A DNA stretch of 64,000 nt from Bryoerythrophyllum caledonicum (Eukaryota > Streptophyta > Bryopsida > Pottiales > Pottiaceae), in the NCBI GenBank assembly GCA_963971425.1, contig OZ020520.1, positions 5,126,553 through 5,190,552 of the forward strand, written 5' to 3'. Below are positions 1-64,000 of the stretch, piece after piece (within the stretch, counting starts at the first letter, position 1; every line of letters starts with the position of its first letter). The notes beneath the pieces were generated by a model, which was not told where the DNA came from, ran no database searches, and was given only the letters and a program-made list of their open reading frames with translations. The position numbers and the translations under genes were made by a program.

Positions 1-1011
1 TAAAGGGATGAAAACAATGGATGAAAACTTGCAGATGAAATGCCAAAAAAAAGGCTTCCGCCCAAAATCTGAAATTAATATGTAATTAAAGAATTAAGGA
101 CTTGGCTAATTTCAGCAAATAAACCACAAAAATATGCCCGAATTTTTTTACAAATTTTTTACAATTTTTTTTGAATTTTTTTCAAATTTATCATATTTTC
201 AAATTGGAATGGAAAGTAGGCTTCATAAACTTCATTTCATTATTTGGACTCAAAATCACAAAATATCATGTTAAGGACTCAAATTCAGATTTAGAGTTGG
301 AGCTAGAATCTACAGAATCGGAAGAAATTCTGCAAATCTTCACTATGGTGATTTCAGGACCTTTGAGGATTTTTAGAAAAAAGAGAAAAAATAAAAAAAT
401 CCGAAAAAAATTGGGATGATACCTCTAGATTCAATCTACAAGGGAAAAAAATTTCAACTTGTTTTGAATTGTTGAAAATTACTTATAGGCATTTCAGTTT
501 CGTCCAAATCTATGGAAAAGAAACTCTTTTTTTTTTTTTTTTTTTTTTGGTACCCTTACAGCGATACAAGGTTTGACAGGGTATACGACTGGATCAGGGT
601 ATGACGGGATATATGACTAAATAATGGGTATCAACAAACTCTGGAAGGGATATCAACCAAGAGCAACTGCATGATTAAGAGTCCCCTGCATACGCACGGG
701 CCGTAAGAGAGTTGAGCCCGCTCAACATTGCCGACGCCGAACCCTAGCCCGCTCACACTGCCAACACCGCTCCGAATTCCACTACGCCGCTCTGACCCTA
801 GCTGCTTTCATACTACTGACTTCGACACGCACAACACATGGAGGAGAGAAAAGGAGAGAGATGAGGGTGAAGTGAGGAGAGAGGACCAGTAGATTAGTTA
901 GGACATTTGCAAGTTGGTAATGTTGCTTGCAAATTGGTGATGTAGCTTGTAGGTTTTTTGCACGTTGTTCACTCATTTACTCGCAGGTTGTACACTCGTA
1001 CCTTGTTCTTT

Positions 1012-1099
1012 AGGTGAAACCCTAAAACACCCAAGGAGAAATCCTAAGACACCCTAGGTGAAAACCTAAGACACACTAGTCGAAAGCTAAGGACCCCCG
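1012..1099 (+). repeat. Tandem repeat, 22-bp unit, 4 copies
   Basis: Four consecutive units of about 22 bp, each beginning AGGTGAAA, AGGAGAAA or AGTCGAAA and ending in an ACACCC-like string. Copies differ by a few substitutions. It is too short and irregular for a CRISPR array and lies in non-coding plant DNA. Confidence 0.75.
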
Positions 1100-2805
1100 C
1101 GTATGCACCCCCGTGAGGTGAGAAGTCCAGCCATGAAAATGGCGGCGGCGCCGAAACTAGGGTTCCAAAAATTAGGGTTCCCAGATCGCCGACATAGTTT
1201 AGATAATTAGGGTTTTTAGATGTAGTGTCTCATGTTCTTCAATTAAGTAATGACCCAACCTTAAACCCTGAACTGAAGTTCACATGATAAAACGCAAACA
1301 AAATTAAATTATAAGTAGTTTAGAATGGTTGTGCACCTCAGTAGTTTAGAAAGGACGTGCTACTTTCCGCTTTGAACCTGCAATCACATAAAAACCAGTG
1401 AACAACATGATAGGATGAAGTAGAAATCTTGACCATCTAAAAACATCTAAAAACATGATATGTGGAGCTCACCTTTGGATGATCGTAAAAAAGAGACTCA
1501 CTATTATGAAATGGCTGCCTTATATGGATTTCTAAACTTTGTGGTTAACTACTCTACTTTTATACATATACGAAATATTACCTTCTTTTAAGAATATTAC
1601 CTTGTGGTCAAACACTCTACTATTATACATATAAAGAATATTATTTTATGGTCAAACAATCTACTTTTATACATATAAATATTACCGTCTTTTTTTTACC
1701 AAATTTTTTTTTTGTTTAGTGTAAAAAGTAAATTTTAACCCAAGTCGAACATTTTTAGACATTTGGGGGAAGGGGGAAAAAAACCTATTTTCTACATAAA
1801 AACTAGAGATCTTCAAAGTCTTTGCTATTATTATTTTTACCACAATATGTGGTGAAAACCTTGGTATCAACCGTTTGGATTATCAAACTATTCCATATTT
1901 GTGTTAAAAAAAAGGTAAAACGTGAATTGGTAATTTTTCATTTGTTTTCAATTAGACACCAAAATTAGATGCTTTGCCACTTTTTAGTTGTGGTAGTTTT
2001 GGGGTGTTTCTTGATGGAAAAAGGCTTGGAAATTTAGGGGTTTGTTCCTTGAGGATACTTACGTTCATTGAAATTTTAATATGAAAATGTCCTTCATAAC
2101 AACTTTTTGGAGGTATTTAAATTATTGTATTTGGATTGATGGTTTGAAAGTTAGTTCATACCTAATATTGGAACTTACAACTTTTGCTATTACTCTCTAT
2201 TGCCATTAAGATTTTCCATACCCATAAAGGAAAAATAAGACTTTTAGAATGGACTAGAAAATAATTATTATATTTTGTGTGAATTTATAATTGTATATAG
2301 ATCTAAATCTTAGTCAAATGTTTTCAGGAAAATGATTGGAAAAAACCATACCTTCTATAGTAAAAAAAGCTTATAAATCTTCAGAGCATTCCCTTCTACT
2401 GTTTTTGATATCTATTAGTGAGAAATTTCTTCTTAACCGTTACAATTGTCATTCTAGAACATATTAACATTTTCAAAGTAATATATCACGATGTAGCAAA
2501 TAATGAATTTGTATTCATTGCACATTTTTCTTGTAATACGCTTTTATTTTCTACCTCTTAAACTTGGTTATAAGGAACTAACAAAAACTATTAACAAAAC
2601 AATAGAATATTTAGACTTTCTTTAGTGCAAAAATGAAATACAAAGTGAAGTCAAATTTGATCCTATACCTTTAAAGTAGGGATGAGAATGAATCTTTTCC
2701 TCAACTTCAAACCTTATAATCTTTTAAGCTATACGGCCAACATTTATGTCCTTTTGATAATTATATTGATCAATGGATCATTGTTGAGATGTAATAATTA
2801 GGACC

Positions 2806-2851
2806 TTGGAGTAGGATCAACAATTACACTTTGGAGTAGGATCAACAATTA
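2806..2851 (+). repeat. Short tandem duplication, 25-bp unit
   Basis: The string TTGGAGTAGGATCAACAATT occurs twice, starting at 2806 and 2831, so a 25-bp unit is duplicated in AT-rich intergenic DNA. Confidence 0.8.
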
Positions 2852-3850
2852 GTACCTATATTTAATGTAAAGTTGTAAATGAATTTTAGAAGTTGATATA
2901 TGAAGATTTTAGGTTGTTTTCATCATGTGTTATATAATGACACTAATGTGTTTGTTATAGTCAGGTCGTAAAGATTTTGGAACAAAAAGAAGAGCATAAG
3001 TTTTGGCAACGAAGACTGATTGGTGATATTGTCATATAGAGCGACGTTGAAATCCGGTACCACGCCCTCAGATACTCACAATTAAAATCCAGGTCAGGAA
3101 TACCTTCTTATACCGATATGATGGCTTTTTGGATGTATCATATGTATCGTGCTTTACATTGGATCACTTGAAATTGCAATTTTGTCCAATTAGCTCTGCT
3201 TGTGAATCTTATAAATGATCAATCATTATATGTGAGAGTATAAGTATATGTCTATCAGTGAGTAGTCTATTGGATGAATGATGCTTTTGAATTGGAAAAA
3301 AATATATATATTTTGATAATTTTTCCACTATCGTGTCTATATTTGTCAAATAGTATCGATGACATACCAGATTCCTTTAGAACCTCCAAACATTGGCAGA
3401 TCAAATATCCTTTATAATAGTTCAGTGGGGGCTTAGTTGATACGAGCAGCACGAGCGCGCCAAATTCAAGAGAGATCGGTTGAGATAGGTGATTTTGAAG
3501 CGGGAAGGACTGTAGAATTGCTCTCCAAAATAGGCATTGTTGTGGGTTTGGCAAAAAGGGAGCATGCCTTTGAAAGTGGAATGGTATTGCATGGATGTAG
3601 AATGTTTCCATCTGAGGTGGCAGTGCATATAATTCGGGTTGACGATGCATTACATTGGACAGGAGAAGTTGTGGATGAACGGCTTGGTTCATGTATGGAC
3701 TTGATCATTTGTTGGAACCGGTCATTGCTTCGTGACTTGGCCACAACATCTAATTTTCCAAATGCCCATTGTGAAGATAGATCTCATATTTCACCTACAC
3801 GGACAATGGCCCCATGATTTGATGTTCAGGGGCAATCTATCACCCCCAAA

Positions 3851-5655
3851 TTGAATGAAAGATCTTTGCGGAGTAGCCAAGCTTCAAACCCCGTTGATGA
3901 GAGTTCACCATTTTCTCACTGCACCCCCTCTAACATTCGAGATTTGCCCCATGTGGAGGGATTTGCTCACGTTAGAACAACGCGCCGACCTTATTCTATG
4001 CAGAATAGAAGAAGGATAGATTCAAGCGAGTCAAATGTGACAGGAACTGCAACAAGTAAGGTATCTTTGGCAAGCGTGGAAAGGACAATAGCACAGGGAG
4101 GATGCAAACAAAATTATTTGAGGGACATTTCAACTAGGCATATTTTAGACATGCGATATAATGCTTGGGCACCAGAGTATTCAATCCAAAGTACATGGAT
4201 AAGACAAATGTTGGTTTCTTTTTATACACGAATGGAAGGATTTCGTCGGGATAAATTTGAGAGGAAGTTAGATGGCAGGCCTATTTACAATGTTTGCTAC
4301 GCTCTTGGGGTTGGTTATTTGCAACGGTGTTTTAAGGAGTTGAAGAAAGATTGTTTTAATACACGGTAGAGTGACGGCAATCCACGGTAACACACTATCG
4401 AATCCGATTAGAGAGAGCACTAGAATGTCTGCTGCAGAGGCTTGCTTCAAATCATTTGTGGAAGAAGCTGAATGTCCTCAACCTCATCGTTCTATTTGCC
4501 GTAAGGATGACAATACAGTGGTGCCTCTTATTCTCCTTCTAATGAATACAATAAAATTTGACGTATTCAATTACGTGAATGAAGAGGTGAAGAGAATATG
4601 CAGTGGAGAAACCATTTCAATTAGCTCGTTCCATAGAATGTGGCGTTTGAGATATCCCCATGTCCAGGTTCCACCATTCTCAAGGTTCTCAAAGTGTTAT
4701 CATTGTTGGGAATATAAATGTGCTATGGAGGGAACAACCAATGCCGATGCGAGGATTAGGATCAAAGAATTGTTTATGTTGCATCTACCCATCGAAATGG
4801 AGGAACGTAGGCATTATTGGATATTCAAGAGGTCGTGTTATATCCACCCTGAGTTGTACATGTGCATCATTGTGAATGGCATGGACCAAACACGACCATG
4901 GTACCAAGAATGCGTCAAACGGTAAAGAACATTGAACACCGGTTTGTGAAGACCCATCGATGCGGGGCTCTAGTACATGGAATCGGTTTGTATTGCGACA
5001 TATGGTTTGGAGCTCACCACACACATGACAGCAACTAGGTCATGAGCACATTGTTGTATGTGATTGGAGACGTGTTGCGGAGGAAGGGATTTTTGCCACC
5101 AACATTGCGCATCCAAGCAGATAATTGCACCCGTGAGAATAAAAACATCTATATGTTTGTTCTATGCGCATCCTTGGTGGGATTGAGATTTTTTCAAGTG
5201 GTGGAACTCTCTTTCCTTATAGTGGGCCATACACATGAAGATATTGATCAACGCTTCAATTGTATATCAAGTACTTTGAAGAGATCGGACGTGAAATCCT
5301 TAAAAGAAATGTTTAACCTTGTAGAACATGGAACGTCTCCTACGGAGGCATTTGTCACCGCACGGCTATTAGAGAATGTGTGGAATTAGAAACAATTCAT
5401 AACACCCCACCTATTAACAGGTCCGGATTCATTAGTTGGCACAAAATTTTATACACCACATGTGATTCTATATAGATGATAGAAATGGGATCCACAAAAT
5501 TTGAGTGCAATACAAACATAACTACAATTATGCTTGGGGACCGAAGACAGAGACAAAGACTTTGAGGTCGTTGCCAAATAGAGATGAGCGACCAACGTTT
5601 GCAAATGTGTTTGGAACGGACGAACGGGAGCTATAAGCGTTGGATGACTTCATTG
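3851..5655 (+). pseudogene. DUF7869-type gene, 5' part, decayed and split
   Basis: Three frames in succession (3851-4369, 4371-4925, then about 4919-5389) carry motifs in the order expected for the DUF7869 family: an IHGN motif near the start of the second frame, a cysteine pair (CYHCWEYK), then QADNCTRENKN and GHTHEDIDQRF. These D-N and GHTH motifs resemble an RNase-H-like integrase or transposase core, but the family function is not established. The frame breaks near 4370, shifts within an A-run near 4918, and has a TAG at 5038 and a TAA at 5634. The gene continues at 24110 beyond the giant insertion: joining 5655 to 24110 gives an open frame across the junction. It was probably a repeat-family gene already when the hAT landed. 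Confidence 0.75.
5648..5655 (+). repeat. Target-site duplication of the giant hAT, left copy
   Basis: CTTCATTG directly precedes CAGGGTT. The same 8 bases follow the right terminus at 24102-24109. Eight bases is the hAT target-duplication length. The shared string is 10 bp (ACTTCATTGC, 5647-5656 and 24101-24110), so the exact edge could shift by a base or two. Confidence 0.85.
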
Positions 5656-5672
5656 CAGGGTTACCAATCCGA

Positions 5673-5712
5673 CGTCCTTGGGGGTTTGAGAGCGTCCTTG
5701 GGGGTTTGAGAG
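5673..5712 (+). repeat. 20-bp tandem duplication beside the left hAT terminus
   Basis: The unit CGTCCTTGGGGGTTTGAGAG occurs twice in a row and a third, changed start (CGTCCTAGGG) follows. It lies in the subterminal zone, where GACGTCC and CGTCC words recur on to about 5780. Short subterminal repeats in hAT elements are known transposase binding sites; that role here is inferred. Confidence 0.8.
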
Positions 5713-5869
5713 CGTCCTAGGGCGTCCTACGACGAGGTCGTCCTGACGTCACGTCGGACGCAGCGTCCGGGGGGGTAAAATGCATTTACGGAAGGCCCTA
5801 GTAAGTTTCCTGGACCATCAGATTCGATGAAGTGCCATGCGACGAGATCTCAGCCGTCGAAATGCGTCA

Positions 5870-6118
5870 GGTCATCCGATCGGACCCTGCCGTCGGAGAG
5901 ATCGGACGGCACCTCGGCCGTCCGCGTGATCGGACGGCCAATGGACAGATCGTACGGCCCCGAATTGATCGCGGGGGCGCACGACGGCCGTCCGATTAGG
6001 CCGACGGCTTTAGGGCCGCCCGATCGGACGGCCGTACGACCGGCCGATCGGCCGTCCGATTGGAGGACGGACGGCCGTGGTGGCGGTCGGCCTCATGGCC
6101 GTCCACCACCCTATAAAA
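5870..6118 (+). promoter_or_regulatory. CGGACGGCC-rich block and TATA box of the kinase-like gene
   Basis: About 250 bp contain eight copies of CGGACGGC or its complement GCCGTCCG, many extended to GATCGGACGGCC. The block ends at TATAAAA (6112-6118), followed by a pyrimidine-rich stretch (CTCTCTCTCTC) like a plant transcription start. The coding start is about 470 bp downstream. The same arrangement of GC block then TATA-like box recurs at 18640-18238 and 23990-23774 on the minus strand. The promoter role is inferred from position; the block may also be a subterminal transposase-binding array. Confidence 0.65.
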
Positions 6119-6269
6119 GGCCGTCCGCCAACCTCTCTCTCTCACTTTTTCCTTCCCCTCTCGAAATATATTTTTGAGTGGATGCGGAGTGGCTTTGGCT
6201 GGCATTTTTTCATCCATTGGCTCCTCATCTTTGGGAGGAAAAAAGTGATTCACATTGGGGGGGAGTTTT

Positions 6270-6562
6270 TGCGGTTTTTTTAAAGTTTTTTTAAAAACTT
6301 ATTCGAAACATGTTTTTTTCATATTTTTTTTAGAACTTGTTCCAAACTAGTTTTTCTCTTGAAGTTTTTTTTAAAACTTGCTCTAAGAAGTTTTTTCTCA
6401 TAGTTTTTTTTTAGAACTTGTTCCAAACTTGTTTTTTTCTTGAAGTTTTTTTTAAAACTTGTTCTAAGAAGTTTTTTCTCATAGTTTTTTGTAGAACTTG
6501 TTCCAAACTAGTTTTTTTCTTGAAGTTTTTTTAAAAACTTGTTCTAAAAAGTTTTTTTTAAA
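6270..6562 (+). repeat. T-rich tandem repeat in the leader of the kinase-like gene
   Basis: A unit of about 82 bp, containing AACTTGTTCCAAAC, GAAGTTTTTTT and TTCTCATAGTTTTT, is repeated about three times with small length changes in T-runs. It lies between the TATA box and the coding start, so it would be in the 5' untranslated region or a leader intron. Confidence 0.7.
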
Positions 6563-6965
6563 TCTTCAAACGGCGGCGGGTTAAAGAAGATGTCGAAGGA
6601 CAAGAAGAAGTAGAAGGTTGCAGACTTCGGAGTGAAGCTTCATTCAATCCACGATGTTCCATCGGAGGCTTGCAAGAATTTCCTCATAGAACTGACCGTC
6701 AGATTCTATGAGGAAAATTCTATTCGATCATTGGAGAGCAAGTACGTCAGATATAGAGATGAAGGCCCCGAGAAGTTCCGGACGGACATGTGGCAGCACA
6801 TGATGGACGCGCTTCAAGCCCCGATGTGGAGTACGGAGACCCAAAAGCGTGGGTTTTTGAAGTTCTTGGATGCCAAAGTGCACGATTCACTCTGGAATGC
6901 CAAGAACTTGTTGACCAAGTTTGGGAGGTTCAATCGCGCGGCGGATGAAGTTTTGAACGACGTGT

Positions 6966-6968
6966 TGT
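6966..6968 (+). repeat. CACTA target duplication TGT, left copy
   Basis: TGT precedes the CACTA terminus and is repeated at 10872-10874 after the right end. Three bases is the duplication length of the CACTA superfamily. Confidence 0.85.
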
Positions 6969-8100
6969 CACTATAAGAAAACCCCGTTTTTGGTGATGTC
7001 TTCTGCAGACGCAACATCACTTCGGTGATGTCTTCAAGACAGAGCAGGATGTCTAGCTAGACATGAGTATGTCTTCTGCGTCTTTGGGGTATTATAGCAA
7101 CTTCGGTGGCATGAAGAGAGCCGTGTCTTCAAGAAGACGCGAAGATGTCTGCAGAGACGTGGATGTCTTTGCGGATGTCTTTGCAGACATTCCCGGAGAC
7201 ATCAAAGTGCCACGTTGGCAAGGAAATCCGGTTTGACCGAGGGTAAATGTCTGAAAGTCACTAGTATGCGGGGTAAAATGCAGCCCAAATGTAGAAAATT
7301 AGCATAATGGGCAGCGGTTTGCATGAGCAAAGGAAAAGTCTTCATCCAATAAAATATTGTTTCCTTTTTTGTTCATTAAAAAAGTATTTTGAATTCCTTA
7401 TAAATTCAAAATATTAATTTTTTGATATGAATATTATTTTTTCAGTAGTTGTCATTGGTCCATTTAAAAAAATGATATTAAAAATTAAAATTTTGAATTT
7501 AAAATTACTGAGTATATATATTTCTGAATAAATTAATAATATGTAATAACAAATTATTATATTTAAATTAATAAATTGTTATATATTCAATCAAAATTAT
7601 TAAAATATTAAAATATATGTATTTAAATATTATTAAATTATTAAAATAGAAATGCTGTAGAAAATAACATTTAATAATAAATGTCAATTTTCCGATATTG
7701 ATAATTGAATAAACACGTGGACATATTGTTCACTTAATAATTTACAGCTCCTTATCTACATGGCAACGAAAACTCCACGTCGGATGAGCTGACACGTCAT
7801 AAAATGTCTAGGCGGATGTCTGTAGAGACATCCGACTGACTTTGACTATAATAATGATATAATGTCTCCGTAAACGTCCTAGAAGATGTGCGTAAGGACG
7901 TCTACCGAGACATTCCTCTAGACGTCCTGACAGACATTGCATGTCTAGAACAGTAGTCGGCGTACCAATAAGTGACTCTGTCACTACTCCTCTTGGATTT
8001 CAGCATTGTTGATTGTATTTGTTGCGGCTGTAACATAGCACCCTCCCAAGGGCGGTGGTCTTCGAATTGCCTCTGTCTCTTGAATCTCTGGTTGTAAGCC

Positions 8101-8675
8101 TCAAAAGTCTGCGTCATCACCGATTGCGATTTCACTTGCCAATGGCTGCCGATGTTGTATTGTTGTACGCCGACCTTGGACCTCTGTTCGGCACACGATC
8201 TTCCATCTGCGTCTGCTAGGGTCATCTAAGAAGAAAACCTGTTGACAATGCAAGGGAAATGCAAATGAATCCGGATGCACTCTGCCGTCCATGTGGTTGA
8301 AGTTCGCTACGTTGAATCCGTACTTGTCGCGCTCAATGTTGGGCACTCGCACATCCTTTGAGGGTCTTACCATTCGCAGAGCAACACCGTGGTGCAGTGA
8401 TTCAGTAATTACAACTCCAGTATTTCCTCAATATACTCCACATGCTCCGCAGTATGGTCAATGAGCCTCCCATTTTGAATCCCCCAACGCAGTTGTTGTG
8501 TATAGGTTGCCACTATACAAGAATCTTGAGTAACGAGACCCCCCTCGGAAGTCCAAACTCGCATATGCATCTCGAATGCACTCATTTGATGATTTGAGGT
8601 TGCAAATCGCTCCGGGGGACATGAGTATCGTACCACGTCCTCATCCAAACGTTCACCAGCCCCTTCTGCTTGCAA
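8101..8675 (-). pseudogene. DUF4216 fragment of a CACTA transposase gene
   Basis: Two minus-strand frames (8675-8409 and 8373-8101) join with a frameshift near 8400. The second contains YGFNVANFNHMD followed by FAFPLHCQQVFFLDDP, the pattern of the DUF4216 domain found downstream of TNP2 in plant CACTA transposases. The first part (LVTQDSCIVATYTQQLRWG) fits the start of that domain. No transposase catalytic domain is found elsewhere in the element. Confidence 0.65.
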
Positions 8676-8974
8676 CGCCCATGCTCTAAGTCAATTTGCA
8701 AAGCTTGGCCAACATTGGAACATTTGAAAAGACATCAATCATGACATCGAACTATCAATGAAGATGTCTAAGATGACGTCCATGAAGATGTCTAAGATGA
8801 CGTCCATGAAGATGTCTATAATGACATTCATAACCATCAACTAGGATGAATTTCATCGAGTTCACTGAATGAACAGAGGCGGCTAGGGTTAGCAGCTGCA
8901 GCCATAGTTAGGTCATGAGACCTTTAAGTAGAATTTGAGGCTGCACAAAGCTCACTTTGGCCTTCATTTCTCTA

Positions 8975-9210
8975 AGTAGTTAGAGTTTAGAATGTAGAGG
9001 TTAGAGTTTTAGAGTGTAGACTGAGTTTACAAGTTAGGATGTTAGAGTTTAGAGTGTAGAGGTTAGAGTTTTAGAGTGTAGACTGAGTTTACAAGTTAGG
9101 ATGTTAGAGTTTTAGAGTGTAGAGGTTAGAGTTTTAGAGTTTTAGAGTGTGTGGTTTAGATGTTAAAGTTTTAGAGTTTGAGAGTGTTAGAGTTTAGAGT
9201 GTAGAGGCAG
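8975..9210 (+). repeat. TTAGAGTTTTAGAGTGTAG tandem array
   Basis: The array is made of TTAGAG and AGAGTGTAG words. A longer unit of about 74 bp, from TACAAGTTAGGATG to the next, is duplicated at 9029-9110. It lies inside the CACTA element and has no coding potential. Confidence 0.8.
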
Positions 9211-10079
9211 CAAAGCAGAAATAAAGAAAGAGGCGTGCAAGTAGGTGAGTGATTGCACAATATAATGCTGGCCCGAATGAGACTCAAGTGAGCCACTGCA
9301 CGACGTATGAACAACACGGAAAATCTTGAAGACATTTTTAAAGACGTCTTTGAAGACGTCCAGTCAAACGCGTCAACATTTCCATGAGCGTCTGAGATGT
9401 CTGCTAGAACATCCCAGAAGACATCTTGTCACATATAGCAACTTGTATTCTACTTTGAGGGACATGTGGAACGTTTACATAGTGGTGAGATTAAGACTAA
9501 CAGTTTTTTGGCGTTAAGAAGTTAACCATGCACATATAGGTCGTCCTGCAAACAGGATTTATGGCAATTTTCTTCTTGTGTTAAACCCTTATTTAATTGC
9601 ATGCGTTGTTGGCTTGTTGAACATGTGCAGTGTTGGACATGCGCACGACCATATGGGAGTAGCGACAACCAGTGATGACAGAGGAGCAATTTGAAGTTGT
9701 GGGTACGTAGTACATTGCTGATGTAGATAGAAGTATTTTTTTGATGTAATTTTTTTATTAGGTTACAAACAATATTGTTATAACAACTAATTTGTGATGT
9801 CACCTCGTGTTTTGAGTATGCAATGAAAATACTTACTCTTGACAAGCAGCCATCAGTATTGTAGACATTTTGAACATTGGATACTGCGATGTCTATATAT
9901 GTCTCTGAATGTTATGTGAGATGTATTGAAAGATGTCTAGAACAGGAAGAGAAGACATTCCGATGTCACAGTGGATGTTTGAATGGTGAGTGGAGCATGC
10001 TTCAAAAGACGTCTACATATAGCTGTGGATGTCTTGTAAGACATCCTATACAAGTCGTCATAGATGTTTTCTAGGACGT

Positions 10080-10300
10080 TTGTGCAATCACGTCCTCTCG
10101 AACATCTTCTCAAACGTCATATCAAACATCATCTATAGCATCTTCTTGAACATCTTTTGAAACGTCATAGCAAACATCATCTCCAGCATCTTCGCAAACA
10201 TCTTCTCAAACGACATAGCAAACATCATCTTGAACATCCTCAGGAACATCCTCCCAAACATCCCCTAAGACATCCTCTAAAACATCCTCCACTACATCAC
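10080..10300 (+). repeat. AACATCNTC short-period repeat in the CACTA right arm
   Basis: About 220 bp consist of irregular 12-base steps of the type AAACATCTTC or AAACATCCTC, sometimes with CGTCAT. The words are relatives of the AGACATC motif scattered over the CACTA element, so the array is best read as expanded subterminal repeats. The frame open through it is a low-complexity artefact. Confidence 0.65.
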
Positions 10301-11980
10301 TGGAGCAGTACCATGTCTCAAGCGATGTCTCGGCACATGCTACTTTAGTTCAGAAGACATCACTTGAGACATCCTTGAAGACATTGTGGATGTCGGCCCA
10401 AACATCAGGGATGTCTATCAGGAACATATTTTGAGTATAAAAACCCCCAAAACGATGCTGACGTCGCATGCCACGTCATTTTTCCGGGTCCACGTTGGAT
10501 TTCCCGCCTGCCACGTCATGCCACATCAGATTTTTCCACGTGCCATATCAAATTTTGGCGCCGCCACGTCATTGTATGTGGGATCATGGAAAAGTCCGCA
10601 TAAGGATGAAATTCATTGCCATGTGGCACTGCCGGTTCACTTGGCGCTGATGTGTCTCTGACGTGGCTCCCACGTGGCACAGACTTTACCCTCACAAAAT
10701 TACCTCTAGACGTCTTAGACACAAAGATGTCTTCCGTGTCTTCCCGAATGTCTTCTTAGACATCCACCTTGTCTAAGATGTCTTCGCGCTTGCAAGACAT
10801 GACCGTAGATGTCTTTGCGTTTTTTGAGACATCACTGAAAACATGACAAAAAACATGGTTTTTTTATAGTGTGTCGAAGGCGGATTTGATCGTGACCCAG
10901 ATGAAGCCATTCGCCAAGAATCGAAACCGGCGTGGCTCCGTGGGATGGTGGAACTGGATAGAGGGACACCAAGAAGACCTACTGCGTAAAGCCCATCTCA
11001 TTGCCATTCCGCCAATAGCCGCGGTTATACGAATGGACAATGCGAACATGAGAGGTAGATATGCCACCATTTGCAAAGTCCGCAGTGAGGGTACTCCGGG
11101 CATTGAACCATTCTGGGAATTTGCCGCCAAGTTGTCCAACCAATCAGAGACACGGCCGGATTTGACAAAAGTTGAGCATCAGAATGAGATGATGGCGGTG
11201 AGGATTCCACATCCGGGTGTCATCCGTTTCGTGGCCATTCATCCGGACAAGTACGAAGGCTATGCGTATTGGTGGAATGGTGGGACAATTCGAGAGATGT
11301 TGAACCGGGATATCGAGTTTGGTGACCATGTCATCACACATTTGAACTATGGGAGATTCCCCAATGATGAGATTATTCGAGTTCAACAGTTGGTTCGTTT
11401 TCGCAAAAAACGGACCGAGCTTGCGTGGGCGTTGTTGCGCATCATGAACGAGGTCCACAAGAACAACAATCTCCACAATGACTTGTCTCCGGACAATATC
11501 CTCCTCCACTTCCCTCCAGATGAATCGCGAGTGTATATTGGAGTATGCGATTGGGGCATGACCACGAAGGTTAACGAACCAATGCAGTCTCTTTATACGT
11601 TTACAAAGCGTGAAGACATGGCCGAGACTCTGCGAAAGCGATGGTGGGTCGATCCGCGGGTTGCGTACTTGCACAAACCAGATGCGGATGTGCAAATGAT
11701 TCCGAAGTTATCGATGGCTTCGGAGGAGTTTGCTACGGCCCGAATAGCGCAACAAATCAACGCGCGGACAATGTCCGTAGACTACAAGAATCTGCAACGG
11801 GAATCTCGGAGTTCCGTAGTATTCTCAAATCAAGAATTTGCGGATATATTTCATATGTACATAGAGAGAGTCTGCAACGAAAACCGACAAAGCGCTGGAG
11901 GGTTGTTTCATATCATTACACGCTTCAGCCACACATACAAGTGGCCGACCCCTCATGAGCATTATCGGTCAACGTATTAG

Positions 11981-14900
11981 TAATACATAGGTTTTATTTT
12001 ATTCCTTTCGGCATTATTAGACTATACTAGATAACATGCACATTTTGAAGTGACTATAGCAATAGTCTTAGATTAATATGTATTGCATGCCTTTAAAATT
12101 TGGGCACAAAAAATTAAAAAAACCTTATTTTATATAGCCGTGCAAAGAGCGACATTTTTTGAATTTTATATGGTTTAGGTTGTGGCATAGTTCCGATTTT
12201 TTAACTTATCAATGTGTTCTATTTCAAAATTCTTGTATTTCAGAATTTTTGTTAAAATTACCTCAAAATATCCTAATCCAACCTTATGATGAGATTTCCC
12301 TACACACCAATTTTTAGAGGTAGAAAAGAACTGTAGCATATTCAAATCAAGTGGGCAAATACTGGAGTTTAAAAATTGCCATTCCATGTTTTATTTTTTA
12401 GTAAACTGAATAAGATTTCAAATGATAATCCAAACCCAGGTTTAGAAAGGTTTTCAGTGTTCACTACATGTTGTTGAAAAAGCAAAATGTGTAAAATATG
12501 ATGATCTCTAGGTTTTATGTAGAGAAGACGTATATCAAATTTTACGAGTTTGGGTTCGAATTTTTGGGATAGATCATAGTGCCCATGGCACTAAATCATA
12601 CATAACCTCAACCATTTTATGTTTCTTGAATATAATTTAGCATTTATAGAAATTACCCCCATTTGAAACGCCTCCTCATGCCCGACTCCCTACTCATACC
12701 ACATGTCTCCTATATCCCCAAAAATATCGTGACAGTTTTGATCCGGAAACACTTCAAAGTTGTTGGATTCTAGTGCAATGACCATAGAAGGAAACCAAAA
12801 GTTTGATTTCTAGTTCTGACTGTTGGATCTCAATTAAGACTTATAAAAAAATATGTTTACAAAATTTCAAAAACTTTGACCGCACAGATTGAAAGATTAT
12901 AGTGTGTGAAGTGAAGCAAATGGTTTAGGGTCTTCATTGCGTTTAGTGGATCCGCAAACTTTGACTTTACCTGGCGTCAAAATTTTGAACTACACAAGGT
13001 CTAAATCCACTACCTTAAACATGATGGTAGTTCCTTAGACAACAATTTCTTGAGGTAGAGGACATGTGTAGCGTATTCAAAACAACTATGGAAGTAGTGG
13101 AGGTTCAAACTTTGCCAATTCAAACTTCTTTTTCTTATGAACTTCATGTGTTTTGAATTACTAATCCGAATGGTCAATAAGAAGGTTTACACCACATATT
13201 AATGTAGAGAAAATAAAATGTAAGAAATGCAAAGATATGTAGGTTTTCTATGAAAATTAATAAGATCTTTTGGTACCTCGCCCGACAATAAGTGACAATG
13301 TGTGAAAATGTTTGACTTGGGTTGGTATGCTATTTTTAAAATTTTCAATAAAGAGAAGACTTGTTTTTTCAAGGGAATGGTGAAAAACATCGTTTCTCAT
13401 AAGGTTTTCCATGACATTGTCATGTACATTCTTCTAAATATTTATACCTGAATCAGATGCATAGAAAAGTTAAAAGTTTGATTCAAACTTTGCATGTTCA
13501 GGGTTCATGCACGCTTTGGCGACGTCCCCTTCCATCCAATTGTATTCTTTCCGTGTCCATCATCATATTATTGTTTCAAATGAGATTTCAAACGAGACAC
13601 CTTACATGTCTTGTAAATGAATATCGCCATATATAACAAATTTGAAAACACAACCAACACTAACACACAAAAAACATGCATGAGATCAAATGTGATGAAC
13701 ATATTCTCTAGCCATAATCTACATCCAAAGTTTAGTCCCTAAAATGTTATTTTTAAATACACTCCAAAATGTCAAATTTTCAAAACTATTGTAACAATTT
13801 TTTTGCTTGCGAGCTAGATGAAAACGCACCTAAAAAGCCCAAATCCGAAGTCGGAATTCCAAAAAAATTAATATTTTGGAAGTTATTAAGTCGCTGTTAT
13901 GTTAATTCTGCCAAAAAAACAGTTTCATCCACTGTGGATGAAATTCTATGCGGCGAAAGAAAAATCCCGCAGCGGATGAAAATGTCTGCAGCGGATGAAA
14001 AATAGCGCAACGAATTAAAAACAAGCTGTGGATGGAAAAAAAACTGCGGATGAAAAATCAGCATACGGATGAAAATCAGACTGCGATTTAAATGTTTGCA
14101 GCGGATGAAAACATTTGTAGCGGATGAAAAGTAGACTGCAGATGAAATTTTGAAAACCTAATTATAATATTAAACTACATTACAATGGTTGGACTAATGC
14201 GTTGCAAAGCAAGCGCCAACCGCTACTTTGCATCTATAGAAGTTTGGTAGTGGTTCGCGGTTGTTTTGCAACACATTATAACAACCACTTTAATGAATTT
14301 TCTATATGATTTAATATTAAGAAAAAGATTCATTTCAAAATTACTTTAAAAAAATTGGAAGACTAGAGAAGGAGCGGGTTACAAACATTAAGTGTTTCTT
14401 AATAGTGTTCGTGATGATTCTTAACACTTTGCCATAGTCATTCGCAGACGATTTTTCTTCTGGAGACTGTTTTCCATCCAGAGACTGTTTTCTCAACCAA
14501 GGACTGTTTTTCCATCCTCTGCCTATTTTCATTCGCAGTGGATGAAATTGTAATTTGGCCACATTATATTAATAGTGGATATCGGCTCTCTAAGTAGGGT
14601 TATATTTAGTAGAAAAAATAAATTATATAAAAGGTTTTCCAAAAACCACATTCTTGTGTGTGTTTATAAAGCATTTTAAGGAAGTTCAATGCCTAACTCC
14701 GTAGGTAGATTGCTACGACATATTTACTTGGACATCTAGAACCATAACAATTTAAAGCAATGAAGTATATGCAATCATTAATACAAACATGCATACATTA
14801 AATTGTAGAGGCATTCAAATATGAATAGCAAAAATGCTTATAGGAAGATTTTGTTGTATTCATTGATATTGTATAATGTATTTGGTATACCATTTTGTGT

Positions 14901-15149
14901 ACTCTATAGAGTAATTTCCACACACTAAAATATCCTTAGAGCATAACTTATGGCCATACACAAAACATGACAAATCATCACAACACAGTACAACAACTAA
15001 CCCGCACACATATTCACTGACTGTATCAATGCACTTCATCTACTAAACATCCAAATAACAAACCCTATCCTCTACAATAGCCATCTCGACCAAACTATTT
15101 TAATGTCGTTGATCCACATGTTACAAAACTGAACACATATAACAATCCT
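11981..15149. other. AT-rich filler inside the giant hAT
   Basis: About 3 kb with no recognisable gene. Two segments, near 12299-12420 and 13030-13150, look like diverged copies of one another in direct orientation (both run GAGGTAGA, TGTAGC, ATTCAAA, TTGCCA), which suggests an old internal duplication. The GATGAAA array at 13930-14150 is listed separately. Confidence 0.5.
13930..14150 (+). repeat. GCGGATGAAAA irregular repeat
   Basis: About ten copies of a word close to GCGGATGAAAA are spaced 12-35 bases apart. Reverse-complement copies (TTCATCC, TTTCCATCC) follow at 14460-14550, and related words open the window at 1-45. It looks like a dispersed low-complexity family rather than a clean minisatellite. 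Confidence 0.6.
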
Positions 15150-16330
15150 TCACAAAGTTCTGCTCAAGCAAATATCGATGGAAACGAACAAGCAAATAAA
15201 CTTGGGAAAGAGGTCCGCAAAAAAACGCATGAAAATGCCAAAGACTTGTACAAACATCCACATGCTACCCCATACCACTTCCAAAAAGAATATTGGCCTC
15301 CTAAAGAGGATACCCCCATTAAGGTTCCGATTTTATTCTTGAACAAATATCTCAAGAAACAAGACCTCTATAACAACCTTGACACAATCAAATAAAACTT
15401 CTCTAATATAGAATAATGGGTTCGCAACAACAAAATAGACTATGAACTCTCTACAAATTCTTCAAAAAATCCCATCATCCCGAACTCACAAATAACATGC
15501 GTCATCAAATTCTGTAATAGTCGATATTTGGTAAACGCCCGAAAACAACTCTTATTTGGAATAGAAAAATTCCCATATGTAACATGCCCCATATGCACTT
15601 TCTCAGACGCCGACAAATCACTCCATGTTCTACTGAAAATGCCAAAACCATCACATACACTCCTTAATTGTCACAAGACATAACAAAGCAGTACGGGAAA
15701 TTCGATAACTATTTACCTCCCATAACAAATCACGATGATTTATCCTCATGAATGCCGGCACTTTTAATAATAAGTTACAACCCAGAAGGAAATACGGTCC
15801 CCCCTTGGCTACTCCCGAGTCCCATGTACATGCGCAACATAGCGTTGTCTTTGTAACGCTAGACTCAAAGCCGACATACTTTGCATTTGGGGCCTACCAT
15901 ACAACGACCCTGCACCCGACCACATTAACCAAGAGTATACCATTCAATTCATTGAATTCACATATTGTAATGATAGATTCTCCCCGGAAACAATTGAAAA
16001 CAAAATAAATGAATACCAATCCAGCAACCCCTTGTTAATGACATCGTTGCCCTCGGATGGAAAATGGACCCGCTTATTGTAATAACTGCCGATGCTCGTG
16101 CCACCACCTTTATCCCATCTATAAATATCCTTTTGAGATACCTTTAAAATCTCCATCGAAACAATTTCACACACTCTCAATATTATTAACACTGTTGCCA
16201 TTCAACAGGCCATGTCCATTCTACTACACCTATGCAAAATGGAAAAGAAACCAAGCCCTCCCCGACAGGGTGTCTAGTGGGCATGGTCTTAGTGATGGAA
16301 GGAATAGATTCTTTATTCACGCCGGCCCCT
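15150..16330 (+). pseudogene. Non-LTR retrotransposon (LINE-like) 3' remnant
   Basis: A broken plus-strand frame begins with IDGNEQANKLGKEV, which resembles the end of an RNase H domain (GNExAxxLAKE). It is followed by a cysteine pair in FPYVTCPICTF with a nearby histidine (KSLHVLLK), then by frames such as NDIVALGWKMDPLIVITADA near 16030-16110. This order fits the C-terminal part of a plant or algal LINE reverse-transcriptase ORF. Frameshifts and stops are frequent. No reverse-transcriptase core is visible, so this is a 5'-truncated copy nested in the hAT. Confidence 0.5.
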
Positions 16331-16725
16331 TTGCGGACCGGCGTTTCTCTTCTTGCTTTAACTTCTAGGTCAAAAATACTCAAGGAACTTTAGAGGTACA
16401 GGTTGTAAAAAAAATTTATTTAACATGTAATGATATGAAATACTCTTTAACTTTTATGAGGTGAATGAAAAGTTGGAATGTATAAAAATTTCTCATTCCA
16501 CACATCTACTTATACTAAAAAATTATCAATAAATTTCATTTGGAAACATGTAGCATGCATTGTACATTCATCATCCACATTGACATGGCCGCAACGTAGA
16601 AATATTTAATAAACATCGATTAGAAGATCTTAAAGAATGACCTTCTAAATTTACAAAATAGTCAACATTGTTCTCGCATGAAGACATTATCCACATGGAT
16701 TACATTACACAAAGACCATGTATGA
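16331..16725. other. Non-coding stretch 3' of the repeat-rich gene
   Basis: AT-rich; nothing recognised. It would contain the 3' untranslated end of the minus-strand gene that begins at 17967. Confidence 0.4.
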
Positions 16726-17967
16726 TTAATCGGAATCTGAGTCAGTATCACGTCTTTGACTGGGCCGAGCGCCACTTGAATACGGCCCGCTTGAATAAAC
16801 ATCATAGAAGTTATTGTATTGCCTGTTCATGTAGCGAGATTCATCTTCGAGCCTGCGGATGTACTCGTTCTGGCTTTGTATTGTGGCTTCATGCATTTGT
16901 CTTTCAAACTCGGCATCTTCGTTCTGACGAGGTGGAAACGTTGATGGAGGTGTGTTGTCTCTCCCATCTAAGCTCCGGCCAAATCCATTGTAAGCATGGC
17001 CATATCCGTCGTAATAGACGGGTCCAGAATTTGGAGTGTCGTGTTCTTCCTCTTTTCCGGGGTAATTACGACCAGACTCGTACGTATCCCTTGGATGCGT
17101 TCGTGTATAGCTCTGAGGGGTGTTGGTCCCTGTACCACATTGGCTGCCATCCAAAGAACGGCCATATGCATGGTAAGAACCACCATATCCGTCGTAATAG
17201 ACGGGTGCAGAGTGTGGGGTGTTATGTTCTTCTTCTTTTCCGGGGGAATTACGACGAAACTCGTATGTATCCCTTGGATGCGTTAGCGTATAGCTCTGAG
17301 GGCTGTTGGTCCCTGTACCACATTGGTCGCCTTCGTAGTAATGGCTGCCACTCCCCTACCAAATGTTACAGGCGCGGAACCCATATCATTGCCACGGCTG
17401 TAGTCGTTGTAGTTATGTTCCCCGTACTCTTCTGGAGGTGTCTGCTGTTGTTGATGGGCATCGGGATCGTCCCCGGATCTTTGGTTTGACCAACGTGGCC
17501 AACAATCACTCGGTTGATTCCAGGTGGCTGGTATAAAATGGACAGTTCGATCCATCAGGCTGACATTGCGGCCCGCCACGGTGCGCCAGTCCACATCCTT
17601 GTGTAGGACGATTTCCGCCCAAACCATCGCCATGTTCGAATACAACATGATCTCCGGCCTCGAGTTATGCACACCCACCGCAGCAGTGACCTCATGATAT
17701 CGATGGCGGAAATGGTCGCTCAGACAATTGCTCGCTAGACCTTCGCGCCGCGGCCCTGATATCCTCGCTTGTGCCCTCGGCCACAACTTCATGAGGTGCT
17801 TCATCTTCACGTACCTCTTGCACATGGTGCAAGTCCACAACCTCTCTTCCTCGTCCTGCCATCCGTACTCTGCAACAACATCTGGATCGTCCGTTGCATC
17901 CCAATCCATCTCGGGGGCTTTGCCCTTTGGAGCAACGGGCCGGTTGGACCTTGGAATCTTCCCTAAC
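16726..17967 (-). CDS. Unrecognised cargo gene with tandem Gly/Tyr/Pro-rich repeats
   Basis: The exon probably starts after TTCTAG near 17968; the first Met in frame is at 17909 (MDWDATDDPD). The N-terminal part has a cysteine pair (WTCTMCKRY) followed by KMKH and later histidines, a possible zinc finger. The central part is Gln/Tyr/Asn-rich. From about 17345 downward the protein contains repeats of about 57-60 residues with CGTGTN, PQSYT, HPRDTYE, PGKEEEH and PVYYDGYG. A one-base frameshift near 17350 is needed to pass from the N-terminal frame into the repeats. The end is acidic and Arg-rich (RRDTDSDSD). I recognise no family. A GC-rich block with TATA-like sequence lies upstream at 18238-18640, like those of the other cargo genes. 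Confidence 0.5.
16985..17345 (-). repeat. Tandem repeat of about 175 bp within the cargo gene
   Basis: The plus-strand word CCATATCCGTCGTAATAGAC starts two long copies, near 17000 and 17190. Each runs on through GGATGCGTT and TATAGCTCTGAGG to CCTGTACCACATTGG. Copies differ by about one base in ten and keep the reading frame, so the repeat was coding while it diverged. Confidence 0.75.
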
Positions 17968-18237
17968 TAGAACAAACAATTAAATGAATGAATGGGAATT
18001 AACCCCTAAAGTTCCTTGACAATTTCCCTCAAAAACTATAAGTGATACTAACTTTCAAACCAGAAACCCAAAAAATAAAATAAAAATATGTCCACGAAGC
18101 TCTTATCAAAGGCAATGTAGAATAAAAATTTCAGAGAAAATTGATTTGTTTCCGAATTTTAGGAACCTGTCCAAAAATCAAGGAATCCCCCCGAAAGAGA
18201 TTCAGGTTGTTTAGGGGTTAAACGAATTAAAAAATAA

Positions 18238-18640
18238 TAAATATAGAGCCACTCGAGGTGGCGCAAGCGATTCGGCAGAATATGCCAAAGCGATCAGCTC
18301 GCCCACTAGAGTGTGGAAGAAAGGTCGGCCGTCCGCCTTTTATGCCGACCGCGAGTGGCGGACGGCCTCGGCGGATGGTCGGCGAATCGTCCGAGCCGTC
18401 CGATGGCGGACGCCGAGGCCGTCCGCCATCGGCCGTATCGCCTGATCGGACGGCCACGATGCTGCCACGGACGGTCACGGCCGACCGATCGGACGGCCGT
18501 GGCCGCCTGCACCCACGACCGTCGGATCGGACGGCCACGACCGTTAGATCTGTCTCGGCCGTTCAATCGGATCCGGCCGCAGAGACCGTCCGCGGCCATC
18601 GGATCGGGCGGCTGAGGTCGTCCGCGGGCGGCCCAGATCG
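18238..18640. promoter_or_regulatory. Second CGGACGGCC block, possibly a bidirectional promoter
   Basis: Seven or more copies of GCCGTCCG / CGGACGGC lie in about 340 bp, often as GATCGGACGGCC. On the minus strand the block is followed by a TATA-like string (CTATATTTAT, near 18246-18237) and then by the repeat-rich gene. On the plus strand it is followed by a pyrimidine-rich tract (18640-18735), a TATATA-like string near 18868 and, beyond the assembly gap, the end of a plus-strand gene. The layout suggests divergent transcription; this is inference. Long open frames across the block on both strands are GC artefacts. Confidence 0.55.
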
Positions 18641-19476
18641 GTCGGCCTCCCCTCTTCGCTCCTCCACTTCCTTGCGCTCCCTCCCCTTCCAATTCTCTCC
18701 CCTCTCATCTCCCTTCCCTTGTCCTCCACTTCCATTTTTGGGACGGTTGACTTTGCACGTGCAATCCAGATCTGGAGATCCAGTCACGTGCATTAATGGT
18801 CGGAAGAATGTCGGGAAGATTTTGTGCGCATTCACGCGGATATTCCATTCTGCGCGTGGAAGCACATATTTATATAGTTTCTTAAGAATGGTTCCACTGA
18901 AAATATTTTACATAACATGTAAGAGATGCTCGTTTCCTTTTTTATGTTTGACTCACCAGGAGGAAATTGGAATGGCCCACGGGCACAATGTTCCAAGGGC
19001 CAAGGGTACATTGCCCACGGCATAGGTATAACTTTGTATGGGAGGATTTTTGGCCTTTACATGACTAAATCTCCTTCGTGGCGAGTTTTTAATTTCGGTA
19101 GGTTTCTAGATTGCGAATATGAAGAAACAACTTTCGAATTTTTTATGTTACTTTGTCCCCGGGAAGAGCTATTTGAATGTATTAATTAAATTTTTTTGTA
19201 GATTTGTGGTTTCAAATTTAGTACCACCTATAGTCAAAAAAGGAAAGCACTGGCATCTAAAATCCTTTTATAGAATTGTTTGTTGACATTCACTCATCGA
19301 GGTTATACATACTCATCTGAAATTTTTTTTTTCTTGAAACATTTCCGAAAAAAGGAGGGTCTTCATTGTAAATTCGCATTTTATTCGAAGTAAAATAATT
19401 TCACCATTTTTTGTGCAATGTGCAACAAAAATTCTTCTTTTCCTCAATAAAACTTACAATTTATTTTTGTTTTTTC

Positions 19477-19676
19477 NNNNNNNNNNNNNNNNNNNNNNNN
19501 NNNNNNNNNNNNNNNNNNNNNNNNNNNNNNNNNNNNNNNNNNNNNNNNNNNNNNNNNNNNNNNNNNNNNNNNNNNNNNNNNNNNNNNNNNNNNNNNNNNN
19601 NNNNNNNNNNNNNNNNNNNNNNNNNNNNNNNNNNNNNNNNNNNNNNNNNNNNNNNNNNNNNNNNNNNNNNNNNNNN
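19477..19676. other. Assembly gap of 200 N
   Basis: Exactly 200 ambiguous bases, a conventional size for a gap of unknown length. It removes the upstream part of the plus-strand gene ending at 20010 and makes the length of the hAT element uncertain. Confidence 0.99.
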
Positions 19677-20010
19677 CATTGGCTATTGGCGGAACGTAGT
19701 ACTAAAACCGGAAGGGAAATTATTGGTGTCATTTCCAGAAAATGACGCTTTTGTGAACAAGGTGGTGGAACGAATAAAGAAGGCCATGGAAATCTTTGTG
19801 GCGAAGAAGGTGGATCCTGGCGGGAAGCGGAAGAGGGATGATGGCAATGACAGCGACGATAGTTGGTGGTCGGAGATGCATAGGGAAATTGCAGCCGTGG
19901 ATCGAGAGTATGAAGAGGGGGGGAGGATTGCTAGGCCAAGCCAAAGACCGCGGACTCGTAGTAGCACTCGAACGGATCATACCGACGAGCCTTCTTCTTC
20001 AAGGCAATAG
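19677..20010 (+). CDS. C-terminal part of an unrecognised cargo gene, cut by the gap
   Basis: About 110 codons are open from the gap edge to a TAG at 20008. The protein begins GYWRNVVLKPEGKLLVSFP, continues through a basic segment (GGKRKRDD) and SWWSEMHREIAAVDREYEEG, and ends in an Arg/Ser-rich tail (RPRTRSSTRTD). The tail looks disordered and may hold a nuclear-localisation signal. No family recognised. The promoter may be the GC block at 18238-18640 if the gene crosses the gap. Confidence 0.5.
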
Positions 20011-20525
20011 AATGTGGTAGATGAATGTAAAGCTTAGCGTAGTTATTGTTTAAGGAATGGTGTGGCAAGAAGTCGGAAGCATGCCATGGTGGAGCATACT
20101 TTTTAAAATAAAGGTTTACAATTTGTAATATATTTTGTGAACTTCTGAATTCTTTAATTGTATGTGGGTGTTAGAAATATTGTGGTGCATTAGGTGGATG
20201 CGAAGCAATGAAATGAATAGAAGTTTGCAAACTCGAATTACATTCTGCATACAACAAGAATGTCATGTTTAAGTCATTTCGTATGGGATGACTAAATCCA
20301 TACACAAAACACAAGACAATAGAATAGCAAAAGAGATGGATGTAAAACTTGTGCATATATGAAAAAACTTAATTGATATTCGGAATAAATCCAAGAATCA
20401 ATTGAGACAATAAAAGCTTTTGATGCATACGCAAAACGACTATAAAGTACCCTAAACTCGAACTACAGTATTAACATACAAAATAAGTGCGGTGAATGCA
20501 TACTACGTAAATGGGCCAAATTTTC
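20011..20525. other. Spacer between convergent cargo genes
   Basis: AT-rich DNA between the plus-strand gene ending at 20010 and the minus-strand transposase region. It probably contains both 3' untranslated ends. No gene seen. Confidence 0.45.
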
Positions 20526-21171
20526 CTATTCATTCACGTCGGTAGGAAGTTCGTAATCGCTGTCATCTTTGATTTCAGCTCCACTAGATTCCGAAGGATC
20601 GTTTTTATTATCCGTGATGGATTCTTGTTTGATTCTCCGTTTCATCGACAATGTTTTAATGGTTTTGAATCTCTTACAAGTTCCAATGACATCAATGGGA
20701 TTTCTAGGTCGCGTGCGAAGAAATGGATGCATGAAAGCTTTACGTTTCCTCGTGTCGTTTGTAGGCCGCCTAGGTTGTAACCCTAAACCTCCCTGAACCT
20801 CGGGGTGATGTATGAAGAGCTTAGTACATCGCCATCACTAGGTAGGCCATCGGATTGGTGTTGCGGCGTTCGGGATCGTACATGTTTTGTAAGGGACACC
20901 AAACCGTGGGAGGATTTCAAATTGGTTGTAGTGACCGTTGCAAGAGGGGTTGCAAATAGAGACCGCGACGCGCGACCTTGCAAGGACGGTTGATCCTTAG
21001 AGGATGATGCCTTCTTCTCCATAACGTGAATGGGACTCCGTGTACCGCCGTAAGTACTGCCCTCCATAGTTTTCTCCCCGAGAACAACCGTGTCGTCTAG
21101 GAATGGCTCTTTCGTTGTTTGCTCGCGGTTGTCCGCAAGTGCGAGACCGTGGACACCTTCGTCAACACTCT
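20526..21171 (-). other. Possible 3' extension of the hAT transposase gene
   Basis: A minus-strand frame from 21283 to 20783 overlaps the end of the transposase frame, and a further frame, 20732-20526, follows. Both are rich in Ser, Lys and acidic residues without domains. They could be downstream exons or decayed tail sequence; they could also be chance frames. Confidence 0.3.
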
Positions 21172-23579
21172 TCACTGAGGACCCTTGCATTTTTTGCCCG
21201 GTAGTGCCGCTGCACGTGAGGATGATAAATCTTCTCCTCCCTTGTCGTTCGTGTCTTCCGGAAGCGGAGTCGGTCCACGACAAAGGATATTATTGCCATT
21301 GACCATGCCGTCTCCATTCAAGTACCGCGTTATGGGCAACAAGTCATCTTCTTTCTCTGCAAGAGTGTCGTCATCGACAAAATCATACTCGGTGATTGGG
21401 GCGTCGTGAGTATGATCCATACGTTGAGAAGGACTGATGTCGATGTCATCGTCTAGATGCTCTGCATCGTAATTGGCAAGGGCACCGGTGTGTGAATCGT
21501 CAGAGTAGTCCGGGTCATCCGACTCACGTGGTTGTGGATCCTCTAAATCCAAGTTCTCCGCGTACCACCTCTTCTCGTCCGTCAACTTTGCATTCGCAAG
21601 CAACTTCGAGTTCGTATACACAAAGACCAAGTCATCAGCCCTTCCCGGTAATAACCGATTCCTTTTCTTGTCGTGGACGAAAGAGTAGCTACTCCAATTG
21701 CGTTCGCAAGAAGAAGATGACACTGTCTGCGCTAGTATTCTCTTTGCAATTGGTGCAAGGAGCTTTCCACAAGCACCTTTAAAATCCCACCAAGCATACG
21801 GAGAACATATTTGGTCCTTAGGATCCAACATGTCATGGAATGGTACATCCTCGTTTCGAAATGCGAGGAACTCGTTCACCACGTCCGGGTAAATCTTAGG
21901 ATCACATAGCTTTTGTAGTACTCGTTTGCATGCCGTGATGACATCCAGATCATCGGCCAACTCTTCGTCATGCAGTAAATAAGGATTGAGAAGTGCACCG
22001 GCGGAATGTAAATCCGTGGTCATCATACATTTTTGTGCGTAGAACTCGTCCTCAGCAATGAACGCTAAATCGCTATCGAGACTGAATGGTTCATTACGCA
22101 ACGCTAGGACATGCTTCTCGAGGTCGCGAAGGATGTGCAAAACCTTGGGCATGCAAGGTTCTTTGGCATCGAATTCCCGAAGCGCATACACTACAGGAGC
22201 TACCATCTCTTGGAAGTTCATGCGCCGCTCCCAGAAATGCTCATCTAGAACCACTCTTTTGATGGCTCGAGAAATGACTACTTTATCTCTAGCCGAGAGT
22301 GACTTCTTGGAGGCGTATGCCCGCCATTCAAGATCAACGACGGTTTGCTCCAATGATTCCTTGACCTTCAGCAGGCGATCTATCATTATGAAATTACATG
22401 CATATCTTGTTTGCCCGGGGAGCAATAGGCTGAACTTCGCCTCGTGTTTACGAAACAGGGCGAGGGGCATTTGCCGATTCTTGACAAACTTAACCAAGAA
22501 CTTGGCCTTCTCGAGAGTTTCTTTTACCCATGTAGCCTTCCCCCAGTCCTCCAACAATAAGTCCATGGCATGCGCGGCACATCCTTGAATGTATATGTGT
22601 GGATATTTCTTGACGACCAATGCTGAGGCATTGAGCATGACTGGAGCATTGTCAATACACACCTGAACAATGTTGTAGGAGCCAACTTGTTCAATGAACT
22701 TGAACATGATGGATGCCAGGTACGCAGCGTTCTTTTCATTGCCCGTAGTATCTACAGCTCCCAAGAAGAGCTCTCCAGCGGGAGACACGAGCATTGCATT
22801 GCACAAAGGGCGACTAGTCACAGATGTCCACCCATCTATGGCTAGAGTTCCTCCAAACTTCCGAACACTCTCGAACAGTCTTTTATTGAGTTGTGCTTCC
22901 AAATCAGCCTTCGCTTGTCTCAACTACCTTGTTCGAATGTCATGGTAAGAGGGTGGGACATATGGTTTTTTGAAAGAGGCACTCTTCATCACGGCTTCCT
23001 TGAATGCAATATTCCGTGCTATGACAAATGGCACGTTTGCTTCGTAGAAAAACTTCGCCCACACTTTGTCTAGCTCCCGCCGCTCCACTTCTTGAAAGCC
23101 CTCTTCGAGCACGGATTGCCTCACCAATCTGGAGAACGTGGCACGTACACTCCCTTGTTCGGTGAAGTTGTGGAAGGTGGGGGTTGGTTCAACCATGGTT
23201 GATGGTAAAATCACGGAGGAGGCTTGAGTGGACCCTACAGAAGAATCTTCACCGGTGGACTTGGGCGGGCTATATCCTGAGGCAGGCGCAGATTTCAATG
23301 GTGGGATGGGGCAATGTTCGGAGAAAAGTTCTCCATTGTATTTTGGGTAGTGGCCACGACAATTTTTAAACAAAGTCTATACGCGGGGTGTCAATTTGGT
23401 GCAGAGGCCAACACCGCTGTTGCGCTACCAGGGAGTTCTTCGTACCCGAGGTGACTTAGTTGTCGTTCTAGCCTTCTTGCAAAAATGAGGTGACAAAGAC
23501 TGCATCGGACGGAGTCGGTCTTCCTGCCTTGTACTTCAGTGATTTCGACATAGCAAGGAGACCAAGGTTTGGTAGCCAT
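21172..23579 (-). pseudogene. hAT transposase (BED, DUF659, hAT dimerisation domain), decayed
   Basis: The chosen start is the ATG at 23579 (MATKPWSPCYVEI), followed by a BED-like finger (VRCSLCHLIF, then SHLGYEELPG). A frame change or small intron lies near 23373-23391. The next part ends YVPPSYHDIRTR, then an in-frame TAG (near 22926), then a 583-codon frame. That frame opens with the DUF659 region (GGTLAIDGWTSVTSRPLCN, VQVCIDNAPVMLNA, YIQGCAAHAMDLLLEDWGK) and ends with the hAT C-terminal dimerisation motif (SSSCERNWSSYSFVHDKKRN, then VYTNSKLL). These are the diagnostic blocks of plant hAT transposases. The gene reads inward from the right hAT end, behind the third GC-rich block. Confidence 0.9.
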
Positions 23580-23773
23580 TCTGATGGGTGTAGTATCGAG
23601 AAATGAACAAACGTGATAGGTAGTATGTGGAAGAAATATCAGGAGTTCCAAAAGAAACTCTGATATTCAAGACTTCCGAACTCGATGATTACCAAGCAAT
23701 AGATACATAATGCAGGTGAAAGCTCTTGGAAAACAAAAGTTCAGAAGTGAAGTGAGGCTCCATGTGCTGTTTT

Positions 23774-23990
23774 CTTTATACTCACGGTGATTCTGACCGT
23801 TGGGAGACGATTCATTGTCAATCTAATAGGGGACGGGGGAGCTGTTGCGAGAAGGCTGTCCGCCGCGGCGATCGGCCCTGGCGGACGGCCACGCGGACGA
23901 CGGACGCCGGTCGCCTGAAGCGGACGGCCGTGCCGTCGGCCCAAGCGGACGGAATGGACGGTCGGCCGGGGCTGCAGACGGCTATTTACC
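23774..23990 (-). promoter_or_regulatory. Third CGGACGGCC block with TATA box, upstream of the transposase
   Basis: Two exact CGGACGGCC words and several near matches (GGACGACGGAC, GGACGGAATGGACGG) lie at about 23855-23960. On the minus strand they are followed by TATAAAG (23780-23774), about 195 bases before the chosen ATG. The arrangement mirrors the block at the left end, which supports a shared promoter or subterminal repeat. Confidence 0.6.
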
Positions 23991-23999
23991 CCTGGGTAA

Positions 24000-24101
24000 A
24001 TTGACAAAACTGGTTATGTCACCGGACGTCCTGATAGGCCGGAGGACGTCCTCCGTCCTGGCGTCCGGATGTCAGGGACGTCGAGCGTCTTGACAACCCT
24101 A
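24000..24101 (-). repeat. Right terminal region of the giant hAT
   Basis: Read inward, it starts TAGGGTTGTCAAGACGCTCG and continues with GACGTCC and GGACG words up to about 24015, matching the composition of the left subterminal zone. The outermost base differs between ends (C at left, T at right), which is common in hAT termini. Confidence 0.75.
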
Positions 24102-24109
24102 CTTCATTG
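24102..24109 (+). repeat. Target-site duplication of the giant hAT, right copy
   Basis: CTTCATTG, identical to 5648-5655, lies directly outside the right terminus. Confidence 0.85.
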
Positions 24110-24993
24110 CCTATAAACAGAGGTGCATTGAAAGATTGCAACAGGAGGAAGGAACCGTGATGCTCAAGTGGAGGGCCGAGAAATTGAAACTGTATTCAGC
24201 CAAATTTCCATACAAAGACCATAGCAACGAGCATCATTCTTTACCATTTCGGCCTTCAGATGTGTCCAATACCGCATTTGCGGAACGTATTTCATTGGAT
24301 GAAGTCAACGGCCTAGGCGACGAAAATCGCAAAGTAACCGTCGTGGACCAAATTGTGGCTATACTTCCAAATGCAGACTCTCGAGGATATTTTGGTCCGT
24401 GTAGAGGAAGACCATCGAATCAAGTAATACGTAGGGCGCAACGAACGAAACGCAACCATGTTCAAGAACAAATCGAACAAGGAGCAGGGGATGAAGTTAA
24501 TCACGACCCGTTTCCACCATTCAATCCACAATCAGACATTAATTGTGGTCAATTTCTAGCCCTAAGTGTTGATAGAGCTGAGGTTGAAGGTGGTATACCA
24601 TTCTATGTAGGGAAGGTGATTGAAGATGAGAAAAATCAAAGGAGTCATAAGATGAAGGTTTGTTGGTATTGGCCCATCATGCAAAGAGAAAATGTTGACA
24701 GAACATGGTCCACCACACAACGATATGCAAATTGCATGGATGCATTCTGGGAGCCCACGTGTGAGAGCCATAGTTGGGTAGAGAAAGAGGCATGCATCTT
24801 TTCGTGGATAGACGAACCTGAAAGAACAATGGCTGGCGCTTTCCGGAGGAGAAAGTGAAATATATTCGGATTGCAAGTTGAAAGCAAGATTCAGATTTTT
24901 CAGTCGGCTAAAGCTCACATACTAGAATATATTGCAATGCAAACCGAAGCAATTGACGATGAGCGGTTGCAAGCAGCCTTGAATGATATGTAG
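24110..24993 (+). pseudogene. DUF7869-type gene, 3' part
   Basis: The frame that crosses the excised junction continues here as YKQRCIERLQQEEG and stays open to a TGA at 24856. The same frame then resumes and ends at TAG 24991. The segment GQFLALSVDRAEVEGGIPFY followed by GKVIEDEK, VCWYWPIMQ and CMDAFWEP fits the small beta-rich C-terminal part of DUF7869 proteins. Together with 3851-5655 it makes a nearly full-length but broken gene. Confidence 0.75.
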
Positions 24994-25690
24994 TAAAGGA
25001 AGATACTACAATGAGTGTATGGTGTATGGTGATTGGCATGTAGGGTATATGCAAGAGTAGTCCACCACAAAGGTTATGTAAGGCGTTTGGTAACAATTGA
25101 CCAATAAATCCGAGAGGTTTTTCCCATTGTTTGATTACATCACCAAGTACAAAAATATATGCAATATGTTGATTTTCTTCTTCTTATGTATCATGTTCCA
25201 TGTGTAATATATTCAAATCAATTGCCATTCATTGCGCAGTGTTTTAGTTTATATAATTGCGTATTTTGTATAGTTACTTGACAAGCTTCTTTCCAAAAAC
25301 ATACTACTGAGTATGAAACAAATATTTATCAAATTCTAACCAAGTTCCATATCAAATTTGTCAAAAATGCCAAAAAAAACTTATTGAATTAACATTTTTG
25401 GTTGTATTGAAAATTGTTCTCAGATCCTAATTTTTTAATTAAAAAAAACAAGAAATCAAACAAAACTTAATTTGATCCAACGCATTGGCCGCCGTTGTCA
25501 TTAAGTGCACTTTTAAAAGGCCAAGTGCATAATTGCTTAATTGCGTGTTGGAAGAAGAACTGCGGCCTTTAAAGGAGACTACAATAGTGTGAGTTAATAA
25601 TTTGTTCATTCCACTCATTGGACTCATATCTATTAATAGTAAACAAAAGTTGTATCATAGCTAGTATCTTAACTCTTAAACATAAAAATA
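24994..25690. other. AT-rich intergenic stretch
   Basis: No gene recognised; the DNA is AT-rich and leads into the cluster of small inverted-repeat elements. Confidence 0.4.
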
Positions 25691-26405
25691 GCCCATTAGT
25701 GGTAACAATATTCTACATGTACGGTGTTGTATTTGAACATGATAAGTTTCACATATTGAAATGACCTTCAAATGAAATCATAGATGTTACTTAAAGAATC
25801 TTTAAGCCCAAGGTGAAAGTCTTGCTAAATTTTTCAATATAAATTTAATATCCTTTAAAGTAAAATATATGCTTATATATAGAGTATTTGGCTGACATTT
25901 TAGGGTTATCCTTAAATGTTAGTTGGAACCATACACTGTAGGTGAACCTTTGGTTCGGCACCTTAATGCCGAATAATTAATTAAAGTGAAATAATGACAT
26001 TTGGCATTCAAAATAATAATAATGTAATTTTTGGCAAGAAGTCATAGACTACTGTATTTTATCTACTTTCTTTCCAAGCCTTAATCCCCTTTGATGTCTC
26101 AATGTGACAAAATCTGTAAATATACATTTCCAATAAATTCGGCATTTACAAAAAATTATTTTCCACTTTATCCGGCATGGACTTTTCTAATGATTTTTAG
26201 CCAAACTAGAGGTTCACCTGTAGTATACAAGCCCATATTGTACTTTGTAAAATACAATAAATGAATTAAAATTTAGCAATACATACACATTTGGATTGAA
26301 GATTCTTCAGCTAACTTCTTTCATTTTGAAGGTCATTTCAATATTCGAACCTTACTATATTAAATATGACACCATACATGTAGAATATTGTAGCCACCAA
26401 TGGGT
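25691..26405. mobile_element. Foldback or MITE-like element, about 715 bp
   Basis: The left edge (CCCATTAGTGGTAACAATAT, then TCTACATGTACGGTG) is matched in reverse at the right edge (ACCATACATGTAGAATATTG, then CACCAATGGG). Similarity continues inward for about 250 bp, including CATATTGAAATGACCTTCAA and CTGTAGGTGAACC. There is no ORF. The ends resemble those of the element at 26760-27150, so both belong to one family. No clear target duplication was found. Confidence 0.7.
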
Positions 26406-26425
26406 TGTTCTAACATATAAGGGGT

Positions 26426-26735
26426 AACCCTTTAATGACAAGGCCTTGCACAAGGCCTTGGAAAATCTGCATATGTAACAATTTTATTGCAAAAAAAGAA
26501 AACAACACCTACATAGTGGATACATTTCATTGTTGACTTTTTTTTCATAGAAATCATTGTAGTCTGTTAATGCTTTAACTGATTGGAGATGAAAAGGATG
26601 TATAAGATGGAGGAAAGCAAAGCGCATTGCCGCTTTAACCGGTGCAAATCAATCAAAAGGTTTAGTCAGCGGTGGCTCCCTAAAAACTAGTCTCATCAGC
26701 CACTTTTTGGTCCCTTTGTCCTTAAAGGTTAATCT
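26426..26735. mobile_element. MITE-like element with AACC(C)TTTAA termini
   Basis: The left edge AACCCTTTAATGACAAGG is matched in reverse by CCTTTGTCCTTAAAGGTT at the right. The same termini occur at 27312-27598 and 35283-35452. Length is about 310 bp with no ORF. It contains the small palindrome AAGGCCTTGCACAAGGCCTT near its left end. Confidence 0.5.
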
Positions 26736-26759
26736 TTATACGTCAGAAGGTGCCACTGT

Positions 26760-27150
26760 TGACCATAGTATTTTACACGTATGGTGTTGAATTTTGACAT
26801 AATAAAGTTCAAATATCGAAATGACCTCCAAATGAAATATGTTAGTCAAAGAACCTTCAATCCAAAAGTGTAAGTCTTGCTAAACTTTGATACATGTTTT
26901 GTATTCTGTAGAGTAAAATACGTGCATGTAAAAACGGTTTCCAATGAATGTTTATCCCTTTAAGGCCAATAACGAACCATACATATGGTCACGTATTTTA
27001 CTCTAACCATAAAAAAAGAGTAATAGAATTCAGCAAAGACATACACCTCCAGATTGAAGATTCTTCAAACCAACATCTTTCATTTGGAGGTAATTTCAAT
27101 ATTCAAACCTTATCATGCTCAAATACGACACCATACATGTAGAATAACTG
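26760..27150. mobile_element. Second member of the ACATGTATGGTGT foldback family
   Basis: The left arm (TTTTACACGTATGGTGTTGA, then AATATCGAAATGACCTCCAA) is repeated in reverse on the right (TTGGAGGTAATTTCAATATT, then ACACCATACATGTAGAAT). TGACCAT occurs just outside both edges and may be a target duplication. It is shorter than its relative at 25691. A frame at 26948-27142 is a by-product. Confidence 0.65.
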
Positions 27151-27311
27151 ACCATTTTGCAACTCCTCAAGCATGTAGTAGGTGCAATAATGACCTAAAC
27201 CCAACTCAACACAAACACAAACTTTTGTAACCATTGTACACACCAATTCTCACACCTTGCATCTCAAATACATAGAAAACATTGTGCTGCAACCCAAATG
27301 TGGCTTCTCAG

Positions 27312-27598
27312 ATTTAACCCTTTCCGGCCAACAAGCTTTTGTAACCTGCAAGAATCTACAACCGTTCTAAATCACGCAGTACAACCTCTACACACAAGGT
27401 ACATCTCATCACAACCCCCATGAATAGAAATCACTCCCGCTCACCGATGCTCGCACTCACTTTTGTGGCGACTATCTCAACAAATCCCCATCTCCCTCCA
27501 CCGCTTTCTCATAGTTTAAGCCTTTCGCGGAGGTGGCTGCAAATGAGATTATCGTGCCAAAACGACGCTGAACGGGTCGCTCGGCCTTAAAAGGTTAA
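27312..27598. mobile_element. MITE-like element with TTAACC termini
   Basis: TTAACCCTTTCCGGCC at the left is mirrored by GGCCTTAAAAGGTTAA at the right. TTAA borders both sides, which could be target sequence. Length is about 287 bp. No ORF. Confidence 0.45.
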
Positions 27599-27602
27599 CA
27601 AC

Positions 27603-27699
27603 ACACTTCACAAATAACAACTCTATCAAACTCACTTCACAAATAACAACTCCATCAAACTCACTTCACAAATAACAACTCTATCAAACTCACTTCACA
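27603..27699 (+). repeat. Tandem repeat, 29-bp unit, 3.3 copies
   Basis: The unit CACTTCACAAATAACAACTC, followed by TATCAAACT, is repeated with one substitution. Confidence 0.85.
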
Positions 27700-29015
27700 C
27701 CAGCGACTAAAGTACATGGATATCTACGACGGAAGTAGATTATGCAGAACACCATCTAAGCCCTGGTTACATTTGGCGTCCGTCGGGTCGCGGGTCGTCA
27801 CTTCCAAGTCTACAGAAGCTATAAAGACACACTCTCTCACTTCCCTCGCGCACTCACTCACTCACGCACGCGCTCGTTCGTTCGTCGCGCTCGCAGCTCT
27901 CGCATTCCCAAAGCCACCATCGCCATCGCCATGAACCTCCCTCCTCATTACTGCTAACCTGCAGCCACCGTCAAGGCGCAATTCTTCACTTACCTCACTC
28001 GAACCATTCCGCCTCCGCGATAGGACCACCAGCACATGGTAGATGCATGCTCCGCGCTTGTTTCCATGATCGATCGTCGTTCTGGATGGCGGTCCCGGGT
28101 TAGGCCGACCGACGCTGGTCATATCTCGATTTTAATTCAGGAAATTCGCATCCGAGGCGCTGGAGGAGGAGGAGGAGGTGTTTGCTGAGGTAGTGGTGTT
28201 GATTTGAGAATGGAAATGTATGGATTAGGAGGAGTCAGGGTGCAGCGTTTTGGAATTCGTCGCGAGTTGGTGGTGGTTTCTGCTTTTTCAGTTTCGCGCA
28301 TTGTTGAGTTGGATGGAGGAGTGGTGATCGTTTGGGATAGGAGCTGGTTTGGTTGTTAATCTACACGAGGATGTGCGTCTGGTTAGTATTAGGCTTATTT
28401 TTTTGGAGCGTCGGTGGTGTGATAGGACGTGTAATCTAGACCTAATGATCTTCAGGGAGCTTGCGGTGACGGCACCGGGCTTTAGTGAATATCGTACGTG
28501 TGAGGTTTCTTTTCGGCTGTGGAAGACGATGTGTGTTAATTTTCCGTGTGGCCGTTCGTGGTGATGTAGAGGTGGAGTGGAGCAGCCTCATTATGGATAA
28601 GTTTGTGGTACGTGAATCTGGTCCTTCGTTCCCGTCCAGCAAGCGGAGATTGCTCTCGAGGTATTGGTTGAACCTGGAGACCTAGTTTTCTAGGTGTTGA
28701 TTTTGCTAAGCAGTTGTTGTTTCAAGTCGAAGCCGTTGCGGTGTTGTGTGTCCATTGTTAGGCGTGCTCAGAGGTTAGAATATAGTGGAGTGTGTCAGAC
28801 CGGGAGGTCGAAGTTCTTGCTGCCTCAACGAACGAAAGGCGCTCTGCGAGAAACTGGTCCGACGGCTCGAGAACTCGTCTCCTTGTCATTTGCCCTAAAG
28901 TCCTGCATAGGCTTCGGGAGCGTGGTAACCTAGTTGACAATTTTGATTTGCAACTCTTTGGTGCCAATCTGTTCAACAACTTCTGAGTGGATCCACTTCT
29001 TGTTTGTAGGCAAAG
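27700..29015 (+). other. Presumed 5' region of the WD40 gene
   Basis: A pyrimidine-rich stretch with CACTCACTCACTCACG near 27850 and an ATG-containing leader near 27930 look like a plant transcription start. No coding exon could be identified before 29016. A spliced 5' untranslated leader is the most likely content. Confidence 0.4.
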
Positions 29016-32000
29016 ATGGAATGCAAGTGCTTATCAAGTGGATGGAAGATTACCAGCAGCTTACAAACATTCCCTTCTGAATGCCATGCTGCTATCGTAT
29101 TCCGAGGCAGGTGTCACCAGATAATGATAAGACAGTCGATTGTTTGAACACCGAGGGTCACCTTGTGCGAGGTTGTCGCATCGGTTAGCGTGCATGTTGT
29201 GCGTTGATGCACTGTATGGGCTTCTGCTTTTCTCGCATTGTACAGCAATCTGACCTTTGCTATCTGTGTGAGTGTAGACGGGAAGCTTTCCTCAGTCGAA
29301 TCTGAGCCGTGGTTTTCCTCCTCCCGTGCATGTAAGTCGCTCCTTTGCGTTGGTCCTTCGGTTTTAGCCATTTTCTGAACTTTTCTTGTTATTGCAGTGA
29401 AGATGTAACTGTATGTGACATCTTCTTAAACACAAATTTAGTAGTTCAGCTGGCTCAGATGTTAACAACCTCCAACCTCGGCCGAGATTGCTGCTTTGAC
29501 ATCTTGGTGTAGCGTAGCAGACACGAATACCGTTAAGACCTAGTTTTGCTACAGCTTTCAGTATGTAAGCGTTTTAGATGCTTTTCCACCGGGATGGCAC
29601 AGCTTTCTTCCTCAGTACATGATTGCGTATGTTTGTGTTTAGATGTGAACTTTTTTGTTATTTCTGCTTCAGTACTAACACGTATTTTTGCGTGTAGGCA
29701 CCAGTATGGCAGGGATCGGTTGTGGACACTTTGTCAAGCTTTACAGAGATAGTAGGAATGGCTTCCGGAAATACATTTTTCACCTCAAGGTAGTACCTTT
29801 CGGCATAACTACGATTTGAAGATCTGGATAATTTCAACGTCTTCATTAAATTGTGCGTGGTTGTCTGTTCAATATAGCTCCCGTTATAAAAATGCTGTGT
29901 ATGAGGACGTGAACTTTCCTGATCCTGCCCAAGATGGATCACATTTGAGCGTGGAATCCAGTGTTTGAAGATGCTGATGTTACCCCCTTCTCATAAGCGT
30001 CTTGATGTCTGTTAAAACTGGCAGGCCAATAGTGACATGCGTTGAGTTCGATGCCCAAGTAAGAAGCACTGGCATCTCTGTGTGGCTTGTCATTTCAGAC
30101 ACAGATGCACAGTTTTCGCAAACAACTGTGTTGACATGTACTTTCTGTCATTCTGCATTTTTTCTATGCATCTTTGTGCCTTTCCTATACCAAATAGGAA
30201 TTTCTGGCTGTTAAAATTGGAGCATGCATCGATTTGTTTTCTATTACCAGTCATATGCATCAAGATTAGTCTTACTTCACAGACTATTCTGTCTAAACAT
30301 TGTGATAATATAGTGGATTTCTGTTTCCAATGCCAAAATGGCCTTTTGCTTTTCGACATGATCGAATACTGAATGTGGCTGACGTCATGCTGCAGGGTGT
30401 ATATGTAGCTTCTGTCAGCAGTAATGGATGCCTGTCTATACACGATTTTGAAACCTTGTACTGCACTTCTGGAGGTGAGTTTTTAGCTGTCCTTGAAGTG
30501 CGTTAGACATTTTGTAAAGCGAGCAGTATGTTTCATTTACAGTATCAAATATTGTGATACCTTTGAAGCTGCTAAGCTTAAGGATGCTACAGGTCGTGAA
30601 GCAGACAAGGTGAAACCAACTGTTCATGTACATACGCGGCACAAACTTGAGGCTGTGCGATGGAATCCTAACAACCAGGATGAGGTATTTGGATATCTAC
30701 CTTCTTTATAATGCTTTGTAGGCTAGATTGCATAACTCCTGAGAAATACAATCTATTCTGTAAGAAATATCTCAACAAGGTAGAAGTAGTGTGAGAGGTT
30801 CCCAGCTCATCGTGTGAGTGGCTGAAAATATGGATTCAGGTGGCTTGCGTGGCATCAGGAAGCAGCCACGTATATCTCTATGACATAGCGAGCTACTCCC
30901 AAGTTCCACGTGAAGTAAGCATTTCACCTACGGAGGGCCTTTAAAAATAGTAATCTGCATAGTTCTCCTAATACCGTTGTTATAGAAGAGCGCACATATT
31001 TTCTTTTTTAATCTCGTCAAATTTATGTTTAGTTTTATCTTTTGCCAGACATGAGGCTTTGGGGACTTTCTTGTGAGGGTTGTTGGGTAAGGGAGGCGTT
31101 GTTCTTAACATCATGGTTGCATGGCATCGTGGGATGCATGCTTACGTCAACGGAGGTACAAGATCTGGATATGTTCTTCTAGCAGTTGTTGCTCACTTGA
31201 ATTGCCCTTGTGTGTTACCCTCAGACACTGCAATTCAAGCCAAGGTCTCAAACAAAACAAGCTGCTAGTCTTTTTGATCTTTCCTATTCTACAATTGACA
31301 AAGACAGGTATATCACTGTGCCTGTAGATTTTGGTTTTGTTGAGCACATTTTTTTATTGCTAGGATTTTATTTCGATCATGAGCCCCTCCCTCCGCAATG
31401 CGTTGAGTCTACTCATATTAGTTTAAAAAAATTACACTGGACTCAGATTTGTGTCTCGTTCACCTGTGTAATTCTTCAGGATGATTGCTTGTGGGAGCGA
31501 TCATAATATCCACGTTTGGGATCGACGGGTTGGGAAACTGCCAACAATGTCCCTTCCTGCACCCACAGGCGGAGGAGATCTCAACTCTCTCCAGCTCTTA
31601 AGAGATGAGCATGTAACGAAACATCTCTTCCCTTGTCACAGACCGATTTCTAGACCTTAATTGATATTTGTTCCAGCTATAATTGGAGTTAAGGATATTG
31701 GTGCTCTGATACAGTTATTTTCTGTGTTAATGTGGTTTTCTCTTAGAAACTCTGCGCTAATCTTTAGTGTTCATCTGCACAATCAGATCTCTTTGACCAG
31801 TAATGATTTCTTTTGGAGTGCAGCTTGTTGTTGCAGGAAGTGAAGGTGGTCATATTCTACTCTGGGATCTCCGTGGAGGAAGGAGTTCGGCTGCTTTTGT
31901 TGCGTCAGGAGAGGTATTTGAAGGGCTTTAAGTCATCATTCAGAAACTACTCTTATATTTGTAGGATAGTCCCTAACCCTGAGTTCATAAACTGTTTGGT

Positions 32001-33975
32001 AGCTTATTTGTGAGAGCTGAAGTTTGGCACGTTAATAAATCATTAAGAAGAACACTCTGTGATATAAAGTAGTTCTACTATCAAATTTGATTTTGAGAAA
32101 ACGTCGGACTCATGTTCACGACAGGCTTATGTTGACATTCTAGATCAATTTATACGCATAATTTGTTGCTTCTTTTGTTTCAGCCCTTAATTAGTTTGAT
32201 CAGGCTTATGTTTTTTGGGGATACAGGTATATCATCCTCCACTGAGATCAGTCAAAGTAGCCACACTTCTTGAAGACATCCCTGACTTGAAGGTGAGATG
32301 ACGTCCACATAATTGCTACTATTCACTGTGTACTTTCGCCACAGGACTTGTGCTTTTAAACAATTCTCATTTTATCTAACTAACTCATTGTTGATGCTGC
32401 CTTGGGTAGTTTATTTGTGAGGCAGATTACTTAACTGCATTCACGTGCTTTTCTGCAGACCCAGACTCACATTGAAAATAGTTCCATTCACTCGATTTCT
32501 TTGAATCCTTCCTATGGATACCACCTGGGATTTCATCTCAATAATGGATGGTAAGCGAATATGTTTTTTTGTAAAGCTTTCTTAGGTTGCTTCTCAGGTT
32601 TCACTTTGGTTGACTTGAGACCAGGATCAATTTGCTAGTGAAGAACTCCAATTCCCGACATTATTGGGGATAATTATGAGCCTGTTATTTCAACACCCTT
32701 TTTAGTGAATTTTAACAGTGACAAACATGTTGACATTCTTTCTCGATAAAAAGTTGTGAGTTTATAATATTCTTTGAAATTCATGACATGGCAGGTCAGG
32801 TGTTCTCGACCTTTTGGATTTCTCTGTCTCACACATTCACTGTCCGCCTTCGTCATGGTTGTAAGTACCACCGCCTATTACTTAGTAACTACAACATCTT
32901 CGGTTTAAAAGGAAATGCAAGCAGAGAATATCCAGAGTATATACTGCGCATATATTTTCATGTCTCCTCTTATCTATTTATCACTTTAGAAAAGTGATAC
33001 GGTGTCTTGTATTAATTTTGGTCGTTCTGAATGCATTGTGGGCTAACTACTTGAATGATCGTGTCAAAGCAGAGACCACGAGTGTGCACCCTGGTTGACT
33101 GCTAGGCGTAGAAGGCCTGCTTGGCTTACAGCCTACCCTGTAAGCGATGGTGTAATTCAAACGCTGAATCTTTCTAAATTCACTAAGAATTTCAGACGTG
33201 AGAAGTTTGATTACATGTTTGTGCTCTGAGGAGTCCAAAAATCTCGGAACCACATTTAGTGTCTGTTGATTTTATACGCAACTTGCGAGAAATTTAATCT
33301 GATATTTCGAAGGATGACCACCTAGGTCCAGTTCTTTGCAATGTTTATACCGAAATGCTTAATCATCAGACTATCTTCCTTTGCAGGTTTACGTTGTGGG
33401 ATGCATGATGGAGTGCCATATTAACGTTCTGGACTTTACCCCCGGTCCAAAATCACAGTCTTTTGTGCACAGTAACTGGTTAGTGAAGTCGCTTTTGAAT
33501 AGAGCTCAACTCTTATTGTTCTTCAACCCTTGACATTGAGTTTATTTTAACACTTCATATTACTTTCGGAATTATAGTTAGTTAACGTTGTCTTACTTTT
33601 ATGACAGCCATACCGATCATGCCAGCGTTGATGAAAAATGGAAGAAGCAGCTTCATACTTCAGAACCGGTGGTGGCCATAGCGTCCCACCCTACAAACGA
33701 CTATCTACTAGCTGGAACCCAGGTCTCTTGTGCTACCTTGTTCTCAGTTTCGAACTGCCTTTCGATGTATTCCCTGTTGAGCGAAGCTGCTAATTTTGCG
33801 AAAATTTTCTCAGGCTGGATCGCTACTGCTAATTGGGCAAAAGAAGAAGACTGCATCGACTGAAGAAGAGGCCTTGATGTTGTCAAAGCAGGCCACCGCA
33901 GGTCATCAAAAAGCCGTGGTTGATGTCGGTAGAATGCTCGAAATTCGTCCATCCGGCCACGCTAGAACCCAATAA
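29016..33975 (+). CDS. WD40-repeat protein, multi-exon
   Basis: Exons were found from splice sites and open frames. The clearest, in order: 29697-29790, 30024-30058, 30395-30473, 30550-30684, 30839-30913, 31226-31306, 31480-31611, 31824-31913, 32227-32293, 32459-32551, 32794-32861, 33073-33140, 33388-33479, 33608-33721 and 33814-33975 (edges within a few bases). WD-type strands are visible, such as IACGSDHNIHVWDRRVG and VVAGSEGGHILLWDLRGG; others are VACVASGSSHVYLYD and VYVASVSSNGCLSIHDFE. These are typical beta-propeller blades ending in WD or YD. The first exon is uncertain: the ATG at 29016 and the ATG at 29707 are both possible. No organelle signal is obvious. It is a host gene, but I cannot assign it to a named WD40 subfamily; a scaffold role is only the general expectation. 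Confidence 0.8.
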
Positions 33976-35282
33976 ACATTCAGCAGAAAATTTGTGATTT
34001 CGCGGTTTACCTTTCTTCACTTGCGAGAAGTACGTAGTCTCTGATGCAGCGAAGAGTTCTCAACTGTCGTTCTCGACTGTGATTATAGAGCTGACTGCTG
34101 GAGACGACCTCTCAAGTCAACTGGGATGCTAAGAGATGAAGTCCTCTGTAAAGCGTTCCAAACTTTCAGCGACGCGGTCGATGAATCTGGTAAGCTGAAA
34201 ATTTCAACATCGTACGCTTTCATTAAAGTTACAACAGGTTACACAACCTTAGAAGCTCTCACAGTTCCAGTGTCATGTAACCATGCCTCTAGCAAATTTG
34301 TGAATACGAAGCAATTAATTGCGTAGGTTTTGTTTGTTCGTTGTGAGGTAAGATTGTGGGTGTGTCATGCGGCTGTATAGAAGCATTTTTGCCACATGAC
34401 TTCATGATTGACTTCACTTTACTTCACAGTGGTATGAATAGTTGGCATCACATGTTTTGTATCATTTGTGGCAATCTGGATCTAGTATTAGAGGGTTTTA
34501 GTAGTCTTTTCCATCTCAAAGAGAGAGTTGATGCCATTCAATAAATATTTGTTGTAGTACTTGGTGTGTCTGTTCAATCAATATTAATTCTTTAGTGACC
34601 AGGGACTTTTCTCATAATTTCAGGTTTTTTTTCCTTCTCGTTGCTTTTGATAGGATTAGACTATCTAATTTTAATAACCTTATAAAATGAAACTTAATCT
34701 AAATTTTGGGGAAAATTTGCATGGAATAGATTATAATGTTTGAAATCAACGTATATTGGTAGTGAAAATTCCTATCATTGACATTTTGAAGGATCCCTAA
34801 ATTGAACTTCCTTGCTGTTGTTTTAAGTGAACCTTGAACTTGCTTGTTGTTGTTGTTTTGAGTGAACCTTAAGAGTGGACTTGCTACACAATTTCTAGTA
34901 AAATCTTTCTAGCCATAGTCCGCATGTTTGATAAGGCTTGCATATCATAGTTAGGACAAACATTGATGATTTTGGTAGTCATTTTAACTTTTGTATGAAG
35001 AAGCAAGACTCTTTGTTTAGGATGATAGTAAGTAGTACACTAAAATGATATATAGTATGACTTGCATTGTCAAATAGAAATATGTTATGAATCTCTATTT
35101 GTAGTTAATATTTTTATAACCATTCCAACTAAATTATTTTTTGGCATATTAAATAATCGGAATTTCATTCATGTTGTAATTGCAATCATCTTGGATAAAT
35201 TTTCATAACATTTAATAGATATCAAGTACGGATGGTATTGGTCATTGTTTTGTATGCAAGTCTAAACCCTAGCTATCACCAT

Positions 35283-35452
35283 TTAAACCTTTAATGCCAA
35301 GCTCGCTATGGCATGACCATCAATCTACGAGTGTAGTAGATGTTAGGTTTTAAAATTTATTATGGTCGTAGATGAAAACCTTTTGTGATCAAGATGACAA
35401 TCTTATGCGTTCAGGATGGTTGTGCCATAGCTTTCCGACCTTAAAGGGTTAA
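35283..35452. mobile_element. Small MITE-like element
   Basis: Left edge AACCTTTAATGCC, then CTATGGCATGACCATC, is mirrored by GATGGTTGTGCCATAG and GACCTTAAAGGGTT at the right. The arms are about 37 bp and imperfect. Termini match the elements at 26426 and 27312. Confidence 0.5.
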
Positions 35453-37212
35453 AATCAAGTTCAAGATTTGGTGTTTTTCAATGGTTTTGTTTTGAAATGA
35501 ATGGTTTTGCAAGTCAATAAGCAGTTGTACATGGTAGCCATACGGCTGCCATGCGACCCCGGGTTTCTTGGATTGAGGCCTCGTTGCCCAGATGGAGCGA
35601 GCCCTCCAAACTTAGAAAGAACCCTGGCCAGGCCCTAATTCAAGGGATTTTTTTTCACTTTTTTGTACGTTTTGCATTTTTTTCAACAAAGGTGGGGTCA
35701 CCTAGAAGGTGCTGGAAGTAATAAATCGAGGGGAAGAGGGAGATCAGAGTGGGGGATTTTGTACCCAGCCCCCAATGCATGTACGCGCACAGATTCAAGA
35801 TCCGGGCCTCATCAGGTGAGTCTTGCTGCGGATTGCCACAACCTGACAGGCACCCCATCCTCAACCATGTGTGCATGCTTAATATGTGGAAGAGCAAATT
35901 GGAGTTGTGCGGTGGAATTGTTGGACATCCCTCCAAAAGTTTATCATTTTGAATTTTAATTTTACAGCTATTAATTTTTCAATTCTTGGAATGAAATAGA
36001 GGCAATAGAACCAACAAAGTTAATGAAATCAACCCCAATCCACCTCTATTGTTGTTGTTATGAATGAACTCTAAAGCTAATCTTCCAACTTTCATGATTG
36101 GCTGGAGTGAGTAAAACAATAGAATACTACACCAAACACTGAATATAGTGTGGATGCATAGATAATGTGGGTGAAAAATGATGTGGACCATATCAATTTT
36201 GGTTTTGGAACAAAATTAATGTTAACACATTTCAACACATCTCATGCTACTCACTGCCACCTCACCGCCACTCACTACTAGATATTTTCCACTCCCCACC
36301 GCTCACCACCATCTCTCCATAAATTCACATTAATTTTATATCAACAATTTTGGAAAATCCCACACTACTATCAGACGTACATGATTTGACGTGGATTGAA
36401 AATTGAAGTGGCTCATTGTAAATTTGCATATACTAGAATTAGTGCACTTGGTATTTCAAAATAATTTGGTCCACAGTATATGGAATTAAAATGTTTTGGG
36501 GACAAAATATTCACTTTGATTGCAACTATCTTTCAATCCTCAGTCAAACTTCTCAAAAATTTTACCACATCATCCCAAATAAGTTCTAAAGAAGATCCTA
36601 CGGTTACATTCTCCACGACTTCATCTTGGCGGTTTTCAAATGCCTCAAGCTAAATAACAACATTCTTTCAGAATTACACATCATCCTACACACTTGGCAA
36701 AAACACTCCAATCTACAAGGAATTCCTCAAAACCGGATTCAAACTTTCCACAAAAGGAAGGCCACGTGAATAACCCTGGAAAGACCCATTCCAAAAGGAT
36801 CCAAAAGGATCCAAAAGGATCCAAAACTCAAAACTTAAAAATAAAAAAAATAAAAAACCCCCATTCAAGCCAAGCTGTCATAAATGGTAGACATAGAACC
36901 AGAATCTCAGACCCAGTCAGCGCGAGGGACGCTCATCCTTGTGTCGCCAATACTTGACCACCAGACCAGCCCTTATTTTTTTTATTTTTTTTTGTCGATC
37001 TGGAGTCAAATTGCGATTTTTTTTTCTTTCCAAAACAAGACTATTCCCGAAAAAAAAGTGGGAAAATAATGATTTCATGTTGCCAAAACTTCATGGATGG
37101 CCGTTGTTATATCGCCATATTGCCACTAATGAAGAGCAGGGACTCCATCCTATCGCCAGAAAAGTGTACAATTCTATGTTTTTGGAGATGAATTCTCCAA
37201 AATGTATATAAG

Positions 37213-37367
37213 ATAAGGCCCCCCATAACCAACAAAAAATCATAGCCAACGCCTATAAAATTGGGGTATATCCAACCCTCTTCCATCCCATTACCACCAA
37301 TTCAACTCCAAATGGAGGTTTGCTATTAGTCAAGACCCTGACTTTTGGTCGTTGGTTATGGGGGGTA
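37213..37367. mobile_element. Short inverted-repeat element
   Basis: CCCCCCATAACCAAC and GTTGGTTATGGGGGG form perfect 15-bp inverted arms about 155 bp apart end to end. No ORF lies inside. Confidence 0.5.
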
Positions 37368-39208
37368 ACTACTGTTGGCCACCCACTAAACATGGCTGCA
37401 CAGTTTGAAAATTCATAACTAATTTAGTTTTCGTCGAAAAAAATATGAAATCACTTGGGTTGGAATTGTAATTCTATTGGCTATCACTGAAAAATGATAG
37501 TATAATTATCTCCTCTCTCCATATATGCACATTCCTTAACTTGTCGGCTTTAGGGGGGGCTTACCTTATTTGGAGAAAAAGCCAGAAGTGCCTCCCACTA
37601 AAACGAAAAGATAAGAGACTCTCCATCCAGACCCCTATCCTCCAGAAACTAGATCTCAGCACCAAAAACGTAGGAAGGTCTGCGACGCGTGCGGCGCGTC
37701 GCCGTCGCCAGTCGCCAGTCGCCGCGATGTTTGAATGGCGACGACCCGGCACCAAGAGCATTAGTTGCGTCTCACAATGGAAGGACCCGAAAACCCACAG
37801 CGAACAGAACCCGCAGAAATCTAGATCGGACCACCGGAATGTCTCCCCAGGGCACCGATGGTTGCAGCTAGTCTCGCTCCGGAAGCTGGTATTGTCAACC
37901 CCGGCGTCGTCATGTGGCGAGTTCCGTCTCGTGCATGCGTATGGGCTCGTGATTTCAAACACTCACACATGACCAGTGTGTGCAGTAACTTAGTCGTACC
38001 ACCGTCAATCATGCCGCCACCAATTCCCACAGCCGCGTGCGATTCGCTTCTACCACAACCCGGGAGTTTGAATCACTCCAGCTGAATATAAAATAGGGTC
38101 CGTTAAAAATGATTCCAGGGCATGGGCGTGCGAATTTGAGGTTTTTTGAAACGTCTTGGGATGTCCGCCCGGCGGGCCGGGGTCTACATGTGTGATATAG
38201 TGAGGAGAGGGAAATTCAATGAGAGGAGGGTCACGAGGGTTCAGTTTTTGCAAGAGCGCGTGTGAGCATTGACTCACTGTGGGGGAGTTTACTGATGGGT
38301 CACGGAATGTTTGTGATTGCTCTCAGTTTGAGGGGAGACATGGTTGTCAGGTTAGGTTAGCTCACAAGGAACTACCATCCGTTTTGGAAGGGTCCGTTTC
38401 GTAATTGACAGGTAGGTGGGAGTCGTGGTTGAATTTAATGCGCATTGTCCTCCTGCCTCTTCTTTTTTGAAATCTTCGTCTAGCTGCCGTGGTTTTTTTT
38501 GTGTGTGTGTTTAAGATTGGCACATTGTCTGCTGTCTGTGCACTTGTAAGAGTTGTACACTCCTCTCCGTGCAAGTGGAGCTCGTTTGTCAGGTTCGAGT
38601 TGCCGGGGCGCAGGTACAACATAGCTGTTGTGTGTAGCCAGCAATCGAAGAGAGCTGCCTTTTTCTATATTAACCTCAGTGAGGTGTCCTGTACGCTTCA
38701 GATTTTCTTCTCTTATTCTACTCACGTGTACCAGTCGATATCTGCGTGTAGTTGGGGCAGGGCAGGGCGGGAATCAGTCGTCGAACTCTGAAAGGTTGTG
38801 GCGGCCTGGCCCTCCTTGGTTATGTCGCCCGACTGTGACTGCATTCTGCTCCTCATCTCTCCTTGGAATGCATACGCGGTGGGCGACGAGCTTCTTACTG
38901 TCGCTCCTTTGATTTGGGTCTCTTGAGGTTGGGGCTCCGTCTACTCGCTTGGTTCTCGCTTCTTTCAGCTGCAGTGTGCACCTCTTCGGAGGAAATTCCT
39001 GTTTGCGCATCTGAAGAGCTCAGTACCAGTGTTTGAGTATTTTAACGATCGTTTTGAGACATTCATTTGTGAGAAGTTTCCATAGCTAAATTGTTTGCGT
39101 ACATTGTGTGTGTGCAGAAGGATGACGTTCCGGGCTGGCTCGGGAGTGACGGGAAGGTAGGGAGACACCAGAGAGTCCTCCAGGTTTTGTTCGGTGCGAG
39201 CTCATCCG

Positions 39209-42200
39209 ATGGGGAGCCCTTCCACAGGATCCAAAGCTCAGACGACACTGTCTCTCGCAAGAGGGAAACATCATCAGCAATCGCTCTCCGCAGGGGCATC
39301 ACTTCAGCTTGGAAATGCCAGAAGCGCTGAGCAGGAACTATCCTCTGGCGCGGCCGTGAGTCATAGAGCAGCCACTGAGGAGCAGCCTGTCGCTGTCAAG
39401 AGGAGGACACGATCGTCACAGGGGCTTGAGCTTGGTGATGGAGCGGAAGTAAGAAAGCCACTCAGCTCCATATCAGTTGGAGGTGAGTTCCAGTCCCCCA
39501 AGTCGGTTGATTTCCTCTACAAAGCTTGCAGCATCTTACCCTTTAGTACTTCACGAGCTAAGCTTTCTTTCCTGATCATATTTGTTTGATCATTTCACGA
39601 CTGATGAAGATACCCAAATTTTGTTCTCAGGACACAGAAGAGGTGGATCTGCGAGCGGATCACCGAGGGCAAGGGGTATGTGTTCGTCACCAGGGGCGGG
39701 TAAGTCGGCACTCGCCAAGATGGCAGCCACCGCGCTCCATTCTCCAACAAAGCTTGAGCGGTCTCTGTCATCATCAAGAGTGGCTCACAGAGTCGTCCCA
39801 GACGTAGATGGAAGTGCTCCACGGTCTCGAACCGGAGCATTGCCAGAAGTGAAGCAGCAAGATTCTCAGAGGGAACTGGAGAGCAGGCTTCAAACAGTGG
39901 CAGCACACAGGAGGGAGAATGGTTTCAGCTCATCGGAAAAGAACGTGAAAAGTACCAACGAACCAAGTTCCGATGCTGTACCTCTTTCTTGTAATGGTAC
40001 GCCTTCTGCAAATGTTTTAAGTTTCATGTGAGACAGTCACGTTTTCTCTTCTCATCTCAACCGGCATTGTGTTTCCTTTTCCAGGTTCCGGTGTGAGGGC
40101 AGCTGGCGATGGCGATGATGAAAATTCACACCCTGAGACCGCTGAAGTGGCTTCACATGGCTTACTGCGGTCCACGGAAGATTGTGGTGGATACTTGTGT
40201 TCCAGTGGAGCGCACTTGCCAGTGAAAGATATCCACCCTGTATGTTTCGAAACAGCCAACCAGCTGCGCGCTGAGCAGGTGCCAGTGAACACGAGCCACG
40301 ATCATCTCCCTGCGATTGCAAGGAGCTGCTCACCCTCTGCTGCTGCTGCTGCTGCTGCTTCGACACAAGAGGAGCCTCGCTTGTCCAACTGCAACGGAGG
40401 TCCAGAACTTGCTGCTTGCGAGCCGCAGAGTGGAGAGGACCTGTCAAACGGGACTCATACAGAAAACTCGCATCCTAACGTGCTGCCAACCTCAAATCTT
40501 TCTCCAGCACGTCTAGACGTACCCTATCAGAACATCAAGGAGGTAACGCCAGTTTGCAACCAGGAAAGTGAAGTGGAGAAGAACGCCCATTCTTCTGACC
40601 TTACCAAGGCAGCGATCCTCTCCAGTCTCGCATGTGAGAAAACCTCTGTACTGCTGCCGGATGGATCCAAGCAAGGCGCTACGGATGCAAGCCAGGGCAA
40701 GGATGTGAAAGAGTTTCATTTCAGCGCGGAGAGGAGGAAAGTCGATGGCTCCGAAGCCTGTTTGAGGAAGAGCACAAGCTTCGAGCTGGGCGAAAAGAAG
40801 ACTAAGATTCGAAAACGAAGACGTAGCGTCTCCGCATCAGGAATCGGTGCCATGCTTCTCAAGATTGTCCGCACTTCAGAACCAGAACACATCGAAGCGA
40901 GGCCACTTCCTAGGGCAGATCAGTCTGGGGTTTCCGAAGCGAATCCTCTGCTAACCACTCCAGAACTCCCTCAAAGTGCGCAATTCAAGGTAAAAGTGGA
41001 GATTCTCCAGACCGACGTTGAGGCTGTGGACATGGACGTCGAATATGAGAACTGCAGCAGTGAGCTTGCGGCAGCGGCAGACACAGATATCGTCTCTGTG
41101 GAAGATAACAAAGACGCATCATCATTAGAAGAGGTGAAGCTGCAGATTGTGGACGAGACACACTCGAAAACTGCACGTGAAGAAGGTCCAGCATTACATG
41201 ACTCTCAAGAAGAAGATCCAATTGCAGGTAAGTAGAACAAAACACTAAACATGCAATAAGTTCGTTTCACAGGGATACCTCCTCATCACCATTTTCGCAG
41301 GAAGCTTGAGCAACAAATGTGACAAGCGAGTGATCTCCTCAGGGAACTGCAATCCCCACTCTGACTCCTTCGAAGATCGGTTTCTGGACGCGAGGGATAA
41401 AAGCCTCGATCGCAACAGCTCTTTCGAAAGCATCGAAGCAAGCTCCCCAATCGGAAAACCACCGAAGGAGTTCACAGCTGTGAAGGAGGATGGCGTCGGT
41501 GGTAGCCAGAGAAGACGACGACACGGAAGCAGAGGAAGGATATCACATGATTTGGACTCGTCCACAGGTGAATCTCACTTCCGTATTACGATCTAGGGCT
41601 AGTGAAGGAGGAGAACTGAAGTGTTGTGTGATCCCTCGCAGTGGCGAGCGAAGAAAACAGGCGCTCGCTCTCGCTCGTGGACGAGAATCTGTGCATGATC
41701 ACGAGCCTGGAGCGGTCTCGCAGCTTCGCGTCCATGCTGCAAGTCTCACCGCGGCAATCGGTGGACGAACCCGCGCACTCTGCGCACCTAGCGCCCTCCT
41801 CCATCGCCATTCTGACGAACCCCAGCTTCTCGAGCTCCCACCAAGACAGGCTGTGGGAGGAGCAGGCGGAATACTCCAGCGGAGGACGCGGCACACCCAG
41901 CCGCGACGACGACGACGGCGAGACGCACACGCACACGCCCTCGCCCAGCGGCGCCAACGCCGACGACGCCATCCGCTCCACCGCGGCGTCCCTGCGCGAC
42001 ATGAGCTCCCTCAGCTGCTCCGGATTCGCCAGCGACAGCGGCCGCAGCATCAAACTGGGTCAGTCCGGGAAGAAGCGCGGGCGCCCGCAGCGCTCGCCTC
42101 TGCGCAGCTTGCTGGACGCGGAAGACGACGACGAGCCCCCTGCCACCCCGCGACCACCGTCGGAGCGCCACCACTTCCTCAAACAAATCCTGTCGCGCCT

Positions 42201-42321
42201 CCGCGGCAAGTCCAGCTCCCCGAAATCCTCACCCCACAAACCCAGCTCGCAATCCACCACCTCCAAGCGACGCAACAGCATCATCTGGAGCAGCTGCATG
42301 TGCTTCTCTCACGTCAATTAG
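39209..42321 (+). CDS. Ser/Arg-rich protein of 909 residues, unrecognised family
   Basis: Five exons fit with GT-AG borders and consistent phase: 39209-39482, 39631-39996, 40085-41227, 41301-41567 and 41642-42321. Together they give 910 codons including the stop. Protein start: MGSPSTGSKAQ, the first ATG in the frame. Most of the protein is Ser-, Glu- and Pro-rich and probably disordered. Basic clusters (KKTKIRKRRRSVS; GGSQRRRRHGSRGR; KKRGRPQR) suggest nuclear localisation. There is a poly-alanine run in exon 3 (CTG/GCT repeats near 40340). The C-terminus, from HHFLKQILSRLRGKSSSP to SSCMCFSHVN, looks like a short conserved module. I do not recognise the family; exon structure and coding bias support a real host gene. 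Confidence 0.75.
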
Positions 42322-42698
42322 GTTGTATATTTGCTGCTCGTCCAGCTGAACAATCTCTGTACAGACCTCGCACTCTCCACATCACTTGCAAGTCCTCTTT
42401 CCACCCGTTTTGTCTTCCATGTGCCTCATCCATTCATCGTAAAATACTTCATGACATCCAATTCTCACTCGAAACTCTAAATCGTGTTCTCATTTTTTTA
42501 CTGATCCACGATCCACAATGTCGAAATTGGAAAGCGCATCTCGCATCTGAAAGTGTCGACCTCGACAGCGGCTGAGCTACCACGTGTAGCAAGCTTTTTC
42601 TCGCGCTTCAGACGTGTCGGATAGGCGCGATTCCAAGTGGACTGGGCGTATTCCACGAACGGGTGACGGATGATTTCGCTCCGTCTACTTGGGAGTGC

Positions 42699-42705
42699 TA
42701 TAAAT
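42699..42705 (+). promoter_or_regulatory. TATA box of the cupin gene
   Basis: TATAAAT lies 90 bases before the chosen ATG, in a promoter-like setting. Confidence 0.6.
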
Positions 42706-42788
42706 TACGAGGCCGCGAACAGTCCATTCAACAGTTTGCGGAGATCAATTTGCTATCGTTTCTTTGGGTTGTTCTCTTATTTGTGTCT

Positions 42789-43428
42789 ATGGGCGTGAAC
42801 TATCCGATTGCGTTTGGCGTGGCACTCGCGTTCCTGCTCGCGACTTCCGCGGCGCTGCCAAACTTGCTTCGCATGGCGGGTTCCAGTGACAACAAGCTCC
42901 CGGAGGAGCAGCCGGAGGATTTCCGCTACTACCAGATCTACGCGTCGGAGAATGGCACCACGCACTTCACTCGGTGCCGCATGAAAGGGTTTGGCAAGGA
43001 GGCGTACAGCTCCAAGCCGCAGTTCACTCGGTCGGACTTCGGCGGCGACGTGAGCAAGATCGTGTTCACCGAGCTCGCGGTCGGGCTCGAGCAGGACCTT
43101 CACAATTGTCCGCAAGTGCAGTTTGTGGTCACTCTCTCGGGATCATGGTAAGACTTCCTTCATCTCTCTCGATTGTGCTCTCAATCCCCGCAACCCGTGA
43201 GCGTTTTTAGTGACGATGTTTTTGGATTGTGTCAGGTATGTAAAGACCAGCGATGGAACCAAGCATGAGTTCCAGCCCGGCGATGTCTTGTTCCAGGACA
43301 ACACGAAAGACTGCCCGACATCCAACAAAGCACAGCACTACTCAGGCGTTGTGGGCGACAAACCCTGCCAGCAGATGATCGTGCAGCTGTCTCGCGCACC
43401 TGAAGTCGAGAACCCTAATCCTTTCTAA
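42789..43428 (+). CDS. Secreted cupin-domain protein
   Basis: Exons 42789-43147 and 43236-43428 give 183 residues. The start is the ATG of MGVNYPIAFG, followed by a hydrophobic stretch (VALAFLLATSAALP) typical of a signal peptide. The remainder is a single small cupin fold: the pattern G-(SDGTKHEF)-QPGDVLFQDN and then the HYSGVVGD strand match cupin motifs 1 and 2, with the final His of motif 2 kept (QHYSG). The metal-binding set looks incomplete, so an enzymatic role is uncertain. It may act in the secretory path or cell wall. The upstream TATA box supports this start. Confidence 0.75.
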
Positions 43429-43509
43429 ATTAGTGGTTAGGGTTGGAATTCGTTGTATCATAAATGTATCTTGCACTACCAGGATTTAGTAAAGTAAAGA
43501 GCTCTTTTA

Positions 43510-45030
43510 TCAATTGCCCACACAGATTGTCTTGTTTTTGAGATCGTCGAGAAACGCTTCGACGCTCTTTTGCACAGACCCGTCCATGGCTTCCTTCACC
43601 ATCTCACGCAGCCTGTGCACATTGGCCTTCGTAGCTTCAGACACCATCACTTCCCTAACCGCGCGCGCGACCTCATCCCGTGTCACAAATCCATCAGCAC
43701 CTTTGTGCACTTCCATTGCGGCTCTCACTTCATCAACGAGGAACCTAGCAACCATCCAGAGAACGCTCAGAATAATTCACACAAAACGTTACTCGCGATG
43801 AAGTTGTATGATTTACCTGCAATTGATCATTTGATCAGCTTGGAAAGGCCACGCCAGAAGCGGCACGCCGCGGCAGATGCTCTCGAGTGTAGAGTTCAAC
43901 CCGCAGTGCGTGAGGAACGCGCCCACGGCGGGGTGCGAGAGGACGTCGAGCTGGTTCACCCATTCGGATTGCACGAACCCGGTCCCGAGCGCGTGCGCCG
44001 TGAAACTCTCCGGGAGCAGGGGGAGGTCTCGCACCACAAGGAGGAACCGCTGCTTGCTTGCTTGGAGCCCCAGCGCGAGCTCGTGGATCTGGCGCGCGGA
44101 CAGCGTGACGACGCTGCCGAAGCTCACGAAGAGCACCGAGTCCGCAGGCTGCGCGTCGAGCCACCGAAGATACGCCGCGCCCGGCTCCTCGCTGGAAGCT
44201 CGCCGCGGCGGCTGCAAGTACGCGTCGTGCACCAACGGTCCCACTGGAAACACGGGCGCGCCGGAGGATCGCAGCGCGTCGATGCAGGCGGGCTCCAGCG
44301 CGTAGAACGAGTTCACGAAGTGCCCTGCAGCCGCCACCGCGGGCTGCGCGCACCCGTACACGTACTGGTCGAAGAAATGCTCGCAGTTTGGAGTCGACCC
44401 TTGCACTGCGGGCGAGAGATCGCCGCGGCGCGTGGGCGGAAGCCCAGGTATGTGCACCACCTCGTTCTTCTCCGCGGGTTGCACTGGCACTATCCCCTGC
44501 GCCGCGAGCGTGGGCATGTGCAGAAACACCGCCAGCCACCTCGCCAGCGAAGCACAGATCGTATATCTCGGAATCCCAAACTTCTCCGCCACACTCTGCA
44601 GCCACCCAAACATCAGCCACCCACGTCGAAGCGAAACGATCTAGACACGAAACCTCCGACCTTTTCTGACCTGTGACCATCCGTGGAAGACATCGCTCAC
44701 GATGCAGGCCACAGGAGCTGCTCCGTCTGAGTTGAGATGCGCGACGAGCTCCTCCGTCTCGCCCTGCAGACTCTCCACGTCGCCGATGAACGGCAAGTTG
44801 GTCGGACCGGCGTCCGCGGGGCGGACGCCCAGATTCGTCACTGTGATACCCACCGTCTCGCAGGCCCCCACCTGCTCCGCGGAGAGGTTGTCGAAGATGT
44901 TGCAGAGAGTGACGCGCACTCCGTATGGCCCAAACTTCCGCGCTAGCTGAATCGCCGCCAGGTTGTGGCCTCTCGCAGGGTATGGAATCACCAACACATG
45001 CACTTCGATCACCTCAACCGCCCTCGCCAT
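43510..45030 (-). CDS. Family 1 UDP-glycosyltransferase
   Basis: Three exons (45030-44671, 44595-43817, 43744-43510) give 457 residues, a usual length. The N-terminal domain has the catalytic histidine motif (IPYPARGHNLAAIQLA). The C-terminal domain has the PSPG sugar-donor box from WVNQLDVLSHPAVGAFLTHC to PFQADQ. Two positions are unusual: the common W-A-P-Q start is WVNQ, and HCGWNS is HCGLNS; the last Gln, linked to UDP-glucose preference, is kept. The reaction is transfer of a sugar from a UDP-sugar to a small acceptor in the cytosol; the acceptor cannot be read from sequence. No signal peptide, as expected. The gene is convergent with the cupin gene. Confidence 0.9.
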
Positions 45031-45606
45031 GTCGACCAGTCCTCCGAAACACCACCGATCCAGAGCTAGCTCATTCAGATCACCTCACCTTACGAAAAGC
45101 GAATCCACTACTGCCTCTCTCTACACGTGATGAGACATTCCAGCACGCCACCTCATGAGTTACTTGTGTTTAATGATAATTAGATTGACTAGGATGAGGC
45201 ATGGCATTTCTATGCGGCAACAACTTCAGTGGAAAGTTTGACCTTTTCAACGCGCGTGAGAGGAATCGTCAACAGTTTCTAGTCGACTATGCTGTTCAAC
45301 TAACCACCAGCCCCGTCTTCAGGTGGACCTTGTGCCCTTTCTACGCAGACTGTCATTGTGGTACGAACTAAAAGCCATTTTTTAAGCCATTCTTTCGAAG
45401 GTCGTGTAAGGTACGAAGACTGTTACAATTATGTGTCGTTTGTCTGCAAGGCCAATCCATTCCCCTCCTTTTTCATACACCAGAGGACAGGTCAAGGGAC
45501 ATGGCGTATCAAGTCATTCCACGAAGCTCCGATCAAAGTTTATTTTTCCACTGAACTTGGGTTACAGAAGCTTGTTTGAAATCTGGGAAGCCGAAAGCTA
45601 TAGTCC

Positions 45607-46944
45607 TCAATCGGCACGCTTCTTCACAGGGCGAACTCGTGGCCGAGAAGCAGTCCTCTTCGTCTTGGAAGTTAATCCCAGAAGTCTCAAAGTTATAACA
45701 TAAGCCGCCGTGGCGATGAAGCCCCCTACTGCCACTAAAAGCCCTGGTCTTCTTCCCGAGTACTGCACAAAAAACAACGATCGCAGGCTGACATCAATAG
45801 ATCCAACCGAAAAAAGGAAAGAATACTTGTCAAGAACGCTCTCTTCTTTCGCATACCTCAACGACGGAGTGGAAGGTTGTGCTGAGGTCATCCACATACT
45901 CAGAAATAGCAGATGCTTCGGGTGGCACTTCTTGCGCTTCGGTTTCCTTCCACCCGGTCTGCAGCAGCCACAATAAGGACCGGAGCTCTGTGACAGGTAG
46001 AATTACTTACTTCTTTCAACAAAATGCTCACCTGAATAAAGGCTGAAATAGAAGCAGCATTCCAATCCCCCTTGTAAACGAACATGCGGCGGTCTCTGAA
46101 GAGGCGCAGCTGCGGCATTTGAGTCATCGAGAACCGTTTCCGAATCTTCGGACTCTCCAACACGTTCACCTGCATTAGATCACGGTCTTAGAATGGTCAA
46201 GAGATTGCTATCTAACTCATTCTCCATCATAAGAACAATGAGGCAAATGACTGGAAGCACACCAGAGCCGGGATTGGTTGCTGCTCAGTTGCAGCCTCCA
46301 ACAAGGCTTTCTCAGCTAGTGTGCATCTTTCACAACGACGGTCCACAAACAATACGAGCCTGCGACAATCAAAACACCAACCAGGTGAAGTCACTACACT
46401 ATCTTCACTTGATGTAGCTAGAACAAGTGCCACTTTCAGAAACATGTCAAAACACTCATGGAAACCATGTGATTACGGTATTAAACCCTAAAATAGTCAG
46501 AACAGGTAGAAAATACAGTGTGGTTTTAAACAAACCGACGTCTCTAATAAATCCAGGTCAAGAGAGAAGGTGGAGTTAGTTCTAGTGAGCCATTGAGCAA
46601 ACAAATAGCTGCAAAGTAATGTTCCAATGGGACACTCAGAGCAAAGCCCATTTGAGATTACGATTCGAGATGTTTTTCCTCGAGATTGGATGATGGAAAA
46701 CTGCATGTGCCTCAACGATCATCACGTCAAGAAGCTGCTTCAAATAGCGAGGAAAACAATACCAAGCTCCAGTGGTTTGCCCAGTCGCTGCTTGCGTATC
46801 ATGCTCGAAATTGCGGTCGTTAAACAGAACCAGCTCCCGCTGCGATTCTCCCTCGAGCCCCCACTCGTCCGCATCGCTGCTGTCCCCACACACCGCCACC
46901 AAAGGCAGCACCAGAAACAGCAACAACAACACAGCCCTCTTCAT
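45607..46944 (-). CDS. ER thioredoxin-fold membrane protein (PDI-like)
   Basis: Five exons (46944-46763, 46359-46263, 46169-46032, 45985-45857, 45762-45607) keep phase and give 233 residues. The start MKRAVLLLLFLVLPLVAVCG is a signal peptide. The thioredoxin domain contains LVLFVDRRCERCTLAEKA, with a CERC active site, and ends with the cis-proline strand (MTQMPQLRLFRDRR). A transmembrane segment follows (GLLVAVGGFIATAAYVITLRL), then a basic tail ending KKRAD, close to a dilysine ER-retrieval signal. It should lie in the ER membrane with the redox domain in the lumen and act on protein disulfides. The acceptor choice for exons 4 and 5 rests on frame and on the membrane helix. Confidence 0.8.
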
Positions 46945-48184
46945 GGTGACACCCACCAACATCCCCTGCAAACGCAACAACCACTCAATCAAGTAGTGAA
47001 AAAAAACCCCTCAATCAGAAAAGATCGAAGACTGAAGGCACTCTCCTCTAAGGAAACCCCAATCACAGTATTGAGCTAGAAATCGCTAGATTGTGAACTG
47101 AGAGAGTTTCGAAGAGATTTTTTACAATCCTTCATTTCATCGCTGATTTTTCAACAGATTCTTTCCCTCCCACTGAGAAAAGGAGATTGGCACCTGAGAA
47201 GTAGAATGCACTCTGCAGCAGAGCGATGGCGATGGCGATGGCGAAGGCGAAGGATGTTGCGAGAGTGAGAATGCAGAGATCAATTAGGGTTTGGCGCTCA
47301 TTTAGGACGTACTTTCACTTCATTTTTTCCTTTACAAGTGTATTGTTTTTCCTTCCTCTCAATTTCAATTTAGCCTCCAAAGGATCAAGGCATTTTAGAG
47401 GAATCTCTACTCCATTGATGAAACTTTTTGAGGATGGAATTGTAGGATCTTCTTCTAAACTTGTATGAGATGATGTGGTAAAAAATTTGTGAAAGAGAAT
47501 CGCAGATAAGGTGAAAAGATTTATCCTCCATAGGTACACTTGGTCATTTAGGGGTTAAGCTTGATTAGACAAGTTATATTGACCATGAGGTGACTGAACT
47601 GTTGGAGAGGTGCACTAACTTACAGCCTCCTAATTTCTTTGGATATTGTAGATACAATACTTGGTAAAGCATACTATTGACTTACTTTAATTTCTATAAT
47701 GTGGTAATGAGTTGCAAAAATTTTAAATGTGTTGAAAAGTATTTAGTGGAGTTGAACAATGGTTTTTATGGAATTGAGTTCTGAAGTGATCTATGTCATT
47801 TATTCAGTTACATAAATTAAGAAAACTCAAATGAAAACTAACAACCATCAATAACAACATACTTTAGTTTAACGGTTTGTTCTTCATCAATTTTTTGACA
47901 CTTGTAGTGTGGTTTAAATGTTAAAAGCGTAATTTGATGCCATTGATTGCCTCGTATTTTTACCATTTTCCGTTCTGAAAATGTTAAAAATTCTTAATTC
48001 TTCAAAAAACTTCTAACTAATTTCATCAATGATTATGTGCAACATTGTAAAGCCCCACATCTCATAGAATCTAAAAACACAAAATTCATTTTAAGAAAAA
48101 CAAACCATTGTTTTGGCAAAACAATGAAATATGACCACTACTCTAAAAATAATGTTTATCCTACGCATCAATCAGGTTTCAAAC

Positions 48185-48620
48185 ACTCCCTACAAGAGTA
48201 TTTATTTTTTCCAATTCATAGTGGTTTGGACACAATGGATATCACCTAGGTATCACACGAGTGTTGCTTAGATAGTACATGGATATGGCCTTGGCATTAC
48301 GTGGATATCACCTTAGATAAATCCCCTCAACTTTCAAAAGTTTTGGACAGTCTTTAGTGAATTAATTTTTTACAAAACCGACCAACGCGTAGGATATTTT
48401 ATGCAGTGGTTAGTTTTGCACATAACTAACTCAAACTGGAGAGTGTCCAAATTTTTTGAAAAATTCAAGAGAATCGTTAAGGTGATACCCATATAATGCC
48501 AAGGCGATATTCCGTCGAATGCCTAGGTGTAATCCATGTAAAACCTTGGAGACACCAATTGTGTCCGAACCACTACAATCTCGAAAAATAATCACTTCAA
48601 CACGGAGTGTCTAAAAATGA
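48185..48620. mobile_element. Foldback element, about 435 bp
   Basis: Arms of about 130 bp are inverted relative to each other. Left: AACACTCCC, TAGTGGTTTGGACACAATGG and GGCCTTGGCATTACGTGG. Right, read in reverse: ACACTCCG, TAGTGGTTCGGACACAATTG and CGCCTTGGCATTATATGG. No ORF and no clear target duplication. Confidence 0.6.
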
Positions 48621-48649
48621 CCACTTCGTATTGATTACTAAATGCTATA

Positions 48650-48975
48650 AGTTTTTACTCTTGCCTTTCAACTATGTCTACAGTGATCCACCTCTTTGAG
48701 TAGTGCGGATAGGTGTGCTCTTGTTAAAAATCTCCATTCACAGTAAAAAAAACTATAGCACTTCCAAATCACATACAGTACTATGAATTTCATGTTTAGA
48801 GTAGGCACACTATATGGATTTATAAATGTTACAACTTTTTACTCTAGTTATAACCAACCATTTTGACTATGATCACCCCTCTTGAAGTATTATCCTAAGT
48901 AAAAATCTTCAATAAAAGTAAAAAGTTATAGTGCTTACAAATCATAAAGTACCACGAAACTCAATATAAAATTTA
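48650..48975 (+). repeat. Diverged direct duplication, about 175-bp unit
   Basis: Two adjacent segments share a similar order of words: TTTTTACTC, TATGATC or CAGTGATC, CCTCTT, AAAAATCT, CTATAGCACTT or TATAGTGCTT, AAATCA. The identity is modest. Confidence 0.45.
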
Positions 48976-49156
48976 GTGTAGTGTGGACTAAACATCATTT
49001 CCGGTGTACCCGGGAACGAACGGTGGAGTTCGTCCGACGATTTCCGTTCAAGCCGACGGAGAAGCTGCAGCTTAGGTTTCATGCATAGCTTCTTTCAGTG
49101 AAGCTTTCTCCGAAGAGAGTTGTGTCGAAGCTCCAGCTTGCGCTTCGTTGCTGGCG

Positions 49157-50167
49157 ATGGCGGTAGACAAGGATTTGGAGGATTTGGTGTCTTTTTTGAA
49201 GTCGCCGTCGCCGAATCTGAAGAAGGCGGCCGTGGAGATCGTGCAGGGGCTGTCGGGGGCGGACGAGGGCGTGCAGCGCCTCGCCACCTTCGCTAAGGAG
49301 CTTGTTCCGCCGCTGCTGCAGCTGCTGTCGGAGGCGGAGGAGATCGCGAAGCCGGCGGCGGAGGCGCTCGTGAACCTGTCGCAGGACGTGGCCGTGGCGG
49401 ATCACCTCATCCAGGGGGGCGCCGTGGAGCGCGCCGTGGAGCTCGTCGGGAAGCCGGGGTTTCAGAGCAACAAGCTCATGGTGATGCTGCTCGTGAACCT
49501 GTCCAACCTGGACCAGGGCGCGGCGCGGCTGCTGCTTATGGAGGACGGGGCGAGCGTCGCGAAGCTAGTCCGGTTTTTTTCTAGGTTTTCGTCCTCCGAG
49601 CGCGGCGGGGGGGACGAGTACGAACACGTGGCCAACGTCTTGGTGAACGTCACGCGGCTGCAGTCCGGCCGGAAGGTGGTCTTGGACATGAGCAGGGGGA
49701 TTCTACGCCAGATCTTGCCGCAGATCGACTCCAGGAGCGTGATTCGGCGGCAGGGCGTGGCCGGCACGGTGCGCAACTGTTGCTTCGATGCGGAGACGCA
49801 ACTGCCGAGCCTGCTCCTGGCGTCGGAGTTTCTGTGGCCCGCCCTGCTGCTGCCATTGGCGGGGAAGAGAGTGTACATCGAGGCTGACACTGCCAAAATG
49901 CCGCTGGAGCTGGCCACTCCGTTGTCGCAGGAGGATCGAGAGCCGGAGACGGATCCCAAGGTCAGAGTCGCAGCTTGTGAGGCTATCTACTTGCTCGTTC
50001 TGCAAGAAGGTGGCAGGAGAGCGTTCTGGGCGATCAATGGACCGAGAATCCTCGAATTAAGCTATGAAGATGAGGAGGATCCTCAGGTCATGGAGGCATT
50101 TGAGCGCGTCGGTGCGTTGCTTGTAGGAGGCTCTGGCACGGAGGAAGAAGAAGTGCCGCAATCATGA
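49157..50167 (+). CDS. HGH1-type ARM-repeat protein
   Basis: A single-exon frame of 336 residues. It starts at the ATG of MAVDKDLEDLVSFL, preceded in frame by non-ATG codons only. Armadillo-like helical repeats are visible, for example LVPPLLQLLSEAEEIAKPAA and MVMLLVNLSNLDQGAARLLL. The features VRNCCFDAETQLPSLLL and KVRVAACEAIYLLV fit the DUF383 and DUF384 domains of HGH1. In yeast, HGH1 assists folding of elongation factor eEF2 with the TRiC chaperonin; a cytosolic role of this kind is expected. The length is close to the family norm. The C-terminus is acidic. Confidence 0.85.
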   Translation: MAVDKDLEDLVSFLKSPSPNLKKAAVEIVQGLSGADEGVQRLATFAKELVPPLLQLLSEAEEIAKPAAEALVNLSQDVAVADHLIQGGAVERAVELVGKPGFQSNKLMVMLLVNLSNLDQGAARLLLMEDGASVAKLVRFFSRFSSSERGGGDEYEHVANVLVNVTRLQSGRKVVLDMSRGILRQILPQIDSRSVIRRQGVAGTVRNCCFDAETQLPSLLLASEFLWPALLLPLAGKRVYIEADTAKMPLELATPLSQEDREPETDPKVRVAACEAIYLLVLQEGGRRAFWAINGPRILELSYEDEEDPQVMEAFERVGALLVGGSGTEEEEVPQS

Positions 50168-51127
50168 GATTCTGGTATGTATTCATTGTTAGGGTTTAGG
50201 GTTTAAGAACTTATGATCAAGTTGTCAGATCACAGAACTTAGTTAACTTGTAACGACAAATTTTTGACAGAAATTGGAGAGTAGATTACTTATGAATGAG
50301 AATGTCGCAGAAGCCATTACTTCTTTTTTCCCGGTACAGGTGTGAGGGTTTAAATGTACTATTTCTTTTCTTGTTTTAAGGTTTAGGGTTGAAGAACTTG
50401 TCTACCTGAGTTTTATTGTCTGCAGATTATTTATCTTTGAAGACTCTTTGGAAGTCCATCTACTCCTGTTAGGGTTTAGGGTTTAAGACTTGTCTACCTG
50501 AGTTTCATTGTCTTCAGAGTATTCATTTTTGAGGACCCTTCGGAAATTAATTTAGAGTGGGTTGGAAACTCGGTGTTATTGCAAGGCATTGAGAAGATTG
50601 AGAACTGTTTTTTTTTATGGGATATATGGCTTTTGGCACAACGAGTGCAGGCTGTTTACTAAACTGGAAATGATATTTCGTGTCATGTTGCATTTAGTGC
50701 TATTAAGTACATACATTATTAGTAAACAGTGACATTTACTGTTGATGACACTTGTTGACAATTTGCATTGAGCAAGATATATTGAATTTGTTACAGTATT
50801 TCTCATTTAGTGTGCGCACGGTTTCTTTTTAACAGTTTTGTACGTTGTGCCTGCTATACATAGTGCTATAATGGGAGGCTGTTATATTGGAAAGAAAGGG
50901 TAGGTGCAGGTTGTTATGTGGGAGAATTTGATGAATGGAGACGCCTTTTCTAGTAGTCATCCAATACACAGGAACGGAAAGGGTCGAGTCTCAAAGATGA
51001 TTGAGCAATTTAATTGTCCTAAACATGTACAGACTAGTGTGGGTGTGTGTTTTCATCTTCCTTAATGATCCTCCGTTTCGACCTGGGAAAAACTGCAATT
51101 GCTGACGTCTATGGTAAATTACTTTCC
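50168..51127. other. Intergenic region with TTTAGGG words and a tandem duplication
   Basis: TTAGGGTTTAGGGTTTAAG-like words occur near 50190, 50380 and 50470. A unit of about 88 bp (GTTTAGGGTTGAAGAACTTG onward) at 50380-50455 is repeated with changes at 50469-50545. The rest is the 3' flank of HGH1 and of the reductase gene. No gene seen. Confidence 0.6.
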
Positions 51128-52946
51128 TACGCACCACAGGCTAAGCAGTCGTCTTTGTTCTCAAGCGAACACACCATTTGAGACAGTTTGGCCTCCACTT
51201 CCTCCACCACAATTGCAGCTGGTGTGGATGGTTTACTCTGCAAGAAATCCAAGAGATTAGTCTGCAACGCATTCCCAGAAGACGAGTATCAAGTCGAGGA
51301 GTCCTCAGTTGGTGGCACATACGACCCAAGCACACAGACTTCATCATGTAAGATATGAAGCAAACAGACATCGTGTAAGATATCAATCGAATGAGTACCT
51401 TGATGCTGCTGGCGTCGACTGTGAACTTGATGGCGTCTGCTGCGGCTCGCGAGCGCAAGTAGTACATGCCAGTTTTCAAGCCCTTGGACCACGTGTAGAA
51501 GTGGAGAGAGGTGAGCTTGCCGAAGTTGGGCTGGTCCATGTGAATGTTCAAGCTCTGGCTCTGGTCGATGAAGGCTCCCCTCTCGGCAGCCATGTCCACG
51601 ATCGACCTCTGCTTGATTTCCCACACCGTCCTGTAAATCTTCTTCAGGGCCTCCGGGATGATGTCGATCTGCTGGATGGAGCCGTTGTGGTAGATCACTT
51701 GGTTCTTCAGCTCTTGCGTCCACAGCCCCATGTTCGTCAGGTCGTTCAGGAGGTGCTTGTTCACCACCACAAACTCGCCACTGCCAGAGGACGGTACCGT
51801 TAGCATGTGCTCCAGAAGTAGGAGTCAGAGCTTGGGAAGGAGTGCAACGTCAGGACTGTACCTCAACACGCGTCTGCTGTAGATGTTCGAAGTGTAAGGC
51901 TCGAAGCACTCGTTGTTGCCCAGGATCTGGCTTGTCGAGGCAGTGGGCATGGGTGCCATGAGGAGGGAGTTGCGGACGCCGTTCTTGGCGATCAGCTCTC
52001 TGAGAGCATCCCAGTTCCACCACTCCGAGGGCTTCACGTTCCACATGTCCGGCTGAAGGATGCCCTTGCTGATCGGGCATCCGGCGTACGTTTCATATGT
52101 TCCTTCCTCCGCTGCCAATTCAGCTGAGGTTTTCAGCGCGTGGTAGTAAACCGTCTCGAAAATGTCGCGGTTCAGCTTCTGGGCCTGCAGCTCAGAGCAA
52201 CAGCGATGTCATCAAGGGCGCCCGGTGAGTGCGGCAGCTCGTGAGGGACATGATAATGCGCATACCTCTTCGGAGTCGAACGGCATGCCCAGCAAGATGA
52301 AGGCGTCGGCGAGGCCCTGCACTCCGAGTCCAATGGGCCTGTGCCGCATGTTCGACCGTCTCGCGGTCTCCACCGGGTAGTAGTTCACATCAATAATCCG
52401 GTTGAGATTCCGTGTGACCAGTAGGTCTCCGCACATGTGACAGTGACGTTATCTGCCAAACATGCGGGGCCACTTTAACGTCCAGTTCGAGATAACCTGT
52501 AACACGTTAATCAGGTCATCGATTCAGAGTCGCATAATTACCTCTCCTAGCTTCTCGAAATCGAAGAAGCGATTCTGGTAACCCTTGCTGCCGATTAACT
52601 TGGTGGGATGGGATTCCATGGGCACACTCTTCTCTCGGACGAAGCGGGGAAGGGCGATGGAAGCCAGGTTGCAGACGGCAGTCTCGTCGGGACTCGTGAA
52701 TTCCACAATCTCCGTGCACCGGTTGGAAGACTTGATAGTTCCCAAGTTCTGCTGGTTGCTCTTCCTGTTGCAAGCATCCTGAGAACAGAGAAAATTCCAG
52801 TCAGAGTGTGCTCACGCCCCACGAACTAGAAGCATGTCGGAGCGCAACCATACCTTGAACAGAATGTATGGGTTCCCAGTTTCGATCTGGGCCTCAAGAA
52901 CGGCAAACCATAGCTTCTGAGCTTGCACCATCTTCTTCGCCTTGCC
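51128..52946 (-). CDS. Ribonucleotide reductase large subunit (RNR1), C-terminal half only
   Basis: Exons run from 52946-52854 and 52778-52542 through exons near 52430-52265, 52185-51862 and 51780-51400 to the last exon ending at the TAG at 51128. The protein shows NRCTEIVEF with the active-site Cys and Glu, [19 protein letters not shown], and the C-terminal redox pair in DDCLACGA. This is the class Ia enzyme that reduces ribonucleoside diphosphates in the cytosol. The allosteric N-terminal half, about 390 residues, is not in the window. Upstream lie 370 bases and then the giant Mutator-like element, so the gene is either truncated or has that element in an intron with further exons beyond 64000. 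The border before the 52430 exon does not join in frame as I read it, which may be a misread splice site or decay. Confidence 0.8.
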
Positions 52947-53314
52947 CTACACAGCAGAAGAAAGAATCGATCAAAACCTGGCAGATTCCTCGAGGTATTT
53001 GAAACACAAGCCGACGTTCATCATGTAAGCTTGAGTTACGTGACTCATATCATGGTATCAAGAGTCAGAAAAGAGCAAGCAGTTCCTCTTCGGGTACAAG
53101 AACGCCTAGCTTGCACAATGCACGAGCAGCAGGCTGCCTGATATGGTACCTGGCGTAGCAAATCCAAAACTCTCGAGAATGAGTGGAAAGAAACGATCAA
53201 AACTACGACACATCTACTTAACGATTGTGCGGAGCAGCGCGTCAAGTGAGTGGCAGTGTAGGAGCACGCCCCACGCGCGGCTGGCTTTCTGGGGGCCCTC
53301 CCTGGCAGGCGTGC

Positions 53315-53740
53315 GTTCGAGGTGTCAGGACCTGGTTTTAGGCTTGACACCGCGAAGTGCCATCCACATCATTTCGTACAACGCTGTCTTTGGCACGATC
53401 CACTATGCCATGTAGTACACTGCCGGAAGGGGAGTGCTTGCCTCGGCATGAATGGAGTTCCTCTATCTCAATCTTCCCATACAGGACAGGCCGAATGAGA
53501 ATTCTGGCGAGACGGCGCCACCAACCGTTGCCGATAACGGGGCAGTAGGGAGGAAATGGAGGCGTAAAGGGAGAAAGAAACCGACTGGCATGCGTGGGAA
53601 GGGGGTGGAGGACCTTGATGCCGCGTTTAAGGTTGGCCCGCATGGAGACTACATGAAGAAACACGGTGACAAGGTTCTTCGGATGCACGATTCGAAGAGG
53701 AAGCAGTCCAAGCTTATCACGTACATTCCCAAGGATATAA
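53315..53740 (+). repeat. Left inverted arm of the Mutator-like element
   Basis: It is homologous to the right arm in reverse. It contains a short internal palindrome at its tip (GGTGTCAGG...CTTGACACC) and an open frame (53452-53820) starting MEFLYLNLPIQDRPNENS. That frame matches the N-terminal coding sequence in the right arm (MEFLDLNLPIQDRPNGNS) but lacks a stretch of about 33 codons. The left copy is not joined to a transposase and is probably a dead duplicate of that exon. Confidence 0.8.
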
Positions 53741-54185
53741 GGAGCCTGGCGGCTACTTGGTTTAGGCGGCGTATTGGCGTTCATCATCACCATCAACGTG
53801 AAACCCTAAACCAGCCATGATAAAGTTTTGTGTGGCGGTACCATTTCCCTATGTTTCAAACTGTGTTTTTTGCCGTCTAGCGACATATCCAGGAAGTCCA
53901 AGCTCTGCGTCAGCGATCGCTGCTTCAAAACCTTAAAATCGCCGACTGAACTTTTTGGTAAGTTCCCCGCCCTTCTTTCTTTCCATTTCATTCCATTTCG
54001 GTAAGTTCCCTGTCCTTCTTTCTTTCCATTTCAAATGTGGGGCGTTGGAAAGTAAGCTGTGTGAAGATGTAGGAAATTTTGCAAAGCGTCCAGGTTTAGG
54101 GTTTGAGGGTTTTAGGGTTCCCGATAATTGTTGCAGGCGATAATGTTTCATGTTCGGCAATGTCCTCCCTCGCAGGTCCGTAAAA

Positions 54186-57100
54186 ATGCCGAAGCGTTTG
54201 GGGTGTTTTTGCAAGGCACTATTTGATGAGATCCCGGTGGAGAACAAGAAAGGGATTCCGTCCACCTACAACAAGGAAACGGGGAGGATCGAGCAGCTAT
54301 TTGTCATTGAGAAGGACCACATTTGGCGCGATAGCTAGGAGGTGATGGAGGCGAAGGGCCTTATCCTCGAGCTGCATGGACCGGACTCGCCCATCGTACC
54401 GGCTAGACAAACCGGCCCCAAACAGATACTGTGCATACATTGCAACACGACGCATCAGAAGCACATGTTCAACCTCCACTGCAACCATGCATTGTGCGAA
54501 GGGAAGGGGAAGGTGGGCGTGAAAATGCCGTCGTATCCCAATTTGGAGGTCAGGGATGTGGCAAACTTTGTGGCACGACTTAGGGATTGCACGTCAGTGG
54601 AAGAAGCCATTTTGGTTTTCGCCACCATAGAGCCGATAGCCACGAAGAGGAGGCCTCTGAAGGCTGCCGATAATGAGGAGGAATCGATCAATCGAGTCCC
54701 GATTAAGCGCGGCAAGAGGGTGGCACATGCGATAGTGGAGGGCCGTCCACAGAAGCGTACCGCGTTGGCTTCTCGAAAAAGACCTCCGCCCACGAAAGCG
54801 GAGTCCTGTGACGATACTTCTTCGTCGGCAGAGTCGGGAGGAGATCACAACACTGATCATGAGGCCAATAACGTAGGCACTCTGGCTGTTTTCGCTGAGA
54901 AGGACGGTCTTCGGTCCGGAGATGATGCCTCCAGGAATTCCAGTGCCGAGAATCTGATATCGAGGGTCCGGAAGTCGGCACTCACGCCGGCGCTCAAGAG
55001 CAATTCCTCGATCGTCCTCCGGAAGACCGAGCCTGCGAAGCAGACTGTACCAAAGAAGAAGGTGGCAAAAGCTGAAGAGTCCACGAAGAAGACAAAAGCA
55101 TCTTTTCCCTCAGCAATGGCGAAAAGGCTTACGGGAATTTCTGTGGAAGAGACCGCTATGGCGAGAAGGCCTCGATCCCCATCGGCTTTACAGCGGTTGA
55201 GAGAGACGACTATTGCCAAGAGACCCTCTGACTCTGACATTGGCCCGCCGATAACCTCGCGCGAATGCCCCCCGACCTCGGCCCAGATGGAATTTCGACA
55301 GCCGCTGACATTGGCCACGATACTTTGGGCAGACTCTGATAAAGGTGCGAATTCTGATACGCGCCTCATTCTGCCGGCCAAAGGTAGCAGGGAGCAAGAT
55401 TTGAAGTTGGAGAGGGCCGAAATGATACGGCACGTGCAGGAGGACGCTGAGTGCATTTTCCCGTTTCAGAGGGTGCTCTCCTCCGAAATGAAGGTACCGA
55501 TAACGCCGCTGTACCTATTCCTCAAGCATGGTCTGCTCGATAGGGACGTGACGGACATTTTAGGGTCCAAAGATGAGTTGTTGAAAACCGTCTTGTGTAT
55601 GGTGGAGTCTGAAGGCCACCAGGGCAGGTTCTACCAGGCTCTCGGTGCCTGCATTTCCGAAGGGGTTGGCTTCGCCGATAACGAGGTTTCGCTTCCACAG
55701 CGGACAACCCTTTGCAATCTGGAAAAGAATCCCAATGGCGGTACTGCGCAAGAGGTATGGATAGAGGCAGTGAGAGGAACGTGGGCATACATGACGCACA
55801 AGAAGGAGTGCATCGAGTATGTAGCTAGGACGATAGCCGATGTGGAGAGGACAAAGCGGTTAAGGGAGAGGTTAGTCGTGGTCGAGATTCAGAAATTTGA
55901 TGCCGATAGGGCGGTGGAGAGAGAGGCTACTCGATGGGACTTCAACAACCTCTTCGGGTACTGCGCGATGAACGAGATTCTTCGAGCATTGCTACCCCCA
56001 CTATCATGGACGCACAACATTGACGAGGCTCGAGAGGTCGTACACCGTCTAGCGCGGGTCAGAATCGAGAGTGTTCCGTCGCCGGCTCCAGCTATGCTGT
56101 TGAAGTGTCACTTCGTTTGCAACGGGCTCTCTCGAGTGTAAGTTTTTCCTTGTTGCCACAGACTTGTCCCATCTCATCTCACCATTTACACCCACGCCGA
56201 TAACTATTCTCGGTGTACACCATTTTCTTCTATTATCACCTGACGTGACTCCGTTGTTTTCAAGGGGAGGAATATGTGCAACCCTCGGGTAATCCCCTGG
56301 CCTGCCAGCATTGCAATGTACGTGGACGGTCCAGAGACAAATTGGGATGGGCCGTCTCAAATGTACGAAGTCCTGAATCCCTTCCTCTTCGGAAGAGACG
56401 CATCCGAACAAGGCCTCCCCACATCACAGGCGTTCTCGCAGCTCCGCGACAATAAGCATGGCGGGCGAAAATTGGTGTTACGCTTCATTGCAAACGTCCA
56501 TGCTCGCACTGTCGTGGACAGGGCAAAGAGTCACCTAGAGGATTTCGTTCGACAGTGGTGTGCTGCCGATAAGGGTATCTACGAACAGTGGGATACCTTA
56601 GACGAGAACTGCTTGGGGAGGGAGGATCTGGACTTCATGTATGTCGGCTTTGTTCCACGTAAGATTTTACCGATAACCCCGTCATTCATCTAATTGTTTT
56701 CTTCCTCATTCTTGGTATCTCCGTTATTTCCCTGTGACTAAACAATAAGCCTTGTACAAACACTATAGATCCTACTGGGGCACGCGAAAGGGAACTTGCA
56801 GAGGCAGATTGCAAGAACGTTGTGTCGCGTCTGGTGACAACGGAGTGGGGTCGACGAGAAGGGCATCCAGTGACTTCCGTCGAGGAAATTTCCCGGGAGA
56901 CATCTATCCGAACAAGGGACCTCGAGGATGCAGATGCCCTTCTTCACATGGACGAGGGAACCTCAAATGAATTCCGCGTCCAGAATCGGTACTCGAAGGA
57001 TCACGACGACGAAGGATTTCCCGATAAGTCGCCAGAGGAAGTTACGGAGGAAGCACAAGAGGGGGCTTGTGATGAAATACCTCCGGGAGGTGTTCCCGAT

Positions 57101-59031
57101 TTGCCCAAAGATGAGCTAGCTACTACAGCAGTGAAGTCACCAGTGAGTCCCACTCATAACCCACCTCTTGTGGAGTTTTCTTGGACACAAGCAATGGATG
57201 ACCCTACCCTCGGCATTGCGGAGTCTTCATAGTGGCCGGTGGGGCTAACTCAATTCGACACCCCTCGTCTTCATGTTGTGATTAGAGGTACGGGGGAGAC
57301 GAAACATAGCATGAAACCCCAGCGTCTATCGTACCCTCTGTCAAGTCAAGGTATTGAAAATCTGGATTCTACTGACAGTCCCCCGGTTATTCTCGACGAG
57401 CCTTGCGTAGCACCCTTGGAAACTCATCCAATCCCCGAGAATCCTCCCTCTTCGGAGTCCGATAACGCTCCTCCGCCAGAGCCCGATAACCCTGCTCCTC
57501 TGCTAGAGCTCGATAGCCCTGCTCTGCCCGATGACCATGCTCCTCCGCCAGAGCCCGATAACCCTGCTCCTTCATTAGAGCCCGATAACCATGCTCATCC
57601 GCCTAAGCCCGATAGCCCTGCTCCAAAAGAGATGGACCCCAAGGAGATCAGTCTGGCTTTGCGCTTTATCAAGGAAGCACATGAATCTTGCTTGACCAGT
57701 ATTTGGATTTATCCTGGACTCATGGAGCATGTTCAGATCGGAAGGGAAGGACAGAAGGCGGCATAGACATGCATGTTGTCGTCGAATCGCGGAGTATGTA
57801 CGTCAAACTGTGTGTCTTGGGAGAAAGAGCCCTCGCTGTGTTACAAAGCCGAGGAGCAATGGAGCATGACGCATCCACAATAGAGAAGAACCTCGGTATT
57901 ATTGTGGAGGTCCTAAAACTCAGGTGAGTGTCATCGTCTATGTTATCGTGTTCTCCGACACCTATTGTTTATCGGCACCTACTGTCTAACATCCCCTTTC
58001 TTTTGAATTTCAGGCCTCGTTTTATTCACCCGAAGGACGTGACTGGAGGTATGAGGTTTTTCGGTCTAGACCTTCGACAAGTTGTGGATGTCTCGCTTGC
58101 ACTAGTGGGCTCGCATTGCGTGCTAAAGGACAAGCGGAAAATAGAAGGGACATTTCTGGATTTCCTCCTTAGGCATGTCGTCTATCGTGCGAAGGAGCAT
58201 GTTCGAATCCAGTATCATCACACGTACAATTGGTTATCGGCGACGTTGCAATGCTATCTGGCGGACTCTGAGAAGGACTGGGATGACATCGTGAGCTTCC
58301 TCAACCGCTCGTTTCGTACCACCAACAGGTCGCCCAATACCCTTATCGTCCCTTACCACGATAAGGGTCACTGGAACGTTTTCGTCTTGGAGCAAAGCCG
58401 AAGGTATCACGTGGACCTAGCGAAAGGTTTGCACAAGGGTCGGGAAGTGGACAACTTTCTCTTCCTTGTGCACATGGGATGGGCAAACGCGAAGGGCGTG
58501 AAGGTCGGATCTCAAAGTTGGCGAGAATGGCACAGTCGAGAGCCGATAAGCTTGCCTCTACCTAATAAGCGAGAAAGCTGGGAGTGTGGTTTCATGGCAT
58601 GCTTGGGCTTCTGGCAGTACCTTATCGCACATGGTGGGCGTGACGAGGCGGAGGAGGAGACCGTGACAATGGGGACACAATATTTGGATTGGGACGAGAT
58701 GAAGGCGAACCGATGGTTCATGCAAGCGCTGTACACGGAGATTGTCGCATCACTTCCGTTCCACAATGCTCCCAATCTATGTAGGCATGATACGGTGGAG
58801 TTCGGAAGCGAAAGTCCGGACGTTGTTTTCGTGGAAGTCGGTACTGGGACGGCGAAGAAGAGGGAAGTCCCAGTTCTCGGTATTTCGGGGACAGTGGGGA
58901 AACGTGAACTTCAGGGCTTCAATGTGCTCAAGGACCTACCAGTTCATCTCAGAAGGCGGAAGAAGGCAATAGCGTGCGAAGGGGCGAAAAAACCGAAAAA
59001 ATCGAAGGACACCACCAAGACGAAGAAGTAG
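54186..59031 (+). pseudogene. Ulp1-type (C48) protease gene of the Mutator-like element
   Basis: The ATG at 54186 opens MPKRLGCFCKALFDEIP. An in-frame TAG at 54336 follows, and the same frame continues to a donor near 56139. It includes a Cys/His cluster (CIHCNTTHQKHMFNLHCNH) and a long basic, Ser-rich segment. Further coding parts lie at about 56268-56658 and 56785-57766, with an in-frame TAG at 57230 and a Pro-Asp-Asn repeat tract, and then at 57760-57922 and 58015-59031. The last part holds the protease triad: His in DKGHWNVFVL, Asp in YHVDLAKG, Cys in SWECGFMACLGF. The usual oxyanion Gln appears to be Asn. Such domains cleave SUMO-like or ubiquitin-like tags. The basic C-terminus (KKPKKSKDTTKTKK) suggests nuclear targeting. 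Exon borders are approximate. Confidence 0.7.
57440..57640 (+). repeat. Pro-Asp-Asn coding minisatellite built on CCGATAA
   Basis: Repeated units such as CCAGAGCCCGATAACCCTGC encode PEPDNPA steps. Four of the 26 CCGATAA copies and two CCGATAG variants lie here, all in the frame CC-GAT-AA. The tract joins the adaptor part and the protease part and is probably a flexible linker. Confidence 0.8.
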
Positions 59032-59417
59032 GCAATAAAGGGGGGGGGGCTGTTGTACACAGCTGATACGCATTAGAATTTGTACAGATTAATAAGTTGC
59101 CGAGGTTGTACATTTCATTTATTGTAAATGACAAATTTTTCGATAATATACTAGAACGGAATTTGAAATCCACTTGAGGCCTGTAAGCGGAACTTAAAAT
59201 CCAGTCTTTGCCGATTATATTGAAGGTTGAGTTTTAACTTCATAACTAAAGACTTAGCCGATATAGATCTTCTCTGGAAATATCATGAGATGCATGGAAC
59301 TTCATCTAAGGGCATCCTATCGGCAATATTCCTTCAAGAGATTACTGATGGTTATCGGCGCAAATAACCACCAAAAATCCTCTGCCCTTTATCCTCAACC
59401 CTTTCAAAACCGATAAC
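59032..59417. other. Spacer between the convergent Ulp1 and transposase genes
   Basis: A G-run (59040-59049) follows the Ulp1 stop. The DNA is AT-rich, with one CCGATAA copy (59410), one TTATCGG (59352) and near matches such as CCGATAT and CTATCGG. It should contain both 3' ends. Confidence 0.5.
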
Positions 59418-61741
59418 CTAAGTCGTTTCTTGAGTTTGTCTTTCGCTAGCTGGAACATACCTCACCCACAAGCCTCTCAAATCCAAGAAGTCATGCAATC
59501 TTTGGAGCTTCATTTCAAGACCGTCTTCATTTGTGGGGAGCGGTGCAGCTATCTCTTGGAGGGGATGAAGCATTCCAGCTTCGATTTCAACCTCCAACCT
59601 TGAGAGGGTGGCGTCGGTGTTGCGCAAAGTTGCATCCAAGTGCCTTGCCAACAACGGTTGCCGATAAGTCTTGTCGAGTAGCTTTAGGACAAGCTGATGC
59701 ATACGATCAAAGTCGAATATCCATGTCTCGCCTAATTCTCGATGGTTGGAAGCCACTGGGATTACATCTCCGGTATCGATATTGGAGGGGACATCATTAT
59801 TGGAGAAGCCCTCGGTATTTGGGTGTCGACCGTTGTCTTGAAGGAGGAGATTTGTCATTCCACCTTGGATTGTGCCACGAAGGGAGCCCAGATATCTAGC
59901 AATTTTTTCGTCCGCTAGGTCAGGTCTTGTCATTTTCAGGACCTTAACCTGGTGCTTCCAGATGTTTCCTTTTTGGGAATGAACACATTGGCAGACGGCC
60001 CATTCGGTGCATGGGTTGTATACTGCGTACGTAAGGTGTCCCCTATTCGAGGATTTAACGTATGCAGGACCTCCCGACCACTCGGGCAAGGTGACCACAT
60101 TATCGGAAATTGTATTAGCTTGGTTGATTGCATTGACCATGATCTGCCACTGCCTCTTGTTCTTTATAAAACCGTTCAGCTTACACTAGTGACTGTAATC
60201 ATACTTCTCGATGACATTTCCAGCGAGCTCATAAATATGCCAATCCATCCTTTGGCCGATAAGCTTTCTTTTGGATTGCCGGAGTACTGCTTTCATGTTA
60301 GAATGGTATGATTCGATTGCTGCAGTGGTGTCTTGGCCAGCATGAGGGATTTTCCGGTCTCCCACAACCCACATTTTGATATTCGGGAGCCATTCCTTGT
60401 CGAAGTACTTCCAGTATGCATCAACGGCTGGCAAGAGAGCCTTAGCTTCGCCGTAGATGTGCTGCACCCACTCTAACAAATTCCACACCTTATCGCCGGG
60501 AGCTCTCGTCGAAGGGTCTTAGAAGTCACTTGGTGTCTCTGATACGTACATAAGTGAGCCCACAATTTGCAAGGCTTTGGCCCTCGTCTCCATGTCTTTC
60601 AACTAAGCACATTCATTCTTCTGCCACGCTTGACGAACATGCCAGAGACATAGAAATAGATGTGAGTGCGGCCAAACCTCCCTGCTATAACCCGACAAGC
60701 CGATAAGTACAATTCGCTGAAGGCCCGTCACCCGACAACATAAGAATGCTAAATCGCTTACCGAAAAGAGTTGATCTCATTATCGGCGTCGTCAAGAACA
60801 AAGGCAATGGGTCTCTAGTCCGGCCTTATCTGCACGAACTTCTGCTTCAGAGCGTGCATCCAAGGCACGAGATCTGTTTGTTTGGATTTCGCAGTGATCA
60901 CGAAAGCCACTGGAACCCCGTTTCTCCACTTGTCGAATACCATCATCGTGAAGAGCGGATACTGACACGCAAGCAAGAAATTAATCGGTAGGGGAGTGAG
61001 TGCTCCTAAATTCTAGACGGATCTTAAATGGACCACGGTATAGGTATGAGTACCTTTTTGTTGTTCGTTGCAAATGTCCCGTCTATAGCAATAATGCTTT
61101 CGTGACTGTATTTCAGCATCATGTATGTCTGAAATGGGGTTTGAATCCCAATTACAAAGGGTACGTTGTCGGCATTCAGTACTCCGTCAACCTTGTTGCC
61201 CGGGTTTTGGTAGTAAAAAACCGTACCTCAGTTTTCTCTTACCCACATTCTCACACTCTCAGTGTCGTTGTCGTGTTTCTTGTATAGTTCCTGCGCACGG
61301 ACGCCGCATATGTTGCGGATGTCTTCCATGCTAAGGAAACAATCCCGAAAAGGGATAAGAGTGCCCTCATCGCGTGCCTTCAATACCAGCTTTTGGTGCT
61401 TCTGTATTATAGCTACCATCGGAACTTGCTCTTCAAATTGCCTGAGAACCCAAAGCCTTACTTCCTCCGACATATACTTCCGAAAGCGGAGCTTTCTCCT
61501 CTGCACATTGTCCTTATCGTGGACGATGAGGCCCTGTTTGTCGACATGTTCCGAGCAAAAGTACCCTACCTCGGCGATATATGGAAGAAAATAGTACTTC
61601 TTTACGTAGAATCGACATTGGCAGCCCACCTTCATAGACCCCCCCTCCTTCGCATCGGTGGCACGAGGGCCTTCCTTGCCAATGCCGGAAGTAAGTTGTT
61701 TCCCTTTGTGATTGTATTTTGATGGCGAGGTCAAAGCACAC

Positions 61742-62892
61742 TATGGTTGTACAAATTTGTAGTCACGGCACAATTTTAGGGCCTAGTACAAGTTTGGACT
61801 CAATTTTAGACTAGATTTTTTTATATTTTGGAGAAATTTTTTAGTAGGTATAGTCCTACATCTTGCATACATTGAAGAATTGAAATCAAAATAGTCATTG
61901 CATAAATGAAACCCTCAAAATGAGTACAACCATAAAACGTTGGTACTCTCACAGTTCATGTTTCACATGTTTGTACTCATTATGATGATTTTTAATTATC
62001 ATTTTTACATTTTAAATAGCTATATATGATCCCCTATTCTTTGGCTACCACGCCTTGCTATTTATATAGATAAAATGATAGCCAATAAATAATAAATGTA
62101 ACAAATGTGTTTTTTTGGGGGATCCAAAACATGAGTTTAAAGTCTTTTTTTCCATTTTTTTTAAAGATTGGCGTTTAGGGACTATATGTCTAAGGCGGCC
62201 AACAATTGAATTTTGAAAAAAACAAATTCTTTCTCCTCATTTCTTGCATTGAAGATTATACTCCCTATTTTGCCATAGTTTTGTTAAAATTCTCAATGTA
62301 TGAATTGAAATTGGATGTCAATAGGTATGACAAATCCACCATGTGCATGATAGGAAAGATACCCATAAACCCGATTTTAATTTGGAGACTTTAAATATTG
62401 TACAATTTATACCTGTTGTACAATTTGTACAATAGCCAGGGGGTCGACTGTAGTGTGCAATCACCCGGCGTTGGTGTCATTTCGGGCGTGATTGCTTGGA
62501 TCTTGTCCATGTTGTCTTCGGGACCGTATAACACCATATTCATTATATTGGGAGATTTCCAGGACTTTGAAAAGTATGAATGGTTTTCCCAATAGAAATT
62601 GTTTGTGCACATTCAACTCGACTTGAGCTGAATATGTACCCATATTGTACATATCAGACAAATTTCATTGTGTAAATTCACTAAACATTTGCATGTTTAG
62701 GTCGATTTAAGCTTCATAAAATATTTTGGGAGGCTCCCAATCTCCCAATATAATGAATATGGTGTTGTATTGACAACGCCATCTGCAATCGGCTATGACC
62801 ATTAGAGATGCGTGCAATACTGAAGAGATATTACGGCACAGCCGATAATATGATCTACTGTCCATATCGTGATATCAGAGGTCAAGATTCAC
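61742..62892. other. AT-rich insert or intron within the transposase gene
   Basis: About 1.15 kb of AT-rich DNA separates the first and second coding parts of the transposase. It contains almost no CCGATAA motif (one copy at 62842), unlike the rest of the element, and includes the inverted repeat at 62530-62766. This suggests a later insertion, though a long intron is possible. Confidence 0.5.
62530..62766. repeat. Perfect 26-bp inverted repeat
   Basis: AACACCATATTCATTATATT followed by GGGAGA at 62530-62555 is exactly complementary to 62741-62766, with 185 bases between. It could be the core of a MITE or a foldback end. No ORF lies in the loop. Confidence 0.85.
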
Positions 62893-63046
62893 TTACCATT
62901 GGTACTCGATGTGGCAGTTCCATCGATAGTGCGTCTTCTCGCCGACGTTTGTGGGGTCGTTCTTGTCGCGGATGAAGGTAGTCTCTACATCCTTTCGGCC
63001 AGACTGCTCACCCTCCACGAAATCCAAGATCCTATCCCAAGGATTG

Positions 63047-63780
63047 TAGGCGATAAGCTTGAACTGCTTCCTCTTTGATGATTGTGGATCTTGTACGAAC
63101 CTCGTATCATTCTCGGCCTCTATGTTCCACCTAAGACATTTCCATGTCAAAATTCCTGGAGGAGGGTTCTGTAATGAATCGCGCATCCGAAGAACCTTGT
63201 CACCGTGCTTCTTCAGGTAGTCTGCATGTGGGCCTTCCCAGAACGCGGCATTAAGGTCCTCCACCCCCTTCTCACGCACGCCAGCCGGTTTCTTTCTCCC
63301 TTGACGCCTCCATTTCCTCCCTACTGCCCCGTTATCGACAACGGTTGGTGGCGCCGTCTCGCCAGAATTCCCATTCGGCCTGTCTTGTATGGGGAGATTG
63401 AGATCGAGGAACTCCATTCACGCGGAGGCAAGCACTCCCCTTCCGGTAGTGTACTATACGGCACATTGGATTGTGCCAAAGACGACGCCAAATGCAAACG
63501 ATGTGGATGACACTTCGCGCCGGCAGCCGCCGAGAAGGACAGGTACCCCTCTGGAGTATACGTGTCGGGGGGAGAACGGGCTTTCGGTGATCCGAAGAAG
63601 GCGGGGGGAGAAGGGGCTTTCGGGGAGCATGCCGATAAGAGATACGGGCAGCGCGAAAAAGATTTGGGCGAAAGTGGTCGTTATCGTGGAAAGGAGGGCG
63701 CATGGAGGCGAAAAGGCGTGCGGGGAGAAGGGCCGCTCTTTGCGGTGTTAGGCCTAAAATCGGGCCCTAACACCTCGAAC
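63047..63780 (-). repeat. Right inverted arm of the Mutator-like element
   Basis: It matches the left arm in reverse and includes the start of the transposase coding sequence. The tip has the palindrome GGTGTTAGG...GCCTAACACC. Compared with the left arm it has about 220 extra bases after the tip and about 33 extra codons in the exon. Confidence 0.8.
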
Positions 63781-64000
63781 CCGGATTGACTGTAGTGAGG
63801 GGGCACGACAGACACAAGGAGGATCACACTTGCAAACTTCATCTCTGGTCTCATATCGCCAGCTTCACAGTGAACTCTCCAAGTTTCACTTTGGTTCGGA
63901 GAGGGTTTGGCGAAGTTTGTAACCCCAGCTAGTGTATGATTGGAGGTCGGTCCATCTTTGCAGCTTAGAGGTTTGGCTCTTTCTCCTTGCTGAAGTTTCT
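63781..64000. other. Right flank, unassigned
   Basis: No recognisable gene on either strand; no ribonucleotide reductase exon is visible here. The sequence runs off the end of the window. Confidence 0.5.

Follow-up and report, generated by a model that had tools for sequence, protein, structure and literature searches.

A probable giant hAT transposon family with four genes in the moss Bryoerythrophyllum caledonicum

Elements of the hAT superfamily normally span a few kilobases and carry a single gene, with Ac as the textbook small cut-and-paste transposon. In maize, En/Spm (TnpA/TnpD) and MuDR (mudrA/mudrB) each encode a transposase and an accessory protein from one element, but they belong to other superfamilies and have two genes, with neither a kinase nor a RING protein, in contrast to the family described here. 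The Ac/Ds system of maize resembles this family in its 8-bp duplication, its short termini starting with C/TAGGG and its many shorter non-autonomous relatives, and its subterminal repeats are bound by the transposase (excerpts of PMC3260210). Ac is 4.6 kb long with one gene, compared with about 20.3 kb and four genes in the present family. In excerpts of a survey of 276 consensus plant hAT elements, which have the hAT transposase in common with the present family, the longest was Gulliver of Chlamydomonas at 7,144 bp, and moss hATs went undetected (PMC6027215). No multi-gene plant hAT was found in the open-access PubMed Central literature, in agreement with an earlier assessment of this DNA from its letters alone (the sequence-only reading), which knew of no plant hAT of such design; in term searches, the word hAT was absent from the main text of a giant-transposon review (PMC6431247) and of a Physcomitrium transposon paper (PMC7466625).

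Here, we describe an insertion in a 64,000-nucleotide stretch of the B. caledonicum genome (contig OZ020520.1, positions 5,126,553 to 5,190,552; hereafter, the window) that is very probably a decayed copy of a giant four-gene hAT family, with a full length of about 20.3 kb and a fixed gene order. Window positions 5656 to 24101 form a single hAT insertion with an assembled length of 18,446 bp, a figure that takes in a nested CACTA element and a 200-N gap. Its features, in window coordinates, are as follows.

5648 to 5655, no strand: left target-site duplication CTTCATTG, 8 bp, exact copy
5656 to 5692, plus strand: left terminus CAGGGTTACCAATCCGACGTCC
5903 to 6127, no strand: left subterminal array of 8 CGGACGG/CCGTCCG sites, upstream of gene A
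6590 to 6968, plus strand: 5' part of gene A (protein kinase), with an in-frame stop near the start; open copies occur elsewhere
6969 to 10871, plus strand: nested CACTA element (CACTATAAGAAAACC...GGTTTTTTTATAGTG), 3,903 bp, with a 3-bp duplication TGT at 6966-6968 and 10872-10874
10875 to 11980, plus strand: 3' part of gene A, with FAAK, HNDLSPDN and DWG motifs (Pkinase, E=1e-6)
16726 to 17966, minus strand: gene B, two frames in the window, a 413-aa open frame in many copies
18329 to 18592, no strand: internal array of 9 CGGACGG/CCGTCCG sites, upstream of gene B
19477 to 19676, no strand: assembly gap of 200 N, in place of about 5.96 kb present in the C6 copy, including the array ahead of gene C and the greater part of that gene
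19677 to 20010, plus strand: last ~110 codons of gene C, the remainder lying in the gap
20526 to 23666, minus strand: gene T (hAT transposase), several frames in the window, with CxLC near the N terminus, DUF659 and Dimer_Tnp_hAT
23882 to 23952, no strand: right subterminal array of 3 CGGACGG/CCGTCCG sites, upstream of gene T
24077 to 24101, minus strand: right terminus GACGTCGAGCGTCTTGACAACCCTA, family form ...GTCCTGACAACCCTG
24102 to 24109, no strand: right target-site duplication CTTCATTG, 8 bp, exact copy

The left terminus begins at 5656 with CAGGGTTACCAATCC and has an additional 20-bp tandem copy directly on its inner side, and the right terminus finishes at 24101 with GTCTTGACAACCCTA. 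The identical 8-bp flanks noted in the sequence-only reading are exact and directly adjoin both termini; the octamer by itself is not rare (7 occurrences in the window compared with 3.6 expected), but a chance match was rejected on account of its exact position at both ends and the empty site. With the element left out, the flanks read through in one unbroken frame (...ALDDFIAYKQRC...) lying downstream of a DUF7869 exon, and the search for empty sites proposed earlier found this 300-bp joined site without a large insert at all 40 scored genome places (678 first-look candidates), and thus points to a single insertion event between the duplications. Together, the exact duplication and the empty site exclude two unrelated ends for the window element, an outcome that the sequence-only reading had named as fatal to itself. 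That reading was also correct on the hAT type of the termini (CAGGGTT/AACCCTA), but the final A is a variant present in a few other copies, and the family usually ends in G (CCCTG); the usual copy has terminal inverted repeats CAGGGTTACCAA / CAGGGTTGTCAG of the CAGGG type, imperfect beyond the first 7 bp. Its span of 18.4 kb holds as an assembled length but not as true content, given the sequence that the gap represents, and its estimate of more than 14 kb after subtraction of the CACTA element was right as to giant size, with the figure now replaced by that of the full-length element. Neither tRNA genes nor Rfam families at the gathering score were found in the window.

Genome-wide, 500 left and 367 right ends were matched at ≤2 mismatches, compared with 0 for backwards-pattern controls of either end. 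Among 20 other end pairs, the 8-bp duplication was exact in 10, differed by one mismatch in 2, by two in 2 and by three or more in 6, the last group showing no convincing duplication, whereas mispaired end controls gave 0 of 380 exact and 2 of 380 with ≤1 mismatch; exact duplications were also present at the window copy, L059 and L025. Both ends, genes A, B and T and an exact duplication occur together in three copies (the window, C1:57881340 and C1:10838814). The expectation that other copies would carry the same genes between matching termini, each with its own duplication, was thus borne out, and no copy with termini flanking the transposase alone was encountered among those inspected. One copy is gap-free across 20,154 bp and bears A, B, C and T; in the best four-gene copy, about 117 bp at the left end are hidden behind an N gap, and among the copies fetched, none is gap-free from end to end. 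Many copies contain stops, and some contain nested insertions; the CACTA element of the window copy is not in copies L059, C12 or C6. Shorter copies of 5.9–6.1 kb, in which neither transposase nor kinase was seen, were also found, one gap-free (L105) and one with a 200-N gap (L104).

The gene order is nearly constant, running from the left end through A (kinase, plus strand), B (zinc-finger-like, minus), C (RING, plus) and T (hAT transposase, minus) to the right end. With doubled ends removed, neighbour pairs among the matches listed were consistent with this order versus otherwise in ratios of 45:1, 68:1, 35:0, 43:0 and 28:0, in total 219 consistent pairs versus 2 breaking the order, counts that represent a sample made up of the best-scoring places. 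The layout of a transposase reading inward from the right and a kinase-like gene reading inward from the left had been recognized from the sequence, and both genes yielded Pfam matches; the element possesses four genes, however, rather than the two identified at first.

Gene T matches DUF659 (PF04937, E=2e-31) and Dimer_Tnp_hAT (PF05699, E=4e-10) above the cut-off, as it does in two other copies. Of 20 transposase loci, 18 carry DGWT, 19 DNA-motif D and 14 CE(R/C)xWS, which we take to be the hAT D, D, E catalytic motif positions, and 9 carry the CxLC motif. No significant Pfam BED finger was detected in T, B or C, the scanned pieces of the four proteins gave no Pfam match to the DUF3435 tyrosine recombinase, and NCBIfam gave no match above its cut-offs. 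In the kinase, K212, E231, D329, N334 and D352, which presumably have catalytic roles, do not vary across 33 aligned sequences; a solved-structure search returned weak general kinase matches only (best E=0.0015). The product of gene B contains tandem repeats, and its N terminus, of a CxxC zinc-finger-like type, is homologous to the N terminus of the gene C product (36.5% identity across 126 residues, E=6e-19); in the C6 copy, the product of gene C combines its zinc-finger-like N terminus with a RING finger (zf-RING_2, E=4e-8). The best relatives elsewhere over the full query reached 79% for A, 67% for B and 77% for C. With stop-bearing codons excluded and pairs that are not independent, pN/pS was 0.327 in frame versus 0.68 and 1.26 off frame for gene A, 0.479 versus 1.47 and 1.00 for gene B (5 copies) and 0.486 versus 0.68 and 0.94 for gene T, so that the kinase value (0.33) is lower than that of the transposase (0.49); the C-terminal tail of gene C showed no constraint (0.71 versus 0.68 and 0.82; 18 copies).

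The motif CGGACGG/CCGTCCG occurs at 22 sites within the window element versus 0 in 45.5 kb outside it, with a TATAAA at 6112 right ahead of the last site of the left subterminal array, and in the C12 copy array clusters lie upstream of each of A, B, C and T. Binding to the termini and these arrays would enable the transposase to cut and paste the element. The arrays, situated at both ends and upstream of each of the four genes, might be common targets of T, B and C, which could couple expression with transposition. For the benefit of the element, the kinase and the RING protein may modify transposition proteins, or host chromatin or cell-cycle factors, and copies with stops or nested insertions would be mobile only in trans. 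It is possible, although we put it forward tentatively, that a lineage of giant hATs in land plants encodes a dedicated kinase and a RING-type ubiquitin ligase, expressed from array promoters common to the transposase, and that these enzymes set the timing of transposition or relieve its repression by modifying proteins of transposition or of host silencing. If so, this would be, to our knowledge, the first hAT with a dedicated set of regulatory enzymes, and one whose kinase was measured to be under stronger constraint than its transposase.

An origin as an old composite, in which a multigene A-B element joined a multigene C-T element and the combined form later spread, appears unlikely. A-B and C-T chains often occur without each other (30 and 19 chains, respectively, among the scored matches), and a GC-rich block between B and C is similar to the termini; however, in all five inspected copies that seemingly end after gene B (L059 and L106–L109), and in all three whose sequence seemingly begins with C or T (L032, L113 and L114), the missing part contains a 200-N gap. 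In the latter three, the left end appears to run straight into the transposase side, but the gap sits at that very junction, and C12 and C1:57881340 likewise have a 200-N gap between B and T. Given these gaps, the apparent internal deletions are not trusted and may be assembly losses.

It is quite improbable that A, B and C were captured from the host and ride on a hAT as passengers, possibly useful to the plant, in the manner of Pack-type elements or Starships. The kinase and the RING protein do look like host gene classes, and giant transposons elsewhere carry accessory genes (excerpts of PMC12477816), but here A, B and C are full length rather than fragments, the same set and order recur among the matches listed, distant relatives of the kinase retain its ~500-aa architecture, and the arrays of the element are common to all four genes. 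The A, B, C and T set looks like genes of the element rather than variable cargo. A macrotransposon or chance pairing, with two adjacent hAT copies or unrelated ends around ordinary host DNA, can be set aside as extremely improbable: hAT ends can act over distance (as in Ac macrotransposons) and the genome contains 867 matched ends, but the interval holds no internal terminus at ≤1 mismatch, the same type of interior recurs at many sites, and the single exact duplication with its empty site refutes this origin for the window copy.

At nearly three times the length of the longest surveyed plant hAT, this four-gene family implies that the hAT superfamily can become giant, and the presence of a kinase and a RING protein alongside the transposase opens control of transposition by the enzymes of an element to direct testing. 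The sequence-only reading had envisaged a class of cargo-carrying giant hATs comparable to the giant elements of fungi, of which the giant multigene hAT stands but the varying cargo does not, the gene set being nearly constant. Fungal Starships are similarly large and contain several genes, but their captain is a tyrosine recombinase (excerpts of PMC12506042) as opposed to a hAT transposase, and their accessory genes differ among elements (excerpts of PMC10175614), unlike the nearly constant set among the matches listed here. ToxhAT/ToxTA of fungal wheat pathogens is a 14-kb multi-gene element formerly named as a hAT but now regarded by its authors as a probable Tc1/Mariner element whose duplication is TA (excerpts of PMC12506042). 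Giant KDZ and EnSpm elements in algae, Ectocarpus among them, belong to other transposase superfamilies but, like the present family, exceed 10 kb and carry extra genes, with nested insertions common to several copies, and live in a host with a long haploid phase (excerpts of PMC12477816); the moss host, presumably also mostly haploid, accords with the published proposal that life cycles of this kind favour giant elements.

The window element is one copy of a transposon family whose ends recur at hundreds of places in the genome (C numbers denote contigs and L numbers loci of the same genome; L104 and L105 are shorter relatives), and some of its features are as follows.

5648–5655 and 24102–24109: target-site duplication CTTCATTG, flanking both termini
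Starting at 5656: left terminus CAGGGTTACCAATCC
16467–16644: 178-bp internal patch, also at L104:4557–4727 and L105:4353–4523
Ending at 24101: right terminus GTCTTGACAACCCTA

When the window flanks are joined, an open frame (...ALDDFIAYKQRCIERL...) runs 3' of a DUF7869 exon (E = 2e-36); a single stop codon lies immediately ahead of this frame. A 300-bp query from the joined flanks yielded 678 first-look candidates, 40 of which were scored; all 40 matched at 90–93% identity with inserts of at most ~3 bases, and the alignments spanned all 300 bases in 38 places and 298–299 in the other two. The insertion target thus belonged to a high-copy sequence family and, given the empty site at 40/40 scored places, all the DNA between the duplications came, or grew, within one insertion. 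The target sequence with DUF7869 (window 3818–5400 and 24110–24858) is part of this high-copy family, which is perhaps another mobile element.

The 437-Mb assembly (894 contigs) was searched with both end patterns, allowing up to 2 mismatches. The left end gave 500 matches (257 + 243) and the right end 367 (191 + 176), counts that take in short relatives and possibly redundant contigs, and the reversed patterns gave none. Among 20 left-right pairs chosen from those with ends listed as exact matches, the 8-bp flanks were identical in 10, differed by one mismatch in 2 and by two in 2, and carried at least 3 mismatches in 6, compared with 0 identical and 2 one-mismatch cases among 380 mispaired combinations. 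The duplications of L059 (ATGTTAAC) and L025 (GTGAATTC) are exact, and an exact duplication together with the kinase was found in seven copies (window, L059, C1:11619875, C1:57881340, C1:10838814, C2:1558118 and C3:23186223). The flanks of the longest tested pair, C3:16873330 (20.0 kb), did not match (4 mismatches).

Four genes, a kinase (A), two zinc-finger-like genes (B and C) and a hAT transposase (T), are arranged between the ends. Places were taken from the genome-search lists for ends and genes, with the first 100 places for each end pattern, and four doubled right ends were removed before neighbours were counted. Among the places listed, neighbours fitting left end-A-B-C-T-right end, including orientation, stood against others at 45:1, 68:1, 35:0, 43:0 and 28:0, the T-right end count being 30:0 before that removal. 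Of 29 other left-end loci, 20 have a kinase frame with the usual start at a distance of 0.8–1.0 kb from that end.

The protein searches scored the best candidates (kinase 112, transposase 75, gene B 150, gene C 100). Kinase A comprises ~494 aa, and its best Pfam match is Pkinase (E = 1e-6 for the window part, slightly below its cut-off); all 33 sequences of an alignment (L059 and 32 of the 91 relatives found) retain K212, E231, D329, N334 and D352. Organism names are attached to three of the 91 relatives: two belong to the moss Ceratodon purpureus (identities of 65% and 49%) and the third to a Bacilli metagenome bin, which points to a moss as the probable host. A nearly identical kinase occurs on C6, C19 and C126, possibly through contig redundancy. 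Gene B is an open frame of 413 aa in many copies, with 48 relatives elsewhere and no significant match in the Pfam scan. Gene C encodes a RING finger (zf-RING_2, E = 4e-8) and has 18 relatives elsewhere at 33–81% identity (query residues 400–920; 8000 candidates scored); B has its N-terminal domain in common with C (36.5% identity over 126 residues, E = 6e-19). The transposase contains DUF659 and Dimer_Tnp_hAT, and its motifs read as D, D and E in 18/20, 19/20 and 14/20 copies, respectively. The presumed catalytic Glu of CERxWS is replaced by Lys in 5/20 copies (L043, L047, L051, L058 and L056, with L051 and L058 possibly representing a single locus); this substitution is of the G-to-A type and might reflect decay linked to methylation. 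An ORF between A and B (window 15081–15395; L059:6619–6933), resembling the terminal RNase H part of a LINE, looks like an old nested relic that the family carries along.

Pooled pairwise pN/pS, from pairs that are not mutually independent, was obtained for the sequences giving a match (kinase 28/32, transposase 20/20, B 5/5, C tail 18/20) and compared with the off-frame values of the same DNA. Constraint is clear for the kinase (0.327 in frame vs 0.68 and 1.26) and moderate for the transposase (0.486 vs 0.68 and 0.94) and gene B (0.479 vs 1.47 and 1.00), and was not detectable in the 18 sequences of the gene C tail (0.708 vs 0.68 and 0.82).

The copy on contig C6 has all four genes in 20,154 bp of gap-free sequence, beyond which a gap cuts off ~117 bp of its left end; the CACTA nested in the window copy (6969–10871) is not present in C6, in the copy on contig C12 or in L059, so that the full-length element measures ~20.3 kb. 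An inverted right terminus (L112:147–501, C6:2171646–2172000) immediately precedes the left-end gap of the C6 copy and is either a neighbouring element or a misjoin. C6 aligns to both sides of the 200-N gap in the window, which corresponds to ~5.96 kb including most of gene C, and the frame directly after this gap is the gene C C terminus. Copies seemingly ending after gene B (L059, L106–L109; 5/5 inspected) or passing directly from the left end to C or T (L032, L113, L114; 3/3) contain a 200-N gap in the missing part, often, though not always, at a GC-rich array, which makes apparent sizes below 20 kb unreliable. Such fixed-size gaps occur in L006, L025, L028, L032, L040, L041, L056, L059, L102, L104, L106–L110, L112–L114 and window 19477–19676, and, recurring within family copies, render the lengths of many copies in the assembly unreliable. 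The shorter relatives L104 and L105 (5.9–6.1 kb, exact duplications, L105 gap-free) share with the full element only 140–370 bp at the ends and the 178-bp patch, and neither transposase nor kinase was seen in them. Two further copies with exact duplications have assembled lengths of 0.40 and 0.66 kb, which may hide gaps.

The 18.4-kb element contains 22 sites of the motif CGGACGG/CCGTCCG, 20 of which fall into three arrays, and the remaining 45.5 kb of the window has none; in 200 shuffles within 50-bp bins the count averaged 1.5 and never exceeded 5. In the C12 copy, and likewise in C6, clusters precede A, B, C and T and hence also lie at both ends; a TATAAA is located at 6112, ahead of gene A. 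By analogy with other hATs, T would cut and paste the element via its termini and arrays. Judging from anatomy and constraint, T, B and C may read the same arrays, and the kinase and the RING protein may act on transposition or on host proteins.

The Ac transposase binds subterminal repeats (PMC3260210). Among 276 plant hAT sequences surveyed in one study, none exceeded 7,144 bp, and that survey detected no hAT in mosses (PMC6027215). Ectocarpus is reported to have giant KDZ and EnSpm elements that carry accessory genes (PMC12477816), and the authors of ToxhAT no longer count it as a hAT (PMC12506042). The present family is a giant four-gene hAT.
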